Positions 1 through 64,000 of a stretch of DNA of 64,000 nucleotides are shown here, in pieces; the stretch's first letter is position 1, and each line of letters starts with the position of its first letter. Position numbers and translations under genes: made by a program. The notes under the pieces are model-generated. The model searched no databases. It was not told the origin of the DNA and saw nothing but the letters and a program-made list of their open reading frames with translations. Origin of the DNA: Seohaeicola saemankumensis. Lineage in GTDB: Bacteria; Pseudomonadota; Alphaproteobacteria; Rhodobacterales; Rhodobacteraceae. The stretch spans positions 186,001 to 250,000 of the forward strand of contig NZ_JAINWI010000009.1 of NCBI RefSeq assembly GCF_021021435.1, in the 5' to 3' direction.

Positions 1-399
1 CGGATACAGGCGCCGCCTGATCTGCCAACAACCGCCGCCTCCATGCCGCATACATCCACAGCCGAGGCAACCCGACAGGAAACAGACGGCCTTGCTCTTT
101 TCTGCGCGCGCTTTCCGAAACCGCTTGGTGGGCAGATTCTTTGCCTCGAGATGCAGGATCACTATCTTGTGGTGCATCATTCCGGCGGGTCCGACATGAT
201 CCTGTGCCGCATGGAGGATGCCACCCGCGAACTGGGCGGGTTGGGCCTGCGCGTACACCGCTCTTGGTGGGTCGCAAGCGATGCTGTGGCGGGTGTGGAG
301 CGCGAGAGGCAGCGCACCGTCTTGCGCCTGACCGATACCCGCCGTGTGCCCGTTGGCCGCTCGTTCCGCCCCGATCTGAAGGCTGCGGGGTGGTTGTAG
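1..399 (+). CDS. LytTR DNA-binding domain protein, C-terminal part (5' end outside window)
   Basis: The reading frame is open from base 1 with no stop before the first ATG at 43, so the gene very likely begins outside the window. What is visible is one LytTR-type DNA-binding domain, about 85 residues long. It includes an LCLEMQDHYLVVHH strand, an MEDATREL helix and the LRVHRSWWV segment typical of this family. In alphaproteobacteria many such proteins carry N-terminal membrane helices ahead of the LytTR domain and act as membrane-bound regulators; that part, if present, is missing here. Targets are unknown. The ATG at 43 has no convincing ribosome binding site, which supports the view that it is internal. 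Confidence 0.8.
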   Translation, partial: RIQAPPDLPTTAASMPHTSTAEATRQETDGLALFCARFPKPLGGQILCLEMQDHYLVVHHSGGSDMILCRMEDATRELGGLGLRVHRSWWVASDAVAGVERERQRTVLRLTDTRRVPVGRSFRPDLKAAGWL

Positions 400-568
400 T
401 TATCGGTCGGACGCGTCCATCCCTGAAGCGTCGCAACAGCCCTTGCCGTTCTTGAGATAGAACGCGTCGCAAAAACATCCGGTGCGACGGACGTTTCCAA
501 GTAGCGTCATTGCCAAGCTGGGCGGTTCGTGAGCGACAGGCCCTTGATGAAGTTAGGGTATTGCGCGG

Positions 569-1078
569 ATGAAGAAGATTGGTCTCGATGCAACCGATAT
601 CCGCATCCTGTGCGCTGTGCAGCGGCATGGGCAGCTTAGCAAGTCCAGACTTGCAGAGATTGCCAATATCTCTGCCACACCCTGCTGGGCGCGGCTTGAC
701 CGGCTCAAGGCGGCGGGCTTTATCCGTGGCTACAACGCCGATATCGCGCTTGAGCGGATTTGCGATATCTCGCAAGTGATCGTCACCGTATCGCTGACAC
801 ATCACCGCAAGGCCGACTTCGACAGGTTCGAGGCTTTTGTAAACAGCAAGGACGAATTCACCGAATGTATCGCTACAGGGGGCGGCATGGACTACGTTCT
901 CAAGGTGATCTGCTCCAACCTCACAGGCTTTCAGGCGCTCATGCAGGCAATGCTGGATGCCGAGCTTGGTGTCGATCGCTATATGACCTACATCGCGACT
1001 CGGACGGTGAAATCCGGTCTTCCCAATCTGGTTAAATTGACCTCGAAAGATGTCTTGGCACCCCGTCAGACTGAATGA
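569..1078 (+). CDS. Lrp/AsnC family transcriptional regulator
   Basis: A 169-residue protein of the Lrp/AsnC family. An N-terminal helix-turn-helix (about residues 5-60; LDATDIRILCAVQRHGQLSK, then a second helix around the CWARLDRLKAAGFI segment) is followed by an AsnC ligand-binding domain of the RAM type ending near residue 150. These regulators bind small molecules, usually amino acids, as dimers or octamers, and often control a neighbouring gene. It lies 143 bp upstream of a DmdA-like demethylase on the same strand, and a perfect palindrome lies in that gap, so it may control the demethylase operon, itself, or both. The ATG follows a weak ribosome binding site (gcgcgg). The length is normal for the family. 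Confidence 0.93.
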   Translation: MKKIGLDATDIRILCAVQRHGQLSKSRLAEIANISATPCWARLDRLKAAGFIRGYNADIALERICDISQVIVTVSLTHHRKADFDRFEAFVNSKDEFTECIATGGGMDYVLKVICSNLTGFQALMQAMLDAELGVDRYMTYIATRTVKSGLPNLVKLTSKDVLAPRQTE

Positions 1079-1097
1079 TCTGCAAAGCGCCCAAAAA

Positions 1098-1115
1098 TTA
1101 GACTGTTCAGTCTAA
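1098..1115. promoter_or_regulatory. Perfect 8-bp inverted repeat, likely operator
   Basis: TTAGACTG-TT-CAGTCTAA is a perfect palindrome with 8-bp arms in the 143-bp gap between the Lrp/AsnC gene and the DmdA-like gene. There is no T-run after it, so it is unlikely to be a simple terminator. Its position about 107 bp before the demethylase start suits an operator. Assignment to the adjacent Lrp/AsnC protein is inference. Confidence 0.5.
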
Positions 1116-1221
1116 AGCCGCCAGTTTTTCAGCCCGCCTTCGCATATCGCAGAGTTCTAGATTTGCGTCAGGTTCCAACGATCCCGGCCAGTCGGACCGG
1201 TGACAAGCAAGGGCGAAAACA

Positions 1222-2361
1222 ATGCAAGCAGACGACTTCGGCTTTGGCACGCAGATCCGGAAATCCCCTTATTTTGACGCAACGGTCCGCTGGGGTGCCA
1301 AAGGGTTTTCCGTGTATAACCATATGTATATCCCGCGCGATTTCGGTGATCCGGAACAGAATTTCTGGAACCTCGTCAATGATGCGATCCTGTGCGATGT
1401 CGCGGTCGAGCGTCAGGTCGAGATCACCGGACCGGATGCCGCGCGTTTTGTCCAGATGCTGACACCGCGTGATCTGTCGAAGATGGCAGTCGGGCAGTGC
1501 AAATATGTCCTGATCACCAATGCAGAAGGTGGCATCCTGAACGATCCGATCCTGCTGCGGCTGGCCGAGGATCATTTCTGGATTTCTCTTGCCGATAGCG
1601 ACATTCTGCTTTGGGCACAGGGCGTAGCCGTCCATTCCGGCCTTGATGTCACAATCAACGAGCCCGATGTGTCGCCGCTACAGTTGCAGGGGCCAAAATC
1701 GGGCCAGATCATGCAGGCCCTGTTCGGCGACGGTATTCTGGACCTCAAATATTACTGGCACCGCGAGATGGATCTTGATGGCATCCCGCTTCTGGTGTCG
1801 CGCACAGGCTGGTCCAGCGAACTGGGCTACGAAATCTATCTGCGCGACAGCACCTGTGGCGATGCCTTGTGGGAGCGGATCATGGCCACCGGTATGGAAT
1901 TCGGCCTGAAGCCCGGCCACACCTCTTCGATCCGCCGGATCGAGGGCGGAATGCTGTCATACCATGCCGACGCGGACATCAAGACCAACCCCTACGAATT
2001 GGGGCTGGACCGGCTTGTCAACCTTGATATCGAGGCTGACTTTATCGGCAAGGACGCGCTACGCCGTATCCAGCAGCAGGGTGTCAGCCGCGTTCAGGTT
2101 GGCCTGATTATCGACACCGCGCCAATGGCAGGCCCTAACACCACTTTCTGGGCCATCAGCAAGGACGGGTCGGAGATCGGCAAGGTCACATCCGCGGTCT
2201 ACTCTCCTCGGCTCGAACGCAACATCGCCCTTGCCATGATAGCTGTCGAGCACGCGCATATCGGGGTCGAGGTCGAGGTTGTCACCCCGTCCGGTCCGAC
2301 CCGCGCGACGGTTGTCGAGCGTCCATTCTACGACCCCAAGAAAAAACTCGCCGCTGCCTGA
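1222..2361 (+). CDS. GcvT/DmdA-like folate-dependent demethylase (aminomethyltransferase family)
   Basis: This 379-residue protein has the whole-length aminomethyltransferase (GcvT) fold and resembles the dimethylsulfoniopropionate (DMSP) demethylase DmdA, with VYNHM near residue 33, DVAVERQVEITGPDA, MLTPRDL, and VSPLQLQGPK motifs. DmdA moves a methyl group from DMSP to tetrahydrofolate, giving 3-methylmercaptopropionate; related proteins demethylate other methylated compounds. The start is supported by an AAGGGCG-type site just upstream. The next genes (OsmC, crotonase, acyl-CoA synthetase, SBP56) fit a sulfur or C1 role, but a DmdC-type acyl-CoA dehydrogenase is absent. The DMSP assignment is therefore plausible, not proven; glycine-cleavage T protein is unlikely because no gcvH or gcvP lies nearby. 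Confidence 0.8.
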   Translation: MQADDFGFGTQIRKSPYFDATVRWGAKGFSVYNHMYIPRDFGDPEQNFWNLVNDAILCDVAVERQVEITGPDAARFVQMLTPRDLSKMAVGQCKYVLITNAEGGILNDPILLRLAEDHFWISLADSDILLWAQGVAVHSGLDVTINEPDVSPLQLQGPKSGQIMQALFGDGILDLKYYWHREMDLDGIPLLVSRTGWSSELGYEIYLRDSTCGDALWERIMATGMEFGLKPGHTSSIRRIEGGMLSYHADADIKTNPYELGLDRLVNLDIEADFIGKDALRRIQQQGVSRVQVGLIIDTAPMAGPNTTFWAISKDGSEIGKVTSAVYSPRLERNIALAMIAVEHAHIGVEVEVVTPSGPTRATVVERPFYDPKKKLAAA

Positions 2362-2387
2362 GCACGGCCCATCAAGAGACCCGACAC

Positions 2388-2849
2388 ATGTCTGACCTTT
2401 CGATCCAATTGCACTGGCAGCGTGCGGAACCCGTGCTGCTGGCGGGCAAGTATTCCAATGCCCATACAGTGCGCTTCAACAGTGACTATGATGTTGCAGT
2501 GGATGCCGCCCCCGATTGGGGCGGCGATCCGGCCAACACTAACCCTGAACAGGCGCTGGCCTCGGCCTTGTCGAGTTGCCACATGATGACCTTTCTGGCT
2601 TTGGCGGCCAAGGCGGGCTGGCCGGTGGCGAGCTATAGCGATCATGCGGTGGCCCATCTTGGAAAGAACGCCAAGGGGCAGATGTCGGTTACCCGTATCG
2701 ACCTGCATCCTGCGGTGCGTTTCGACGCGGGGTTTGCGCCTGATGCCGCAGAGCTTTCAAAAATGCAGCACCGCGCGCACCGCTATTGCTTCATCGCCAA
2801 CACGCTGGCCGACAGCGTCGAGATCAACATTCTTCAACCAGCAGGTTAG
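2388..2849 (+). CDS. OsmC family peroxiredoxin-like protein
   Basis: A 153-residue OsmC/Ohr-family protein. Both redox cysteines are present: C64 in SSCHMMTFL and C134 in HRYCFIANTL, the usual two-Cys pair that reduces organic hydroperoxides with a thiol partner. Length and motif spacing are normal. It starts 26 bp after the demethylase and ends 11 bp before the crotonase gene, so it is part of the same transcript. In this setting it may protect against peroxides, or handle reactive thiols produced by the pathway; the second idea is inference. OsmC rather than OhrA is favoured by the general sequence pattern. Confidence 0.88.
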   Translation: MSDLSIQLHWQRAEPVLLAGKYSNAHTVRFNSDYDVAVDAAPDWGGDPANTNPEQALASALSSCHMMTFLALAAKAGWPVASYSDHAVAHLGKNAKGQMSVTRIDLHPAVRFDAGFAPDAAELSKMQHRAHRYCFIANTLADSVEINILQPAG

Positions 2850-2860
2850 GAACCGACCCC

Positions 2861-3661
2861 ATGCAGACCGGCGACATTCTTCTGCACGATCTGGACGCGG
2901 ACGGTATTCTGCGTCTGACCCTGAACGATCCGGCACGGCGCAATGCGCTGTCCGAGGCGATGCTGACCGAACTGGGCAAAGCCTTCGGACAGGCCGGATC
3001 TGACCCTGCCATCCGCGTCATCGTCCTTGCTGCGAACGGCCCCGCCTTCTGCGCGGGTCACGATCTGAAAGAGATGACAGCAGGGCGCACAGGGCCTGAC
3101 AGAGGCCGCGCCTATTTCGCGCGTATCCTTGAACAATGCTCGGCCGTGATGCAGGGGATCGTCACCTGCCCCAAACCTGTTATTGCCGAGGTCACAGGTG
3201 TTGCGACCGCTGCAGGCTGCCAGCTTGTGGCCAGTTGCGATCTGGCTATCGCATCCGAGAACGCGACCTTCGGTACGCCCGGTGTTCACATCGGCCTGTT
3301 CTGCTCGACGCCGATGGTCGCGCTGTCACGCAATGTTGCCGATAAACATGCGATGGAAATGCTGCTGACCGGTGACATGATGCCCGCTGATCGCGCGGCG
3401 GAAATCGGACTGGTCAACAAGGTTGTGACGGCACAGAACCTGCGCGACGCCACTTTGCAGATGGCGCAGAAGATCGCGTCGAAATCCAGCATGACGCTGG
3501 CCACAGGCAAACGCGCTTTCTACGCGCAGCGCGACATGCCGCTTTCCGACGCCTATGCCCATGCGACGCAGGTCATGGTCGACAACATGCTGGCACGCGA
3601 TGCCGAAGAAGGCATCGGCGCCTTCATCGAAAAGCGCGCCCCCAAATGGGAGGATGCGTAA
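2861..3661 (+). CDS. Enoyl-CoA hydratase/isomerase family protein, ECHDC3-like
   Basis: A 266-residue crotonase-fold protein. FCAGHDLKEM (63-72) and GVATAAGCQL (113-122) form the oxyanion hole region. The VHIGLFCSTPMVALSRNV stretch and the C-terminal QVMVDNMLARDAEEGI segment match the ECHDC3-type subgroup. The two glutamates used by classical hydratases are replaced: Q121 stands at the first position and G141 at the second. Simple water addition as in DmdD is therefore doubtful, and the true reaction is unknown. The ATG at 2861 was chosen because it starts at the normal family N-terminus, 11 bp after osmC. The gene ends 4 bp before the acyl-CoA synthetase gene, so the two products probably share a CoA thioester. 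Confidence 0.88.
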   Translation: MQTGDILLHDLDADGILRLTLNDPARRNALSEAMLTELGKAFGQAGSDPAIRVIVLAANGPAFCAGHDLKEMTAGRTGPDRGRAYFARILEQCSAVMQGIVTCPKPVIAEVTGVATAAGCQLVASCDLAIASENATFGTPGVHIGLFCSTPMVALSRNVADKHAMEMLLTGDMMPADRAAEIGLVNKVVTAQNLRDATLQMAQKIASKSSMTLATGKRAFYAQRDMPLSDAYAHATQVMVDNMLARDAEEGIGAFIEKRAPKWEDA

Positions 3662-3665
3662 GACC

Positions 3666-5351
3666 ATGGCGGCCAACCCCTACAACACCGGACTGGAGCG
3701 CAACCCCGCGAATTTCCAACCCCTGACGCCGCTGACATTTCTGGAACGGGCAGCCAGTGTCTTTCCCGATCACACCGCCATCGTGCACGGTGCACTGCGG
3801 CGCAGCTATGCCGATTTTTACCGCCGTTCGCGGCAACTTGCAGGGGCGCTGGCAACATCGGGGATTCTGCGCGGCGACACCGTGTCGGTGTTGCTCGCTA
3901 ACACGCCCGCCATGCTGGAATGTCACTACGGTGTGCCGATGTCCGGCGCGGTCCTGCATTCGATCAACACCCGTCTGGATGCGGCCATCATCGCGTTCCA
4001 ACTGGACCATGCAGGCGCAAAGCTTGTGATCGTCGACAGCGAGTTCATGCAGTTGATGCAGGACGCGCTGGCGCTCGCCACGGTCAAGCCGGTTCTGATC
4101 CAGTATAGCGATCCTGAATTCACAGGTCACACCGCCGCTGCCGCCGCCCTCGATTACGAGGCGTTCCTGTCGGGTGGTGATCCCGATTTCTCATGGCTCA
4201 TGCCCGAGGACGAATGGGACGCGATTGCCGTCAACTACACGTCCGGCACGACGGGCGACCCCAAAGGGGTGGTATCGCATCATCGCGGGGCCTATCTGCT
4301 GGCGCAAGGCAATGCGCTGACATCCTCGATGCAGAAACATGCGGTCTATCTGTGGACCCTGCCGATGTTCCATTGCAACGGCTGGTGCTTTCCTTGGACA
4401 CTCTCGGCCATCATCGGCACCCATGTCTGCCTGCGACAGGTCAGAGCCGAACCGATCTGGGCCGCGCTTTCCGAAGAGGGCGTGACCCATTTATGCGGTG
4501 CGCCTGTCGTCATGTCCCTGCTGGTCTCGGCACCCGAGGCCGTGAAGCGCGGACTGGACCGCAAGGTGCAGTTCTTCACCGCTGCCGCGCCACCGCCCGA
4601 AAAGCTTCTGGCCGATATGAGGGTGGCAGGTTTCGACGTCACCCACCTTTACGGGCTGACCGAAACCTACGGCCCCGCTGTCGTCAACGACTGGCATGAT
4701 AGCTGGTCCGCACTGCCGCCAGCCGAACAGGCCGCACTCAAATCGCGGCAGGGTGTGCGCTATCTGCCACTCGAGCAGCTTGACGTGCTTGATCCCGAAA
4801 CGATGATGCCCGTGCCGCGCGATGGTCGGACCATGGGCGAGGTGATGTTTCGCGGTAATGTCGTGATGAAGGGCTATCTCCGCAACCCGCAGGCCACCGA
4901 AAGCGCCTTTGCAGGTGGCTGGTTCCATTCCGGCGATCTGGGCGTGATCCATCCTGACGGTTACATCCAGCTCAAGGATCGGTCCAAGGACATCATCATT
5001 TCGGGTGGCGAAAACATTTCGTCGATCGAGGTCGAAGATGTACTCTATCGTCATCGTGACGTTCAGGTAGCCGCTGTTGTTGCCATGCCACATGACCGCT
5101 GGGGCGAAACGCCCTGCGCCTTTATCGAATTGTCCGCGGGCGCCACAACGGATGCCGACGCGTTGCGCGATTGGTGTCGCTCTCATCTGGCGGCCTACAA
5201 GGTACCGGGGCGGTTCATTTTCATGCCTATCCCGCGCAGCGCGACAGGGAAGGTCCAGAAATTCGTTCTGCGCGAACAGGCACGGGCCATCGCGCAGACA
5301 CAGGACAAGACGGAAGGCAAAGCCATCGCACAAGACAGCATGGTCGGGTGA
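3666..5351 (+). CDS. Acyl-CoA synthetase (AMP-forming ligase)
   Basis: A 561-residue member of the ANL adenylate-forming family. It has the P-loop YTSGTTGDPKGVV (from residue 191), YGLTETYG, the SGDLG...KDRSKDIIISGGENIS block and the catalytic lysine K529 in ATGKVQK. It activates a carboxylic acid to its CoA thioester through an acyl-adenylate. The N-terminus (LTPLTFLERAASVFPDHTAI) is of the type found in many medium-chain or aromatic acyl-CoA ligases. In this operon it could activate a demethylation product such as 3-methylmercaptopropionate, the role of DmdB, but substrate cannot be read from sequence. The ATG at 3666 starts 4 bp after the crotonase stop and fits the family N-terminus better than the ATG upstream at 3555. 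Confidence 0.92.
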   Translation: MAANPYNTGLERNPANFQPLTPLTFLERAASVFPDHTAIVHGALRRSYADFYRRSRQLAGALATSGILRGDTVSVLLANTPAMLECHYGVPMSGAVLHSINTRLDAAIIAFQLDHAGAKLVIVDSEFMQLMQDALALATVKPVLIQYSDPEFTGHTAAAAALDYEAFLSGGDPDFSWLMPEDEWDAIAVNYTSGTTGDPKGVVSHHRGAYLLAQGNALTSSMQKHAVYLWTLPMFHCNGWCFPWTLSAIIGTHVCLRQVRAEPIWAALSEEGVTHLCGAPVVMSLLVSAPEAVKRGLDRKVQFFTAAAPPPEKLLADMRVAGFDVTHLYGLTETYGPAVVNDWHDSWSALPPAEQAALKSRQGVRYLPLEQLDVLDPETMMPVPRDGRTMGEVMFRGNVVMKGYLRNPQATESAFAGGWFHSGDLGVIHPDGYIQLKDRSKDIIISGGENISSIEVEDVLYRHRDVQVAAVVAMPHDRWGETPCAFIELSAGATTDADALRDWCRSHLAAYKVPGRFIFMPIPRSATGKVQKFVLREQARAIAQTQDKTEGKAIAQDSMVG

Positions 5352-5445
5352 GGCCCCAGCTAAGCGCGGTGCAAACGCCGTAAAACACCAATTTGAGGAG
5401 AGCGGGCACGCATCGGCAAAGATCCATTGTAAGGGAGGATACCAG

Positions 5446-6846
5446 ATGAACCTAAGACCAGACCCCACATTCCACGCGACTCCGAAGCTTGCGATGGAAG
5501 CGCCGGCCGAAACATTGGCCTTCACCCTCATGCTCAGCCCCGACGGGTCGCAACCCGACGGGCTGGCCGTAGTCGATGTAGACCCGACCTCGGATAGCTA
5601 TGGCCAGATCGTCCATCAGGTGATCATGCCCAACACCGGCGACGAGTTTCACCATTTCGGATGGAACGCCTGCTCATCCTCTCTGTCGCCCCTGTCAGGC
5701 CATGCCTTTCTTGAACGGCGCTATCTGATCATCCCCGGCATCCGGTCGTCACGCATTTATATTATCGACGTGAAGGAACCGCTGAAGGCGAAAATCCACA
5801 AGATCATCGAGCCCGAAGAGGTTTTTGCGAAAACCGGTTATTCACGCCCCCATACGATCCATTGTGGCCCCGAGGGTATTTATGTCTCGACTCTTGGCGG
5901 TGGTGGCGCAGACGGGACAGACGGCCCTCCGGGTATTTTCATCATGGATTGCGAAACCTTCGAGATCCTCGGCCGCTATGAAATGGACCGTGGCAAGCAA
6001 GACAAGCACTATGATTTCTGGTGGAACCTGCCGCGCGACTACATGGTCAGCTCTGAATGGGGCCTGCCGCCCCAGTTCGAGAACGGTATCGTCGCCGAAG
6101 ACCTGCTGAGCAACAAATACGGCCATTCGATCCATTTCTGGAACCTGCGCCAGCGCAAGAACGTGCAGACCATCGACCTTGGCGAGAACTACCAGATGGC
6201 GCTGGAGATCAGGCCGGCGCATGATCCCTCCAGGAATTACGGATTTTGCGGCGTTGTTGTGGACACAACAAACCTGCAAGGCGCGATTTTCACGTGGTGG
6301 CAAAAGGACGATGGCACCTTCGAGGCCAAGAAAACCCTCACCATCGACCCGCGCCCTGAGAAGCCGGAAAACCTGCCGCCCCTGCTGCAAGGGTTCGGGG
6401 CGGTGCCGCCACTGGTCACCGATATAGACCTCAGCCTTGATGACAAATACCTCTATGTCGCCTGCTGGGGTTTGGGCGAGATGCATCAATACGATGTATC
6501 CGATCCGATGTATCCACGCCTTGCGGGGAAGGTCGAACTGGGCGGCATCGCACGCAGCACGAAACATCCGAACGGCAATCCCTTTGCCTACGGTCCGCAG
6601 ATGGTCGAGATCAGTCGCGACGGCAAACGCGTCTACTGGACCAACTCGCTTTATTCGACATGGGACAACCAGTTCTATCCCGATGACGAGGGCGGACAGA
6701 TGGTCATGGCGCATGTCGGCGAAAATGGCGGGCTGACACTGGCCGAAGATTTCTACGTCGATTTCCCGAAAGGCTATCGTAGCCACCAGATCCGGCTGGA
6801 AGGCGGCGACTGTTCGACGGACAGTTTCTGCTACCCCTCCGTCTGA
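5446..6846 (+). CDS. mtoX: SBP56 family protein, methanethiol oxidase-like
   Basis: A 466-residue selenium-binding-protein (SBP56) family member. Clear family motifs are HHFGWNACSS (69-78), SRPHTIHCGPEGIYVSTLG with H136 and H139, DFWWNLPRDYMVSSEWG, YGHSIHFWNL, and the C-terminal SHQIRLEGGDCSTDSFCYP. Bacterial members with known activity (MtoX) are copper-dependent methanethiol oxidases giving formaldehyde, sulfide and hydrogen peroxide; human SELENBP1 does the same. The ATG at 5446 is set by an excellent GGGAGGA site at 5432-5438; the frame is open further upstream, but that overlaps the preceding gene. No signal peptide is seen, whereas characterised MtoX is periplasmic. Its place behind a DmdA-like gene suggests removal of methanethiol. 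The symbol is by homology. Confidence 0.88.
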   Translation: MNLRPDPTFHATPKLAMEAPAETLAFTLMLSPDGSQPDGLAVVDVDPTSDSYGQIVHQVIMPNTGDEFHHFGWNACSSSLSPLSGHAFLERRYLIIPGIRSSRIYIIDVKEPLKAKIHKIIEPEEVFAKTGYSRPHTIHCGPEGIYVSTLGGGGADGTDGPPGIFIMDCETFEILGRYEMDRGKQDKHYDFWWNLPRDYMVSSEWGLPPQFENGIVAEDLLSNKYGHSIHFWNLRQRKNVQTIDLGENYQMALEIRPAHDPSRNYGFCGVVVDTTNLQGAIFTWWQKDDGTFEAKKTLTIDPRPEKPENLPPLLQGFGAVPPLVTDIDLSLDDKYLYVACWGLGEMHQYDVSDPMYPRLAGKVELGGIARSTKHPNGNPFAYGPQMVEISRDGKRVYWTNSLYSTWDNQFYPDDEGGQMVMAHVGENGGLTLAEDFYVDFPKGYRSHQIRLEGGDCSTDSFCYPSV

Positions 6847-6849
6847 CGC

Positions 6850-7509
6850 GTGGCGGGCGTCGACATGGCAGCGGCCCTTTGGTGGGCCGTTGTCGCATCG
6901 GGCATATATCACGGGATCAATCCCGCCATGGGCTGGCCGCTGGCTGTCTCGGCGGCGTTGATGGACCGCGCCGAGGGCAGCCTTTTCAAGGCGGTCGGGG
7001 CCTTGGCCGCAGGGCATATGCTGGCGATGGCGGCCATTCTCTTTCCATTCACCGTTTTGTTTTTCCTCGCGCAATGGCAGCGCGAAATCCAGATTGCGGC
7101 GGCTTGTCTGGTGATCGCGCTGGGCATTTTCCTGCTATGCAACCGCCGCCACCCTCGCTTTCTGGCCCGCGTCCCACCGTCGCGCCTTGCGCTCTGGTCC
7201 TTTCTGGTCGCGATGGCGCATGGCGCAGGCCTGATGCTGGTGCCGATCTATCTCGGCATCTGCCGCACCGTCGAGACAAACGCAGGACATGCCGCAGCAC
7301 AGGATCTGATGGGCAGCAATGCCGAAATCGCAGTGCTCGTCGCGCTGGTCCATACAGGCGCGATGACGCTATCGGGAGGGCTGATCGCCCTCGGCGTATA
7401 CCGCTGGCTCGGGCTGCGTTTTCTGTCCAGAGCCTGGTTCAATCTCGATCTGATCTGGGCCTTGAGCCTTGTTCTTGTCGGCGCACTATCGCTTTTGATC
7501 GTGCTGTGA
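6850..7509 (+). CDS. Small polytopic membrane protein paired with SBP56
   Basis: A 219-residue protein with about six hydrophobic segments. It starts with GTG only 3 bp after the SBP56 stop, so the two are coupled; an in-frame ATG at 6865 is an alternative start. Histidines sit inside or next to the membrane segments: H21 in GIYHGINPAMGW, H56, H124 in MAHGAGL and H168 in VHTGAM. This is reminiscent of metal or thiol-disulfide membrane carriers, but I do not recognise a named family. Since SBP56 oxidases need copper, a metal-supply or assembly role is a reasonable guess. The function is unknown. Confidence 0.8.
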   Translation: MAGVDMAAALWWAVVASGIYHGINPAMGWPLAVSAALMDRAEGSLFKAVGALAAGHMLAMAAILFPFTVLFFLAQWQREIQIAAACLVIALGIFLLCNRRHPRFLARVPPSRLALWSFLVAMAHGAGLMLVPIYLGICRTVETNAGHAAAQDLMGSNAEIAVLVALVHTGAMTLSGGLIALGVYRWLGLRFLSRAWFNLDLIWALSLVLVGALSLLIVL

Positions 7510-7788
7510 CGTGTCGCGGAGATCCAAGCTTTCTATTTCGACAGGATCGTCGTGCGCGCGGTCACTGCCAGCGGCTATGCCCGTCGAGCGCACAAGACTA
7601 CAGACCCACAACTCCACGGCAACAGGCCCAACGCACACGCCGCAGCTTCACCGGACCTGCCATTCGCGGATCGCGCAGCGCTTTTCTGTTTGCAAGTATC
7701 CACTAGCTGCGTCACGTCGCTTCCGCGGCTTGGAAGACTGACAATGGCTTTAAGCTGGCCAGTTCAGCGCCAGAAGCGAGATTCCAAG

Positions 7789-7820
7789 ACCCTGCCATAG
7801 GCTGTCTAAGGCAGGGTTTT
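7789..7820 (+). terminator. Rho-independent terminator
   Basis: ACCCTGCC and GGCAGGGT form a perfect 8-bp stem around a 13-base loop, followed directly by TTT. It is oriented for plus-strand transcription and probably ends the Lrp-to-membrane-protein direction of transcription, though it lies 280 bp past the last stop codon. Confidence 0.7.
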
Positions 7821-7846
7821 GTGAAATGAACGGTGCCAAACTCGAA

Positions 7847-7892
7847 TGCCGGAACTTGTACGAAAACAACATTGTTCAGGGTAGTTCCGGCA
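7847..7892. repeat. 10-bp inverted repeat (long hairpin)
   Basis: TGCCGGAACT (7847-7856) and AGTTCCGGCA (7883-7892) are perfect 10-bp arms; the 26-base loop contains a smaller AACAA-CA-TTGTT stem. It lies just downstream of the minus-strand hemolysin-type gene. It has no U-run in either direction, so it may be a 3' mRNA stability hairpin or the footprint of a lost element. Confidence 0.5.
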
Positions 7893-7942
7893 CCTGGCTG
7901 GACTGCTTGAACCGAAAATATCAGCCATCAGGCGCCATTCAA

Positions 7943-9220
7943 TCACGCAGACCGCGAGACCAGCAACTTGTCGATACGCCGCCCGTCAAGGTCAATAACT
8001 TCAACGGTCCAGCCCTGCAAATCCGTTCGCTCTGCCACCGCCGGCAGATGCCCGAGCTTGTCGAGGATCAGGCCAGCGACCGTCTGATAATCGCGATCAG
8101 GGTCTAACCCGATCGACAGAAGGTCCGCGAATTCGTCTACCGGCATCCAGCCTGCAACCAGATAGGAACCATCTTCCCGCATCACCACCTTTGGCTCATC
8201 CGTCACGTCATCGGGAAACTCACCGGTGATGGCCTCAAGCACATCCATCGGTGTGATGATCCCCTCGAAATGTCCGTATTCATCAAAGACCAGAACCATG
8301 TGAATTGGTGTCGTGCGCAGACAGTCGATAACCTCCAGTGCGCTTGTTCCGTCCCGCACCACAGGGGCTTCTCGCAAAAGCATACGCAGATCGAATGCGG
8401 CATCCGTCAGAGCGGCCGAAAGGATCTCGCGTGTGTTCAGCACGCCGATGATGTTGTCACCATCGCCCTCCCACACGGGCAGTTTGGAACGGCTCAGACT
8501 TTGCACGCGCCCCAATATATCTGCCCTGTCGATATCGACATTCAGCGTTTCAATGTCACGGCGGGGCGTCATCAACCCGCGCGCGTTCCGGTCTGCAATA
8601 CGCATCACGCCTGCGATCATCTGACTTTCGGCAGGCTTCATTGCCCCCGAACTTTCTGCTTCAGCGATGATCAGACGGACCTCTTCGTCGCTCACCCCGC
8701 GCGACGGCCCTCCAGACTGGCCCAGAAGGGCGAGCACCAGCTTTCCCGAATGGTCAAGCACCCAGATCAGCGGGGCCGCGACCCGCGCGATAATACGCAT
8801 CATTGGAGCGACACGCGACGCGACTTGCTCGGGTGCGCGCAACGCGATCTGCTTGGGCACAAGCTCACCCACGATCAATGACAGATAGGTAATCGCCACA
8901 ACCACCGACCCTACGCCAAGGGGTTGTGCGATAGTGGGTGCAATCCCTGTATCCACCAGGCGTGCCGCAAGACGCGCGCCCAGTGTTGCGCCAGAAAAAG
9001 CGCCGGCCAGAACTCCGACTAATGTGATACCGATCTGCACGCTGGACAGAAACCTGCCCGGGTCTTCTGCTAGACGTATCGCGGTTGCAGCGCCTTTGCT
9101 GCCCTTGTCGGCCAGCATTTTCAGGCGTGCGGGGCGGGCCGATACAATAGCAAGTTCAGACATTGCCAAAAGCCCGTTGATCAACGTCAAAGAAATGACG
9201 ATTGCGATTTCGAGGTACAT
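7943..9220 (-). CDS. CNNM/CBS-domain hemolysin-family membrane protein (CorB/CorC type)
   Basis: A 425-residue protein with a CNNM (DUF21) membrane domain over roughly residues 1-190, starting YLEIAIVISLTLINGLLAMS. A CBS pair follows at about 205-325, and then a C-terminal CorC_HlyC domain containing the AGWMPVDEFADLL and VAGLILDKLGHLP segments. Such proteins are linked to magnesium or cobalt export and to divalent-ion balance rather than to haemolysis. The start at 9220 is fixed by GGAGAAA just upstream; the frame is open further upstream, but that stretch is leader. Two hairpins sit directly before the ribosome binding site. The gene stands alone, opposite in strand to its left neighbour. 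Confidence 0.92.
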   Translation of the reverse strand: MYLEIAIVISLTLINGLLAMSELAIVSARPARLKMLADKGSKGAATAIRLAEDPGRFLSSVQIGITLVGVLAGAFSGATLGARLAARLVDTGIAPTIAQPLGVGSVVVAITYLSLIVGELVPKQIALRAPEQVASRVAPMMRIIARVAAPLIWVLDHSGKLVLALLGQSGGPSRGVSDEEVRLIIAEAESSGAMKPAESQMIAGVMRIADRNARGLMTPRRDIETLNVDIDRADILGRVQSLSRSKLPVWEGDGDNIIGVLNTREILSAALTDAAFDLRMLLREAPVVRDGTSALEVIDCLRTTPIHMVLVFDEYGHFEGIITPMDVLEAITGEFPDDVTDEPKVVMREDGSYLVAGWMPVDEFADLLSIGLDPDRDYQTVAGLILDKLGHLPAVAERTDLQGWTVEVIDLDGRRIDKLLVSRSA

Positions 9221-9235
9221 TTTCTCCAACTCTTG

Positions 9236-9266
9236 CCGGACATTCCGGCCACTGATGTTATCAGTG
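9236..9266 (-). promoter_or_regulatory. Tandem hairpins in the 5' leader of the CNNM gene
   Basis: Read on the minus strand, the leader has a perfect stem CACTGAT-AAC-ATCAGTG (9266-9250) followed at once by GCCGGA-ATG-TCCGGC (9250-9236), then 8 bases to the GGAGAAA ribosome binding site. Two adjacent hairpins so close to the start could control translation in response to ions or another signal. I cannot match them to a known riboswitch class. Confidence 0.4.
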
Positions 9267-9411
9267 ATATATATATGGTCCCATGTCGGGCGACCATGGC
9301 TCAAGTCGCCTTGGTTCGATATCTGAAGAAACGGCCAAGCCTGCAAATACACCTCATCTTGACACAAAGCATCGTCACCTGGCGTCGTGATGACGAAAAT
9401 TAGGTCTGTCA

Positions 9412-9434
9412 GATATCAGCAACTGCTTGATATC
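9412..9434. repeat. Inverted repeat GATATCA...TGATATC
   Basis: GATATCA (9412-9418) and TGATATC (9428-9434) are perfect 7-bp arms, with AGCA/TGCT pairing further inside. It lies between the CNNM and Liv genes. It may be an operator for the CNNM promoter; no regulator can be assigned. Confidence 0.35.
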
Positions 9435-9686
9435 CAATACTAACCTCTTCCGAACAGATGCAGCGCACCGCCGCCGTTTTCACAGGTCGCGCGTGTAATC
9501 GCGCCCGCAATCGCGAAGGCCCGACAAGCGGCCGGAAAAAAATATCCAGTCGCTTGCAAGGTGTCTCATGCTGTTTGATCTCATTCCACTGGCTAGGCCT
9601 TACCAAAGCCCGCAATAGCCCGCCCACCAGACCCTCGCCCCGTCCAAACGTGAATGCCTGGGGTGCGGCTTGCACGCGCCCTCCAC

Positions 9687-10388
9687 CTACACGGACAAAT
9701 AAGCGTCCCTGATCTCGGGTTGGGCGTTCAGAGCTTCCAGAGTGCCGTGGAACTTTTGCTCGCCGCTTTCGATGATCACGGCCATATCGGCCACGGCGCG
9801 CGCGAAATGCAGGTTCTGCTCGGACAATAGCACCGTGAGGCCTTCGGATTTCAACTGCAGGATCACGCGGGCCATCTGTTCGACGATCACCGGTGCGATC
9901 CCCTCGCTGGGTTCGTCCAGCAGCACGAAGCTGGGATTGCCCATCAGGGTGCGCGCGATGGTCAGCATCTGCTGCTCGCCGCCCGACATTTCCTTGCCAC
10001 GGTTGTTGCGGCGCTCGGCAAGGTTGGGGAAGAGATCGAACAGCATGTCGCGGGTCCATGTGACCGTCCCCTCGCGCGGGGGTTGGCGCCCAACCTCGAG
10101 ATTCTCGAGCACGGTCAGATCGGTGAAGATGCGCCGTTCTTCTGGCACATAGCCCAGCCCCAGCTTGGCCACTTTATGCGGCGCCTGCCCCAGCAATTCA
10201 TGCCCCAGAAACGTGATCGACCCGCTGCGCGGCACGACCAACTGCATGATGGATTTCATGGTGGTGGATTTGCCCGCGCCATTGCGCCCCAGCAGCGCCA
10301 CAACCTGCCCGCGCTGGACTGAAAAGCTCAGATCGCTCAGGACATGGGCCTTGCCGTAGAAACTGTTGACGGATGCGACCTCAAGCAT
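9687..10388 (-). CDS. livF: Branched-chain-type ABC importer, ATP-binding protein LivF
   Basis: A 233-residue ATPase of the LivF type. Walker A GRNGAGKST, the signature MSGGEQQM and Walker B FVLLDEPSEGIAP are all present. It pairs with LivG to power uptake through the LivHM permease. The start at 10388 (MLEVASVNSFYG) matches the family N-terminus and overlaps the end of livG by 8 bp, so translation is coupled. It is the last gene of the minus-strand transporter operon. The transporter family handles amino acids, amides, urea and aromatic acids, so the substrate must be judged from context, which here points to an N-heterocyclic or aromatic carboxylate. Confidence 0.93.
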   Translation of the reverse strand: MLEVASVNSFYGKAHVLSDLSFSVQRGQVVALLGRNGAGKSTTMKSIMQLVVPRSGSITFLGHELLGQAPHKVAKLGLGYVPEERRIFTDLTVLENLEVGRQPPREGTVTWTRDMLFDLFPNLAERRNNRGKEMSGGEQQMLTIARTLMGNPSFVLLDEPSEGIAPVIVEQMARVILQLKSEGLTVLLSEQNLHFARAVADMAVIIESGEQKFHGTLEALNAQPEIRDAYLSV

Positions 10389-11160
10389 GCTGACCCTCCT
10401 CGGCCGCGTTGAACAGGGTTCCGCCGCCCAGATAGACCTCCTGGACGCGGGGGTCGTTGCGGATGTCCTCGACGCTGCCATTGGCGATCAACTGGCCGCG
10501 GTTCAGCACCATGACGCGGTGGGCATGGGCAAAGACCACGTCCATGTCATGTTCGGTGAACAGCACGCTGACGCCACGCTCGCGCACAATATCGGCGGTC
10601 AGTTTCATCAGCGCGATGCGTTCGCGCGGGGCCATGCCGGCGGTGGGTTCATCCATCAGCAGCAAGGTCGGCTCATGCGCCAGCGCAATCGCCAGTTCCA
10701 GACGTTTCAGATCGCCGTAAGCCAGCACCGCGCAGTGACGGTCGGCCTGATCTGCCATGCCGACCAGATCCAGCAGTTCCAGCGCCTTGTCACGATAGAG
10801 CGTATGGGCATAGGGCAGGATCGAGAACACCCGCCCGTGATGCGAGATTAGCGCCATCTGCACGTTTTCGGCTACAGTCATCGAGGCGTAGGTGCCTGTG
10901 ATCTGGAAGGTCCGCCCCACACCCATTTTCCAGATCTGGCGCGGCCCCAGTCCGGCAAGGTTGACCCCGTTCAGCCAGACCGTTCCCGCGCTAGGGGGCA
11001 ACTGCCCCATCAACATGTTGAAGCAGGTGGACTTGCCTGCACCATTGGGGCCGATCATGGCCAGCAACTCGCCCTTGTGCAGCGCGAAAGACACGTCCGA
11101 GACAGCCTTGATCGCGCCAAAGGATTTCGACAGGCCCCGTGTTTCCAGAACAATCGTCAT
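10381..11160 (-). CDS. livG: Branched-chain-type ABC importer, ATP-binding protein LivG
   Basis: A 259-residue LivG-type ATPase. Walker A GPNGAGKST, a LAYGDLKRLE signature region and Walker B TLLLMDEPTAGMAP are clear, with the H-loop in LFTEHDMD. The longer insert between Walker A and signature is typical of LivG compared with LivF. The ATG overlaps the permease stop by 4 bp and its own stop overlaps livF by 8 bp, so all parts are translated together. Confidence 0.93.
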   Translation of the reverse strand: MTIVLETRGLSKSFGAIKAVSDVSFALHKGELLAMIGPNGAGKSTCFNMLMGQLPPSAGTVWLNGVNLAGLGPRQIWKMGVGRTFQITGTYASMTVAENVQMALISHHGRVFSILPYAHTLYRDKALELLDLVGMADQADRHCAVLAYGDLKRLELAIALAHEPTLLLMDEPTAGMAPRERIALMKLTADIVRERGVSVLFTEHDMDVVFAHAHRVMVLNRGQLIANGSVEDIRNDPRVQEVYLGGGTLFNAAEEGQHA

Positions 11161-13019
11161 TTACCATCCTCCGAACTACGCAGGATACCCCAGCGTTCCG
11201 CCCATTTGCGCGTTGTGCCGACCAGACCGTCAGGTGCCAGAATAACCACCGCGATAATCAGAACACCCAAGGCCAACCGCCAGTATTCGAACCGTGTGAG
11301 CACATCCTTGACGCCTTCCAGCGCGGCACCGCCGACAACACCGCCTGCCAGCGTCTTGACCCCGCCAAGGAAGACTACGATCAGCGCATCGAAACTGCGC
11401 GCGATTTCCAGCTCGTTCGGGAATACGCTGCCTTTGGAGAAGACAAAAAGCCCGCCCGCAAGACCCGCCATCGCGCCTGCCAGTGTAAAGGCGGCCCATT
11501 GCACGCGCTTGGTATGGATGCCCGTCGCCTCGGCCTGTCTTGCGCTGTCGCGTGACGCGCGCAGGGCATAGCCGAAGGGCGAATGCGCGGCATGGCGCAG
11601 AAAAAGAATGCCACCTGCACAGATCACGAGAGTCAGGTAGAAATAGACCGTGGTGCTGGCTGCCCATGCAGCGGGCCAGATATTGACCAAGCCGTCATCG
11701 CCGCGTGTCACGTCGCCCCATTGGAAGGCCAGCGACCACAGAAGCTGCGAGAAGGCCAGCGTCAGCATCGCGAAATAAACGCCCGTTAGCCGCAGGCAGA
11801 CCCAGCCGATAATCACCGCCATCAGGCCCGCACCAAGCGGGGCCAGCAGCAGTGCCAGCTCCATCGGCGTGCCCGCATAGGTCACCAGCAAGGCTGCCAC
11901 ATAGGCGCCGCCGCCGTAGAATGCGGCGTGACCAAAGCTGACCATACCGCCCAGCCCCAGCATGAAATGCAGGCTGGCCGCGAACAGACAGAAGATCAGG
12001 ATATCGGTCGTCAGCACCATTGCAAAGCTCGAGCCATAGAGCGGCATAAATGCCAGCACAGCCAGACCGGTGGCCACGATCATCCTGACCCGCGCGCCTG
12101 CGGGCTTGATCGGGCGTTCAGGCTCGCCCACCTGCCCGTGCTCGCCTGCTACCTCGGGGCGACCGAACAGGCCGTAAGGACGCACCATCAGCACTACGAC
12201 CATAATCACGAAAATCAGCACCAGCGTGCTCTGGGGGATGTACGTCACACCGAACACCCCCAGAACCGAGACCAGCACCGCCGCCAGATAGGCACCGGGC
12301 AGTGAGCCCATGCCACCGATCACGACCACCACAAAGATCGTGGTCAGGATGGTAAAATCCATCAGCAGATCAGCGCCGCCCTTGGGCAGTTGCAGCGCGC
12401 CGCCCAGACCGGCCAGCGCGCAGCCCAGAAAGAACACGCCGGTAAACAGCCATGCCTGATTGACGCCCAGCGCGCCGACCATCTCGCGGTCTTGCGTGGC
12501 GGCGCGCACCAGCACACCGACGCGGGTCTTGGTGATCAGGAACCACAGGGCCAAGGCCACGAAGGGCGTGATCGCCACCAGAGCCAGATCATATTTCGGC
12601 ACCGGCTCGCCCATGATGCGGATAACACCGGTCAGGCCGGGCGCACGCGGACCCATCAGATCCTCGGCCCCGAAGGTCATCAGTGTCAGATCCTGAATGA
12701 CAAGGATCACACCGAAAGTGGCAACAAGCTGGAAAAGTTCGGGCGCGCGGTAGACAGGGCGCAGCACGCAGATTTCCACGATAACGCCGATAATGCCCAC
12801 GATGATGCCGGCCAGCAGGATCGACAGCCAGAAGCCGAACATCCCCGGCAAAAGCTGCATCATTGTATAGCCGACATAGGCCCCAAGCATGTAGAACGAT
12901 CCATGCGCGAAGTTCACGATCCGTGTGACACCGAAAATCAGCGACAGGCCGGATGCGACCATGAAGAGCGCACCCGCATTGGCAAGGCCGGTCAATAGCT
13001 GTGCGAGGAAGAAACCCAT
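11157..13019 (-). CDS. Fused LivH-LivM ABC permease
   Basis: A 620-residue membrane protein in which a LivH-like permease (about residues 1-290, with GVTRIVNFAHGSFYMLGAYV) is joined through a short polar linker (about 290-320, EHGQVGEPERPIKPAG) to a LivM-like permease. The second half contains the GLGGMVSFGHAAFYGGGAY loop and GVYFAMLTLAFSQLL. LivH and LivM are usually separate proteins of about 300 residues each, so this is a genuine fusion of the two subunits and yields the whole membrane channel as one chain. Overlap of 4 bp with livG shows coupling. Fused forms are known in this ABC family, mainly in proteobacterial aromatic-compound importers. Confidence 0.92.
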   Translation of the reverse strand: MGFFLAQLLTGLANAGALFMVASGLSLIFGVTRIVNFAHGSFYMLGAYVGYTMMQLLPGMFGFWLSILLAGIIVGIIGVIVEICVLRPVYRAPELFQLVATFGVILVIQDLTLMTFGAEDLMGPRAPGLTGVIRIMGEPVPKYDLALVAITPFVALALWFLITKTRVGVLVRAATQDREMVGALGVNQAWLFTGVFFLGCALAGLGGALQLPKGGADLLMDFTILTTIFVVVVIGGMGSLPGAYLAAVLVSVLGVFGVTYIPQSTLVLIFVIMVVVLMVRPYGLFGRPEVAGEHGQVGEPERPIKPAGARVRMIVATGLAVLAFMPLYGSSFAMVLTTDILIFCLFAASLHFMLGLGGMVSFGHAAFYGGGAYVAALLVTYAGTPMELALLLAPLGAGLMAVIIGWVCLRLTGVYFAMLTLAFSQLLWSLAFQWGDVTRGDDGLVNIWPAAWAASTTVYFYLTLVICAGGILFLRHAAHSPFGYALRASRDSARQAEATGIHTKRVQWAAFTLAGAMAGLAGGLFVFSKGSVFPNELEIARSFDALIVVFLGGVKTLAGGVVGGAALEGVKDVLTRFEYWRLALGVLIIAVVILAPDGLVGTTRKWAERWGILRSSEDGK

Positions 13020-13118
13020 GATGCAGTCCCGGTCATGAAAGGAAAGGGTCAGGGCGCGTCAATGGAACTGCCGTCAGCACGGCAGCGCAACCATCAATGG
13101 CCCGAAGGTTCAGCACGA

Positions 13119-13145
13119 GGCAGGGACAGCAACGCGGCCCCTGCC
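13119..13145 (-). other. Intercistronic stem-loop after the binding-protein gene
   Basis: GGCAGGG and CCCTGCC form a perfect 7-bp stem 20 bp after the substrate-binding-protein stop (minus strand), without a following U-run. Stems at this place in ABC operons often let the binding protein be made in excess over the permease by protecting its mRNA 3' end. Confidence 0.45.
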
Positions 13146-13164
13146 AAACTGTGATAGCGCGGCC

Positions 13165-14370
13165 TCAGTTGGCCGGGCGCATGGCGCGCACTTCGTCGTC
13201 GCTGGGCAGATAGTCGGCACCGTCCTTATAGGTCCAGTCGACCATCACACCCTTGCCATCCTTGAGCGTGGTCGTGCCCACGAAAGCCCCCATGGTCGCC
13301 TGATGGTCGATCGCGCGGTAGGTGATCGGGCCGACAGGTGTATCCAGTTCCAGCCCCTTGAACGCCGCCTTCAGCGCCTCGGTCTCGGTGCTGCCGGCTT
13401 TTTCCAGCGCGGCCTGAATGGATTGCACGGTCATGTAACCCACCAGCGAACCGATACGGGGATAGTCGTTGTAGCGCGCCTGATACGCCTCGACGAAGGC
13501 GGTATTGGCGTCATCGCTCACGTCATACCAGGGATAGCCCGTCACGATCCAGCCCTCGGGGGCTTCCTCGCCCAGCGGATCAAGGTATTCCGGCTCGCCA
13601 GTCAGCATGCCAAACACCGTGCGCCCGTCAAAAACGCCGCGTGTCGTGCCTTCGCGCACGAATTTCGCAAGGTCCGTGCCAAAGGTCACGTTGAAGATCG
13701 CATCAGGCTTGGACCGCTCCAGAGCCTGCACCTCGGCGCCCGCGTCGATCTTGAACAGGGCGGGCCATTGCTCGGTCACGAATTCCACATCGGGTTTCAG
13801 GTTGGTCAGCACTTTCTTGAAGGCCTCGACCGCTTCCTTGCCATAGGCATAGTTGGGCGCGATGGTCGCATAGCGCACGGCATCGGATTGCGCGGCAGCC
13901 TCGGCCAGCATCGCGGCCTGCATATAGGTCGAGGTCCGCAGGCGGAACGTATAGTCATTGCCGCTGGCCCAGACGATGGAGTCCGCCAGAGGTTCGGACG
14001 CGAGATAGAGGTATTTCTTCTCGGCCGCCAGCGATGAGATCGCCAACCCCACATTACTGAGGATCGTGCCCGTCAGCATCACAGCCCCGTCGCGCGTCAT
14101 CAGTTCCTCGGCGATCTTGATCGCCTCGCCCGGCTCGCCCTGATCGTCGCGGAAGATGAATTCCAGCGGCTTGCCCAGCACACCACCTGCGGCGTTCACC
14201 TCTTCCAGCGCCAGTTCGATCCCCATTTTATAGGGTTCGGCAAAGGCTGCCATCCGCTTGTAATGGTTGATCTCTCCGATCTTGATCGTGTCCTGCGCCA
14301 GTGCGGGCAGACCTGTGACGGCAAGTGCTGCGGCACCCACCAGTCCTTTCAGAAACGTCTTGCGGTGCAT
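13165..14370 (-). CDS. ABC transporter periplasmic substrate-binding protein, LivK-like
   Basis: A 401-residue type I periplasmic binding protein. The N-terminus (MHRKTFLKGLVGAAALAV...ALAQ) is a signal peptide with likely cleavage after ALA near residue 25. The core IKIGEINHYKRM...ALEEVNAAGGVLGKPLEFIFRDDQGEP is the usual start of amino-acid/amide-binding members. It lies between the Rieske oxygenase gene (26 bp upstream) and the LivHM permease, so oxygenase and importer are expressed together. This suggests the importer brings in the oxygenase substrate or a compound of the same pathway. The specificity is not readable from sequence. Confidence 0.92.
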   Translation of the reverse strand: MHRKTFLKGLVGAAALAVTGLPALAQDTIKIGEINHYKRMAAFAEPYKMGIELALEEVNAAGGVLGKPLEFIFRDDQGEPGEAIKIAEELMTRDGAVMLTGTILSNVGLAISSLAAEKKYLYLASEPLADSIVWASGNDYTFRLRTSTYMQAAMLAEAAAQSDAVRYATIAPNYAYGKEAVEAFKKVLTNLKPDVEFVTEQWPALFKIDAGAEVQALERSKPDAIFNVTFGTDLAKFVREGTTRGVFDGRTVFGMLTGEPEYLDPLGEEAPEGWIVTGYPWYDVSDDANTAFVEAYQARYNDYPRIGSLVGYMTVQSIQAALEKAGSTETEALKAAFKGLELDTPVGPITYRAIDHQATMGAFVGTTTLKDGKGVMVDWTYKDGADYLPSDDEVRAMRPAN

Positions 14371-14396
14371 TTGGGTATCCTCTGTGTTGGACGTCC

Positions 14397-15464
14397 TCAG
14401 TCGTGCTGGACGAAAGTTGGTTTTACAGGTTCTCCAAGGTCTGTCGTTGCCTCGGCTTCGATCAGGTCGCGTATCCTTTTACGGTATACGTTCGGCCCTT
14501 TGTCTATGGCAATCCGGATAGGCTTGCGCTTTTGAGGACGCTGTTCCTCGAGATGGATCGCTTCCAAAATCTCCTTGTCTTCGGCAAAGGCTACGCGGAA
14601 CATCGCGTCCATCTGGTCCGATGCCGCGTCATCGCCCACCGCCGCGTTGCGGATATGCATCCAGTGGTCGATGGTATAGTCCTCGGTCACCGGTGTCACG
14701 AAATGCAGCGCAAAAATCCGCACACCCTTCTGGCGGTCTTCCTCGGGCAGATTCAGCGCCGCATCGGAACTGCCGAAGTCAATCACTGCCGTGCTGGGCA
14801 GATGCAGGTGGTAGTAATGCCAGCGGTCCACATTGCCGGAAAATCCGCCGAATTTCTGGAAGAACCCGACGGGCGGCGCATCCCTGATCCAGCGCCACGC
14901 GACGATGGCTTTACCCGATGTGCTGACATGGACCGGCACATTCTCTGACGCAGAACTGCCAAGCGTGGTGGGATGCACGAAACTGACATGGGCAGGATCG
15001 ACAAGGTTCTCGGCCACATTCAGGTAATGGGCTTTAAGATGCAATGCATCGCCGTGATGCACATGCCATGCAGGATCGCTGAATTCGGGCAGGTCGAAGA
15101 TGGTCGCGGGATCGGCGCGCTGCGGATCGCCCATCCAGACCCAGACAATGCCGTGACGCTCCTGCACCGGATAGGCCTCGACATAGGCGCTGGCGGGCAG
15201 GTTCTCCTGCCCCGGCACCCGCACGCAAGCACCGCTGCGGTCGAAGGTCATGCCGTGATAGCCGCACTGGATCGTGTCGCCGATGCGCTTACCCTTGGAC
15301 AGCGGAAGCTGACGGTGCGGGCAACGGTCCTCAAGTGCGACGAGCGTGCCATCGCTGGCCCGAAACATGACAAGCGTCTCATTCACGATGGTCAGGGCGC
15401 GCATCTGGTCACCGAAATCACGCGACCAGCCTGCCACATACCAGGCGTTTTTGATGAAAGACAT
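14397..15464 (-). CDS. Rieske non-haem iron oxygenase, vanillate demethylase-like
   Basis: A 355-residue oxygenase alpha subunit. The Rieske [2Fe-2S] ligands are in CPHRQ and CGYHG, the spacing is normal, and the mononuclear iron site is likely in NLVDPAHVSFVHP. The short size and the MSFIKNAWYVAGWSRD start match the vanillate O-demethylase/monooxygenase type. These enzymes demethylate or hydroxylate aromatic substrates and need a separate reductase; none is adjacent, so a reductase further along (23447 or 29404) may serve. The start at 15464 is set by a strong GGAGGAA site. It heads the operon with the Liv importer and is divergent from the MarR gene, with a palindromic operator between. Confidence 0.9.
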   Translation of the reverse strand: MSFIKNAWYVAGWSRDFGDQMRALTIVNETLVMFRASDGTLVALEDRCPHRQLPLSKGKRIGDTIQCGYHGMTFDRSGACVRVPGQENLPASAYVEAYPVQERHGIVWVWMGDPQRADPATIFDLPEFSDPAWHVHHGDALHLKAHYLNVAENLVDPAHVSFVHPTTLGSSASENVPVHVSTSGKAIVAWRWIRDAPPVGFFQKFGGFSGNVDRWHYYHLHLPSTAVIDFGSSDAALNLPEEDRQKGVRIFALHFVTPVTEDYTIDHWMHIRNAAVGDDAASDQMDAMFRVAFAEDKEILEAIHLEEQRPQKRKPIRIAIDKGPNVYRKRIRDLIEAEATTDLGEPVKPTFVQHD

Positions 15465-15585
15465 CGCTTCTTCCTCCGGTTGCGTTGCCACGATCAGCGG
15501 CAATCCGTTGGCTGCTCAGGCGGCGCGCCGGTCCTGCGACCGATCCGCGCAACCGTGGCCCTTTGTCCCATACGGCCCCAAAAAC

Positions 15586-15603
15586 TTGTTAGCTGTCAAA
15601 CAA
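15586..15603. promoter_or_regulatory. Shared operator, site A (TTGTTAG-CTGT-CAAACAA)
   Basis: An imperfect palindrome with two 7-bp arms and a 4-bp spacer, midway between the Rieske gene and the MarR gene (about 120 bp from either start). A TTGACA -35-like box for the minus-strand promoter (15599-15594) lies inside it, so binding would block that promoter. It matches three other sites at 23389, 24292 and 24373. Confidence 0.7.
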
Positions 15604-15718
15604 TATTTTAAGCTGGAAACAGGAAATGGACCCCGCCCGACTTTCGTGAAACACTAGCGCCCTGATGATAAGCAAATAGGCTGGGCTGTCCCCTACCGCG
15701 CCACAGGAAAGACGACGC

Positions 15719-16147
15719 ATGGATATCGAGAATCGGGATATCACCGCCTACCGGCTGGAAGACCAGATCGGCTTCAAACTGCGGCTGGCCAACCAGAAAC
15801 ATCTGGAAGTCTTCGCGCGGATGATGCCCGATGTGACCCCGACCCAATTCGCCGTTCTGGCCAAGCTGATGCAAGACGAGGTGATCTCCCAGAACCAGTT
15901 GGGACGGCTTGTCGGCATGGATGCAGCCACCACCAAAGGCGTGGTGGACCGTCTGCGCGCCAAGGGGTTCGTGCGGCGCACCAAAAGCACCAGTGACATG
16001 CGGCGGCTGGAAATCTCGCTCACACCCGAGGGGCGCGTCTTTGCGGATCAGGCAGTACAGACCGCGCATCAGATATCGCAGGCCACAGCCCAGAACCTGT
16101 CGCGCCGAGAACTGGAACGCCTGCTGGAACTGCTCGACAAGCTCTAG
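15719..16147 (+). CDS. MarR family transcriptional regulator
   Basis: A 142-residue winged-helix regulator. The DNA-recognition helix lies in the QNQLGRLVGMDAATTKGVVDR region (about 60-80) and the wing in RRTKSTSDMRRLEISLT. MarR proteins bind palindromes as dimers and usually release DNA when a phenolic or aromatic-acid ligand binds. It is transcribed away from the Rieske/Liv operon across a region with operator A, and is the best candidate for the regulator of all four matching operators. The other candidate is the TetR gene at 30478, whose own promoter region lacks the motif. The length is normal. Confidence 0.93.
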   Translation: MDIENRDITAYRLEDQIGFKLRLANQKHLEVFARMMPDVTPTQFAVLAKLMQDEVISQNQLGRLVGMDAATTKGVVDRLRAKGFVRRTKSTSDMRRLEISLTPEGRVFADQAVQTAHQISQATAQNLSRRELERLLELLDKL

Positions 16148-16202
16148 ACTCCTGCCGTTTCATCGTGCCCCGAACACTCAATATCCTGCGGTAGCCACAG
16201 GC

Positions 16203-16787
16203 TTAGCGCAGCCCGTCCTTACCTTCGGCCTCGGCATGCGCCAGCCCGCCAACGCGCGGAAGGGGGCGGCCCGAATCGGTAACAGCGACCGCGACCATGA
16301 TCTCGCCAGCACGCGGCGCATCCGGAAGGCGCACTTCGATCCCGTCGAAATGGCTGCGCACATAGGCCGCGTCCTTGTGGCCCAATGGCACGTCCAGCGG
16401 CTGCCCCGGCCCGCCCATTTTCTTGGACGACGGCACGAGGGCAGCCCCCTTCTCGACCGCTGCACGCAGGGGGGCGCCCAGTTTGGGATGCAGGATCGCG
16501 GCGGCATGTTCCAGCTCTCCGTCCTCGCCCACCATCGCGGCCTTGCCATAGCTTTGCGCCTCGGCGGGGGTGATCCCCAAAGCGGCAACACAGCGTTGCC
16601 CCAGAAGCCCGCCCAGTTCCGCGCCGATCTCGATCAGCTCCGACAGATCCGCGACATAGCGACCAGCAAAGGGATTGGCGATGACGGCCACGGCCACGGC
16701 CTTGCGGGTCGCAGGGGTGATCGTCTGGCCCATCTCGCGATGCGTTTCCTCGACCCAGACAGCGATACGGCGGATATCGGCGCTCAT
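16203..16787 (-). CDS. DUF1185 (AA_synth, PF06684) family protein, copy 2
   Basis: A 194-residue member of PF06684 (amino acid synthesis family, DUF1185). Recognisable features are VIANPFAGRYV (35-45), GKAAMVGEDGELEHAAAILHP and the C-terminal YVRSHFDGIEVRLPDAPRAGE. Solved members of this family have a variant of the Bacillus chorismate mutase fold; no reaction is established. It is the last gene of the operon and overlaps its paralogue by 4 bp. The two copies have equal length and the same motif order, so a hetero-oligomer is likely. The context points to a late step on a small acid formed from the ring compound. Confidence 0.88.
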   Translation of the reverse strand: MSADIRRIAVWVEETHREMGQTITPATRKAVAVAVIANPFAGRYVADLSELIEIGAELGGLLGQRCVAALGITPAEAQSYGKAAMVGEDGELEHAAAILHPKLGAPLRAAVEKGAALVPSSKKMGGPGQPLDVPLGHKDAAYVRSHFDGIEVRLPDAPRAGEIMVAVAVTDSGRPLPRVGGLAHAEAEGKDGLR

Positions 16788-17368
16788 CTCAGCCCATCCC
16801 TTTCAGCAATCTGGTCGGCGCGGAAACCGCCAGCGCGGTTATGCACACGCGGACCGGTGGTCATCACCAGCGCAAGGGCCATCTCGTGCGCGCGCGGCGC
16901 ATCGTTGAGGCCCAGTTCCATCGAATCGAAATGGCTGCGGACATAGGATGCGTTCACATGGGTGACCGGCACATCCAGACGCGCACCGACACCGCCCACC
17001 TTTTTGGTTGAGGGCACAATCGCCAGCGCATCGCCCAGCACCTCACGCATTGCATAGCCGCCCGGCGCATGCCACAGCGCGCCATGCTCCAACTCGCCGG
17101 CCGCGCCGACAATAGCACCTTTGCCGTAGCCTTCGACCAGCGCGGGATCACCGCCCAACAGGTCCACCAGACGTTGCGCCATCATCAGGCCAAGGGGTTT
17201 GAGATCTTCCATGAAATGCTGGATATCCTCAACATAGGCACCGGCAAAAGGGTTGCGGATTACCGCCAGAACGGCAGCACGACGCAGAGGGGTATTGGCC
17301 TTTGGCCCACCCTCATGGAAAATCTCCTCGGTCACGTTGAGGATTTTACGGATCTCGACCTCAGGCAT
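16784..17368 (-). CDS. DUF1185 (AA_synth, PF06684) family protein, copy 1
   Basis: A 194-residue paralogue of the next gene, with VIRNPFAGAYVEDI, GKGAIVGAAGELEHGALWH and YVRSHFDSMELGLNDAPRAHE. The start at 17368 (MPEVEIRKIL) gives a length equal to the paralogue and has an AAAGGAG site; it overlaps the UPF0280 gene by 8 bp. Both copies sit behind 6-hydroxynicotinate reductase and UPF0280 genes. I believe this association also occurs in other proteobacteria, which would suggest a conserved but unassigned step. The frame continues upstream, but that stretch is out of phase with the UPF0280 gene and is not part of this protein. Confidence 0.88.
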   Translation of the reverse strand: MPEVEIRKILNVTEEIFHEGGPKANTPLRRAAVLAVIRNPFAGAYVEDIQHFMEDLKPLGLMMAQRLVDLLGGDPALVEGYGKGAIVGAAGELEHGALWHAPGGYAMREVLGDALAIVPSTKKVGGVGARLDVPVTHVNASYVRSHFDSMELGLNDAPRAHEMALALVMTTGPRVHNRAGGFRADQIAERDGLR

Positions 17369-18230
17369 GCTGAAGGCTCCTTTCTGAAAGGGCGGATGCC
17401 CATGATCTGTGATGCGTCGTGGCGCCCTGACCTTGCAGCAGCAGGGCGGCGGCTGCAACATGGCCCGCATCCACCAGAGATTGTGCCCGCAGCACACCGC
17501 GGGACAGGGCCGATGCGATATCGCTCTGCGACAGCGCGCCGACATGGGTGACGACCAGTCGCGCGCCAAGATCGCTGTCGGGGTGCAACTCCTGCGCGGG
17601 CTGGCGGGAGATGGCCGGATGGTCCGGCAGATCGACCGCATTGGCCACCAGCGTGGCGGCAGCATCCGCCTGTGCCGCGCCAGCGGCCAGCACTGTGACA
17701 GATGTCGCAATCCCCCGCGACAGGCTGCGCCCGCCCTGCCCGCTGGTCGCGATACCGCCGATCCCGTCTTCTGCAGCCAATGTGATCTGTCCGCTGATCT
17801 GCCCGCCCAGACCTGCAATAGCCGCGCGGAAGGTCTGGCCCGCCGCCAGATGCAATGCGATATCGCCCCCGTTATTGACATAGGCACGGGCGAGCGGTGT
17901 TGCGGCCAGCATCGCGGCCAGCACCTCATCCGCAACGGAACCGGCTACGGCGGCCATCGGGGTGATAAAGTCACCCTGCGCAACCGCGGCGCAGGCGCGG
18001 TGCATCCGGCCCGCGATCTTGCCTTTGGGACGCACGCCAAGGGTTCTGCGCAACAGCGGCAGTTCGGGGACAAGCTCGTTCAGCACCGTGGCGAAACGAT
18101 CACGCGCGGCGCGGTAGGCGATGCGACGCGCCTCCTCGCTCTGCTCCTCGGCCATGATCACCAGATCAATCGGGCCGTGATGCAGATGCAGGCGACCATC
18201 CGGCAGAAGGGCGGCTTGCGCTCCGCTCAT
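17361..18230 (-). CDS. UPF0280 (ApbE-related) family protein
   Basis: A 289-residue UPF0280 family protein. Features include IDLVIMAEEQ near the N-terminus, the central MAAVAGSVADEVLAAM and AYVNNGGDIALHL stretch, GGIATSG, and ADAAATLVANAVD. The GxxAxxVxxxAxNxG-type segment resembles ApbE flavin transferases, to which UPF0280 is distantly related. ApbE moves FMN onto a Thr or Ser of a target protein. The gene overlaps the 6-hydroxynicotinate reductase homologue by 4 bp and DUF1185 copy 1 by 8 bp, so it is tightly coupled to both. A role in covalent flavin attachment to the reductase is a testable guess, not shown by sequence. Confidence 0.85.
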   Translation of the reverse strand: MSGAQAALLPDGRLHLHHGPIDLVIMAEEQSEEARRIAYRAARDRFATVLNELVPELPLLRRTLGVRPKGKIAGRMHRACAAVAQGDFITPMAAVAGSVADEVLAAMLAATPLARAYVNNGGDIALHLAAGQTFRAAIAGLGGQISGQITLAAEDGIGGIATSGQGGRSLSRGIATSVTVLAAGAAQADAAATLVANAVDLPDHPAISRQPAQELHPDSDLGARLVVTHVGALSQSDIASALSRGVLRAQSLVDAGHVAAAALLLQGQGATTHHRSWASALSERSLQHA

Positions 18231-19726
18231 CCCCGCCGCCCTTTGCGATCAGGCCGCCAGCGATAGTTCTGCGGATCATGCGGATCTGGCTGGCTGAGAT
18301 TGGGCAAGACCCTGCGGATCGCGGGGGTCAGCACACCTTCGACAGGTTTGACATGATCCACATGACCGCCCAAGGCTGCATAATCCTCCAGCCGCAGGGT
18401 AAATTCGATAGGGGCCACCAGTGCAGGCGTCGGCACATAGCCGAAAGAATTGGTGGGCATATCCATCACATCGGCCATGACGGTGATACCGCCGCCGGGC
18501 CAGACATAGGCCTCGGCCCCGCCACAGGACACATAAGTCAGCGCATCCTTGACCGACCGTGTCAGCCGCACAGGGTTCTCGGTCACGCCTGCGCGCAATG
18601 ACCCGCCCGCGCCGCCCATGAACAGGACCGAGCAGAGCGAGGGTTCGCAATTCTCGGCGATACGCTCGGCAGTAGCCAGCAAGGAGGGGGTGATTTCAGC
18701 CGGTTGCGGGATCAAGTCATCATCCAGCACGTAATAGGCCCATTGCTCGCCCGTGGTGGAAATCATCAGCAAGCGCAGCCCTGCCCAAGCCAGCTTCGGA
18801 TCGGCCGGCTTAAGGATCGTCAAAGGGTCCTGCACATTAGTCCCACCCCAGCCTGTACCGGGTTCGGCCACTTGAAAATAGCGGCCCGGCGTGGATTTGC
18901 GGCCCTTCACCTTGATCCCCGAGGGGCGCATATCAAGGCCCTTGCCCGCCTCGTGCTCGCTCAGCACGCCGGTGATATGGTCGTCCACAACAACCACCTC
19001 GTCGACATGGCCGTGCCATTGCTTGGCGAACATCCCGATGGTGGCCGAGCCGCAACCCACGCGCATCAGCTTTTCCGGCACGCCGTTGATGACCGGCGCG
19101 TGACCTGCCTGCACCACAAGTGTCACGCCCTCGTCGATCTGCATCTCGACCGCCTCGCGGTTGCACAGGCGCATCAGCGCGTCACAGGTCACGCGACCTT
19201 CCTTCTTGGAACCGCCCGTCAGGTGTTCGACCCCGCCCAGCGACAGCATCTTGGAGCCGTATTCGGCGGTCATCACATGCCCGATCGCCTCGCCATCCAC
19301 CCGCACAACGGCACGCTCGTGCCCGATATGGCGGTCGGTGTCGATTTTCACTTTCACGCCGCAATAGCTGAAGATGCCTTCCGTCACGACGGTAACCATA
19401 TCGACGCCCTCGACCTGCTGGCTGACGATGAAGGGGGCCGGTTTGTAATCGGGATATGTGGTGCCCGCGCCGACCGCCGTTACGAAGGTGCGGTTGCCCT
19501 GGATGACGTCGCCGTCCCAATCCTGCGCGTTTTCGCCCTGATCAAGAAAGGCCACCGCCTGCGCGCCGCCCTGAATGACGGTCAGCGGATCAAGGCGCAC
19601 CAATTCGCCTCCGTGGTTGGCATAACGATCGCAGGCACCTGCCTTGCCATCGGCGATATAACACATCACCGGGCAGGCATCGCAGCGGATCTTTTCCGCT
19701 GCCAAGGGGGCGTTGTCGTCAGGCAT
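18227..19726 (-). CDS. 6-hydroxynicotinate reductase homologue (iron-sulfur protein)
   Basis: A 499-residue protein resembling 6-hydroxynicotinate reductase (Hnr) of the nicotinate-fermenting anaerobe Eubacterium barkeri. That enzyme uses reduced ferredoxin to convert 6-hydroxynicotinate to 1,4,5,6-tetrahydro-6-oxonicotinate. An N-terminal Cys cluster, C15-x2-C18-x3-C22-x9-C32, fits a [4Fe-4S] site. Other notable segments are VTEGIFSYCGVKVKIDTDRH and VSCGGAEAYVWPGGGITVMADVMDMP. It lies directly behind a molybdenum hydroxylase (8-bp overlap), and a ferredoxin-NADP reductase gene is upstream, matching the expected need for a hydroxylated substrate and low-potential electrons. The actual substrate may be a related ring compound rather than nicotinate. 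Confidence 0.85.
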   Translation of the reverse strand: MPDDNAPLAAEKIRCDACPVMCYIADGKAGACDRYANHGGELVRLDPLTVIQGGAQAVAFLDQGENAQDWDGDVIQGNRTFVTAVGAGTTYPDYKPAPFIVSQQVEGVDMVTVVTEGIFSYCGVKVKIDTDRHIGHERAVVRVDGEAIGHVMTAEYGSKMLSLGGVEHLTGGSKKEGRVTCDALMRLCNREAVEMQIDEGVTLVVQAGHAPVINGVPEKLMRVGCGSATIGMFAKQWHGHVDEVVVVDDHITGVLSEHEAGKGLDMRPSGIKVKGRKSTPGRYFQVAEPGTGWGGTNVQDPLTILKPADPKLAWAGLRLLMISTTGEQWAYYVLDDDLIPQPAEITPSLLATAERIAENCEPSLCSVLFMGGAGGSLRAGVTENPVRLTRSVKDALTYVSCGGAEAYVWPGGGITVMADVMDMPTNSFGYVPTPALVAPIEFTLRLEDYAALGGHVDHVKPVEGVLTPAIRRVLPNLSQPDPHDPQNYRWRPDRKGRRG

Positions 19727-22463
19727 GTCCTGCCTCCTTCAGAGCGGCGCGCACGCGCGCAGGGGTCGCGGGAAGTTGCGTGATCCGCACACCGGTGGCA
19801 TGCCTGATCGCGTTCAGGATCGCAGGGGCCGTGGGGATCAGCACATGTTCCCCCAAGCCTTTCGCGCCGTAAGGCCCGTGTGCGTCGGGCACTTCGATGA
19901 TCAGCGTGTCAATCGGGGGCACGTCGCCGATAGTCGGGATCAGGTAGTCATGCAGGTTCTCGGTGCGGTGGGGGATATATTCCTCCATCAGCGCCATACC
20001 CATGCCTTGGGCGATACCGCCATGCACCTGCCCTTCGACCAGCAGGGGGTTAATCGCCTGGCCCACATCATGGGCGGCGGTAAATCGCAGCGGACGTACA
20101 CGGCCAAGGGCAGTATCAACCTCGACCACCACCAGATGCGCGGCATAGCCGTATTGGGCATAGGGCTCGCCCTGCCCGTTCGCATCCAGCGGCTTGGTCG
20201 GGGGATCGTAGGATTCGTTCACCTCGATCACATAGCCTTTGAGGTTGGGCGACAGGCGCGCCAGATCGAGGACAAAGTGTTGCGCGCCATCCGTCACCGC
20301 AACAGTGCCATCCTGCAAGGTCACCACCGCATCGGGGCTTGCGTTGACCTGTGACAGCATCTCGCGGCGCAGCGCCTCGCCTGCCAGCCTAGCGGCATTG
20401 CCGGTTACAAACGTCTGCCGGCTGGCCGAGGTTTTGCCAGCGTCGGGCGTCAAATCGGTATCAGCCCCGACAAGGGCGATCTGATGGACGGAAACGCCCA
20501 GCGCGCGGGCAAATATCTGCGGGATCACGGTGTTGGAGCCCTGACCGATATCCATGGCGCCCTGATGCAGCACAACCGTTCCATCAGCACGCAATCCTGC
20601 GCGGATGGTGGATGGGTTGGGCATCGAGGTATTGCCGCAGCCATACCAGCCCGCGGCCAGACCGACACCGCGTTTTAGGGTGCTGTTGACGGTGTTGAAA
20701 GCGGCGCAGTCGGCCTTTGCGGCCTCCCAAGCGGGGCGCAGCGCCTCAAGGCAGGGTTTGATCCCGACGCCTTTGGCGAAGACCTGCCCGCAGACTGTCG
20801 GAACGCCGTTATCCAGCGCGTTGAGAAGACGAAAATCAAGCGGGTCCATGCCAAGTTGCGCGGCAAGATCGTCGAACAGACTTTCCTGTGCGATGGCCGA
20901 TTGCGGCACGCCGAAGCCGCGAAATGCGCCTGCGGGCACGCAATGCGTATGGATCGCGCGCGACCGCGCACGGTAATCGGACACGCGGTAAGGGCCGGAG
21001 GCATGGACTGGCACGCGGTTCGCCACGGTCGGTCCCCAAGAGGCATAGGCGCCGGTGTTGAAATCACCATCGAATGTCATACCGCACAGCCGCCCGTCAC
21101 GATCCGCGCCGATCCGCATCGTGATCTGTGCGGGATGCCGTTTGGTGGTGGACTGCATGGTTTCCACACGCTCATAGGTCATCCTTACGGCACGGCCTGT
21201 CTTCATCGCGGCAAGCGCCAGAAACGGTTGTAGCGATATGTCGATTTTGGAACCGAAGCCGCCCCCCACCGCCGTGGGCACGATGCGGATACGCTCGCGC
21301 GGCAGGCCCAGAATGGGCATCAGCGCGTCCTGATCCATCACGGGCGCTTGCGTGCAGGCATGGACGACAACGCGGTCGCCCTGCATCTCGGCAAAGCCTG
21401 CCTCGGGTTCGATGTAACCGTGCTCGACAAAGGCGGTGGTGAAATGCCCCTCAACGATGACATCCGCACGGCCCAGCGCGGCATCGGCATCGCCGCAAGC
21501 AACATGGCCGCCGCACATGATATTGCCAGCGCGTCCATCATGCAGTTGCGGGGCAGCACCGGACAGTGCCGCATTAACCTCCATCACAGCATCGCGGATG
21601 GCCCATGAAACAGGGAAGGCCTCCAGATCAAGCTGCGCCATGACTGCAGCCTCTCCGATAACGGCGGCCACCGCCTCGCCACGAAAGCGAACATGATCCA
21701 CTGCGAAAACAGGCTGGTCGATGAAGCCGGGAATGACGCCGAAGGCATTCAGGCCGGGCACATCGGCGGCGGTCAGGATCGCGTGCAGGCCCTGATGGGC
21801 AGCAAGGTAGCCGTCCAGATCGCCAAGGGTGAAACCGGCATGGGCATGGGGCGAGCGGATTACCCGCAACACCAATGCACCGGCGGGCGCGACATCATCG
21901 CCGAAGGCTTCCATGCCTGTAACCTTGGGCAGACCGTCCAGACGACGCAGGCTCGTGCCGACATCGCCCGCAGTCTCGGCAGAGGGCACAGCCCCTGCCC
22001 CCACGACCGCGTCGATGATCTTGCGATAGCCCGTGCAGCGGCACAGCACGCCACCCAGCGCGTCCTGCACCTGAACGGCATCGGGCGTGGCGATCTCGCG
22101 TAGCAACGCCACGGCAGACACCATCATTCCGGGGGTGCAGATCCCGCATTGCGCGGCCTGATGCGCCTGAAAGCTGTTGACCAGCGCGCCCGCATGGGGA
22201 TCGGCCTTGACCAGCCCTGCCAGCGTTTCGATCTTTGCACCCGCCGCCCGTTGCACCGGCATCAGGCAAGCACACAGTGGCACCCCATCGACCAGCACGG
22301 TGCAAGCACCGCAATCGCCCGCATTGCAGCCGATCTTGACGTCTTTGGCCCCCAGTTTTTCGCGCAGCACATGGGACAACCGTTCGCCGGGCGTTGCCTC
22401 GACCTCGACCACCACGCCGTTCAGCTGGAAAGCAGTCATTTCGGGTGCGGTGCGTCTATCCAT
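19719..22463 (-). CDS. Molybdenum hydroxylase, fused [2Fe-2S] and molybdopterin subunits
   Basis: A 914-residue xanthine-dehydrogenase-family protein. Residues 1-160 are the iron-sulfur part: C46, C51, C54 and C66 bind the plant-type cluster, and CGICTPGM with CRCTGY bind the second. From about 165 it is the molybdopterin catalytic part, with GGGFGSKIDISLQPF, GAFRGFGVPQ, and the catalytic glutamate in GAKGLGEHVLIP. Such enzymes hydroxylate N-heterocycles using water. FAD is on the separate neighbouring subunit (8-bp overlap). A nicotinate-dehydrogenase-like role would make the substrate for the adjacent ring reductase. The start at 22463 was preferred over the ATG at 22439 because of the coupling overlap; neither has a strong ribosome binding site. 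Confidence 0.88.
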   Translation of the reverse strand: MDRRTAPEMTAFQLNGVVVEVEATPGERLSHVLREKLGAKDVKIGCNAGDCGACTVLVDGVPLCACLMPVQRAAGAKIETLAGLVKADPHAGALVNSFQAHQAAQCGICTPGMMVSAVALLREIATPDAVQVQDALGGVLCRCTGYRKIIDAVVGAGAVPSAETAGDVGTSLRRLDGLPKVTGMEAFGDDVAPAGALVLRVIRSPHAHAGFTLGDLDGYLAAHQGLHAILTAADVPGLNAFGVIPGFIDQPVFAVDHVRFRGEAVAAVIGEAAVMAQLDLEAFPVSWAIRDAVMEVNAALSGAAPQLHDGRAGNIMCGGHVACGDADAALGRADVIVEGHFTTAFVEHGYIEPEAGFAEMQGDRVVVHACTQAPVMDQDALMPILGLPRERIRIVPTAVGGGFGSKIDISLQPFLALAAMKTGRAVRMTYERVETMQSTTKRHPAQITMRIGADRDGRLCGMTFDGDFNTGAYASWGPTVANRVPVHASGPYRVSDYRARSRAIHTHCVPAGAFRGFGVPQSAIAQESLFDDLAAQLGMDPLDFRLLNALDNGVPTVCGQVFAKGVGIKPCLEALRPAWEAAKADCAAFNTVNSTLKRGVGLAAGWYGCGNTSMPNPSTIRAGLRADGTVVLHQGAMDIGQGSNTVIPQIFARALGVSVHQIALVGADTDLTPDAGKTSASRQTFVTGNAARLAGEALRREMLSQVNASPDAVVTLQDGTVAVTDGAQHFVLDLARLSPNLKGYVIEVNESYDPPTKPLDANGQGEPYAQYGYAAHLVVVEVDTALGRVRPLRFTAAHDVGQAINPLLVEGQVHGGIAQGMGMALMEEYIPHRTENLHDYLIPTIGDVPPIDTLIIEVPDAHGPYGAKGLGEHVLIPTAPAILNAIRHATGVRITQLPATPARVRAALKEAGHA

Positions 22464-23316
22464 TTGACTTGCCCTGTTTGCCGATTGCATGCGCCACGGC
22501 GCGCGCACAAAGAGTAGCTGCTGCCTCCATCCGGTATTCGGCACTGCCGCGCACATCCGCGATGGGCGCGAGCGGGGAGAGATGCGCGGGCGTGATCAAA
22601 GCAGCACCTGCCAGCAGCACATCCCTGACCGCGCGGCCCGTCAGATCAGCCTCTAGCGCCGGCAGGCGTTGCGCCGTCGCGGAACAGGAACCCACGGCAA
22701 TAGCGGCTTTCACGATCCGGTCCTCTTCAACCGTCACCACGGCTGCGACCATCGCGATCGAGATCACCAGATAATGCCGCGCGCCCAGTTTCAGAAACGA
22801 CCCCTGCGCCTTGTCGGGCTGTGCGGGAATATGGATCGCGGTCAACACCTCGGCAGGCCGTCGCGCGGTCTTGCGCGGCCCTTGCAGGAAATCGGCCAGC
22901 GGCATCCGTCGCGTGCCAGCGGTCGAGGCCAGTTCAACCACGGCCCCCAAAGCCAGCAATGGCGGCACCCCGTCAGCGGCGGGCGAGGCGTTGCACAAGT
23001 TGCCCGCGATTGTACCCGCGTTCTGGATCTGGACCGACCCCACCTCATATGCGGCAGCCTTCAACCCGTCGAAGGCAGGGGGCAGACCGGCGCGGATTAC
23101 ATCCGTCCAGGTCGTGGCCCCGCCGATGCGCCAGCCGGAACCGTCAGGCATAAACCCGCGCATGCCTTCCACACGGGTGATATCGACCAGATCACCTTGC
23201 AAAGGACGCGACCCCTGCGCCGGAAACCAGTCTGTCCCGCCGGCAATGATGGCGCCATGTCCGCGGTCAAGAGCGGCCAGAGCCTCGGTCAGTGATGCGG
23301 CCACCAGATAAGCCAT
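22456..23316 (-). CDS. Molybdenum hydroxylase FAD-binding subunit
   Basis: A 286-residue CoxM/XdhB-type FAD subunit. The flavin-binding motifs IIAGGTDWFPAQ (32-43) and the NAGTIAGNLCNASPAAD stretch are in place, followed by a CO-dehydrogenase flavoprotein C-terminal domain. It passes electrons from the molybdenum and iron-sulfur centres of the fused partner downstream. The start at 23316 (MAYLVAASL) follows a GGGGAA site; a GTG- or TTG-type extension is possible but does not fit the family. It is the first gene of the operon that runs to the DUF1185 genes, and an operator copy lies about 73 bp upstream. Confidence 0.9.
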   Translation of the reverse strand: MAYLVAASLTEALAALDRGHGAIIAGGTDWFPAQGSRPLQGDLVDITRVEGMRGFMPDGSGWRIGGATTWTDVIRAGLPPAFDGLKAAAYEVGSVQIQNAGTIAGNLCNASPAADGVPPLLALGAVVELASTAGTRRMPLADFLQGPRKTARRPAEVLTAIHIPAQPDKAQGSFLKLGARHYLVISIAMVAAVVTVEEDRIVKAAIAVGSCSATAQRLPALEADLTGRAVRDVLLAGAALITPAHLSPLAPIADVRGSAEYRMEAAATLCARAVAHAIGKQGKSNG

Positions 23317-23388
23317 CGTCTTTTCCCCGCAGCAAGCCGCCATTCAAACGCGGCCCCGTTTTGCGACCGCTTGGTGCAGTCATGTATT

Positions 23389-23406
23389 TTGTTTGCACAC
23401 TAATAA
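23389..23406. promoter_or_regulatory. Shared operator, site B (TTGTTTG-CACA-CTAATAA)
   Basis: Same 7-4-7 layout as the other three sites, each arm one base off TTGTTAG/CTAACAA. It lies between the FNR stop and the FAD-subunit start on the minus strand, so the hydroxylase/ring-reductase operon has its own regulated promoter. Confidence 0.6.
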
Positions 23407-23446
23407 GAAATCCGCAGGGCCCTACCTGTCAAATCAAATATGCGGA

Positions 23447-24256
23447 TCACCCGACGAAAGCGCGCTCGACAACGAAGGTTGCCGGTTTGCTGTTCGAGCC
23501 TTCCTCCAGTCCGAAGCCTTCCAGTGCGGCTTTGGTATCCCGCAGCATCTCCATCGAGCCGCAGATCATTCCACGATCGGTTGCCGCGCTGATCACCGGA
23601 AGGCCCAGAGCCGCGAACAGATCGCCCGATTCCATCAGATCGGTCTGCCGTCCCATTCTGTTCGACGCTTCCCGCGTTGTGGTCGCATAGTGGATCAATC
23701 CGCCCGCCATCTCGCCCACCAGAGGGTCGGCGCGCAGATCGCGCACCAGATCGAAGCCATAGGTCAGTTCGGCCACATCGCGGCAGGTATGGCACAAGAT
23801 CACCTGCTCGAATTTCTCGTAAGTCTCAGGGTCACGGATCAGGCTGGCAAAAGGCGCGATACCTGTGCCGGTGGCGAACATGTAAAGCCGCTTGCCGGGC
23901 ACGAGCGCATCCAGCACCAGCGTGCCGGTGGGCTTTTTCTTCATCAGCACAGTATCGCCCGGCCGGATGCGCTGCAAATGCTCGGTCAGCGGACCGTCCG
24001 GCACCTTGATCGAATAGAACTCGATCTCCTCGTCCCATGCAGGCGAAGCTATGGAATAGGCGCGCATCACGGGCTTTTCCGCATTCGGCAGACCGATCAT
24101 CACGAATTCCCCCGACCGGAAGCGGAAAGATGCAGGCCGCGTGATCCGGAAGCGGAACAGACGGTCGTCATAGTGCTGCACTTGCGTGACAGTTTCGGCA
24201 AACATGCCCTCGGGGATGGGGAAAGATGTGGCTGGCTTCAAAGTTGCGACGGACAT
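23447..24256 (-). CDS. Ferredoxin-NADP+ reductase
   Basis: A 269-residue bacterial-type FNR (Fpr). The flavin-binding RAYSIASPAW and IKVPDGPLTEHL, the NADP site MFATGTGIAPFASLIRDP, and the family C-terminal FVVERAFV ending are clear. It moves electrons between NADPH and ferredoxin. Sitting beside a ferredoxin-dependent ring-reductase homologue and under the same operator, it probably supplies low-potential electrons for that step, or for the Rieske oxygenase at 14397, which lacks a reductase of its own. No ferredoxin gene lies in the cluster, so a housekeeping ferredoxin would be needed. A strong GGAGGG site (24268-24263) precedes the start. Confidence 0.92.
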   Translation of the reverse strand: MSVATLKPATSFPIPEGMFAETVTQVQHYDDRLFRFRITRPASFRFRSGEFVMIGLPNAEKPVMRAYSIASPAWDEEIEFYSIKVPDGPLTEHLQRIRPGDTVLMKKKPTGTLVLDALVPGKRLYMFATGTGIAPFASLIRDPETYEKFEQVILCHTCRDVAELTYGFDLVRDLRADPLVGEMAGGLIHYATTTREASNRMGRQTDLMESGDLFAALGLPVISAATDRGMICGSMEMLRDTKAALEGFGLEEGSNSKPATFVVERAFVG

Positions 24257-24291
24257 GCGCCCCTCCTATCGGGATGAATCACTCTTATTTT

Positions 24292-24309
24292 TTGTTAGTA
24301 TACAAACAA
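24292..24309. promoter_or_regulatory. Shared operator, site C (TTGTTAG-TATA-CAAACAA)
   Basis: Palindrome about 36 bp upstream of the FNR start. A perfect -35 box TTGACA for the FNR promoter is at 24321-24316 on the minus strand, so the operator covers the spacer and -10 region. This is the classical place for a repressor. Confidence 0.72.
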
Positions 24310-24372
24310 ATTGGCTGTCAATGTGTTTTAGGCGGCACAGGTATCGCTGCCCTCTTGATCGGTGTGGCGTTT

Positions 24373-24390
24373 CTGTTAGCGTTCTAACAA
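24373..24390. promoter_or_regulatory. Shared operator, site D (CTGTTAG-CGTT-CTAACAA)
   Basis: Near-perfect palindrome (TGTTAG-N4-CTAACA exact) ending 18 bp before the enamidase ATG. It is 81 bp from site C in the same divergent promoter region, so the two units are probably controlled together. Confidence 0.72.
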
Positions 24391-24408
24391 ATCAGCAGGA
24401 GTGATCCC

Positions 24409-25608
24409 ATGGCCGAAGTTGCCCCCCAGACGCAGGACACAACCCACAAGCTTGTCATCCACAACATCGGCCTGATGCTGTCGGGCAAAATCGAACAGCC
24501 CATCTATGACGCCGATTGCTTGATCGCGGTCGGCGGCAAGATCACCGCTTGGGGCTATGAGAAGGATATGGATACCGAAGATGCCGATACGCTGATCGAC
24601 GCGAATGGCAGCACGCTCTGCCCCGGCCTGATCGACAGCCATGTGCATCCGGTGGTGGGAGACTACACCCCGCGCCAGCAGCAGTTGCACTGGATCGACT
24701 CGACCTTGCATGGCGGGGTTACCACGCTGATCTCGGCAGGCGAGGTTCATATGCCGGGCCGGCCCAAAGATATCGTGGGGCTGAAGGCGATGGCGATCGC
24801 ATCGCAGCGCTGGTACGAGAATTTCCGCCCCTCCGGCGTCAAGGTCCATGCCGGCGCGCCCGTGATCGAACATGGCATGGTCGAGGAGGATTTTGCCGAT
24901 CTTGCCAAGGCCGGCGTCAAGCTGTTGGGCGAGGTGGGTCTTGGCACCGTCAAGGATGGCAAGACCGCGCGGCAGATGGTGGACTGGGCGCGCAAATACG
25001 GCATCCAGAGCACCATCCACACAGGCGGACCATCGATCCCCGGATCGGGGCTGATCGACGCGGATATGGTGCTGGAAACCGGCACCGATGTGGTGGGCCA
25101 TATCAATGGCGGCCATTCAGCACTGCCCGACGACCAGATCATCTGCCTGTGCGAAGGCTGCAAGGCAGGGCTTGAGATTGTGCATAACGGCAACGAGCGC
25201 GCGGCTTTGCTGACGCTGAACACAACGCGCGAACTGGGCAAGCTGGATCAGGTGATCCTTGGTACGGACGGTCCCGCCGGATCGGGGGTGCAACCCTTGG
25301 GCATCCTGCGGATGATCGCGATGTTGTCGAGCCTTGGGAATGTCCCCGCCGAAGTGGCCTTCTGCTTTGGCACCGGCAATACGACGCGCCAGCGCGAGCT
25401 GGACACCGGCATGATCGAGACAGGGCTTTGCGCCGATTTTGTGCTGATGGATCAGGCGCAGCATGCGCCCGGCAAGACGATCCTGGAATCGGTGCAACTG
25501 GGCAACCTGCCCGGTATCGGCATGACCATCATTGACGGGCGCGTGACCAGCCAGCGCAGCCGCAACACGCCCCCTGCGGGTCGGATTCCGGCGATTTTGC
25601 AGGGGTAG
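24409..25608 (+). CDS. Enamidase homologue (amidohydrolase superfamily)
   Basis: A 399-residue amidohydrolase resembling enamidase of Eubacterium barkeri, which opens 1,4,5,6-tetrahydro-6-oxonicotinate to ammonia and 2-formylglutarate. Matching features are IDANGSTLCPGLIDSHVHP (metal ligands H78 and H80), GDYTPRQQ, LHGGVTTLISAGEVHMPGRPKD, GEVGLGTVKD, IHTGGPSIPGSG, HINGGHSALP, and the metal-site GTDGPAGSG. The C-terminal SRNTPPA also matches. It is the next pathway step after 6-hydroxynicotinate reductase, whose homologue is in the divergent operon, and site D lies just upstream. The substrate could be a ring-reduced analogue. The start is supported by CAGGAG at 24395-24400. Confidence 0.87.
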   Translation: MAEVAPQTQDTTHKLVIHNIGLMLSGKIEQPIYDADCLIAVGGKITAWGYEKDMDTEDADTLIDANGSTLCPGLIDSHVHPVVGDYTPRQQQLHWIDSTLHGGVTTLISAGEVHMPGRPKDIVGLKAMAIASQRWYENFRPSGVKVHAGAPVIEHGMVEEDFADLAKAGVKLLGEVGLGTVKDGKTARQMVDWARKYGIQSTIHTGGPSIPGSGLIDADMVLETGTDVVGHINGGHSALPDDQIICLCEGCKAGLEIVHNGNERAALLTLNTTRELGKLDQVILGTDGPAGSGVQPLGILRMIAMLSSLGNVPAEVAFCFGTGNTTRQRELDTGMIETGLCADFVLMDQAQHAPGKTILESVQLGNLPGIGMTIIDGRVTSQRSRNTPPAGRIPAILQG

Positions 25609-26032
25609 AGTATCACCCTTTGTGCAGTCTCGGGCAGAACCCGCCCGCAGGTGGGCGTCGCGCCTTTTGTCCAAGGCGGTTCATCGCGCAGCAAACCTCT
25701 GACCCTCGCGGATGCCGGAACCCAAGAAAAGAGCCCGCCCGGGAGGGCGGTCGGGCTCTGCCCGGAGCGGCACCGGACAAGCACCATTTAAGCTCACTTC
25801 GCAGGACCGGAGCGGAGCGTCGTTTTCAGTGACTAACCCCCTGCCTCTCTGCGGTATGTTGAGCGCGATTGGAACAGGGACGGACCATGCTGGCAGGGCT
25901 GAAAACACATACGTCGAAAAATCTGACACTACTGTCGTTTTTGGTGGTGACGGAACTGCGGCCATCGGTCAGGATCACACCTGCGCCGCGCTTCCTGCGC
26001 GTTGCGCGCCCCTGTCCCTGCCGGAGCTTCCG
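25609..26032. other. 424-bp intergenic region with an orphan terminator
   Basis: No convincing gene on either strand. The frame of the next gene is open back to 25712, but the family N-terminus begins at 26033, so this is not coding in a recognisable way. The region holds a minus-strand terminator (25730-25759) with no annotated gene behind it, which may mark a small antisense or trans-acting RNA. Confidence 0.55.
25730..25759 (-). terminator. Minus-strand rho-independent terminator without a known gene
   Basis: AGAGCCCG (25730-25737) and CGGGCTCT (25752-25759) pair, with a further GC-rich inner stem. On the minus strand the stem is followed by TTTTCTT, on the plus strand by GC-rich sequence, so it works leftward. 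The nearest gene on either side is plus-strand. A minus-strand RNA of about 100-250 nt starting within 25800-26000 would explain it. Confidence 0.6.
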
Positions 26033-28081
26033 ATGACCCAGACCCTGACCAAAGACCCGCTGTTGCAACCCTATCAGTTGGGCCATCTGACCCTGAAGAA
26101 CCGGATCATGACCACCAGTCACGAACCGGCATACCCTGAGGACGGGATGCCCAAGGACCGTTACCGCGCCTATCACGAGGCCCGCGCGCGCGCCGGCGTC
26201 GCACTGACCATGACGGCAGGATCGGCGGCGGTGTCGCGCAACTCGCCGCCCGTGTTCAACAATGTGCTGGCCTATAAGGACGAGGTGGTGCCTTGGATGC
26301 GCGCCATTGCCGCGGGTTGCCACGAACATGGTTGCGCCGTGATGATCCAGTTGACGCATCTGGGCCGGCGCACGCATTGGGCCAAGGGCGACTGGCTGCC
26401 TGTCGTGGCTCCCGGCCCGTTTCGGGAACCCGCGCACCGCGCCTTTCCCAAGGTGATCGAGGATCACGAGATCGACCGTATCATTCAGGATTACGCCGAT
26501 GCGGCGGAACGGATGCAGGCAGCGGGTCTGGATGGGGTAGAGTTCGAATGCTACGGGCATCTGATGGACCAGTTCATGTCGCCGCTGACCAATGCGCTGG
26601 ATGCGCCTTGGGGGGGCGGGCTGGAAAACCGGGCACGTTTCGCGCTCGAGGTGTACCGTGCCTGCCGCAAACGTGTCGGCAACCGTTTCCTGCTAGGTAT
26701 GCGCTATGCGGCCGATGAGGCTGCACAGGGCGGGATTACCGCCGAGGACGGCATCGTAATCGGCCATATGTTCAAGGCAGAAGGCGTGGACTTCCTGAAT
26801 GTGATCAAGGGCCAGATCCACACGGATGCCGCGCTGACCGATGTGATCCCCGTGCAGGGAATGCGATCCGCACCGCATCTGGATTTCGCCGGGCGCATTC
26901 GCGCCGAGGTAGGATTGCCCACGTTCCATGCCGCGCGCATCCCCGATGTCGCCACGGCGCGGCATGCCGTGGCCTCAGGCCAGTTGGATATGGTGGGCAT
27001 GACCCGCGCACATATGGCCGACCCGCTGATCGTGACCAAGATCATCGAGGGGCGGGAGGAGGATATCCGCCCCTGCGTTGGGGCCAACTACTGTCTGGAC
27101 CGGATCTATCAGGCGGGCGATGCGCTTTGCACCCACAACGCGGCCACAGGGCGCGAATTGACCATGCCGCATGACGACCAGATCACACCTGCGGCTGAGC
27201 AAAAGCGTGTCGTGGTCGTCGGCGCAGGTCCGGCGGGGCTTGAAGCCGCACGGGTAGCTGCAATGCGCGGACACAAGGTCACGGTGTTCGAGGCGGCACC
27301 CAATGCAGGTGGGCAGTTGCGGTTGGCGTCGCAATCGGCACGTCGGCGCGAGATGATCGGAATCATCGACTGGCGCATGGCACAATGCGCAGCGCGTGAC
27401 GTGGCTTTCCACTTCAATACCTATGCTGAAGCCACTGACATCACGGCACAAAACCCCGATGTGGTGATCATCGCCACAGGCGGCATACCCAATACGGATG
27501 TGCTGGAGGATGGCAAAGATCTGGTTGTCTCAAGCTGGGATATCATTGCAGGCGATGTAAAGCCCGGTGCCCGTGTGCTGATCTATGACGATGCGGGCGA
27601 CCATCCGGCCCTGCAAGCCGCCGAGGTAGTTGCGGCCAGTGGTGGCCATGTCGAGGTCATGACCCCCGACCGCAGCTTTGCACCCGATGTGATGGCGATG
27701 AACCTTGTGCCCTATATGCGCAGCCTTCAGGACAAGGATGTCCGCTTTACAGTGACTTACCGGCTGAAAGCGGTCGTGAAATCCGGCAACCACCTGCAAG
27801 CGGTGATCGGCTCGGACTATTCCGCACATCGCGACACACGCGAGTTCGACCAGATTGTGGTCAATCACGGAACTTTGCCGCTGGACGAATTGTATTTTGC
27901 CCTCAAACCGCAATCGGCCAACAAGGGCGCTGTCGATCAGGACGCGCTGATCGCGGGTCGCGCGCAGCCTTGGAAGGCGGGGCCGGACCAGTTCGCACTT
28001 TTCCGGATCGGCGATGCAGTGGCGGCGCGCAATACCCATGCGGCAATCTATGATGCGCTGCGTCTGGTCAAGGATATATGA
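26033..28081 (+). CDS. OYE/TMADH-like N-demethylase (NADH:flavin oxidoreductase)
   Basis: A 682-residue protein with an Old Yellow Enzyme TIM barrel (about 1-335), a Cys-rich linker (348-366) and a pyridine-nucleotide/FAD domain (VVVVGAGPAGLEAARVAA). Related enzymes include trimethylamine dehydrogenase and the demethylases of dimethylglycine and proline-betaine catabolism. The iron-sulfur motif is unusual: C348, C354 and C366 are present, but the position of TMADH's second Cys is Ala (CVGANYC). Start 26033 was chosen because the family N-terminus (LLQPYQLGHLTLKNRI) begins there and GGAG lies upstream. A Rieske oxygenase and its reductase follow, the usual betaine demethylation set, so it probably removes an N-methyl group left by the Rieske step. 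Confidence 0.87.
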   Translation: MTQTLTKDPLLQPYQLGHLTLKNRIMTTSHEPAYPEDGMPKDRYRAYHEARARAGVALTMTAGSAAVSRNSPPVFNNVLAYKDEVVPWMRAIAAGCHEHGCAVMIQLTHLGRRTHWAKGDWLPVVAPGPFREPAHRAFPKVIEDHEIDRIIQDYADAAERMQAAGLDGVEFECYGHLMDQFMSPLTNALDAPWGGGLENRARFALEVYRACRKRVGNRFLLGMRYAADEAAQGGITAEDGIVIGHMFKAEGVDFLNVIKGQIHTDAALTDVIPVQGMRSAPHLDFAGRIRAEVGLPTFHAARIPDVATARHAVASGQLDMVGMTRAHMADPLIVTKIIEGREEDIRPCVGANYCLDRIYQAGDALCTHNAATGRELTMPHDDQITPAAEQKRVVVVGAGPAGLEAARVAAMRGHKVTVFEAAPNAGGQLRLASQSARRREMIGIIDWRMAQCAARDVAFHFNTYAEATDITAQNPDVVIIATGGIPNTDVLEDGKDLVVSSWDIIAGDVKPGARVLIYDDAGDHPALQAAEVVAASGGHVEVMTPDRSFAPDVMAMNLVPYMRSLQDKDVRFTVTYRLKAVVKSGNHLQAVIGSDYSAHRDTREFDQIVVNHGTLPLDELYFALKPQSANKGAVDQDALIAGRAQPWKAGPDQFALFRIGDAVAARNTHAAIYDALRLVKDI

Positions 28082-28150
28082 CCATGCGCGGCTGAATACA
28101 CTTTCCCTCAATCAACCATAAACCTCCATTCCCCTCCTAGGATCATAGTC

Positions 28151-29398
28151 ATGCTTGACGATTCACAACTTCAAACCCTTTTGGCCGCGCGCAAGCCTGC
28201 CCATTCCCTGCCGCGCCCCTTTTATACCGATCCGCAGGTCTTCGCGGCGGATATGGAAAATATATGGTATCGCGACTGGCTGTTCGCGATTGCGGCAGTC
28301 GAGGTGCCGAAAACCGGCTCCTATGTCTCGCTCCAGATCGGGGAATATGCGATCATCATCGTGCGCGGCGCGGACGGTGTAATCCGCGCGTTCCACAATG
28401 CCTGCCGACACCGTGGCAGCCGCATCTGTGCAACCGAGAAGGGCAATGCGCCGAAACTGGTCTGTCCCTATCACCAGTGGACCTACGAACTGGACGGCAA
28501 ACTTCTGTATGCACGCGACATGGGACCGGATTTCAAGCCGCAGGATCACGGGCTGCGGGGCGTGCATTGCACCGAGGCCGCAGGCATGGTTTTCGTCTGT
28601 CTGGCCGGGGACGCCCCCGATTTCGCACCCGTCGCGGCGCAGATGGCCCGCTACATCACGCCCCATGACCTGAGCCAGTTGAAGGTGGCACACCAAAGCA
28701 CCATCACCGAACAGGCCAACTGGAAACTGGTGATGGAGAATAACCGCGAGTGCTATCATTGTTCGGGCTCTCACCCGTCGCTCTGCCGCACGTTCAACGA
28801 TGATCCCGATCTGGTCGGGGCCGAGGACAGCATGTCATCTCCCGCAGGTCTGGCTCATGTCGAGCGTTGCGAGGCCGCAGGTCTGCCCTCGCGCTATGTG
28901 GCCGATCCTGACGATCAATGGCGGCTGGTGCGTATCCCGTTCCTTGGCGCGGCTGTCAGTTATACAATGGATGGCAAGGCCGCTGCCGCGCGGCGCGTGG
29001 GCGAAGTGCCCTTCGACAATGCAGGGTCCTGTCTGTTTTTCCACTATCCCAACACATGGAACCATTTCCTGTCGGATCAGGTCCTTCTGTTCCGCATCAT
29101 GCCGGTTTCTGTGACCGAAACGCAGGTCACAACCACTTGGCTGGTCCACAAGGATGCGGTGGAAGGGGTGGATTACGATCTGAACCGTCTGACCGAGGTC
29201 TGGATTCACACCAATGACGAAGACCGCGCCATCGTCGAGGAAAACCAGAAAGGCATCCTTTCGCCCGCCTATCTGCCCGGCCCTTATTCTGTCCGGCAGG
29301 AAAGCGGCGTAATCCAGTTTGTCGACTGGTATGCCAATACGCTGGAACGGCGACTGACCGGCCCTGCCCGCCCTGCAACAAACATCGCGGCGGAGTAA
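28151..29398 (+). CDS. Rieske oxygenase, betaine demethylase type (GbcA/stachydrine demethylase-like)
   Basis: A 415-residue Rieske oxygenase alpha subunit. The [2Fe-2S] ligands are C-R-H in CRHRGSRI and CPYHQW, with 17 residues between; the mononuclear iron site is in ENNRECYHCSGSHPS. The N-terminus (LPRPFYTDPQVFAADMENIW) is typical of glycine-betaine and stachydrine demethylases, which oxidise an N-methyl group so that formaldehyde leaves. The reductase gene follows after 5 bp and an OYE-type demethylase lies 69 bp upstream. It belongs to a different subgroup from the vanillate-type Rieske enzyme at 14397. The exact quaternary amine cannot be told from sequence. Confidence 0.9.
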   Translation: MLDDSQLQTLLAARKPAHSLPRPFYTDPQVFAADMENIWYRDWLFAIAAVEVPKTGSYVSLQIGEYAIIIVRGADGVIRAFHNACRHRGSRICATEKGNAPKLVCPYHQWTYELDGKLLYARDMGPDFKPQDHGLRGVHCTEAAGMVFVCLAGDAPDFAPVAAQMARYITPHDLSQLKVAHQSTITEQANWKLVMENNRECYHCSGSHPSLCRTFNDDPDLVGAEDSMSSPAGLAHVERCEAAGLPSRYVADPDDQWRLVRIPFLGAAVSYTMDGKAAAARRVGEVPFDNAGSCLFFHYPNTWNHFLSDQVLLFRIMPVSVTETQVTTTWLVHKDAVEGVDYDLNRLTEVWIHTNDEDRAIVEENQKGILSPAYLPGPYSVRQESGVIQFVDWYANTLERRLTGPARPATNIAAE

Positions 29399-29403
29399 GC
29401 AGC

Positions 29404-30477
29404 ATGATCCCGATGCCCCGTGCCGATACGCCCGTCTGGCAGGATAGCGAACCGCTGGAATGCGTGGCCGTGGTGCCCGAGACCCCCGGCGTGCGGACAT
29501 TCGTGTTCCGTCCGCCTTCAGGGGCCACTTTCGTCTATCGCGCGGGGCAGTTCCTGACGCTGGACTTGCCCTTGCCCGGCGGGAATGTGCAGCGGACCTA
29601 TACGATCTCCAGCAGTCCGGTGGTGAACGCCTATGTGTCCATCACCATCAAGCCGGGACCGGATAGTGTGGCAGGGCGCTGGATGATGGAGAACCTGCAA
29701 CCCGGCATGCGGATCAAGGCCTATGGTCCATCCGGCCTGTTCCACCTGCCGCCACAGCCGGACGGGAAATACCTCTTCATTTCGGCGGGTTCCGGCGTGA
29801 CGCCGATGATGTCGATGGCCGCGACCTTGTTTGAACGCGGCGAAGACCCGGACATGACCTTTATCCAATGCGCGCACAGGCCGGCCGAGTTGATCTTCAG
29901 GCGCAAGCTGGAATACATGGCCAGTCGCGTGCGCGGATTGAAGCTGCATTTTGTCGTGAGTGTCGAAGACCCATACGAGGTCTGGACCGGCTATCGCGGG
30001 CGGTTCAACCAGTTGATGCTGGGCCTGATGGCGCCCGATTACCTTGAGCGGGACGTCTATTGCTGCGGGCCCGACAGTTTCATGCAATCCGTGCGCGATA
30101 TGCTGAACGCGCTTGGCTTCGACATGAGCCGCTATCATCAGGAAAGCTTCCACGCGCCTGCCGAGACCAAGGCCGAATTGACCGAGTTCGACGACGTGAT
30201 CCCGCAAGAGGATGTGGGCGCCGAGATGATTTTTGCCGCCTCGGGCCTGTCCGCGCGCTGCTCACAAACCGATACGGTGCTGAACGTCGCACGCGGTGCT
30301 GGGCTGAACATCCCGTCGGGCTGCCAGTTCGGGATTTGCGGCACCTGCAAGATCCGCAAGATCTCGGGCGAGGTGCATATGGTGCATAACGGCGGTATCA
30401 GCGAGGATGATGTGACCGAGGGCTATATCCTCGCTTGTTGTTCGCACCCCATCGGCAAGGTCGAGGTCGAGGCGTAA
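29404..30477 (+). CDS. Rieske oxygenase reductase, FAD/NAD(P) and [2Fe-2S] (GbcB-like)
   Basis: A 357-residue hybrid reductase. An FAD-binding barrel (RTYTISSSP near residue 60) is followed by an NAD(P) domain (YLFISAGSGVTPMMSMAAT, later YCCGPDSFM), and then by a plant-type [2Fe-2S] ferredoxin domain with C307-x4-C312-x2-C315 and a last Cys near 345. It passes electrons from NAD(P)H to the Rieske oxygenase encoded 5 bp upstream, as GbcB does for GbcA. It could in principle also serve the reductase-less Rieske enzyme at 14397. Its stop abuts the convergent TetR gene with no gap, so transcripts in both directions overlap. Confidence 0.92.
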   Translation: MIPMPRADTPVWQDSEPLECVAVVPETPGVRTFVFRPPSGATFVYRAGQFLTLDLPLPGGNVQRTYTISSSPVVNAYVSITIKPGPDSVAGRWMMENLQPGMRIKAYGPSGLFHLPPQPDGKYLFISAGSGVTPMMSMAATLFERGEDPDMTFIQCAHRPAELIFRRKLEYMASRVRGLKLHFVVSVEDPYEVWTGYRGRFNQLMLGLMAPDYLERDVYCCGPDSFMQSVRDMLNALGFDMSRYHQESFHAPAETKAELTEFDDVIPQEDVGAEMIFAASGLSARCSQTDTVLNVARGAGLNIPSGCQFGICGTCKIRKISGEVHMVHNGGISEDDVTEGYILACCSHPIGKVEVEA

Positions 30478-31134
30478 TCAGCCCTGTTTGCCGTGCCTGA
30501 CAGCGGGGCGCGGCAGATGGCGGGCGCGGAAACGCTCGACCTCGGATTCGGATGGCGGCTTGCCGGTAAACACCTCGATATAGGTGGGCATGCGGTCGAC
30601 ACGGACCTGCGTGTCCTCCTGCACCATCATCGAGACATAGCCGACCTGCGTGTAATAGATCGTGAAGGCCCGGATACGGGCATCATGCGGGGCATGGCCG
30701 AAGCGTTCGAACATCGCGGCAATCGCGTCGATACGGTCTGAATCCGTGTGCTCCAGTATGGCGCGCAAGGCAGGATCGCCCAAGGCCCAGTTTCGGATCG
30801 CGTGGTCCAGTCGCGCATCGAACAGATCGGGGCGCAGCCAGCAGTCGAAGATATTGAGAACCGCCTCTGTGATGGTCTCGGCATAGGCCTGCGTCTGGCG
30901 GATCAGGTTGCCGGTATTTTTATCACGCCAGCGGCCGACAAGGGCCTCAAGCAAAGCCTCGCGGCTGTCGAAATGTCCGTAGAAACTGGTGCGCGACAGC
31001 CCCAGATTTTGCGCCAACGGCTGCACCTTGACCGCATCCACCCCTTTCTCAATGAGCAGATCATAGGCCGCGTTCAGCCACAGTTCCTCGGACCCGCGCC
31101 AGCCGCTTTTCTTTTGGGGTGATTGCGTGCTCAT
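30478..31134 (-). CDS. TetR family transcriptional regulator
   Basis: A 218-residue TetR regulator. The helix-turn-helix is in KVQPLAQNLGLSRTSFYGHFDSREALLEALV (about 39-70). The ligand domain follows, and the C-terminal tail (after about 190) is polar and Arg-rich. It is convergent with and touches the reductase gene, so it probably controls the demethylation module or a linked promoter, but its upstream region (31135-31339) shows no clear palindrome and lacks the 7-4-7 motif of the ring-reduction regulon. The regulated genes are therefore uncertain. Confidence 0.9.
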   Translation of the reverse strand: MSTQSPQKKSGWRGSEELWLNAAYDLLIEKGVDAVKVQPLAQNLGLSRTSFYGHFDSREALLEALVGRWRDKNTGNLIRQTQAYAETITEAVLNIFDCWLRPDLFDARLDHAIRNWALGDPALRAILEHTDSDRIDAIAAMFERFGHAPHDARIRAFTIYYTQVGYVSMMVQEDTQVRVDRMPTYIEVFTGKPPSESEVERFRARHLPRPAVRHGKQG

Positions 31135-31285
31135 AGCATCTGTCTAGCAAGGGCGGTTGAGTGTCGCAATCATGTTCCGGTAAGCAGTCGCCCGCAGCGC
31201 CTGACCGCGTTTGAGCAGTGCACGCTGCGAAAGTAGCTGTTTAACGCGCAGCAAACATTCTTCGGTGACAGGTGCCGCGAGGTTG

Positions 31286-31329
31286 CAAAAGAGCCCGCCC
31301 GGGGAGGCAGCGCCACCCATCCCGGGCGG
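31286..31329 (-). terminator. Rho-independent terminator of the M20/Dpp operon
   Basis: CCGCCCGGG (31295-31303) and CCCGGGCGG (31321-31329) form a perfect 9-bp stem, followed on the minus strand by GCTCTTTTGC. It lies 11 bp past the stop of the last gene of the minus-strand peptide operon. Confidence 0.75.
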
Positions 31330-31339
31330 CGATTTCCGG

Positions 31340-32473
31340 CTAGACCAACCGCATCAGCAGAGCCGCTGTCAACTTGGCGCGCTCCGGCAGGCTGGAGACC
31401 TCGATATGTTCGCCGAGGGTATGTAGCCCCTTGCCCCGCACGCCGATGGAATCGAGCGTGGGGATGCCCATGAAGCCGGTGAAATTGCCATCCGACCCGC
31501 CGCCGGAACTGGCGCCTGTCAGTTCGAAGCCCAACTCTGCACAGATATCCTTGGCAACCGCGAACATCTCCATCGTGCCCGGTTGGTCCGGCTCCCAGAC
31601 CGGTCGCGTCACGCCGCGCGTGACCTCGAATATCACACCGTTTTCCTCGCCCTGCAGCGCCATCATCGCGGCCACACCGCGATCAAGGTCTTCCTGCGTC
31701 TTGGCCATGGTCAAGGCCTGCGCGTCGCAACTGGACGACACACAGTTCACCCATTGACCCGCATGGATCACCCCGACCGAGAAGGTGCAGTCATCGCTGG
31801 TCATCGCCTCGATCTCAAGGATTTTCTTCGCCATGGCGGCAATCGCGGACCGCCCGTCCGCCAGCGCCCAACCGGCGTGGCTGGGGCGGCCCACAGTGCG
31901 CAGGTTGAAGCGCGCGATGGCATAGCGACCGATCACAGCGCCACCGTCCTGCTTGGCGGGTTCGGGGACAAGGACGTATTTGTTCTTGGCCGCTTCCGCC
32001 TCGATCAGATCGCGGGTCGAAGGGGTGCCCACCTCTTCATCCGGTGTGAACAGGACCGTGACGGGCAGAGGTGTCCGCATCCCTGCCTTGGCCAGTTCCC
32101 TGATCGCCTCCAGCGAGACAAAATTCCCGCCCTTCATATCCATGATGCCGGGGCCGTAACAGATATCACCCTCGCGTTTGAAGGGCAGCTTTTCCAAGGT
32201 GCCGACCGGATGGACCGTATCCATATGGCCCGCAATCAGAATGCCCGACTTGCCAAAATCGGGATGCGGAAACCGCGCGCGAACCGAACCGCCAAAACCC
32301 ATGCGGCCGGGAATACGCTCCACGACCGCGCCCGCGACGGTCAAGTCATAGGCGGCCAGATCCATCATCCGGTTCACGGCATCGGCGTCATAGGTCGGGC
32401 TTTCGCATTCGATCCACGGGCGCAGACGTTCAACCATATCATCGGCGTCGAAAGGCAAATCCAGAGGGTTCAT
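31340..32473 (-). CDS. M20 family metallohydrolase, carboxypeptidase G2-like
   Basis: A 377-residue M20 protein. Zinc ligands and catalytic residues are in GHMDTVHPVG (H and D), GIMDMKGG (bridging D), PDEEVGTPST (catalytic and ligand Glu) and the C-terminal LHTLGEH. Carboxypeptidase-G2-type enzymes remove C-terminal glutamate or hydrolyse N-acyl amino acids. The start at 32473 overlaps the preceding M20 gene by 4 bp. No signal peptide is seen, so it acts in the cytoplasm on imported compounds. It closes the operon that begins with the M81 gene. Confidence 0.9.
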   Translation of the reverse strand: MNPLDLPFDADDMVERLRPWIECESPTYDADAVNRMMDLAAYDLTVAGAVVERIPGRMGFGGSVRARFPHPDFGKSGILIAGHMDTVHPVGTLEKLPFKREGDICYGPGIMDMKGGNFVSLEAIRELAKAGMRTPLPVTVLFTPDEEVGTPSTRDLIEAEAAKNKYVLVPEPAKQDGGAVIGRYAIARFNLRTVGRPSHAGWALADGRSAIAAMAKKILEIEAMTSDDCTFSVGVIHAGQWVNCVSSSCDAQALTMAKTQEDLDRGVAAMMALQGEENGVIFEVTRGVTRPVWEPDQPGTMEMFAVAKDICAELGFELTGASSGGGSDGNFTGFMGIPTLDSIGVRGKGLHTLGEHIEVSSLPERAKLTAALLMRLV

Positions 32474-33666
32474 GCAGCGGCCTCCGCCAAGGTATCGGCA
32501 GAAAGGCGGCGTTCGACGATCCGCGCCATGATGGATGCGCCCACCGGCAACACCTCGGTGCCCAGCACGAAACCGGGATTGTGCAGCGGCACATTGCCGG
32601 TATGGCCGACACGGCAATAGGCACCGGGCACGACTTTCAGCATATCGGCAAAATCCTCGGACCCTGTTGCGGGTTCGTCATTGCGGCTGATCATCTCCTC
32701 GCCCACGATATCGCGGGCCGCGTCCATATAGGCGTCTGACAGATCGTCATCGTTCATCAGAACGTCAAAGACATTCCGCAGATCGACCTTGATCTCGGCC
32801 CCGTAGGCGGTGCCGAAACCAGCGCAGATTTCCTTCATGCGGGTTTCCGCGATGGCATAGACCTCGTCCTTGAAATAGCGGATCGTGCCACAGATCTGCG
32901 CGGTTTCGGGGATCACGTTATAGGCCGAACCGGCATGGATCTGCGTGACCGACAGCACGCAGGTGTCCAAAGGTGCGACGTTGCGGCTGACGATGGTCTG
33001 CAACTGGCCGACCAGCGCTGTGGCCGTCACCAACGCATCGCGCGATTGCTGGGGCATGGCCGCGTGGCTGCCCTTGCCCGTGACGGTAATGTCGAAAAAC
33101 GCGGCCCCCGCCATCGCGCGGCCCTTGCAGATACCGACGGTGCCCGGCTGGCCATTGGGTGAATTGTGCATCCCGTAAACCTCGTCACAGGGAAAGCGGT
33201 CAAACAGGCCATCGGCCAGCATGCCGCGCGCACCGCCCAGCCCTTCCTCTGCGGGTTGGAAGATCATCACGGCGGTGCCGTCGAAATCACGCGTGGCGGC
33301 CAGATGTTTGGCCGCCCCCAGCAGCATCGTGGTGTGGCTGTCATGGCCGCAAGCGTGCATTTTCCCTGCATTGGTCGAGGAATAGGGCAGGTTCGTCTGC
33401 TCGTGGATCGGCAGCGCGTCCATATCGGCACGCAGACCCACGCGTTTGCCGCCCGCATCCTTGCCACCGCGCCCGTAGATGATGCCAACGACGCCGGTGA
33501 TGCCGATACCTGTGTGGACCTCATCGACACCGTAGCTACGCAGTTTATCTGCCACGATGGCGGCTGTGCGCTGCTCTTCCAGCCCGATTTCGGGATGGGC
33601 GTGCAAGTCTTTGAAAATCGCTGTCAGCTCCTCCGTGCTGGCCTCGATCACGGGCAGAATATTCAT
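32470..33666 (-). CDS. M20 family amidohydrolase, hippurate-hydrolase-like
   Basis: A 398-residue M20D amidohydrolase. Metal-site motifs are ADMDALPIHE, HACGHDSHTTMLLGAA and FQPAEEGLGGARGML. The dimerisation domain follows, and the second ligand set includes NDEPATGSEDFADML. Members hydrolyse N-acyl amino acids such as hippurate or N-acetylated amino acids. The start at 33666 has a strong GAGGAGAG site; the ATG at 33687 is less well placed. Two different M20 enzymes next to a Dpp importer suggest stepwise cleavage of acylated dipeptides or amides. Confidence 0.92.
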   Translation of the reverse strand: MNILPVIEASTEELTAIFKDLHAHPEIGLEEQRTAAIVADKLRSYGVDEVHTGIGITGVVGIIYGRGGKDAGGKRVGLRADMDALPIHEQTNLPYSSTNAGKMHACGHDSHTTMLLGAAKHLAATRDFDGTAVMIFQPAEEGLGGARGMLADGLFDRFPCDEVYGMHNSPNGQPGTVGICKGRAMAGAAFFDITVTGKGSHAAMPQQSRDALVTATALVGQLQTIVSRNVAPLDTCVLSVTQIHAGSAYNVIPETAQICGTIRYFKDEVYAIAETRMKEICAGFGTAYGAEIKVDLRNVFDVLMNDDDLSDAYMDAARDIVGEEMISRNDEPATGSEDFADMLKVVPGAYCRVGHTGNVPLHNPGFVLGTEVLPVGASIMARIVERRLSADTLAEAAA

Positions 33667-33711
33667 GTCTCTCTCCTCGGTATTCACATTGGGGTCTATG
33701 TTTGGATGGGA

Positions 33712-35373
33712 TCAGGCAGCGCCCAGTTCCCTGAAATTGGCAAAATCCCATGCGCGGCCGGGGGCCGCTTCGATCAGGGATCTGGTATATTCATGCTGCG
33801 GATCGGCCAGAACGGCTGCAGCAGGTCCCTGCTCTACGACAACGCCGCGCTGCATGACGATCACATCGTCGCAAATCTGGGCCGCAACACGCAGGTCATG
33901 GGTGATGAAAACGATGGTGATACCCAGCTTTTCCTGCAAATCGTCCAGCAGTTCCAGCACCTGCGCCTGCACCGACACGTCCAGCGCCGACACGGCCTCG
34001 TCGGCGACAAGCACATCGGGCTGCATCATCACGGCCCGTGCAATCGCAATACGCTGGCGCTGGCCGCCGGAAAACTGGTGCGGATAGCGATCGAGGCTGT
34101 CGCGCGGCAGGCCCACGATCCCCATCAGTTCAGCCGCGCGGGCCATCGCATCGCGGGCCGAGGTGCCATAGTTCACAGGCCCCTCGATCAGACTGCGCCC
34201 GACCGTCCAGCGCGGGTTGAGCGAACGGAAAGGGTCCTGAAACACAACCTGCAAATGCTGGCGATGCGGCTTGAGCTGCGCGCGCGACAGATGCGCGATA
34301 TCGGTATCGCGCAGATGGATCGCACCCGAAGTCGGCGCGATCAGCCGCATGATGCAGCGCGCTACAGTCGATTTGCCCGAGCCGGATTCCCCCACGATGC
34401 CCAATGTGCGACCGCGCGCCACGTCGAAGGTCACATCCTTGGCCGCATGGGTGCCCGGACGTTTCACGAAGAAACCACCCCCGCCATAGATCATATCAAG
34501 GCTCTCGACCCGCAGCACCGGATCACCCCCCGGAACGGGTCGCGCCGCGCGAGGCACCAGGCTGGGGACCGCGCGCAAAAGCTTCTGTGTATAGTCCTGC
34601 TTGGGCGCGCGTAGCAGCGTCTCGATCGGCGCGTTTTCCACCAGATCGCCTGATTTCATCACATAGACGGTATCGGCAATCTCGGCGACGACGCCCATAT
34701 CGTGGGTGATGAACAGCACGGCTGTGCCGTGTTTCTCCTGCAACTCGGCGATCAGCGACAGGATCTGCTGCTGTGTGGTCACATCCAGCGCTGTTGTCGG
34801 CTCGTCCGCGATCAGCAGTTCCGGCTCAAGCACAAGCGCCATTGCGATCATGATGCGCTGACGCTGCCCGCCTGATAACTGGTGCGGGTAACTGCGGTGG
34901 ATGCGTTCGACATCGGGCAAATGCACGTCCTTCATGATGTCGATCACGCGTTGCCGCCGCTCATGCGCGGACATGCTGGTATGGCTTTCCAGCACTTCTT
35001 CGATCTGGTCGCCCACGCGCATCACGGGGTTCAGCGCGGTCATCGGTTCCTGAAAGATCATCGCGACACGGCGCGCGCGGATATCCTGCATCGCGTTCTG
35101 GCTCTGCGACAGCAAATCGGTGCCGGACAGGGTGATCCTGCCGCCGGTCACAAACAGCGCGTCCTTGGGCAAAAGCCCCATGATCGCCAGCGAGGTCACG
35201 GATTTGCCCGAACCGGACTCGCCCACAAGGCAAACCGTCTCGCCCTGACGGATGGTCAGGCTGATGCGGTTCAATACTGGCGGGGCCTTTGCCGCGGGGG
35301 GCAGGCTGACGGTCAGATTCTCGACCGTCAGGATGGTTTTCGCAGTATCGAAATTGCGCGTCTTGAACAGCAT
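33712..35373 (-). CDS. Dipeptide-type ABC importer, double ATP-binding protein (DppD-DppF fusion)
   Basis: A 553-residue protein with two complete ATPase domains, each with Walker A GESGSGKS, a signature (HQLSGGQRQR and HQFSGGQRQR), and Walker B. The first half resembles DppD (LIADEPTTALDVTTQQQIL) and the second DppF (LVADEAVSALDVSVQAQVL). The second Walker B reads DEAVSAL, common in DppF-type domains. Oligopeptide-interface tails (about residue 280, RAVPSLVPR) lie between the halves. Single-chain fusions are frequent in rhizobial and Rhodobacter relatives. It powers the DppB/DppC permease encoded just upstream. Confidence 0.93.
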   Translation of the reverse strand: MLFKTRNFDTAKTILTVENLTVSLPPAAKAPPVLNRISLTIRQGETVCLVGESGSGKSVTSLAIMGLLPKDALFVTGGRITLSGTDLLSQSQNAMQDIRARRVAMIFQEPMTALNPVMRVGDQIEEVLESHTSMSAHERRQRVIDIMKDVHLPDVERIHRSYPHQLSGGQRQRIMIAMALVLEPELLIADEPTTALDVTTQQQILSLIAELQEKHGTAVLFITHDMGVVAEIADTVYVMKSGDLVENAPIETLLRAPKQDYTQKLLRAVPSLVPRAARPVPGGDPVLRVESLDMIYGGGGFFVKRPGTHAAKDVTFDVARGRTLGIVGESGSGKSTVARCIMRLIAPTSGAIHLRDTDIAHLSRAQLKPHRQHLQVVFQDPFRSLNPRWTVGRSLIEGPVNYGTSARDAMARAAELMGIVGLPRDSLDRYPHQFSGGQRQRIAIARAVMMQPDVLVADEAVSALDVSVQAQVLELLDDLQEKLGITIVFITHDLRVAAQICDDVIVMQRGVVVEQGPAAAVLADPQHEYTRSLIEAAPGRAWDFANFRELGAA

Positions 35374-35377
35374 CGGC

Positions 35378-36262
35378 CTATTCCCCCCGTTTCTTGAGGC
35401 GCGGGTCCAGCAGATCGCGCGCGGTATCGCCCAGCAGGTTGATCGTCAGGATGCACATCGACAGCATCAGGCCGGGCCAGAGGATCAGTTCGGGTTTCAC
35501 GCGGAAATATTGCCGCCCCTCGGCCATAATATTCCCCCATGTCGGGATCTCGGTCGAAACGCCCGCGCCAAGGAAGGACAGGATCGCCTCGGTCAGAATG
35601 GCCGATGCAAGGATATAGGTGCCCTGCACGATCAGTGGTGCCATCGTGTTCGGCATCAGATGCTGGAACAGGATCTTGGGCATGGACGAACCAAGCGCGA
35701 TTGCCGCCTCGACATAGGGTTCCTCGCGCGCGGTCAGCACGACGGACCGCACCAGACGCACGACACGCGGGATTTCGGGAATGGTAATGGCCATGATCAC
35801 CGATGTGATCGACGGCCCGTTCAGCGCCACCAGTGCAATGGCCAGCAGGATCGACGGGATCGCCATAAGGCTGTCCATCACCCGCATGATCAACGTATCA
35901 GCCAAGCGGAAAAAGCCGGCGATCAGGCCGATCACCAACCCGATCAGCACCGACACGACCGCCGCACCGATGCCGATAAGCAAGGAGACCCGCCCACCGA
36001 TCAGGACACGCGAATAGATGTCGCGCCCGAACGGGTCGGTGCCCAGAAAGTGCTCTTCGCTTGGCCCTTGCAGACGGTTCATCGGGTTCATTTCCAGCGG
36101 ATCGAACGGCGCCAGCCATGGCGACAGAAGCGTGACGATCACGATCATCACCAGCACGGCAGCGGCGATCAGCGGACCAACCCCGAGCTTGGCCAATGAC
36201 GGGATCGAGAACAGGCGCAACACCGATTGCATGGCCGAGGCGGGGGGAGCGGAATACGACAT
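35378..36262 (-). CDS. dppC: Dipeptide-type ABC importer permease DppC
   Basis: A 294-residue permease with an N-terminal helix and a transport domain. LVMIVIVTLLSPWLAPFDPLEMN near the start and the HFLGTDPFGRDIYSRVLIGGR motif are diagnostic of DppC/OppC. The coupling EAA-like loop is AAIALGSSMPKILFQHLMPN. The start overlaps the stop of DppB by one base (TGATG), so translation is coupled, and the ATPase gene follows 4 bp later. Confidence 0.94.
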   Translation of the reverse strand: MSYSAPPASAMQSVLRLFSIPSLAKLGVGPLIAAAVLVMIVIVTLLSPWLAPFDPLEMNPMNRLQGPSEEHFLGTDPFGRDIYSRVLIGGRVSLLIGIGAAVVSVLIGLVIGLIAGFFRLADTLIMRVMDSLMAIPSILLAIALVALNGPSITSVIMAITIPEIPRVVRLVRSVVLTAREEPYVEAAIALGSSMPKILFQHLMPNTMAPLIVQGTYILASAILTEAILSFLGAGVSTEIPTWGNIMAEGRQYFRVKPELILWPGLMLSMCILTINLLGDTARDLLDPRLKKRGE

Positions 36263-37206
36263 CAGTAACGGATCCTCGGGTCAAAAATCGTGTAGGAGAT
36301 GTCGATGATCAGGTTCACAACCACATAGGTCGCGCTTGTGATCAGGATCATCGCCTGAATGACCGGATAGTCGCGCGCCAGAATGGCATCGACGGTCAGA
36401 CGGCCTATGCCGGGGATGTTGAACACACTCTCCGTCACAACAACGCCCGAGATCAGCAGCGCGAAACCGGTACCGATGACGGTCAGGATCGGCACGGCCG
36501 CATTCCGCAACGCATGGCGGAACAGCACACGGCTTTCCTTGACGCCCTTGGCGCGGGCGGTGCGGATGTAATCCTCGCCCAGCACTTCCAGCATCGAGGC
36601 GCGGGTCATGCGCGCGATCAGCGCGATGTAGATCGTCGCCAGCGTCAGCGCAGGCAGGATGCCGCGATAGAGAAACTCTCCGAAACCCTTTTCGGCGGGA
36701 GCCGCATAGCCTTGCACCGGCAACCAGCCCAACGTGATCGAAAAGACGAGGATGAAGATATAACCGATCACGAAGACAGGCACGGAAAAGCCCATGACGG
36801 AAAAGCTCATCACCGCATAATCCACCCAGGACCGGTGACGCCATGCAGCCAGCACGCCCATGGGCACAGCAATGGCCACGGCAATCACAATGGTCAGAAG
36901 GGCGATATTGATCGTCGGGAACATACGTTGCCCCACCATCGTAATCACGGGCGTGCCGGAAATCAGCGAGGTGCCCAGATCGCCCTGCAAAAGGCGGCCC
37001 ATCCATGAGATGAACTGCGTATGGATCGGCTGGTTCAGGCCCATCGCCTCGCGGATACGCTCAAGCTGTTCGGGGGTAGCCATGTCGCCTGCGATGATGG
37101 CCGCCGGATCGCCCGGTGTCAGTCGCAGCAACAGGAACACGAAGATCGCAACGATCAGCATCACCGGGATGATCGCCAGAACGCGTCGGATGAGATAGCC
37201 CAGCAT
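36262..37206 (-). CDS. dppB: Dipeptide-type ABC importer permease DppB
   Basis: A 314-residue permease. MLGYLIRRVLAIIPVMLIVA and LRLTPGDPAAIIAG at the N-terminus and the EAA-type loop (RTARAKGVKESRVLFRHALRNA) are typical of DppB/OppB. It pairs with DppC to form the channel. The gap to the binding-protein gene upstream is about 118 bp and holds a stable stem-loop. Confidence 0.94.
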   Translation of the reverse strand: MLGYLIRRVLAIIPVMLIVAIFVFLLLRLTPGDPAAIIAGDMATPEQLERIREAMGLNQPIHTQFISWMGRLLQGDLGTSLISGTPVITMVGQRMFPTINIALLTIVIAVAIAVPMGVLAAWRHRSWVDYAVMSFSVMGFSVPVFVIGYIFILVFSITLGWLPVQGYAAPAEKGFGEFLYRGILPALTLATIYIALIARMTRASMLEVLGEDYIRTARAKGVKESRVLFRHALRNAAVPILTVIGTGFALLISGVVVTESVFNIPGIGRLTVDAILARDYPVIQAMILITSATYVVVNLIIDISYTIFDPRIRY

Positions 37207-37281
37207 CGGAAGCAGACCCTTTCGGCGGGAAATTCAGCAAGGGACGGGCAGCGGGGTATTTGCAACCGCCCGACGGAAGCA

Positions 37282-37308
37282 TCCGGCGCGCGCAAGGCAC
37301 GCGCCGGA
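37282..37308 (-). other. Intercistronic stem-loop after dppA
   Basis: TCCGGCGCG and CGCGCCGGA form a perfect 9-bp stem 16 bp past the binding-protein stop, with no following U-run. It probably stabilises the binding-protein mRNA or causes partial termination, so that the binding protein exceeds the permease. Confidence 0.5.
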
Positions 37309-37324
37309 GCATGTCAGAGAAGGA

Positions 37325-38938
37325 TCACTCTTCTTTCTTGACGTTCCAGAAGACCGGCACCGGCGAGGGCAGCATATCGACGATATTCGACCGGCGCGCC
37401 TGCGGCAGCGCATATTGCCCCACGGGAACGTAAAGAACCTGCTCCATGTTATGGGCCTGAATCTCGGCTGCGACCTTCTGCTGTTCTTCAAGGGAAGAGG
37501 CGGCAATGAACGCGGCTTTCAGTTCCTCGATCTTCTCATCTTCGGGCCAGCCGAACCATGCACCGTCGCCGCGACCGTTCAGCATCGGCGAGACCAGCGG
37601 GCTGGAGATTTCCGGCACCAGCCAGTTGGTGAAGAACATGTTCCAGCCACCATCGGCAGGGGCGTTCTGGCTGGCGCGACGGGTCACAAGGGTCTGCCAG
37701 TCCATCGGCTGCATATCGACGTTGAAGCCCGCGTTCCGCAGCGCCTGCGAGGCGACAACCGGCTGCGCGGCAAGCGCCACAACATCGGTGGGGGCCATCA
37801 GGACGATCGGCGTACCGTCATAGCCGGATTCAGCCAGCAAAGCCTTGGCAGCTTCCAGATCGCCGCCCGAGGTCAGGCTGTCCGAACCGGTTGTATCGGC
37901 CAGTGGCGTGCCGCAACCGAAGATCGCACCGCAGATTTCGTAGTAGTCGGGGTTGCCCACCAGCGCCGACAGGATCGCCTGCTGGTCAAGGGCCATCATC
38001 GCGGCCTGACGCACCTTCACATTATCGAAGGGCGCATGTTTGAAGTTCATCCGGCCAATGGTTTGGTAGCCCAGCGGCTCGCGTTTTTCGTTGATGACAT
38101 CAGGGTCACCTTCCAGCAGCGGCAAAAGATCGACCTGCACGGATTCGATATAGTCGATCTCGTCTCCCAGCAGCGCGTTGATCGCGGTCGAGGCGTCAGG
38201 CATCGTGGACCAAACAACCTTGTCGACATGCACGACCTTGCCGCCAGCCATGTTGTCCGCAGGCTCGTCACGTGGAACATAGTCCTCGTTCTTGACATAG
38301 GTTACGCTGACGCCGGGCTGGAATTCAGCCTCGACGAATTTGAACGGGCCCGATCCGACATGCTCGGTGATCGCGGTATCTGTCGGCGTGGCAGCAATGC
38401 GCGCGGGCATGATAAAGGGCGGCAGGGCCGATTGCTTGCCGATCGTGTCCAGCAATGGCGCGAAGGGTTCGGTCAGTGTCCAGACCAGTGTCTTGTCATC
38501 CGTTGCAGTCAGGCTTTCTGTGCGGTCCATGATGATCTGGCCGCCCGAATCCTTCTCGGCCCAGCGCTTGAGCGAGGCTTCGGCATCGGCCATCGTCACC
38601 GGTGTGCCGTCATGGAACATCAGACCGTCACGCAGGGTGAAAGTATAGACCTTGCCATCCTCGGACACGGACCATTCGGCCATCTGCGGCTGAGGTGCGA
38701 AATTGCCGTCAACAGCTACCAGCACGTCATAGATCATGTAGGCATGGTTACGGGTGATATGCGCGGTGGTAATGATCGGGTCCAGAACGCGCAGGCCCGA
38801 ATGCATCACGGCTGTGATCGTGGTTTCGGCCCATGCGGCGGAACCGGCCAACGCGGTCGAGGCCATCAGGGCCCCCGCCATCAGGTTGCGAACGCGGGAC
38901 GCGCCCTTTGAACGGAAACTTTGTAAAGTCATGGTCAT
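37325..38938 (-). CDS. dppA: Dipeptide-type ABC importer substrate-binding protein DppA
   Basis: A 537-residue family 5 solute-binding protein. It has a long signal peptide (basic start, hydrophobic core to SAAWA, cleavage near residue 38) and family motifs VSEDGKVYTFTLRDGLMFHDGTPVT and VRQAAMMALDQQAIL. It binds peptides or other substrates (glutathione, nickel, opines, cephalosporin-like amides) in the periplasm for the DppBCDF system. Nearby amide hydrolases suggest acylated peptides. A second ATG at 38932 is possible; both keep the signal peptide. Confidence 0.92.
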   Translation of the reverse strand: MTMTLQSFRSKGASRVRNLMAGALMASTALAGSAAWAETTITAVMHSGLRVLDPIITTAHITRNHAYMIYDVLVAVDGNFAPQPQMAEWSVSEDGKVYTFTLRDGLMFHDGTPVTMADAEASLKRWAEKDSGGQIIMDRTESLTATDDKTLVWTLTEPFAPLLDTIGKQSALPPFIMPARIAATPTDTAITEHVGSGPFKFVEAEFQPGVSVTYVKNEDYVPRDEPADNMAGGKVVHVDKVVWSTMPDASTAINALLGDEIDYIESVQVDLLPLLEGDPDVINEKREPLGYQTIGRMNFKHAPFDNVKVRQAAMMALDQQAILSALVGNPDYYEICGAIFGCGTPLADTTGSDSLTSGGDLEAAKALLAESGYDGTPIVLMAPTDVVALAAQPVVASQALRNAGFNVDMQPMDWQTLVTRRASQNAPADGGWNMFFTNWLVPEISSPLVSPMLNGRGDGAWFGWPEDEKIEELKAAFIAASSLEEQQKVAAEIQAHNMEQVLYVPVGQYALPQARRSNIVDMLPSPVPVFWNVKKEE

Positions 38939-39016
38939 CTCTCTCTGTTGCAGTTCGGGTTGGTGGTCATGTGCCCCGCTTTCTGTGGCAGGTACACGGG
39001 CGGTAAAGGAAATGGG

Positions 39017-40552
39017 TCAGCTCTCCTCAAGACTGGGTTCAGACGTCTTGGCGGGCATCCAGCGCACGCCCATCGGTTCAAGCTTCATGCCGGGTGCAAG
39101 ACTTGTCCATGCCAGACGAGCCGGACTGATCGGCATCGGGCCAGGTGCCGTGCAGACGAGGATTGTTTCAGCAATCGGCTGAAAATCCGCGCGAAAGTGG
39201 ACCGAGCTTTTGTTTACAAGGATCGCTTGCGTGGTCGGTTCGATACCCACAAAGCGATACATCTGCTGATCCGCCATTTGTGCCTTATGGGTTGATACCA
39301 CAATCCGCACATCACCGATACGCAGACAAGCGGACGCGCCAAGGTCCAGCGGTGCGCCTCCGTAGAACGGACCGGAAGCGATGAATTTGCCATCCGAAAG
39401 GGTCTCGACCGTGAAGCGAGCCTGAAACGGGCTGTCGCCGGGAATATTCGAAAAACCGCCCAGCGCGATGTCGATCTCGGCGCCCTGCCCCGCCGCATGC
39501 GCGGCTTTGGCCGCGGCAGGATCGACGATGATGCCAATGGCCGCGCGCTGGGCATCGGCACGAACAAGCGCGCGCAACATGCCAGTGGTGTTGCTGTCTC
39601 CGCCCGCACCAGGATTGTCCTGCGTGTCTGCGATCACCACGGGCTTTGTGGCGGTGGCGGCGATGCGGATCGCCTCGGCCACGCCTGCATCGGGATCGAA
39701 CGCCTTGCCCGCAAAGGCAGGCTCGGCGCGGTTTACATCGCCAGCAACCCTATCGGCAGCCGCATCAGCGGCAGTCTGTGTCGCACCATAAGCGACAACC
39801 GTCGGCCCGCATCCGGCGAAATCAGCGGCTGGAAAGCCCGGAAAGAAAGACACCGAGGCCAGATCGCCGCCTTCAAGTGCGGCCATCCGGTCGTATATGC
39901 CTGCCGCCGGCTCCATCACTGTGCTTTGCCACGCAATGGGGATCAGGAAATCCAGCCGCCGGAACGCCTTGGCAAAAGGCGCGCCGCGCACCATCAGCGC
40001 ATCAAGCTGCACCGCCGCGCGGCGGCCTGTTTCGGCCATGTCCACATGCGGATAGGTACGAAAGCCCACCAGCACATCGGCGGCATCAACCATCTGCGCG
40101 GTGATATTGCCGTGCAGGTCCAGCGCCACCGCGATCGGCACATCGGGGCCGACCGCAGCACGCACACGCGCGATCAACGCACCCTCGCCATCATCCTCGT
40201 GCTCGGCCACCATCGCGCCGTGCAGGTCCAGAAAAACACCGTCCAGCGGCAAGGCCGCCGTGATACCCGCCACGATCTCGTCGGCGATTAAATTATAGGC
40301 ACTTTGCGACACATGGGCCGAAGGAATAGCGCCGCACCACAGGATCGGCTGAAGGTTCCAGCCCGCCGCCTCGCCATGCTCGACCGCGCCGCCGATTCCC
40401 AGATTGATTCCACGTCCCGCCTCCATCAGGGCTGCGCCGCGCGCCATGGGCATATAGCCACCGCCCTGAACAAAGCTGGACATATCCGCGAGGCTTGGCG
40501 CGAAAGTATTGGTTTCATGCAGAAATCCTGCAAGCGCCACACGTCTGGTCAT
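39017..40552 (-). CDS. M81 family metallopeptidase (MlrC-like)
   Basis: A 511-residue protein of the MlrC (microcystinase C) family. ALAGFLHETNTFAP, VFLDLHGAMVAEHEDDGEGALI, VALDLHGNIT, FRTYPHVDMAETG and VIADTQDNPGAGGDSNTTGML are the expected metal-binding and catalytic segments. MlrC degrades linear microcystin products, but most homologues act on unknown small peptides. It heads the minus-strand peptide operon and is divergent from an IclR regulator. No signal peptide is seen. Confidence 0.9.
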   Translation of the reverse strand: MTRRVALAGFLHETNTFAPSLADMSSFVQGGGYMPMARGAALMEAGRGINLGIGGAVEHGEAAGWNLQPILWCGAIPSAHVSQSAYNLIADEIVAGITAALPLDGVFLDLHGAMVAEHEDDGEGALIARVRAAVGPDVPIAVALDLHGNITAQMVDAADVLVGFRTYPHVDMAETGRRAAVQLDALMVRGAPFAKAFRRLDFLIPIAWQSTVMEPAAGIYDRMAALEGGDLASVSFFPGFPAADFAGCGPTVVAYGATQTAADAAADRVAGDVNRAEPAFAGKAFDPDAGVAEAIRIAATATKPVVIADTQDNPGAGGDSNTTGMLRALVRADAQRAAIGIIVDPAAAKAAHAAGQGAEIDIALGGFSNIPGDSPFQARFTVETLSDGKFIASGPFYGGAPLDLGASACLRIGDVRIVVSTHKAQMADQQMYRFVGIEPTTQAILVNKSSVHFRADFQPIAETILVCTAPGPMPISPARLAWTSLAPGMKLEPMGVRWMPAKTSEPSLEES

Positions 40553-40635
40553 TCCTGGACTTGGCCCCCGTCCCTCATCGCAAATCGCCCATCACCTGTT
40601 CGCTGGACAGAAAAAAGCGAAACCCGCCTGATTGT

Positions 40636-40656
40636 GTGTATTGCAATGCGATACAC
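40636..40656. promoter_or_regulatory. IclR-type operator, 21-bp palindrome
   Basis: GTGTAT-N9-ATACAC, with further symmetry inside (TGCAATGCG), in the 165-bp gap between the M81 gene and the IclR gene. It is 84 bp from the M81 start and 61 bp from the IclR start, so it can control both directions. Binding by the adjacent IclR protein is inference. Confidence 0.6.
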
Positions 40657-40717
40657 TTGCATCGTAATCTAAGCCTAGAGGTGGCGCTGCCCCTAAGTCA
40701 ACGGCCTTGATGGAGCG

Positions 40718-41530
40718 ATGATGAGAAACACCCTGCGCGCGGAATCCGGTGTCCGTTATTTAAGCGATGAACAGCGCGCGGACCCGCTTTTCACGAATTC
40801 CATCGCCCGCGCCATGCAGGTGCTGGCTGCGTTCCACCATGCCGACCGCCCTCTGTCACTGGCCGATATTGCACAGGGCGCGGGGATTGACCGAAGTGCG
40901 GCACAGCGAATCGTTCATACATTGCGCAGCCTTGGCTATATCCGTCGCGATGCCGAGGATCGCGGCTATTTGCCGGGTATCCGCATTCTGGATCACACGC
41001 TGGATTTTCTGCGGATGGATCCGTTGATCCAGCGGGCAACGCCGGTGATTCTGGAACTGCGCCGTAATGTGCGCGAACGGGTGGACCTGTCGCTTTTTGA
41101 CGGTCAACGCGTGGTCTATGCCGCGCGAATGCAAAGCAAGCGCGAGACATTCTATGCCACGCTGGTGGGTCATAGCGTGCCGACATTTTGCTCCTCCGGT
41201 GGCTGGGCGATCATGGCGCGCCTGTCCGAGGAGGAGGCCAGTGCAATCGTTAAAGCCTCGGACAGGATGCCGTTCACGCCGCGCACCCTGACAGATCCCG
41301 ACCATATCATGGAGGAGGTCGCAGCGACCCGCGCGCGCGGCTATAGTATCGCGGTCGAACAAATCCTGCTGGGCGAGGTGGCGATCGGCGTGGCCGTCAC
41401 CGGCCCGCAAGGTCGCCCCGTCGCGGCGATCCATGTCGCTGGGTCATTGTCGGAATGGACAGCGCAGGATTTCAGCACCCGCGTCGCTCCTCTTGCACTG
41501 GAAGCGGCACGCGCCATCAGCCATATATGA
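40718..41530 (+). CDS. IclR family transcriptional regulator
   Basis: A 270-residue IclR regulator. The N-terminal winged helix lies at about residues 25-90 (SLADIAQGAGIDRSAAQRIV, LGYIRRDAEDRGYL), and the effector-binding domain follows with LVGHSVPTFCSSGGWAIMARLSE and YSIAVEQILLGEVAIGVAV. It probably senses a product of the hydrolases next to it. It is transcribed toward a penicillin-acylase-type gene 17 bp downstream and away from the M81-Dpp-M20 operon. The second ATG at 40721 is an equally possible start. Confidence 0.93.
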   Translation: MMRNTLRAESGVRYLSDEQRADPLFTNSIARAMQVLAAFHHADRPLSLADIAQGAGIDRSAAQRIVHTLRSLGYIRRDAEDRGYLPGIRILDHTLDFLRMDPLIQRATPVILELRRNVRERVDLSLFDGQRVVYAARMQSKRETFYATLVGHSVPTFCSSGGWAIMARLSEEEASAIVKASDRMPFTPRTLTDPDHIMEEVAATRARGYSIAVEQILLGEVAIGVAVTGPQGRPVAAIHVAGSLSEWTAQDFSTRVAPLALEAARAISHI

Positions 41531-41547
41531 CCTGATCGGAGAGAGTT

Positions 41548-43845
41548 ATGACCACCCACCGCCTGCATGGCCTCGCCGCCCCGGTCACGATCCGCCTGGA
41601 CCGCTGGGGCCTGCCGCACATCAAGGCGCAAGGGCTGGAGGATCTGTTCTTTGCCCAAGGCTTCAACGCGGCGCGGGACCGGCTGTGGCAGATTGATCTG
41701 TGGCGCAAGCGTGGCCTGGGCCTGCTGGCCGCCGATTTCGGCCCGGGCTACCTGATGCAGGACCGCGCGGCGCGGCTGTTCCTGTACCGCGGCGATATGG
41801 CACCGGAATGGGCCGCTTACGGTGATGATGCGGAAGCGATCTGCACGGCCTTTGCGGCAGGGATCAATGCAGGCGTGGATCAGGTTCTGGCGGGCCAAAT
41901 GCCCATGCCGCAGGAATTCGCCGTTCTGGGCACAAAGCCCGCGCATTGGCTGACCGAGGATGTGGTGCGTATCCGCACCCATTGCCTGACGCGCAATGCC
42001 GGATCGGAACTGGCTCGCGCGCAGGTGCTGGCGCTGGCCGATCCGGATGTTGATCTGCTGCGCGCACCACTCAACCCGCCTGTCGATGCAGGCGAATGGG
42101 CGGTGAATGCAGGCGCGGGCCTGCCCGCACATGCATTGGCGGTGTTCGAACTGGCTACCGCGCCGGTAACGTTTTCGGCCGACCGACTGGCCGCAGGGCT
42201 GGAGGAGGCCCCGCGCTGGTCGCGCGTCGATCCGCGCAAGACTGTGGTGCAGGCGCCATCGGTCGAGGGGTCGAACAACTGGGTCGTCGCAGGCAGCCGC
42301 ACCGCAACAGGCCGCGCCATCATGGCCAGCGACCCGCACCGCGCCCATGCGGCACCTTCCCTGCGCTATATGGTGCATCTGACCGCCCCCGGCATCGACC
42401 TGATCGGCGCGGGCGAGCCTTCATCCCCCGGCATCATGGCGGGGCATAACGGCCATGCAGCCTTCAGCCTGACCATCTTTTGCGCCGATCAGGAAGACGT
42501 AATGGTCTACGAGACCGACGCAGACCGCTACCGCTATGGCGCGGGATGGGAAGATATGCAGGTGATCAAAGAGGTCTTTGCCGTCAAAGGCCATCCCGAC
42601 CAGCGGTTCGACCTGCATTTCACCCGTCACGGACCTGTCGTCTGGCAAGAGGAAGGTCGCGCACTGGCCCTGCAGACGGTCTTCACGCAGGCGGGCACCG
42701 CGCCCTATATGGCCAGCCTGAAATCCATGCGCGCCACAAGCTGGGACGGGTTCAAGGCCGCCGTTGAAAGCTGGGGCGCGCCTTCGGTCAATCTGGTCTA
42801 TGCCGATACGGATGGCGGCGTTGGTTGGCAGGCTGCGGGCTATGTGCCACGCCGCACCGGCTGGCGCGGACTGGTGCCGGTCGCCGGCGACGGGCGGTTC
42901 GAATGGGACGGGTTCATGGCCGCCAGTGCCCTGCCCCGCCTGGACAATCCCGCGCAAGGCTATGTCCATTCCGCCAACGAGATGAACCTGCCGCCGGAGG
43001 CGCAGCACGGCCCCGCCATCGGCCATGAATGGTTCGAGGACCTACGCGCCGCGCGGATCGCGGATACTTTGGCCGCGCGGGACGATCACGATCTGACATC
43101 CTCTACCGCGTTGCAAACCGACACAGGATCGCCCTTCGCCGCACGGTTGATCGCGATGATCCCGCAGGATGCGGCCGGGCGCGATCTGCTGGCCCTGTGG
43201 GACGGGCGGTCCGACGCGGCATCGGCTCCCGCCCTGCTTTACGAGGTCTGGCTGTCCTCGCATCTGCGCCCCGCATTGCTCGCGCTTGTAGCCCCCGATC
43301 AGGAGTTGCGGCGCTACCTCATGCCCGGAAACATCCCGGTCGTCACCGAACTGCTGGAAGGCCAACACCCCAAGCTCGCCACCCGTGCAGGACTGGACCG
43401 GCCTGCCATGCGCGACGCCTTGATGCGCGAGACTCTGGCGGCAGCTTTGGCGGATGTGACAGAGCGTCTTGGCAACGATCCGACAGCATGGCGCTGGGGT
43501 GATCTGCATCACGGCTGGTTTGACCATGCCCTGACGCCACTGGGCGAAAGTTTCGATCTTGGGCCTTGGCCCAAGGGTGGCGGCAATACCTCGATCATGC
43601 TGGCGCACCATGAGGCGTCGGACTACCGTGTCCGGATCGGGGCCAGCGTCCGGATGGTGATCGACGTAGGGGCTTGGGATAACAGCCTGTGGATCAACGC
43701 ACCCGGCCAATCTGGGATGCACGACAGCCCGCATCTGGCCGATCTTGCGCCACTATGGGCCGCAGGAGACTATGTGCCGCTGGCCTATTCCGAGGCAGCA
43801 GTGGCGGAAGCAACAGTCCAGACAATCACGCTTCTGCCCGCCTGA
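41548..43845 (+). CDS. Penicillin acylase family (Ntn-hydrolase) amidase
   Basis: A 765-residue Ntn-hydrolase. The N-terminal IRLDRWGLPHIKAQ and AARDRLWQIDLWRKRG motifs and the nucleophile S242 in EGSNNWVVAGSRT are typical. The mature enzyme forms when the chain is cut before the Ser, giving a 241-residue alpha and a 524-residue beta chain. Substrates are N-acylated amines: penicillins, acylated homoserine lactones or acyl amino acids. No signal peptide is visible, unlike many family members that are periplasmic. It shares a transcript with the IclR regulator and faces the Dpp importer, which fits intracellular cleavage of imported acyl amides. An AHL-acylase role is possible but unproven. 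Confidence 0.9.
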   Translation: MTTHRLHGLAAPVTIRLDRWGLPHIKAQGLEDLFFAQGFNAARDRLWQIDLWRKRGLGLLAADFGPGYLMQDRAARLFLYRGDMAPEWAAYGDDAEAICTAFAAGINAGVDQVLAGQMPMPQEFAVLGTKPAHWLTEDVVRIRTHCLTRNAGSELARAQVLALADPDVDLLRAPLNPPVDAGEWAVNAGAGLPAHALAVFELATAPVTFSADRLAAGLEEAPRWSRVDPRKTVVQAPSVEGSNNWVVAGSRTATGRAIMASDPHRAHAAPSLRYMVHLTAPGIDLIGAGEPSSPGIMAGHNGHAAFSLTIFCADQEDVMVYETDADRYRYGAGWEDMQVIKEVFAVKGHPDQRFDLHFTRHGPVVWQEEGRALALQTVFTQAGTAPYMASLKSMRATSWDGFKAAVESWGAPSVNLVYADTDGGVGWQAAGYVPRRTGWRGLVPVAGDGRFEWDGFMAASALPRLDNPAQGYVHSANEMNLPPEAQHGPAIGHEWFEDLRAARIADTLAARDDHDLTSSTALQTDTGSPFAARLIAMIPQDAAGRDLLALWDGRSDAASAPALLYEVWLSSHLRPALLALVAPDQELRRYLMPGNIPVVTELLEGQHPKLATRAGLDRPAMRDALMRETLAAALADVTERLGNDPTAWRWGDLHHGWFDHALTPLGESFDLGPWPKGGGNTSIMLAHHEASDYRVRIGASVRMVIDVGAWDNSLWINAPGQSGMHDSPHLADLAPLWAAGDYVPLAYSEAAVAEATVQTITLLPA

Positions 43846-43852
43846 ACCGCGA

Positions 43853-44428
43853 TCAACGCCGCAGGCGCTGCACGATCTGGCCTGCCAATTGGTCGATTGC
43901 CTGCCCCTGTGCCGCAGCAATCGCGGCGGGGCTGTCGCTGGCCATTGGCACGCGGATATCGAACCGCTCCAGCAACTCACGGATACGCCCATCCGGTGAG
44001 GCAACTGCGTATTGCCCTGACATCTGGAACGTCTGGTCTGCCCGCGCCACGATCCTGTCGATCCGCACATCCAGACGCCCGGCGGGGAAATCTGACAACG
44101 GCCAGGGTTCCGCAGCAACCGAAGCGGTGGATTGCAGATCAAGGCTGCGCGCCAGTGCCGCTGTCACAGCCCGCGCCGAACCATCCGCCCATTCCGACCC
44201 CGACACAGGGCGCAAGGCACCGCTGGCATCCTGTTGCAGGATCTGCGTGCCCTCGGCATAGGCCGGCAGAACGACATCGCGCACTTCAAGGCTGGGCAAG
44301 CGCAGTGGGACTGCCGTCGCCGTAGGTGCGGGTTCCACCAGATAGCGCGCAGCGTTGTCACCACAGGCCGCAAGGGCAAGGGTCATGGCAAGGGTGATCG
44401 TGGGGGTCAGGGCCAAGCGGTTTTTCAT
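43853..44428 (-). CDS. pqiC: PqiC/ABC-transport auxiliary lipoprotein
   Basis: A 191-residue lipoprotein. The N-terminus is a lipoprotein signal with lipobox LAAC (C22). The rest resembles the PqiC/YmbA (DUF330) family: PLRLPSLEVRDVVLPAYAEGTQILQQD and the helical C-terminus. In E. coli PqiC is an outer-membrane lipoprotein contacting the PqiB MCE tunnel, and the Pqi system moves lipids across the envelope. It ends the operon and starts 2 bp after the PqiB stop. The stop is 7 bp from the convergent penicillin-acylase gene stop. Confidence 0.82.
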   Translation of the reverse strand: MKNRLALTPTITLAMTLALAACGDNAARYLVEPAPTATAVPLRLPSLEVRDVVLPAYAEGTQILQQDASGALRPVSGSEWADGSARAVTAALARSLDLQSTASVAAEPWPLSDFPAGRLDVRIDRIVARADQTFQMSGQYAVASPDGRIRELLERFDIRVPMASDSPAAIAAAQGQAIDQLAGQIVQRLRR

Positions 44429-44430
44429 GG

Positions 44431-46521
44431 TTAACGTCCGATCAAAAGAGAATTGGGATTGCGTTCGATGGCGCGCGCCAATTGCGTGACCGCGCGGGCT
44501 GTATCGCGGAACTCGCGCATCACCTGCATCGCTTCCGTGTTGAAATCCGACCGCGCCCCGTAAGAGGCGATCAGCGCGTCAGCCTGTCCGACCAACCGGT
44601 CCAGCCTTTGCGACAGGGCAGGCAGGCTTTCCATCGCCTGCGCGACAGAATCCGCAGCCGAACGGGCGGACGCCAGTGTCCGGTTCACATTCTCGACCGC
44701 ATCGCCTTCGCGCAGCGTGGCCAGAACCTGTTGTACCTCGGTCAGGGCGCTGCTCAGGGCGGGGGGGAGATCGCGCATGCCGTCGGACCCGATCAGGCTG
44801 TCCGCGCTGTTCAGGACGCGCGTTGCGGCAGCGGCAAGCTCCTCTACCTCGACACCGCTGGCCCGATCCACGAGGGCGCGCAGATCCTCGACCAGCGCCG
44901 GGAATTCTGCCGAGGCTGTCGCTGTATTCGCAGCAACAGTATCAACGCTTTCTACCACTTCCAGCAAACGATCCATCGCCTCGCGCAGACGCAATTCGGC
45001 GATGACACCGCGCAATTCTGCCAACCCGCTACGCAACTCTCCGGGCAGGGCCTGTGCATCCTCGCCCCCGACAAGGCCACGGATATCCTCGATCAGGGCC
45101 AGCGCCGCATCGGGGGCCGCGCGTGTACCTTCGGAAGACACCACCAACTCGATCGAGGCCATCACGCGAATGGCCTGGTTCATCAACTCCTCCACCGGCA
45201 GAGAATTGATCCGTTCCAGCACGCCTTCGGCTGTCGCGGTGAAATCCGGCAGGTCCGACGGGATCGAGGGCAGAATGGCCATGCCGTTCTCGCGCCGCGC
45301 GATTTCGGCAGGCGCCACCTCGTCAGCGGATAGTTCCGCCAGTTCGATCACCAGCGCCGCGCTGAACAGGCTTGACGTTGCAAGCCGCGCACGCAGGCCC
45401 TGTGCCACGGCATCTTCGAGAAATTCCAGCAACCGGTCTTCCCCCGCCTCGGCGGGCAAGCCGATTGCTTGCGGGTCCAGTGCAACGGTGGTCAGCAACC
45501 TGACTTGGGGGCTGTCCGCATCTTCGGCCAGAACCGCGCCGATGGCGCGCACCTCGCCTACGCGCAACCCGCGATACTGCACGGCAGCGCCGACTTCCAA
45601 CCCGTTCACCGAACCGTCGAATTCGATACTCATCTCGACCGCATTGGCCCCCACGCTGCGGAACAGGCTTTGCCGCGCCGAGGCTTCATCCGGAAACAGG
45701 TCGAAGACATAGCCGGGGTTCAAAGGCTCGCCGCCCGAGAAGACCGTATCAAAGGCGATCCCGCCGGTCACAAGGGCCGCAAGGTTGCCCACATTCAGCG
45801 ATAGCCCGCTGGCCCCGAACGACACCGAAAAACCGGACGTATCCCAGAATCGCGTTGCCGTGGTCAGGCGCCGGTCATGCGGCGCCTCGATGAAGGCGTC
45901 AAAGACAACACTCTCGCCCGACAGGATCAGGCGCGGCTCCTCGATATGGCCGACCTCGATCCCGCGAAACAGGATCGGCGCACCCTCCGACACACGATTG
46001 GCCTCACGCGTGCGCATGGTGATGCGGGTGCCCTGCTGCCCGTCACGCACAAGCGGTCCTGAAGTTGAGCCTGTGAAACTGCGCGCTCCGGCACCCGGTT
46101 CAGGCTTGAACGACGCCTCGATATAGACCCCAGACAGCACGGTGGACAGACCCGTGATACCACGGGCGCTGACCTCGGGCTGCACAACCCAGAAGCGCGC
46201 GTCCTCTGGCAAGGTATCCGCGACATCCCTGTCAATCGCGGCCGTCACGACAACCTCGGTCAGATCGGGGCTGAAACTGACATCCTCGACCGCGCCGATC
46301 ACCACGTCCCGGAACCTGATGGAGGTCTCGCCGGGCGTTACGCCTGCGGCATTCTCGAAAGTGATCTGCACGATCACTCCACGCGCCGCAAAGCTTTGCC
46401 ACGCGATCCCGAGCGAGACGACAATGGCCACAACCGGCACCAGCCAGATCACAGACAGATTGCGCCAGAAAGACCGCTTGGGCGCATCAATCTGCATTTC
46501 GGCTGGGGTCTGCGTGCTCAT
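44431..46521 (-). CDS. pqiB: PqiB-like MCE (MlaD) family protein with long helical tail
   Basis: A 696-residue protein. One N-terminal membrane helix (LSVIWLVPVVAIVVSLGIAW, about 20-42) is followed by three MCE domains (about 45-150, 160-270 and 290-400). A long C-terminal region rich in Ala, Leu, Glu and Arg comes next and is probably helical. In E. coli PqiB the MCE rings form a syringe-like tube across the periplasm, and the C-terminal helices make the needle. This protein is longer than E. coli PqiB (546 residues) mainly through that tail. The start overlaps the upstream PqiA gene by 4 bp. Confidence 0.9.
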   Translation of the reverse strand: MSTQTPAEMQIDAPKRSFWRNLSVIWLVPVVAIVVSLGIAWQSFAARGVIVQITFENAAGVTPGETSIRFRDVVIGAVEDVSFSPDLTEVVVTAAIDRDVADTLPEDARFWVVQPEVSARGITGLSTVLSGVYIEASFKPEPGAGARSFTGSTSGPLVRDGQQGTRITMRTREANRVSEGAPILFRGIEVGHIEEPRLILSGESVVFDAFIEAPHDRRLTTATRFWDTSGFSVSFGASGLSLNVGNLAALVTGGIAFDTVFSGGEPLNPGYVFDLFPDEASARQSLFRSVGANAVEMSIEFDGSVNGLEVGAAVQYRGLRVGEVRAIGAVLAEDADSPQVRLLTTVALDPQAIGLPAEAGEDRLLEFLEDAVAQGLRARLATSSLFSAALVIELAELSADEVAPAEIARRENGMAILPSIPSDLPDFTATAEGVLERINSLPVEELMNQAIRVMASIELVVSSEGTRAAPDAALALIEDIRGLVGGEDAQALPGELRSGLAELRGVIAELRLREAMDRLLEVVESVDTVAANTATASAEFPALVEDLRALVDRASGVEVEELAAAATRVLNSADSLIGSDGMRDLPPALSSALTEVQQVLATLREGDAVENVNRTLASARSAADSVAQAMESLPALSQRLDRLVGQADALIASYGARSDFNTEAMQVMREFRDTARAVTQLARAIERNPNSLLIGR

Positions 46522-47162
46522 GCGGCCTGTGTCTCCTCTGCGTCCCAGATCAGACGGGGATCAAAACTTTGCGCTGCCAGCATGGTGAAGGCAACCGATA
46601 ACGAAAAACTCACAGCAGCAATGCCTGGATTGATAGTTGCCGCAAAATCCAGTTGCACAAGTGCCGACAGGATAGCCACTACGAAAACGTCGATCATCGA
46701 CCAACGGCCAATAAACTCGACCACTTCAAACAGGCGCTGGCGACCATGCAACCCGCTGCCCCGCGTCATCCGCGATCCCGGACGCACAACCAGAGCAAGA
46801 TAGCCGATGGCGACGAATTTGCCCACGGGTATCAGAACACTGGCCACAAAGACAATCAGCGCAACCCCGATCGAGCCGTATTCGACCAGTTCGATCACGC
46901 CGCCGATGATCGTGCTTTCGCTGGTATGTCCCAGGCTGGTTGTCAGCAACATGGGATAGATATTCGCGGGGATATAGACAACCATACCTGCGAAAAGCCA
47001 CGCCCAGACCTTTTGCAGACTGCCCGGCATGCGGCTGTGCAGCACCACGCCGCAACGGGTGCAATGGGTTGTGCCCATCTCGTGCACCCGCCCGCAACTA
47101 TGACATCCGACCAGGCCCGCCTGTCGTGCTGTCAGCGCAGGTTGGCTGTGCGCCTCGCTCAT
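46518..47162 (-). CDS. PqiA-like membrane protein, second half
   Basis: A 214-residue protein with one PqiA domain: a zinc-ribbon start (CHSCGRVHEMGTTHCTRCG, residues about 19-37) followed by four hydrophobic helices, including the family segment YIPANIYPML. E. coli PqiA has two such units in one chain; here they are separate genes overlapping by 4 bp. The start at 47162 gives the correct domain start and has a GGAAGAG site. The protein ends 4 bp inside the PqiB gene. Confidence 0.88.
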   Translation of the reverse strand: MSEAHSQPALTARQAGLVGCHSCGRVHEMGTTHCTRCGVVLHSRMPGSLQKVWAWLFAGMVVYIPANIYPMLLTTSLGHTSESTIIGGVIELVEYGSIGVALIVFVASVLIPVGKFVAIGYLALVVRPGSRMTRGSGLHGRQRLFEVVEFIGRWSMIDVFVVAILSALVQLDFAATINPGIAAVSFSLSVAFTMLAAQSFDPRLIWDAEETQAA

Positions 47163-47830
47163 TTGCGCCGCTCTTCCAGTGTTTTCCACACCGTCAGACG
47201 GCACATGTAATTGTCGCTCAGAACGGTCACCAGAACCAGAACGGCAAAGGTCCAGAAGGCCGGACCGAAGGACAGTTTCGCCAGACCCGCAACCTTGACC
47301 AGCGCGACCGAGACACCGACGATAAAGATCTCGGCCATCGCCCAAGGCCTGAGAGCCTGCGCCACGCGGAAGGCCGCAACAGCGTGTTTGGCAGGATGCC
47401 AGCCCAGCGCCATGGGAGCCAGCGCATAGACAATCGTGCTCAACCGGATCACCGGCAGAACGATGATCAGCGCGGCCACCGCAAAAGTCAGCGGCAACAT
47501 CATGCCTGTCGAAAAGGCCAGCACCGCGTCCAACAAGGACGAGCGGCGCACCATGCCACCGGCGCTGATCTCCAGAAACGGAAAGAAAACGGCCGCCACC
47601 ATCAGCACCAGCGCGGTCGCAGCCAGCATCACGATCCGCGTCATCGCCCCCTCGCGCGGGGCCATCAGGATCGTGCCGCACCGATGGCAACGCGCATTCG
47701 CCCCTGCTGGCACGGGCATATCCCGCTGCAGAGCATCGCATGTCGGACAAGCAATCAGCCGGTCCGGATCAAGTCCGTCCGTCGGGGCAGTCCGGCTCAT
47801 TGCAACCGTGGGTTCAGACACATCAACCAT
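47159..47830 (-). CDS. PqiA-like membrane protein, first half
   Basis: A protein of about 223 residues, the first of two PqiA units. It has a zinc-ribbon (CPTCDALQRDMPVPAGANARCHRCG, shown as CxxC and CxxC 18 residues apart) and then four helices with FFPFLEISAGG. The start is uncertain: the ATG at 47830 (MVDVSEPTVAM) was chosen over 47800 and over the far upstream ATG at 47938, but none has a strong ribosome binding site. A 16-bp palindrome lies 13 bp upstream. Splitting PqiA in two, each with its own zinc ribbon, is a notable arrangement. Confidence 0.85.
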   Translation of the reverse strand: MVDVSEPTVAMSRTAPTDGLDPDRLIACPTCDALQRDMPVPAGANARCHRCGTILMAPREGAMTRIVMLAATALVLMVAAVFFPFLEISAGGMVRRSSLLDAVLAFSTGMMLPLTFAVAALIIVLPVIRLSTIVYALAPMALGWHPAKHAVAAFRVAQALRPWAMAEIFIVGVSVALVKVAGLAKLSFGPAFWTFAVLVLVTVLSDNYMCRLTVWKTLEERRK

Positions 47831-47842
47831 TGTCGCATTTTC

Positions 47843-47858
47843 TATGTCGCGCGCGACA
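47843..47858. promoter_or_regulatory. 16-bp perfect palindrome, likely operator
   Basis: TATGTCGCGCGACATA is a perfect 16-bp palindrome in the divergent gap between the Pqi operon and the isochorismatase gene, 13 bp before the assigned PqiA start. A TGTCGC copy also lies at about 47831-47836. It is probably bound by a regulator not encoded nearby. Confidence 0.55.
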
Positions 47859-47996
47859 TATGCAACCCGCCGCTGACAAAAACGTGAGAAGTACACGGCA
47901 GATCGGCGGGCGCTTGCCATTTGCCTGAAGATGATCAAGGCTTTGCGGACTTTCGGCGCAGGTCGGCGCGTGCCGTCTCAGATCACGGAATATACC

Positions 47997-48530
47997 ATGC
48001 TGACAATCGATCCTGAACGCTCCGCCCTGCTGATGATCGACTTCCAGACGCGGTTGATGCCTGCCATTGAAGACGGCGATCTGCGGATTGCCAATGCTGC
48101 ACGCCTGCTGCGCGCTGCCGAGGTGCTGGGTATTCCGCGCCATGTGACCGAGCAAAATCCGCAAGGTCTTGGCTGCACGGTTGACGCACTAAAGATCGAC
48201 GCAGATGAGGCGATGACCAAGATGAGCTTTGACAGCCTGCGCGATCCTGCGATCTCGGCGGCGTTGGACGGGGACGCGGCGCTGGTTGTGTGCGGATGCG
48301 AAACGCATGTCTGTGTGCTGCAAACCGCTCTGGGTCTGTTAGCACGCGGGCGCGAGGTCTATGTGGTCGCCGATGCCACCGGATCGCGCAGCGCGCAAAA
48401 CCGCATGGCTGGGCTGGAAAGAATGCAACGCCACGGGGCCGAGATCGTGACCACCGAAATGGTTCTGTTCGAATGGCTGGGCAGTGCCACCCATCCGGCT
48501 TTCAAAAGTTTGCTTCCACTGATCCGGTAG
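47997..48530 (+). CDS. Isochorismatase-like cysteine hydrolase
   Basis: A 177-residue isochorismatase-family protein. The catalytic triad is in place: Asp in LLMIDFQTRLMP (about residue 15), Lys in MTKMSFD, and Cys in CGCETHVCVLQTA. The family includes nicotinamidase, N-carbamoyl amidases and ureidohydrolases. Reading starts at the ATG at 47997 (MLTIDPERSALL), where the family N-terminus begins, after a CGGAA site. It is divergent from the Pqi operon. A nicotinamidase role is possible but not indicated by the neighbours. Confidence 0.9.
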   Translation: MLTIDPERSALLMIDFQTRLMPAIEDGDLRIANAARLLRAAEVLGIPRHVTEQNPQGLGCTVDALKIDADEAMTKMSFDSLRDPAISAALDGDAALVVCGCETHVCVLQTALGLLARGREVYVVADATGSRSAQNRMAGLERMQRHGAEIVTTEMVLFEWLGSATHPAFKSLLPLIR

Positions 48531-48706
48531 TCTTGGCAGGTTGGCTATTCGGTAGAGCAGCAGAAGCGGCAGGCCACCACTTTCTCGATACACGGCAATG
48601 TGACGGAACGGATTGTGCGTTTGCGGCGTTATGGTCGATAACACTATCCGCTCCGGTCGCGCCGCGACTACAGGGTATCCCGCAGCCAGACTGAAAAGGC
48701 CAAGAC

Positions 48707-50689
48707 ATGACACGCAGAACTCTCAGAGCCACAACCGCCAGTATTCTGGTGATTTCCTTGATCCAGCCTTTTCCCGCAATGTCGCAAGTTCGTGCGCTGA
48801 ATGTTAGCTCATCACAACAATCCGGCGAAGTGAACGGCGTTGAGCGCCTGCTTCTTGCGCAATCCGAAGCGCCGACCTGCTTTACTGACGGGCAGGTCGA
48901 CACAGGGCGTTGTGATGTGGAGATGATGCGGGCCGAACTGGAATCTCTTCTGGAATTCGGTCTTGCCGATGCAGAAGTCCGCCCGCCCGAAGATGAATTG
49001 ACAGCCGCGCTGAGCGCTGAGGAACGGATCGGCCTGTTGACAGCAGCTATTGCAGAGGCGGAACTCGAGGCTGCTCTGCAGGCAAATGATGCGGCGCAGG
49101 CCGAGGCGGAAGCGGCGGCGCAGGCCGAAGCGGAAGCGGCGGCGCAGGCCGAAGCGGAAGCAGAAGCAGAAGCAGAAGCACAAGCAGAAGCACAAGCCGC
49201 AGAGGCCGCAGCCGAGGAAGCCGCGCAAGCGGAGGCTGACGAGGCCGCGCGGATTGCCGCTGAGGCAGAGGCCGCCGAAGCGGTTGAAGTTGAGGCCGAA
49301 GCTGAGACGACATCGCAAGCAGAGCCGGATGCGGCCGCACAAGCCGAGGAAACTGCCCGTATTGCCGCGCAGGAAATTGCTAAAGCAGAATCAGAGGCTG
49401 AGGCTGAGGCTGAAACTGAGCAGGCCGCGGAAGTGGAAGCACAAGCACAAGCGGAAGCGGAAGCGGAAGCACAAGCGGAAGCGGAAGCACAAGCGGAAGC
49501 GGAAGCGGAAGTAGAGGCCGACACCGCCCAAGGCGAGGATGCAGCCAACGCCGAGGCCCTTGCCGATGTGGACGAAGCCGCCGCGAACGAGGCCGAAGCC
49601 TCGGCCCAGAAGGACGCGGAAATCATCGCCGAGCAGGAAGAGGCGCAATCCCTTGCGGCGGTCACCGCACAATCTGAAGACGGAAACGCCGAAGGCACAG
49701 CCGAGGCCGAAGCTGAAACTACGACCGAAGTGATCACCACCGAAGACACCCGCAGCAGCGATCAGGAATTCGAAACACGTGCCGCCGAGGTAGAGCGCAA
49801 CGATGATCGCGGCCTCTCGACACTGGAAAAAGGCGGACTGCTGGCGCTTGGTGCGCTTGCGGTCGGGGCGCTGATCCAGAACAATCAACGGGTCGCCGCA
49901 ACATCCGGTGACCGTGTGATTGTCGAGGACAATTCTGGCCGGTTTCAGGTTCTCAAGGATGACGACGCCTTGATCCGCCAGCCCGGATCGACCGTCGAGA
50001 CGCGCCGGTTTGATGATGGCTCAACCACCAGCACGGTCACGCGCGACAATGGCACCCGCATTGTGACGATCCGCGATTCCTATGGCCGCGTTCTGCGCCG
50101 GTCGCTTTTCGATCAGGATGGCCGCGAGACTCTGTTGATCGACGACACAACAACGGTCGAGCCGGTCAACGTCACGACCCTGCCTCCGGCCACGCGGATG
50201 AATTTCCAAGGGACCGACCGCGATGCCCTGCGCGCCGCCCTGCGCGACCTTGAAGAGCGCGATCTGGGCCGGACATTCAGCTTGCGTCAGGTACGCGAGA
50301 TCGTCGAGGTGCGGGAACTGGCCCCTCAGATCAGCATTGACGATGTCACCTTCCGTACCGGATCTGCGGCTATCGACCCCTCCGAGGCCGAGGGCCTGCG
50401 CGAGATCGGGCTGCTGATGCGCCAGATGATCCGCGACGATCCGCGCGAGGTGTTCCTTGTCGAAGGCTATACAGACGCGGTCGGCAGCGCCTCCTCGAAC
50501 CTGCTGCTGTCCGACCGTCGGGCCGAAAGCGTGGCGCTCGCACTGACCGAGTATTTCGACGTGCCGCCGGAAAACATGGTGGTACAGGGCTTCGGGGAAC
50601 GCTTCCTCAAGATCCGCACCTTGGACTCCGAGCGTCAGAACCGCCGGGTCGGTGTGCGCCGGATCACAACCCTGATCGCCCAGCGCTAA
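48707..50689 (+). CDS. OmpA-family protein with long Ala/Glu/Gln repeat tract
   Basis: A 660-residue envelope protein. It has a signal peptide (cleavage near AMSQ, residue 26), then an acidic Ala/Glu/Gln-rich tract of about 220 residues (about 110-335). A Glu-rich linker and one hydrophobic segment (GLLALGALAVGALI, about 384-397) follow. An OmpA peptidoglycan-binding domain at the C-terminus has VEGYTDAVGS and SDRRAESVALAL. The tract is built from hexameric and 24-bp DNA repeats and is probably an extended or helical spacer that reaches across the periplasm. Repeat number may vary between strains. Long antisense open frames over the tract are composition artefacts. Confidence 0.88.
   Translation: MTRRTLRATTASILVISLIQPFPAMSQVRALNVSSSQQSGEVNGVERLLLAQSEAPTCFTDGQVDTGRCDVEMMRAELESLLEFGLADAEVRPPEDELTAALSAEERIGLLTAAIAEAELEAALQANDAAQAEAEAAAQAEAEAAAQAEAEAEAEAEAQAEAQAAEAAAEEAAQAEADEAARIAAEAEAAEAVEVEAEAETTSQAEPDAAAQAEETARIAAQEIAKAESEAEAEAETEQAAEVEAQAQAEAEAEAQAEAEAQAEAEAEVEADTAQGEDAANAEALADVDEAAANEAEASAQKDAEIIAEQEEAQSLAAVTAQSEDGNAEGTAEAEAETTTEVITTEDTRSSDQEFETRAAEVERNDDRGLSTLEKGGLLALGALAVGALIQNNQRVAATSGDRVIVEDNSGRFQVLKDDDALIRQPGSTVETRRFDDGSTTSTVTRDNGTRIVTIRDSYGRVLRRSLFDQDGRETLLIDDTTTVEPVNVTTLPPATRMNFQGTDRDALRAALRDLEERDLGRTFSLRQVREIVEVRELAPQISIDDVTFRTGSAAIDPSEAEGLREIGLLMRQMIRDDPREVFLVEGYTDAVGSASSNLLLSDRRAESVALALTEYFDVPPENMVVQGFGERFLKIRTLDSERQNRRVGVRRITTLIAQR
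49091..49162 (+). repeat. Three tandem 24-bp repeats in the OmpA-family gene
   Basis: Units of GCGGCGCAGG CCGAAGCGGAAGCG type encode AAQAEAEA. Copies start at 49091, 49115 and 49139; the first and third differ from the consensus by one base each. The sequence then continues as shorter GCAGAA/GCACAA hexamers. Confidence 0.85.
49433..49512 (+). repeat. Hexamer repeats (Ala-Glu/Ala-Gln codons)
   Basis: About a dozen near-identical 6-bp units (GCGGAA and GCACAA) give an Ala-Glu/Ala-Gln ladder. In-frame slippage would change the length without shifting the frame. Confidence 0.8.
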
Positions 50690-50730
50690 TCAGCAATTGA
50701 ACATCCCTGCCCATCGCAAAGGCGGGCCGG

Positions 50731-51363
50731 TCAGACCAGTCCGAAGGATTGCAGAAAACGGTCCACCGCGCGTTCAATCGCGCGGCTCGGATCTTCGGGC
50801 GTCGGCACCTGATAGATATGGCGGCGGATGCCGATATAGACGATCCCGCCATGAAGGTTCCAGATATCCTCCATCTCGGGCGACACCTCCTGTGGGGCCT
50901 CGGCGCGGATCTCTTCCAGAAGCGGCAGCAGAATCACCGTCCCCATATGTTTCAGGTAACGGCGGTTCAGTTCCGCCCCAGCCAAACCGGAGAACATGAA
51001 AATCCGCATCCATTCATACTCAAAGATCAGCTCGCTATACTCGCTGTAAAAGGTCAGCAAACGTTCGCGCAGCGGAACGCTGCGATCCGTCAGGCGGCGC
51101 GGCCAGTCCTCGGACAGACGGTCCAGATAGACATGGGCATAGACCGCCTCGATGATCTCGGCCTTGTTGGCGAAATAGTTGAACAGCAGCGATTGCGTGA
51201 TCCCCAGGCGCTTGGCCAGATCACGCGTTTTACCATCCAGACCGACATCGGCAAAGAATGTGACCGCGCCCTCGACAATCTGACGGCGGCGTTCTTCGGG
51301 CGGCAGGCGCCTGCGTTCAACAGGTTCCGTGGCGACGGCAAGTGTAGGCGTTATCTGATCCAT
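50731..51363 (-). CDS. TetR family transcriptional regulator
   Basis: A 210-residue TetR regulator. An unusual N-terminal tail of about 25 residues (Pro/Arg-rich) precedes the helix-turn-helix at about 28-70 (RRQIVEGAVTFFADVGLDGK, then RLGITQSLLFNYFANKAEI). It is divergent from the molybdenum hydroxylase operon at 51497, and a pair of matching palindromes (51421-51458) lies in the 133-bp gap. This arrangement is typical of a self-regulating local repressor. Confidence 0.92.
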   Translation of the reverse strand: MDQITPTLAVATEPVERRRLPPEERRRQIVEGAVTFFADVGLDGKTRDLAKRLGITQSLLFNYFANKAEIIEAVYAHVYLDRLSEDWPRRLTDRSVPLRERLLTFYSEYSELIFEYEWMRIFMFSGLAGAELNRRYLKHMGTVILLPLLEEIRAEAPQEVSPEMEDIWNLHGGIVYIGIRRHIYQVPTPEDPSRAIERAVDRFLQSFGLV

Positions 51364-51420
51364 GCATCTTCCTTAATGCCAGAAGCCCAAAAAATACCAC
51401 TTGCAAAATAATGCAATTAA

Positions 51421-51458
51421 TAGATCATCCGATCAATAGGGTTGATCAAACGATCAAC
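51421..51458. promoter_or_regulatory. Paired TetR-type operators (GATC-core palindromes)
   Basis: GTTGATC-AAAC-GATCAAC (51441-51458) is a perfect 7-4-7 palindrome; TAGATC-ATCC-GATCAA (51421-51436) is a weaker copy with the same spacing. Their centres are 21 bp apart, two helix turns, so two dimers could bind the same DNA face. They sit about 40-76 bp before the hydroxylase start and 58-95 bp before the TetR start. Confidence 0.7.
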
Positions 51459-51496
51459 AAGCCTGGGGGAGCGGGCACCTGAAGGGAGGGTTTCGG

Positions 51497-52330
51497 ATGA
51501 AGGCGATGGCGGGCGGCTATGCTCGGGCAACGGACGTGCAGCATGCATTGGATCTGCTGGCTGGCGCTGACGGGATGGGACGCGTTCTGGCTGGTGGACA
51601 AAGCCTGATTGCCGCCATGAACATGCGCCTGAGCACGGGTGACATGCTGGTCGATATCTCGCGAATCGCCGATTTGCGCGGTGTGACCGTGGAAGAAAAC
51701 CGCTTGCGGATCGGCGCACTGACCCGCCATGCCGAAATCGAGACCGACCCGCTGATTGCTGAACACGCCCCCCTGCTGACGCAAGCAGCAGGGCATATTG
51801 CCCATGCCGCGATTCGCAATCGTGGCACCATCGGCGGTGCGCTGGCCCATGCCGATCCCGCAGCCGAGTTTCCCGCCTGCGTACTGGCATTGGGCGGCAT
51901 GATCCATGTGCAAGGGCCGGATGGCACACGCGACATTCCAGCCGAAGATTTCTTCGTCGATGTCTTCGAGACCGCCCTTGAAGATGGCGTGATCCTGACC
52001 GCGATCACTCTGCCCTTGGCAGAGGCAAGTGAAAAACATCTTCTGCGCGAGACCGCACGGCGTTCCGGTGATTACGCGCTGGCGGGGTTGTGTCTGGTCA
52101 AACGCGCCGCCGGGCACCGCCTGTCCGCCTTCAGCGTCGGCCCCCGCCCCCTGCTGGCCTTAGCGGCAATGGAACGTCTGGATGCAGGCGATATCGTGGG
52201 GGCCGTCAGCGCCCTGCGCGCCGAGATTGACCCGACAGGCGATACACAAGCAAGCGCCGCCTATCGCCGGCACCTGGCCGGTGTGCTGCTGACCCGCGCC
52301 ATGGCGGAAATAACAGGAGAACCCGCATGA
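51497..52330 (+). CDS. Molybdenum hydroxylase FAD-binding subunit (CoxM-like)
   Basis: A 277-residue FAD subunit. Motifs VLAGGQSLIAAMNMRLS (30-46) and AIRNRGTIGGALAHADPAAEFP bind FAD. It is the first gene of a CoxMSL-type set, with the order FAD subunit, [2Fe-2S] subunit, molybdopterin subunit, each overlapping the next by 4 bp. The start has an excellent GGAGGG site. The operator pair upstream indicates control by the divergent TetR regulator. Confidence 0.92.
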   Translation: MKAMAGGYARATDVQHALDLLAGADGMGRVLAGGQSLIAAMNMRLSTGDMLVDISRIADLRGVTVEENRLRIGALTRHAEIETDPLIAEHAPLLTQAAGHIAHAAIRNRGTIGGALAHADPAAEFPACVLALGGMIHVQGPDGTRDIPAEDFFVDVFETALEDGVILTAITLPLAEASEKHLLRETARRSGDYALAGLCLVKRAAGHRLSAFSVGPRPLLALAAMERLDAGDIVGAVSALRAEIDPTGDTQASAAYRRHLAGVLLTRAMAEITGEPA

Positions 52331-52827
52331 CCGAGGCATTTCGCGACCGGATCGACATTGCTCTGACCGTCAACGGAGAAGCAGTCGAGGCCCGTGTGCC
52401 TGCAAGCCGCCACATGATTGACTTTCTACGCCTTGATCTGGGGCTGACCGGCGCCCATTCCGGATGCGAACACGGCGTTTGCGGCGCATGCACAATCCAT
52501 GTCGATGGCCAAGCCGTGCGCGGCTGTCTGATGCTTGCGGCACAGGCTGACGGGGCCGAGGTCTGGACGCTGGAAGGGCTGACCGAGTCCGGTGTGATCC
52601 GCGATCTGCAGGATGCCTTCGTGGCCCGCAATGCCCTGCAATGCGGCTATTGCACCCCCGGGATGCTGGCATCGGCCATGGACCTGCTGGAGCAGGGCGG
52701 CATCCCCGACCGCGCCACGATCCGCGAGCATCTGTCGGGCAACTACTGCCGCTGTACTGGCTACGAGGCGATCATTGACGCGGTGGAAGGCGTCGCAAAG
52801 GCCCGCGCGGGAAAGGAAACGGCATGA
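52327..52827 (+). CDS. Molybdenum hydroxylase [2Fe-2S] subunit (CoxS-like)
   Basis: A 166-residue iron-sulfur subunit. The first cluster is bound in GCEHGVCGACTIHVDG, with a Cys further on in VRGCLML; the second in QCGYCTPGM and NYCRCTGYE. It sits between the FAD and molybdopterin subunits in sequence and in electron transfer. It overlaps both neighbours by 4 bp. Confidence 0.94.
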   Translation: MTEAFRDRIDIALTVNGEAVEARVPASRHMIDFLRLDLGLTGAHSGCEHGVCGACTIHVDGQAVRGCLMLAAQADGAEVWTLEGLTESGVIRDLQDAFVARNALQCGYCTPGMLASAMDLLEQGGIPDRATIREHLSGNYCRCTGYEAIIDAVEGVAKARAGKETA

Positions 52828-55205
52828 CCATTTCTTTCGGCAATCCCGACCGCCCCAACAGCTATATCGGCAAGACCGTCCCGCGCCCGAACGCGCCACG
52901 TCTGGTGCAGGGGCGCGGCAAATACGTGGACGATATCGTGCTGCCGCGCATGGCGCATGTGGTCTTTGTCCGTAGCCCCTATGCCCATGCCGGTATCGGC
53001 TCCATCAATACGGTCGAGGCAATGGCAGTCAAAGGCGTGCTGCGTGTCTTTACCGGCGCTGATTTGGCCAAGGTCTGCACGCCTTGGGTCGCGGTTCTGG
53101 CGCATCTCAAAGGTCTGAAATCCCCGCCGCAACACGCGCTTGCCGTGGACCGCGCCTGCTGGGTCGGTGATCCTGTAGTCGCCGTGGTCGCCAACACCCG
53201 CGCCGCCGCCGAGGAAGCCGCAGCGCTGGTCGAGGTGGATTATACCCCCCTGCCCGCTGTCACGGATATGATGAGCGCGCTGGACACGGATACCCCTGTG
53301 CTGCATCCCGATATGGGTGACAATCTTGCCTTCCGTCGCCTGCACGAGGAAGGCGATGTCGACGCCGCATTCGCCAAAGCCCACAAGGTTGTCGAGGCGC
53401 GTTTCAAGACAGCGCGCCATACCGGTGTGACGCTGGAGCCGCGTTCGATCCTTGTTGACTGGAACCCCGCCGAGGCACAGATGACCGCGTGGCATGCGAC
53501 CCAAGCCCCCCATATGATGCAGACGGTCCTTGCCAAACATCTGGACCTGCCCGAAGGCCGTGTGCGCGTGATCTGTGACGATGTGGGCGGGTCCTACGGG
53601 ATCAAGGTGCATGTCTATCCGGACGAGGTCGCAACAGCGGCGATTGCCAAAATCATGGCGCGGCCCATCAAATTCGTGGCAGACCGTCTGGAAAGCTTCA
53701 CGACCGATATCCATGCCCGCGACCACGAGATCGGTGGCAGGATTGCTGTCGACAAGGATGGCAAGATCCTCGCCATGGATATCGACGACTGGACCGCCAT
53801 CGGTGCCTATTCCGTCTATCCCCGCACCTCGGCGATCGAGGGCAATCAGGTCGTGAACCTCTGCGGCGGACCCTATGATTTCGCGCATTACCGCGCGCAG
53901 ACATCCGTGGTGTTCCAGAACAAGACGCCGACCTGCCAGTACCGCGCCGTGGGTCATCCCATCGCTGTAGCCGTGACCGAAGGTCTGGTCGATATGGCGG
54001 CAGCCGCGCTGGACATGGACCCTGTCGAGATCCGGCGGCGCAACATGTATGCCGATGACGCCTATCCCGTCACATCCCCCGCCAAGATGCGGTTCGAGGG
54101 GCTGTCGCATCACGCCAGCATGACCAAACTGCTGGAACTGATGGATTATGACGGGTTGCGCGCAGAACAGGCGGAACTCCGAAAGAAAGGCATCCATCGC
54201 GGCATCGGGATTGCCAGCTTCATCGAACTGACGAACCCTTCGCCCTTCATGTACGGCATCGGCGGCGCGCGGATCTCGGCGCAGGATGGTTGCACCGTAC
54301 GGATGGACCCTGACGGCTCGATCGTGGCGCTGTCGGGTGTCACCGAACAGGGTCAGGGGACCGAGGCAATGCTGTCGCAGATCGTGGCAGAAGGTGTTGG
54401 CGTTTCGCCCGCGAAGGTCCGCGTGATCACGGGCGATACGCAGGTCACACCCTATGGCGGAGGCACATGGGCGTCGCGTGGCGCTGGCATCGGCGGCGAG
54501 GCGGCGTTGCAGTCGGCCATGGCGCTGAAAGCGTCGATCCTCGAAGTGGCAGGCTCCATGCTGCAAAGCCCTGTCGAGGCGCTGGATATCCGTGACGGAC
54601 AGGTCGTGGACAGTGCAACTGGCGAGGCGCGTATGCCGCTCGAAGAACTGGGCCGCATCGTCTATTTCAGGGGCGACACCCTGCCCAAGGGCCTGCCACG
54701 CGAACTGGTGCAGACCCGGCATTTCATCACCTCGGATTACCCTTTTGCGTTCACCAACGGGGTGCAGGCCAGCTATCTTGAGGTGGATATCGGCACCGGC
54801 GAGGTCAAGCTGCTGAAACACTGGTGCGTCGAGGATTGCGGGCGCATCATCAACCCGCAGTTGGTGGATGAGCAGATCAGGGGCGGCATCGTGCAGGGTT
54901 TGGGCGGCGCGCTTTTCGAGGAAATCCACTATGACGAGGACGGCCAGTTGCTGAATGGCTCGATGGCAGACTACCTGGTGCCAATGGCCGCCGAAATGCC
55001 GGATATGGTCGTGGGCCATGTCGAAACCCCGACGATGGAAAGCGCGCTGGGTGCCAAGGGCGCGGGCGAGGCGGGCACCGCCGGTGCCCCCGCCGCCGTT
55101 ATGAACGCGATCAACGATGCGCTGCGCCCGATAGGGGCGCAGGTCACTGCCATGCCCTTCACGCCGGAACGCATCCTGCGCGCGATGGGACAGATCGAAG
55201 ACTGA
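52824..55205 (+). CDS. Molybdenum hydroxylase catalytic subunit (CoxL family, not CO dehydrogenase)
   Basis: A 793-residue molybdopterin subunit. Notable parts are GRGKYVDDI, the pterin loop VGGSYGIKVHVYPDE, and the active-site glutamate in GAKGAGEAGTAGAPAA. In form I CO dehydrogenase the active-site loop reads AYxCSFR; here the matching segment is CQYRAVGHPIA, so CO oxidation is unlikely. Such enzymes hydroxylate purines, quinolines, nicotine or aldehydes. The TRAP transporter that follows suggests an organic-acid or heterocycle substrate. The start overlaps the [2Fe-2S] subunit by 4 bp. Confidence 0.92.
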   Translation: MTISFGNPDRPNSYIGKTVPRPNAPRLVQGRGKYVDDIVLPRMAHVVFVRSPYAHAGIGSINTVEAMAVKGVLRVFTGADLAKVCTPWVAVLAHLKGLKSPPQHALAVDRACWVGDPVVAVVANTRAAAEEAAALVEVDYTPLPAVTDMMSALDTDTPVLHPDMGDNLAFRRLHEEGDVDAAFAKAHKVVEARFKTARHTGVTLEPRSILVDWNPAEAQMTAWHATQAPHMMQTVLAKHLDLPEGRVRVICDDVGGSYGIKVHVYPDEVATAAIAKIMARPIKFVADRLESFTTDIHARDHEIGGRIAVDKDGKILAMDIDDWTAIGAYSVYPRTSAIEGNQVVNLCGGPYDFAHYRAQTSVVFQNKTPTCQYRAVGHPIAVAVTEGLVDMAAAALDMDPVEIRRRNMYADDAYPVTSPAKMRFEGLSHHASMTKLLELMDYDGLRAEQAELRKKGIHRGIGIASFIELTNPSPFMYGIGGARISAQDGCTVRMDPDGSIVALSGVTEQGQGTEAMLSQIVAEGVGVSPAKVRVITGDTQVTPYGGGTWASRGAGIGGEAALQSAMALKASILEVAGSMLQSPVEALDIRDGQVVDSATGEARMPLEELGRIVYFRGDTLPKGLPRELVQTRHFITSDYPFAFTNGVQASYLEVDIGTGEVKLLKHWCVEDCGRIINPQLVDEQIRGGIVQGLGGALFEEIHYDEDGQLLNGSMADYLVPMAAEMPDMVVGHVETPTMESALGAKGAGEAGTAGAPAAVMNAINDALRPIGAQVTAMPFTPERILRAMGQIED

Positions 55206-55212
55206 CGAAACC

Positions 55213-55236
55213 GCAACGCGCAGGGAGGCGCGTTGC
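55213..55236 (+). other. Stem-loop between hydroxylase and TRAP genes
   Basis: GCAACGCG and CGCGTTGC form a perfect 8-bp stem with a CAGGGAGG loop, 7 bp past the hydroxylase stop and just before the GGGAGGA site of the TRAP binding protein. The loop mimics a ribosome binding site. It may separate expression of the two modules by mRNA processing. Confidence 0.5.
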
Positions 55237-55253
55237 AAAAGGGAGGAAGCAAT

Positions 55254-56309
55254 ATGAAATTCCAGACACTCACAACAGCCACCGCTCTGGCGGTTTTTGC
55301 CGGCGGTTGGGCCTCGGCCCAGCAATCGGTCACCGTGAATATCGGCTCGAGCCATCCAGAGGCGAATATCTGGGTCTATGCGATGAAAAACACCTTCCAG
55401 CCCGAGGTGGACCGTATCCTTGCAGAGGGCGGCGAATATCAGGTCAACTGGAACGAAGCCTATGGAGGCACGCTTTACAAGTTCACCGATACCCGCGAGG
55501 CGGTGATGGACGGAATCGTGGATGTCGGCATGGTAGGCACGGTCTGGGAAGGCTCGGATATGCCTTTGCAAAACGTGACCTATTTCACGCCCTTCGCCAC
55601 ACCCGACCACAAGATGATCATCGAGATTTTCGACGATCTCAGCGAAAGCCTGCCCGAATTGCGCGACAGTTGGTCGGAAAACAACATGGTGCACCTGTCC
55701 TCGCTGATCACCGACAGCTATGACATCTATGCCAACTTTCCGGTCAACAGCATGGCCGACCTGCAAAACCGCAAGCTGAACGCGCCGGGCACCTCGGCCA
55801 ACTGGCTGCAGGGCACGGGAGCCACGCCTGTGGACGGTGCCCTGACCACCTATTACACCAATATCCAAACCGGCGTGACCGAGGGTGCGTTGTCTTTTGC
55901 ATCGGGCATCCTGCCCACACGGGTTTACGAGGTTGCCCCGGAACTGACCCGCGTGGGTATCGGGTCGATGTATTTCGGCGGGATCGCGGCCAACCAGGAC
56001 TTCTTTGATAGTCTGCCCGAACCGGTGCAGGCAGCCTTCCGCGAGGCAGCCAAAGCCACTTCGGTCGCCCACGGCGATTATGTGCAGCAACTTGCCGATC
56101 GCGCCATGGACGAGATGCAGGCCGCAGGGCTGAAGATCACCGAACTGCCTGCGGATCAGAAGGCGGCATGGGTTGAAAACCTGCCCAATATCGTCGAGCC
56201 TTGGCTGAACCAGACCGGCGAGGCGGGCAAGACCGTGCTCAAGGCCTATTTCGCGGCCCTGCGCGAGCGCGGTGCAGAACCGTTGCGCGCTTGGGACGAA
56301 GGTCTCTGA
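55254..56309 (+). CDS. TRAP transporter substrate-binding protein (DctP family)
   Basis: A 351-residue DctP-type protein. The signal peptide (MKFQTLTTATALAVFAGGWASA) is cut near residue 24. The core TVNIGSSHPEANIWVYAMKNTF and the region around RKLNAPGTSANWLQGTGATPV are family features. The start at 55254 was chosen because of the GGGAGGA site and correct signal peptide. It binds an organic acid or similar compound in the periplasm. Co-transcription with a molybdenum hydroxylase suggests it brings in the hydroxylase substrate or a precursor. Confidence 0.92.
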   Translation: MKFQTLTTATALAVFAGGWASAQQSVTVNIGSSHPEANIWVYAMKNTFQPEVDRILAEGGEYQVNWNEAYGGTLYKFTDTREAVMDGIVDVGMVGTVWEGSDMPLQNVTYFTPFATPDHKMIIEIFDDLSESLPELRDSWSENNMVHLSSLITDSYDIYANFPVNSMADLQNRKLNAPGTSANWLQGTGATPVDGALTTYYTNIQTGVTEGALSFASGILPTRVYEVAPELTRVGIGSMYFGGIAANQDFFDSLPEPVQAAFREAAKATSVAHGDYVQQLADRAMDEMQAAGLKITELPADQKAAWVENLPNIVEPWLNQTGEAGKTVLKAYFAALRERGAEPLRAWDEGL

Positions 56310-56332
56310 TCCGTCAGTGACAGGATAACCCG

Positions 56333-56360
56333 CACCCGTCCGGAGCAGTCCGGGCGGGTG
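56333..56360 (+). other. Intercistronic stem-loop after the TRAP binding-protein gene
   Basis: CACCCGTCCGG and CCGGGCGGGTG form an 11-bp stem with one G-T wobble and a 6-base loop, 24 bp past the binding-protein stop. Followed by TTGC only, so probably mRNA protection or partial termination that favours the binding protein. Confidence 0.5.
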
Positions 56361-56388
56361 TTGCAGACAAAGGGGCACGTTGGCAGTT

Positions 56389-56946
56389 ATGGCAGGGCAG
56401 GATCACAACGCGGCGGCTGCGGACAGTTTCGCCCCTGGCCCTGTGGGAACCGTATTATCCTTATCGGCCGCAGTCCTGTCGGGCATCGGCACTATCTGGA
56501 TCGCGGCGCTGATGCTGTTGGTCGTGGCCGATGTGATCGGGCGCAATTTCCTGAACGCGCCCATCACCGGCGTGGCCGAGATCGCAGGCCGTTCAGTCGT
56601 GGCGATTGTCTTTCTGCAAGCCGCCCATGCGATCCTGCAAGGCCGGCTGACGCGCGCGGATTTCCTGATCCGCCGTATCCAGGGTAGGCTTCCGCTGGCC
56701 CGTGACGCGCTGGAGCTTTTCTTTGCCCTGACCGGCACGGTGGTCTTTGCCCTGATCGTCTGGGCCTCTTGGGGCAAGACGATGGGCAGTTGGACGTCGG
56801 GCGAATATTTCGGCGTGCAAGGCGTCTTCACCATCCCCACATTCCCCTTCCGCGCCATCACGATCATTGGCGCCACGCTGGCAAGCCTTGCTTGTCTCTA
56901 CCGCGCGGCCCATATCCGCAACAGCCCCGAAAGCCCTGACGCATGA
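56389..56946 (+). CDS. TRAP transporter small permease (DctQ family)
   Basis: A membrane protein of about 185 residues with four helices, including LMLLVVADVIGRNFLNAPI and AGRSVVAIVFLQAAHAILQGRLTRADF. The second block is the usual DctQ signature. The start is ambiguous: the ATG at 56389 is given, but a TTG at 56380, closer to the AGGGGC site, would add three residues. It overlaps the large permease gene by 4 bp. Confidence 0.88.
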   Translation: MAGQDHNAAAADSFAPGPVGTVLSLSAAVLSGIGTIWIAALMLLVVADVIGRNFLNAPITGVAEIAGRSVVAIVFLQAAHAILQGRLTRADFLIRRIQGRLPLARDALELFFALTGTVVFALIVWASWGKTMGSWTSGEYFGVQGVFTIPTFPFRAITIIGATLASLACLYRAAHIRNSPESPDA

Positions 56947-58271
56947 CAACGCTTGCCATCGGATTCGCGCTGATCGTATTGTTGGTCGCGCTGGTGCTGC
57001 TGGGCATGCAGATCGCTTATGCCCTGTTCGGCGTGGCCTTCATCGGTATCTGGATCATCCGCGACAATATCGACCTTGGCTTCCGGATGCTGGAACTGAC
57101 GGTCTATAGCGGCATTGCCGACTATCTGTTCGCCACGATCCCGCTTTTCGTATTGATGGGCCTGCTGGTCAGTGTCTCGAATGTGGGGCGCGATACATTC
57201 GAGGTGGCCGAGGAATTGCTGCGCCGGATGCTCTGTGGCCTGGGTGTCGCGACAGTGGCCGCCAACACGGTTTTCGCCGCGGTAACAGGGGTTTCCATCG
57301 CCTCGGCAGCTGTGTTCACTCAAGTTGCCGTGCCGGAGATGACGCGGCACGGCTATCGGCCCGCCTTTGCGGCGGGGACCGTTGCGGGCAGTTCGGTTCT
57401 GGGCATGATGATTCCGCCAAGCCTGCTACTGATCATCTATGGCGTGCTGGCTGAGGTATCCATCGGCGGCATGTTCATCGCAGGTATCGTGCCGGGGCTT
57501 CTGATGGCCTTGGGCTTTGTCGCCATGCTGATGTTAATGGCGCTATTCGTTCCGAAATTCGTCTTTGTCGATGTGACCGCCGCCCGCGCCAAGCGACTGG
57601 ACAAGAACGGCCCCAAAATGCTGCCTGGCGTGATGCTGTCGAAACTTCTGCCCATTCTGGCGCTGGTTCTGCTGGTTCTTGGCGGGCTTTACAGCGGCTA
57701 TTTCACCCCGACCGAGGCAGGCGGCGTTGGCGCTTTCGGCGCGCTGCTGATCGCGCTGGCGCGGCGCAGCCTGAACCGTCAGAAGATGTGGGAAGTGCTT
57801 AAACAGACGGGCACGATCTCGGTCTCGATCCTGCTGTTGCTGATCGCGGCCAGCTTCTATTCGCGGATGCTGTCCATCGCGGGCCTGCCCAGCGCCATTG
57901 CCGATCTGGTGCAGGCCGGCGGGTTCAGCCCGCTGGGCTTCCTGTTTCTTTATGCCGTGATCATCCTGCTGATGGGCATGATCCTTGACAGCACCTCGAT
58001 CCTTTTGATCATGGTTCCGATTGCAGCACCCATCGCGCAAAGCCTTGGTATCGACCTGATGCAATTCGGGATCGTCACCGTCATCGCGGTCGAGATCGGA
58101 TTGCTGACGCCGCCCTTCGGGATATCTGTTTTCACCGTGCACAACACGCTGAACCGCACCGATGTGCGGGTGGAACAGATCTTTGCGGCCACCCTGCCCT
58201 TCATCCTTGTGATGCTGGCAGTCCTTTTGCTGGTGGCCCTTGTGCCCACCACAGTGACCTTGTTTTTATAG
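56943..58271 (+). CDS. TRAP transporter large permease (DctM family)
   Basis: A 442-residue, roughly 12-helix DctM protein. Typical segments are LFATIPLFVLMGLL, GTVAGSSVLGMMIPPSLLLIIYG, and GMILDSTSILLIMVPIAAPIAQSLGIDLMQFGI. It couples substrate uptake to a sodium or proton gradient together with DctQ and DctP. It is the last gene of the tightly coupled set that began with the hydroxylase. Confidence 0.94.
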   Translation: MTTLAIGFALIVLLVALVLLGMQIAYALFGVAFIGIWIIRDNIDLGFRMLELTVYSGIADYLFATIPLFVLMGLLVSVSNVGRDTFEVAEELLRRMLCGLGVATVAANTVFAAVTGVSIASAAVFTQVAVPEMTRHGYRPAFAAGTVAGSSVLGMMIPPSLLLIIYGVLAEVSIGGMFIAGIVPGLLMALGFVAMLMLMALFVPKFVFVDVTAARAKRLDKNGPKMLPGVMLSKLLPILALVLLVLGGLYSGYFTPTEAGGVGAFGALLIALARRSLNRQKMWEVLKQTGTISVSILLLLIAASFYSRMLSIAGLPSAIADLVQAGGFSPLGFLFLYAVIILLMGMILDSTSILLIMVPIAAPIAQSLGIDLMQFGIVTVIAVEIGLLTPPFGISVFTVHNTLNRTDVRVEQIFAATLPFILVMLAVLLLVALVPTTVTLFL

Positions 58272-58454
58272 GCGCAGCGCGCGCCGATTGCTTCTGTATT
58301 CCACCGCAAGACAACTATGCAGGCATGGCCGGATTACGTGCCTTGCCGCGATTGGGGAATTTGCAACTAGACCCGCGCGGACCTGCTCCTTACCATTTGA
58401 TCAAAATACGAGCGACTTTGATTCGCCGGATCAGAAGGGACGCAGGGGGTTCGC

Positions 58455-60128
58455 ATGACAATCCAAGCTGATTTGATCATAACCAATGGCCGCGTTCTGA
58501 CGATGGATCGCAATAATCCCAGGGCCGAAGCCGTCGCGCTGGCCGGGGATCGCATTCTGGCCGTTGGCACTGTGGACCAGATCGCCGCCCTAGCCGGAGC
58601 GGACTGCCGGATCATCGACGCTAAAGGCGCCACCGTGCTGCCCGGCCTGATCGAAAGCCATCTGCATCTGTTCATGGGCGGCGCGGAACTGGCGCATCTG
58701 CAATTGCTGGGCGTGCGCGGGCCCGAGGCTTTGGGCCGCGCGATCCGCGACTACGCTGCGACCAATCCCGACTGTCCTGTGGTCATGGGGCAGGGTTGCG
58801 ACTACGATATCTACGGCCGCGCGCTGACACGGCACGATCTGGATGCAATCCTGCCCGACCGTCCGGTTCTGCTACTGGCCGCAGACCATCACACCGGATG
58901 GGCCAATACAGCGGCGCTTGAGGCCGCAGGCATTTTGCAAGGTCGCACCCTGACACCCGGCAACGAGATTGTCATGGGCGATGACGGTCTGGCCACCGGC
59001 GAGTTGCGCGAGTTCGAGGCCAAAGCCCCTGTCATGCGCCTGTCGGGTGAGCACCGGATCACGGCGGGTATCGCCACGGGAGCCGAACCTGAACCTGCGC
59101 CTACGGCGGATGATCTGGCATCCGACTGCATCCCCATGGCGCGCGGGCTGGCACATTGCGCGCGGCACGGTCTGACCTCGCTGGTGAATATGGACGGCAA
59201 TATCTATACATTGCGCGTTCTGGCGGCGCTGCGTGATCAGGGCAAACTGACGGCGCGCGTGCGTATTCCCTTCCACTACCGCAACCACCGCACCCCCGCC
59301 GATCTGGAGATTGCCAGCCGGATGAGCGCGGAATTCAACGATGACTGGTTAAGTTCGGGTTTCGTGAAATTCTTTATGGACGGTGTCGTGGATAGCGGCA
59401 CCGCCGTAATGATCAACGACTACCCCGATACACCCGGCTGGCGCGGTGATCCCTTGCACAGCCCCGAAAGTTTCGCCGCCGCCGCGACCGAGGCAGACAG
59501 GCGCGGGTTGCAGATTGCTGTGCATGCCATCGGCGACGGGGCCGTCCGCCGCGTGATCGACGGCTATGCCGCCGCCCGCGCGGTCAATGGCCCGCGCGAT
59601 GCGCGCCACCGGATCGAACATATCGAACTCATCGACCGCAGCGATATTCCCCGCATGGCCGATCTCGGCATCATCGCCTCGATCCAACCCTGCCATGTGC
59701 CGGGCGCGCTGGATTTCCCCATGCAGCCCACGCTGGACAAGATCGGCAAGGCGCGCTGGGATGACGCCTATCTGTGCCGCTCGTTGCACGAGGCGGGTGT
59801 GCCGCTGGTGTTTGCCTCGGACTGGCCTGTCGCGGATGCCAGCCCCTTGCGTGGCATTCAGGCCGCCTTGGACCGTCCCGTTTTCGACGGCGCCCGCGAT
59901 GAACGCATTGATCTGCATGACATTCTGGCGGCCTATACAATCGGCGGGGCTTATGCCGAACATACCGAGGACCGCAAAGGCATGCTGCGTCAGGGCTATC
60001 TGGCGGATGTCGTGATCCTTGACGCCGATATCGAGACGACTCCCAAAGACCGGATCGGCAGCATGCGAGTCCAGAAAACGATCTGCGGCGGACAGATCGT
60101 CTGGGATGCGGAGGCCGAGGCCGCTTAA
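58455..60128 (+). CDS. Amidohydrolase family protein, YtcJ-like
   Basis: A 557-residue amidohydrolase_3 (YtcJ/NfdA-type) protein. Metal ligands are in [11 protein letters not shown], and further histidines are in [27 protein letters not shown] and [20 protein letters not shown]. Members cleave amide, formamide or cyclic amide bonds. It begins 183 bp after the TRAP large permease gene, probably with its own promoter. A short TTTGATCAAA palindrome at 58396-58405 resembles one arm of the TetR operator at 51441 and could link it to that regulator. The substrate is unknown. Confidence 0.9.
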
Positions 60129-60190
60129 AGCTTGCTCATCACCCGTCCAGGGTGCCACGATACATCAACCAGACAGGCGGAGGCATCACA

Positions 60191-61297
60191 GTGTCAGAAC
60201 CACAGCCGACACCGCAGCCCGAAATCGAGATCACCGGTCTGAGCAAGGTCTTCGGTCAGGGCTCTGCCGCATTCAAGGCGCTGACCGATATCGAGTTGAA
60301 CATTCGCACGGCAGAGTTCTTCACACTGCTTGGTCCATCGGGTTGCGGCAAGACAACGTTGTTGCGAGTCATAGCAGGGTTCGAGCAGCCCAGCCAAGGC
60401 TCGGTCCGGATCAACGGTCAGGAAGTCGCGGGACTTGGCCCCAATGCGCGCCCGGTCAACACGGTTTTTCAAAGCTATGCGCTGTTTCCCCATATGACCG
60501 TCGCGCAGAATATCGGCTTTGGCCTCAAGATGCTGGGTCGTCCGGCGGATGAGGTCGCGGCCACCACGGCGGATATGCTGAAACTGGTGCAGATGGAAGC
60601 GATGGCAGATCGCAAACCATCGGAAATCTCGGGCGGACAGCAACAGCGCGTGGCCCTGGCCCGCGCTTTGGCCCCGCAACCGCGCGTTCTGCTGCTCGAC
60701 GAGCCGTTATCGGCGCTGGACCTGAAATTGCGCAAGGAAATGCAGACAGAGTTGAAGCGCCTGCAAACCGAGACAGGCATCACCTTTGTCTTTGTGACCC
60801 ATGATCAGGAAGAAGCGCTGACCATGTCGGACCGCATCGCGGTAATGTCGGGCGGTCGTATCCTGCAACTCGGCTCGCCCTCCGAGATCTACAACAGCCC
60901 TTCGGAACGCTTCGTGGCCGATTTCATCGGGGATACCAACTTCCTCAAGGTCAAGGTAGTGGAGGCTCTGACCGAAACGGTCAATGTCCGCCTTCCGGGG
61001 GGCGCGCTTCATTCCGCCCGCCTGCCTGACGGGTTGCGCCCAGCTGCGGGCGACGATGTGTCGGTCGTAGTCAGACCAGAACAGGCGACGCTAGGCGACG
61101 GGGCCAAGGCACATCTGACAGGCACAGTTACCAACAGCGTGTTTTTCGGCACGGATACCCACATACATGTAAATCTGGAGGATGGCACCCCCTTTACCCT
61201 GCGCCGCCAGAACGCGGGCAATACCGCACCGCCTGCCCCCGGCACAATGGTCGGACTGACCCTTGCCGATGGCGCGCTTCAGGTCATTCGGGAGTAG
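60191..61297 (+). CDS. potA: Polyamine-type ABC importer, ATP-binding protein PotA
   Basis: A 368-residue PotA-type ATPase. Walker [10 protein letters not shown], signature [14 protein letters not shown] and Walker [20 protein letters not shown] are clear, with a C-terminal TOBE domain from about residue 275. The start is a GTG at 60191 with an ideal GGAGG site 7 bp upstream; the GTG at 60152 lacks such a site. The gene is followed 3 bp later by the permease. The symbol is by family. Confidence 0.92.
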
Positions 61298-61300
61298 GCG

Positions 61301-62215
61301 ATGGCAAGCGATCCGAACCAGACAGAAGAACGGCATGGCTGGAAATGGCTTCTTGCGACACCTGCCCTGATCGTTCTGGTCCTTGCGGCGTCCGGCCCGC
61401 TGATGATCGTGGTGCTTTATTCCTTCCTCAGCCCCGGCAATATGGGTGGCGTGGCTTGGGAGTTTTCCACCGATGCGTGGTTCCGCGTCTTCATGCGCCG
61501 CGATATTTTCGACCCAGAGAATGTGACCGTCAATCAAGCACATCTGGCGGTCTTGTGGCGCTCGGTATGGCTGTCGGCGCAAACCACCGTGATCTGCGCT
61601 GTGCTTGGCTTTCCCACGGCATGGTTCATTGCAACGCGCCCGCCTGGCCAGCGCACGGTCTGGCTGTTTCTGATCACCATTCCCTTCTGGACAAACCTGC
61701 TGATCCGCACATTCGCCATTCAGGAGATGCTGCGCAACAATGGCACGATCAACACCGCCCTGATGTGGATGGGCGTGATCAACGAGCCGATCCCGATGAT
61801 GTTCACCGACTTCGCGGTGCTGTTAGGGATGGCCTATGTGTTCATGCCGTTGATGGTGCTGCCGCTCTATGCCGCGATGGACAAGATGGATTTCCGTCTG
61901 GTCGAGGCTGGATATGACCTCTATGCCAGCCGCATTGCTGTGCTGCGCCACGTGATCCTGCCGCTAGTCAAGCCGGGCTTTATCGCAGGCTCTATCCTTG
62001 TCTTCATCCCTTCCATCGGTGCCTATGTCACGCCGCGCGTGCTGGGGGGCGGGCAGAAGATGATGCTGGGCAACCTGATCGCGCTGCAATTCGGACAGGG
62101 CCGCAACTGGCCCCTTGGTGCGGCGCTGGCGATGGTGCTGCTGATCATCACTGTCACGGCGCTTGTTCTCTATCTGCGCGCGGTCAACCGTCAGGAGGAC
62201 AAGCGCGATGGCTAG
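61301..62215 (+). CDS. potB: Polyamine-type ABC importer permease PotB
   Basis: A 304-residue permease with six helices. The FPTAWFIATRPPG and TIPFWTNLLIRTFAIQEML segments and an EAA-type coupling loop (YDLYASRIAVLRHVILPLVKPGFI) are typical of PotB/PotH. It works with PotC. The protein starts 3 bp after the ATPase stop and its end overlaps PotC by 8 bp. Confidence 0.93.
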   Translation: MASDPNQTEERHGWKWLLATPALIVLVLAASGPLMIVVLYSFLSPGNMGGVAWEFSTDAWFRVFMRRDIFDPENVTVNQAHLAVLWRSVWLSAQTTVICAVLGFPTAWFIATRPPGQRTVWLFLITIPFWTNLLIRTFAIQEMLRNNGTINTALMWMGVINEPIPMMFTDFAVLLGMAYVFMPLMVLPLYAAMDKMDFRLVEAGYDLYASRIAVLRHVILPLVKPGFIAGSILVFIPSIGAYVTPRVLGGGQKMMLGNLIALQFGQGRNWPLGAALAMVLLIITVTALVLYLRAVNRQEDKRDG

Positions 62216-63008
62216 GCAATTCTCGATCTCGCGCCTGCCGGGCTTTGGTGCGATTGCGCTGCTGACTTTTGTGCTGCTCTATCTGCCGATCATCATTCTG
62301 GTGGTCTTCTCTTTCAACGAGAACCAGAGCCAGTCGATCTGGGGTGGCTTCTCGCTGCGCTGGTACGAGGCCGCGTTCGACAATCAGCAGGTCCGCGACG
62401 TGTCGATCCGGTCGCTCTGGTTGGCGCTTGTCGCCTCCAGCCTTGCCACGATTCTGGCGACTCTGGCCGCGCTGGCGACAACGCGGGTGTCGCGGTTCAA
62501 GGGGCAGACCATCATCTATGCACTGATCAACCAGCCGCTGATGGTGCCCGAAGTCGTCACCGGTATCGCGCTGTTGATCGTGGTCGCCTTTATCAAGGTG
62601 CAAACAGGCTATACCGGCATGGGCTATCTGGTGCTGGCGCATACCGCCTTCTGCATTCCCTTTGCCTATCTACCGATCCGCGCACGGCTTGAAACGATGG
62701 ACCGCACGCTGGAACAGGCGGCGGCCGACCTCTATGCCAGCCACGTTCAGGCGTTCCGCTACATCACCCTGCCCCTTCTTGTGCCCGGCATCGTGGCGGG
62801 TTTCATGCTGGGTTTCGTGGTGTCGCTGGATACGGTCGTTATAACCGAGTTTGTGAAATCGGCAGGGCAGGATACACTGCCAACCTATATGCTGGGGCAG
62901 TTGCGCCGCGCCGTAACCCCCGAGATGAACGCCATCGCCACTTTGTTTCTGGCGCTGTCGCTATGCATTGTGACCTTGTTTTTCCTTGTCACAAGCAAAC
63001 GCGGGTAA
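62208..63008 (+). CDS. potC: Polyamine-type ABC importer permease PotC
   Basis: A 266-residue permease. LYLPIIILVVFSFNENQS at the start, LINQPLMVPEVVTGIALLI and the coupling loop ADLYASHVQAFRYITLPLLVPGI are PotC/PotI features. The ATG at 62208 has a GGAGG site at 62194-62198, and the 8-bp overlap with PotB shows coupling. The ATG at 62163 would lie inside PotB and is unlikely. Confidence 0.93.
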   Translation: MARQFSISRLPGFGAIALLTFVLLYLPIIILVVFSFNENQSQSIWGGFSLRWYEAAFDNQQVRDVSIRSLWLALVASSLATILATLAALATTRVSRFKGQTIIYALINQPLMVPEVVTGIALLIVVAFIKVQTGYTGMGYLVLAHTAFCIPFAYLPIRARLETMDRTLEQAAADLYASHVQAFRYITLPLLVPGIVAGFMLGFVVSLDTVVITEFVKSAGQDTLPTYMLGQLRRAVTPEMNAIATLFLALSLCIVTLFFLVTSKRG

Positions 63009-63032
63009 CCGCACAACACGGGAGAATATTAC

Positions 63033-64000
63033 ATGAAAAGAACAATCGCACTGGGGACCGCCGCGCTGCTGGCGTCAACCTCTTTGGCAAGCGCCGAAGG
63101 CGTGGTGAACCTTTACAACTGGGGCAACTATACCAGCCCCGAAATGCTAGAGAAATTTACAGCAGAAACCGGTATCACTGTGAATGTAACCGATTTCGAC
63201 AGCAATGATACGGCCTTGGCCCGTGTCCGTCAGGGCGGCCACGGCTTTGACATCGTGGTGCCGACCCATTCCTATCTGGAGACATGGATCAACGAGGGAC
63301 TGTTGATGCCGCTCGACAAATCCATCGTTGTCAACCACGGCAATATCGCACCGGAATGGACCGATGTGCCTTTCGATCCGGGTCGCGAATATTCGGTTCC
63401 GTGGCAGTGGGGGACCACGGGTATCACCGTCGATACGGCAGTCTATGACGGCAACATCAACACCGCCGATATCGTCTTTAACCCGCCGGAAGAGTTGAAA
63501 GGCAAGATCAACGTCGTGCCTGAAATGTCCGATGTGATGGCCATCGCGATTTACCATGCGGGGGGCGAGTCCTGCACCGAGGACATGGAGGTGATGCGGA
63601 AAGTCCGTGACACGCTGGTCGCGGCCAAGCCGCATTGGAAGGCGATGGATTACAGCACCGTCGAAAACTTCGCGTCGGGTGACTTTTCCGCAGGGATCGG
63701 CTGGAACGGCGCCACCATGCGCGCAAGGTTCCAGCGCGACACGGTTGCCTATGGCTATCCCGAAACCGGATTTCCGGTCTGGATGGACAATGCGGCTGTT
63801 CTTGCCGATGCACAGAACCCCGAGAATGCGATGAAATTCATCAATTTCATTCTTGAACCGGAAAACGCGGCCATGCTGTCGAACTTCGCACGCTATGCAA
63901 ACGGCGTGGCGGAATCGGATGAATTCCTGTCCGAGGACATGCAAGGCGCGCCTGAACTGACCATCCCCGAAGACCTGGTCTCGGCGGGCAAATTCAGTGA
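63033..64000 (+). CDS. potD: Polyamine-type ABC importer substrate-binding protein PotD, 3' end outside window
   Basis: An open frame from ATG 63033 runs to the window end without a stop (about 322 residues visible). It begins with a signal peptide (MKRTIALGTAALLASTSLASA), then GVVNLYNWGNYTSPEMLEKF, the hallmark start of spermidine/putrescine-binding proteins. GHGFDIVVPTHSYLETWINEG and SVPWQWGTTGITVDTAVYDG follow. A GGAGA site lies upstream. It completes the PotABC system encoded just before it. The last residues are missing from the window. Confidence 0.92.
   Translation, partial: MKRTIALGTAALLASTSLASAEGVVNLYNWGNYTSPEMLEKFTAETGITVNVTDFDSNDTALARVRQGGHGFDIVVPTHSYLETWINEGLLMPLDKSIVVNHGNIAPEWTDVPFDPGREYSVPWQWGTTGITVDTAVYDGNINTADIVFNPPEELKGKINVVPEMSDVMAIAIYHAGGESCTEDMEVMRKVRDTLVAAKPHWKAMDYSTVENFASGDFSAGIGWNGATMRARFQRDTVAYGYPETGFPVWMDNAAVLADAQNPENAMKFINFILEPENAAMLSNFARYANGVAESDEFLSEDMQGAPELTIPEDLVSAGKFS

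Follow-up and report, generated by a model that had tools for sequence, protein, structure and literature searches.

A recurrent palindrome points to a single MarR regulon for a pyridine-carboxylate-type gene cluster in Seohaeicola saemankumensis

A MarR regulator related to BpsR

BpsR of Bordetella is a MarR-family repressor of nicotinate catabolism that is inactivated by 6-hydroxynicotinate, for which its ligand residues are given as Tyr15, His23, Arg26 and His32 (PMC6837509). The same report describes NicR of Pseudomonas putida as a MarR-like repressor of the nic genes; for BpsR, it says, the exact DNA sequence is unclear (PMC6837509). NicR2 of P. putida has been linked to nicotine degradation (PMC6550519).

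A 64,000-nucleotide stretch of the S. saemankumensis genome (contig NZ_JAINWI010000009.1; hereafter the window) contains a MarR-family gene at 15719 within a cluster of import, oxygenase, hydroxylase and ring-reduction genes (Table 1). The winged-helix domain of its product passes the Pfam cutoff (48 bits against 24.6, E 1.2e-12), and its PDB matches are 2nnn (1.3e-28) and the BpsR structures 6pcp (2.4e-18) and 6pco (4.4e-18), with the phmmer alignment to 6pcp spanning residues 10-141. Among 80 relatives, Tyr occupies the position of BpsR Tyr15 and Arg that of Arg26 in 80/80, and His that of His32 in 79/80, while the position of His23 holds Phe (59) or Tyr (21) in every one. The window protein has Phe there and keeps three of the four ligand residues of BpsR, a replacement which suggests that its ligand may not be 6-hydroxynicotinate. 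The two regulators have the Tyr, Arg and His of the pocket and a pyridine-carboxylate pathway in common, and differ at the His23 position and in that the window pathway, with its Hnr and enamidase, looks reductive. NicR, compared by description only, is alike in being a MarR-like repressor of a nicotinate pathway.

Table 1. Genes of the cluster and predicted operator sites, in window coordinates; mismatches are to TTGTTAGN4CTAACAA.
Feature	Position	Strand	Sequence or match	Remarks
LivF, LivG and permease with two BPD_transp_2 stretches (fused LivM/LivH)	9687..13019	-		
LivK-type periplasmic binding protein	13165..14370	-	PF13458; PDB 3i45 3.6e-147	
Rieske oxygenase, VanA/DdmC-like	14397..15464	-	PF19112, PF00355; best solved relative dicamba O-demethylase 1.8e-41	ORF start possible at 15503
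O1	15586..15603		TTGTTAGCTGTCAAACAA	1 mismatch; between Rieske gene and divergent MarR gene
MarR-family regulator, proposed repressor, 142 aa	15719..16147	+	PF01047; PDB matches	
Two PF06684 'amino acid synthesis' family proteins	16203..17371	-		Second start approximate
UPF0280 family protein	17361..18230	-	NF003322, 356.8 bits vs cutoff 290	
6-hydroxynicotinate-reductase-like protein (Hnr)	18227..19726	-		Sulfitobacter counterpart annotated '6-hydroxynicotinate reductase'
Molybdenum hydroxylase, xanthine dehydrogenase family, with 2Fe-2S domains	19719..22556	-		
FAD subunit of hydroxylase	22456..23343	-	PF00941, PF03450	ORF overlaps hydroxylase ORF start, both starts provisional
O2	23389..23406		TTGTTTGCACACTAATAA	2 mismatches; ahead of FAD-subunit/hydroxylase/Hnr operon; overlaps predicted -10 end
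Ferredoxin-NADP reductase-like protein (FNR)	23447..24256	-	PF00970, PF00175	Counterpart in Sulfitobacter locus L161 annotated ferredoxin--NADP reductase
O3	24292..24309		TTGTTAGTATACAAACAA	1 mismatch; ahead of FNR; over spacer and predicted -10
O4	24373..24390		CTGTTAGCGTTCTAACAA	1 mismatch; ahead of enamidase; ends 18 bp 5' of its ATG
Enamidase	24409..25608	+	2vun ENAMIDASE 1.1e-106	
OYE-type reductase, GbcA-like Rieske oxygenase, GbcB-like reductase	25712..30477	+		Downstream of enamidase

By sequence the enamidase is one indeed: it matches 2vun over residues 14-396, and no other solved structure reaches 1e-8. The Hnr-like protein was named from its counterpart and gave no match in a Pfam search. 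The structure 3i45, matched by LivK, is one that we take to hold nicotinate.

Four palindromes and their rarity in the genome

The first-pass annotation had reported four palindromes of 7-4-7 spacing and, by eye, none elsewhere in the window. All four lie exactly where it had placed them (O1-O4), and a scan at up to three mismatches returned these four only; shuffled versions of the window gave a mean of 0.41 sites and at most 3, and 0 of 100 shuffles reached four at that threshold. Its further observation of TTGACA at two of the sites was right as to the word and fell short in the count, since three promoters carry it, all on the minus strand: inside O1 (15599-15594), where it forms the -35-like word of the predicted Rieske-Liv promoter, 6 bp from O3 (24321-24316), and 20 bp from O2 (23432-23427).

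The whole genome (75 contigs, 4.09 Mb) was scanned with the strict pattern and with the reversed pattern as control. Only three places in the genome match at one mismatch, all of them within the window, and two match at two mismatches, namely O2 and a place on another contig (C45:161106), the best outside the cluster. With the looser form TTGTTWG-N4-CWAACAA at up to one mismatch, matches occur at four places genome-wide, every one of them in the window, against one for the reversed control. A motif common outside promoters would have counted against the proposed regulon; at this threshold, 4/4 places lie in these promoters. At up to three mismatches the strict pattern occurs at 36 places, fewer than the control's 90, so AT-rich 7-bp arms do arise by chance at that distance. 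Because the sites are conserved, stay within the locus at one mismatch and keep a set distance from TTGAC, it is extremely improbable that they arose by chance or act at the level of the transcript, for example as small hairpins.

Across the family, 15 genomes with the MarR gene hold 31 places at up to one mismatch against 22 for the reversed control, which is not far above control overall; 14 of the 31 fall within MarR cluster stretches, and three of the MarR-bearing genomes (G103, G137 and G008) have no such place. In another 15 genomes of the family, which lack a MarR match at 1e-20, the pattern occurs at 12 places, spread over 4 genomes, where its reversal has 22.

Conservation and geometry of the sites beside MarR relatives

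Relatives of the regulator at 64-100% identity are found in 7 of 295 family genomes (S. saemankumensis included), and none of the remaining 81 matches (E 1e-20) in those 295 exceeds 51%. MarR and the hydroxylase subunits share one cluster in 13 of 14 mapped relatives; in the 14th (G041) the contig stops 1.7 kb past MarR. The Liv proteins, LivK included, are 74-84% identical beside MarR in five relatives. All six close relatives have a site before MarR, recognised by scan in five and by eye in G010, as do 6/8 of the group at about 50% identity (three by a 3-mismatch scan, three as weaker variants by eye), with no visible site upstream of MarR in G210 and G008.

A broader comparison covered 80 named loci, each with a relative of MarR 15719 at 48-87% identity and 78 of them with at least one pathway gene. 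A site at up to two mismatches is present in 67/80 loci, as compared to 9 for the reversed control, counts that are not independent given shared ancestry (L119 and L120 are two ends of one contig, and six of the 80 apparently come from genomes already among the mapped close relatives). With pathway-type genes alone mapped, 108 of the 110 sites fall outside these genes; for the control the figure is 6/12. Sites stand upstream of MarR in 62/80 distinct upstream stretches or 63/80 loci, depending on the count; 17 loci have none within 300 bp before MarR, and four of these (L117, L147, L151 and L158) have none anywhere in the locus up to three mismatches.

The position of the sites follows operon structure. 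Genes that head operons often carry one (Rieske 32/35, FNR 16/17, enamidase 36/59, FAD subunit 32/59), and operon-internal genes almost never do (Hnr 0/54, LivF 0/36, LivK 1/37), the single LivK site belonging to L108, the only locus where LivK faces MarR. AAsynA, last in its operon in the window, has a site in 12/63 loci, mostly those where it faces MarR. Before the FAD subunit of the Sulfitobacter locus L161 there is no site up to three mismatches; nor is there one ahead of the acyl-CoA operon downstream of its enamidase, and a wider Sulfitobacter regulon including that operon was set aside. Permuted-word controls (words differing at four or more places) gave means of 7.9 (MarR), 4.0 (Rieske) and 2.4 (FNR) and maxima of 56/80, 32/35 and 13/17 against the observed 62, 32 and 16; that some come near the observed counts is perhaps because some permutations of the T-rich word match the same site again.

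This recurrence at the same operon heads beside MarR relatives, seen in dozens of related bacteria, supports the earlier proposal of one regulon under MarR 15719: the four palindromes in the window are very probably the points at which this regulator switches the pathway. It is highly unlikely that the palindromes are bound by another regulator, such as the TetR protein encoded at 30478 or a global factor, and that MarR is a mere neighbour. Such a reading would accommodate the 17/80 loci without a site just before MarR and the distance of about 8 kb or more that separates three of the four window sites from the MarR gene, but it leaves unaccounted for the sites beside MarR relatives in Rhodobacteraceae, SAR116/Puniceispirillum, Granulosicoccus and other contigs, and the 15 family genomes lacking a MarR match, which have the pattern less often than its reversal. 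TetR in particular is not supported, a counterpart being found in 0/14 relatives' mapped stretches and just once among the 80 loci, as a 33% match (L107), although this absence count is weak, since many of the compared stretches end near enamidase. TetR 30478 and MarR 15719 have no meaningful likeness (E 0.70).

Many MarR genes are autoregulated, and O1 ends only 115 bp before the MarR ATG, so self-repression could be thought the main role of this site. We consider this decidedly unlikely: a site precedes MarR in 62/67 loci where a mapped pathway gene faces MarR and in 1/13 where none does, and in the MarR direction TTGAC is missing near the site in 54/62. O1 does lie in the gap between the Rieske-Liv operon and MarR, as first annotated; it is the operon facing MarR, rather than MarR, that the site tracks.

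Within this gap, an alignment of 34 sequences shows the operator as the sole long, nearly invariant block. Sites of the O1 type contain TTGAC at offset 4 in 32/32; TTGAC precedes the operator by 25-29 bp in 24/32 distinct relatives with an O2-type site and by 11-12 bp in 15/16 with an O3-type site, and no TTGAC lies near the O4-type site in 33/35. A fixed distance from TTGAC at three of four promoters is the pattern expected of a blocking repressor. Some MarR proteins activate, and the Rieske-Liv promoter has a -35 word and no clear -10, so that activation, or action both ways, might operate at some of these promoters; we regard this as unlikely, for at three of the four the sites overlap the predicted core promoter instead of lying upstream of -35.

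A regulon model and its relation to known pathways

We propose that MarR is, in all likelihood, a repressor released by a pyridine-carboxylate and controlling Liv import, the Rieske oxygenase, the molybdenum hydroxylase, Hnr, FNR and enamidase. MarR binding, repression, the inducer and the substrate are predicted from the sequence, as are the start sites, -10 boxes and operon extents. Without inducer, a MarR dimer on each of the four predicted operators would keep RNA polymerase from four promoters: from that of the Rieske-Liv operon by masking its -35 box (O1), from that of the hydroxylase-Hnr operon by masking the region between -10 and start (O2), from that of FNR by masking its spacer and -10 (O3), and from that of enamidase by masking it just ahead of the ATG (O4). 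The inducer would be a pyridine-carboxylate, probably a 6-oxo (6-hydroxynicotinate-like) intermediate of the pathway; entering a pocket between the two monomers, it would release the DNA, and import would rise together with hydroxylation and reduction of the ring, the supply of electrons and hydrolysis of the enamide. Most likely the substrate is nicotinate or an N-methylated relative demethylated by the Rieske enzyme. The OYE-type and GbcA/B-like genes would be members only if read through from O4; OYE adjoins enamidase in 1/80 loci (L102) and GbcA/B in 0/80, most flanks ending near enamidase. A shared lower pathway was not found among the downstream genes (ORFs of four relatives, ten proteins from three of them scanned).

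The regulon would be of an ordinary kind, with a well-defined operator. Searches of the literature by topic, as opposed to motif letters, found no paper describing this operator. The motif supplies a concrete predicted operator for a MarR group tied to pyridine-carboxylate-type clusters and spread over Rhodobacteraceae, with members also on SAR116 and Granulosicoccus contigs; it offers a scannable mark of pathway membership, and through it the importer and the Rieske oxygenase, which have no assigned substrate, are linked to a reductive ring-opening route.

More tentatively, the cluster may encode an aerobic route for an N-methylated pyridine-carboxylate, for example trigonelline, in which Liv would import the compound, the DdmC-like Rieske enzyme and FNR would demethylate it, and the resulting nicotinate would enter an otherwise anaerobe-type reductive ring opening, all under one MarR switch whose operator code, TTGTTWG-N4-CWAACAA, would be shared with drift by marine sister clusters, which may themselves be homarine operons. 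Ferrer-Gonzalez and colleagues are said to have described, in Nat Microbiol in 2026, a homarine catabolism operon homABCDER. In 5/8 mapped relatives of the group at about 50% identity, MarR stands with FAD subunit, hydroxylase, Hnr, UPF0280 and one PF06684 gene, a set that would fit homABCDER as five genes plus regulator. Relative to such an operon, the extras in the window cluster are enamidase, a further PF06684 gene, a Rieske oxygenase and a Liv set of another kind.

The reductive nicotinate pathway of Eubacterium barkeri comprises nicotinate dehydrogenase, Hnr and enamidase. The window cluster resembles it in its enamidase, in an Hnr-like protein whose counterpart is annotated as Hnr, and in a hydroxylase that matches the molybdenum subunits of nicotinate dehydrogenase (3hrd_A and 3hrd_B). 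It departs from it in that this hydroxylase, among solved structures, matches the aldehyde oxidoreductase 1dgj best, with 3hrd ranking lower, partly because 3hrd is split in two chains. The homarine catabolism work of Ferrer-Gonzalez et al. is cited in PMC13390433. Set against the E. barkeri-type pathway, the window cluster also brings Liv import, the Rieske oxygenase, FNR and the MarR operator set.

Palindromic sites in the window and genome

The first-pass annotation had described four palindromes in promoter gaps of ring-reduction genes as the operators of one regulon, probably under MarR. Both a scan and reading of the sequence confirmed all four: in the 64-kb window, TTGTTAG-N4-CTAACAA occurs with up to three mismatches at exactly four places, all of them the named sites (O1–O4), while shuffled windows gave a mean of 0.41 places and none of 100 shuffles gave four. 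The same search of the genome (4.09 Mb in 75 contigs, window included) returned 36 places; the three with one mismatch all lie within the window. Allowing TTGTTWG-N4-CWAACAA at most one mismatch left four genomic places, all in the four promoters, as compared to one for the pattern read backwards (reversed control). This answers the first objection envisaged for the proposal, that the motif might be common outside promoters. At up to one mismatch, 15 genomes with MarR held 31 places (14 within cluster stretches) versus 22 for the reversed control, and at one mismatch 15 genomes without MarR held 12 versus 22. The motif thus marks the cluster, but lone weaker sites elsewhere mean little.

Features of the gene cluster and its candidate operators
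Feature	Strand	Window position
LivF, LivG, fused permease, LivK-type binding protein, VanA/DdmC-like Rieske oxygenase	minus	
O1, palindromic candidate operator		15586
TTTCGTGAAA-like block		15642-15651
MarR, proposed repressor	plus	15719..16147
Two PF06684 proteins (one is AAsynA), UPF0280, Hnr-like (6-hydroxynicotinate-reductase-like), molybdenum hydroxylase, its FAD subunit	minus	
O2, palindromic candidate operator		23389
FNR (ferredoxin-NADP reductase-like)	minus	
O3, palindromic candidate operator		24292
O4, palindromic candidate operator		24373
Enamidase	plus	
OYE-type reductase, GbcA/GbcB-like Rieske monooxygenase pair	plus	25712-30477
TetR	minus	30478

Recurrence beside MarR relatives

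MarR had a match at 1e-20 in 88 of 295 family genomes, with 64–100% identity in seven, its own included, and 51% or less in the remainder. We mapped the 14 best relatives, six close and eight of an about-50% group. The close relatives keep the Liv genes in five of six (74–84% identity), the Rieske gene and enamidase in four each (one contig, G041, stops 1.7 kb past MarR) and FNR in one (G067); G010 has the hydroxylase core in a different order. All eight of the about-50% group have the hydroxylase subunits, and seven (not G210) also Hnr. All six close relatives have a site ahead of MarR; the scan picked it up in five, and in G010 it was read by eye as TCGTTTGCTGTCAAACGA. Among the eight more distant ones (about 50%), scanning at three mismatches found it in G213, G137 and G138, weaker variants were seen by eye in G103, G245 and G146, and neither approach revealed a site upstream of MarR in G210 or G008. 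Just 3' of the enamidase, relative G027 carries a second, different MarR-family gene (L051:8829-9326).

Among the best 80 of 440 loci from a profile search (MarR 48–87% identical), which are not independent (six apparently come from genomes already counted among the close relatives, and a single contig supplies both L119 and L120 from its ends), 78 held at least one pathway gene. Sites with up to two mismatches occurred in 67 loci versus 9 for the reversed pattern, and 108 of 110 lay outside mapped genes versus 6 of 12 in the control. Within 300 bp upstream, at up to three mismatches, sites preceded Rieske in 32/35, FNR in 16/17, enamidase in 36/59, the FAD subunit in 32/59, MarR in 62/80 and AAsynA, which faces MarR in many SAR116-type loci, in 12/63; permuted-word controls had low means but at times matched observed counts (Rieske 32/35; MarR maximum 56/80). 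Operon-internal genes, taken as controls, gave 0/54 for Hnr, 0/36 for LivF and 1/37 for LivK, the exception (L108) being a LivK that faces MarR directly. An alignment of 34 Rieske/MarR gaps shows a single long stretch with almost no variation, which is the operator. Seventeen of the 80 loci had no site within 300 bp before MarR, and four of these had none anywhere in the locus at up to three mismatches. This recurrence at the same operon heads beside MarR relatives supports the one-regulon reading; sequence comparison supports the four sites as predicted operators of a MarR regulon that is ordinary in type, well defined in its operator and broadly conserved.

Tabrizicola, Cypionkella and Rhodobacter contigs (L122, L136, L140, L149) are arranged differently, with MarR about 8–10 kb downstream of an enamidase and no operator directly ahead of MarR. 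In rhizobial loci L156 and L158 the half-site has drifted to TCATTTG (TCATTTGTATACGAATGA and TCATTTGCATACGAATGA, both upstream of the FAD-subunit gene); operator code and regulator may therefore diverge together. No operator was found in the window at up to three mismatches ahead of the OYE and GbcA/GbcB-like genes; OYE adjoins enamidase in one of the 80 loci (L102), most flanks ending near there. Part of the window matches 19 plasmid records, 17 predicted non-mobilizable, and Sulfitobacter pontiacus (L161) carries the cluster on a 176-kb plasmid (NZ_CP081117.1).

Promoter layout and the regulator

Read in gene direction, TTGAC starts 25–29 bp ahead of the operator for the FAD subunit (24/32 distinct cases) and 11–12 bp ahead for FNR (15/16), whereas for Rieske it starts within the operator, 4 bp in (32/32). 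Near the enamidase promoter it was absent in 33/35. Given the usual spacer of about 17 bp, the operator would cover the -10/start region at the FAD-subunit promoter, the -10 and its spacer at FNR, and the -35 at Rieske. With start sites inferred, this is the predicted layout of a polymerase-blocking repressor. The TTTCGTGAAA-like block between O1 and MarR, common to several close relatives, is a possible MarR promoter element.

Of the 67 loci in which MarR faces a mapped pathway gene, 62 have a site before MarR; of the 13 with no such facing gene, one does. The site thus appears to go with the structural operon, and self-repression of MarR is not supported.

Substrate and comparison with known systems

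MarR aligns with 6pcp, the Bordetella repressor of nicotinate catabolism BpsR, whose residues for 6-hydroxynicotinate are Tyr15, His23, Arg26 and His32 (PMC6837509). Across the 80 relatives Tyr15 (80), Arg26 (80) and His32 (79) are retained, whereas His23 is replaced by Phe (59) or Tyr (21). The MarR ligand is likely related to, but not identical with, 6-hydroxynicotinate.

The enamidase matches 2vun ENAMIDASE at 1.1e-106, and on the S. pontiacus plasmid, where gene order from LivF to enamidase is the same, the Hnr counterpart is annotated 6-hydroxynicotinate reductase. The closest solved relative of the binding protein is 3i45, which reportedly contains nicotinate. Homarine operon work is cited in PMC13390433. 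Nicotinate or an N-methylated pyridine-carboxylate would suit this gene set as substrate, and the DdmC-like Rieske enzyme would be the demethylase. The about-50% clusters resemble homABCDER, reportedly an operon for homarine, in number and kind of genes.
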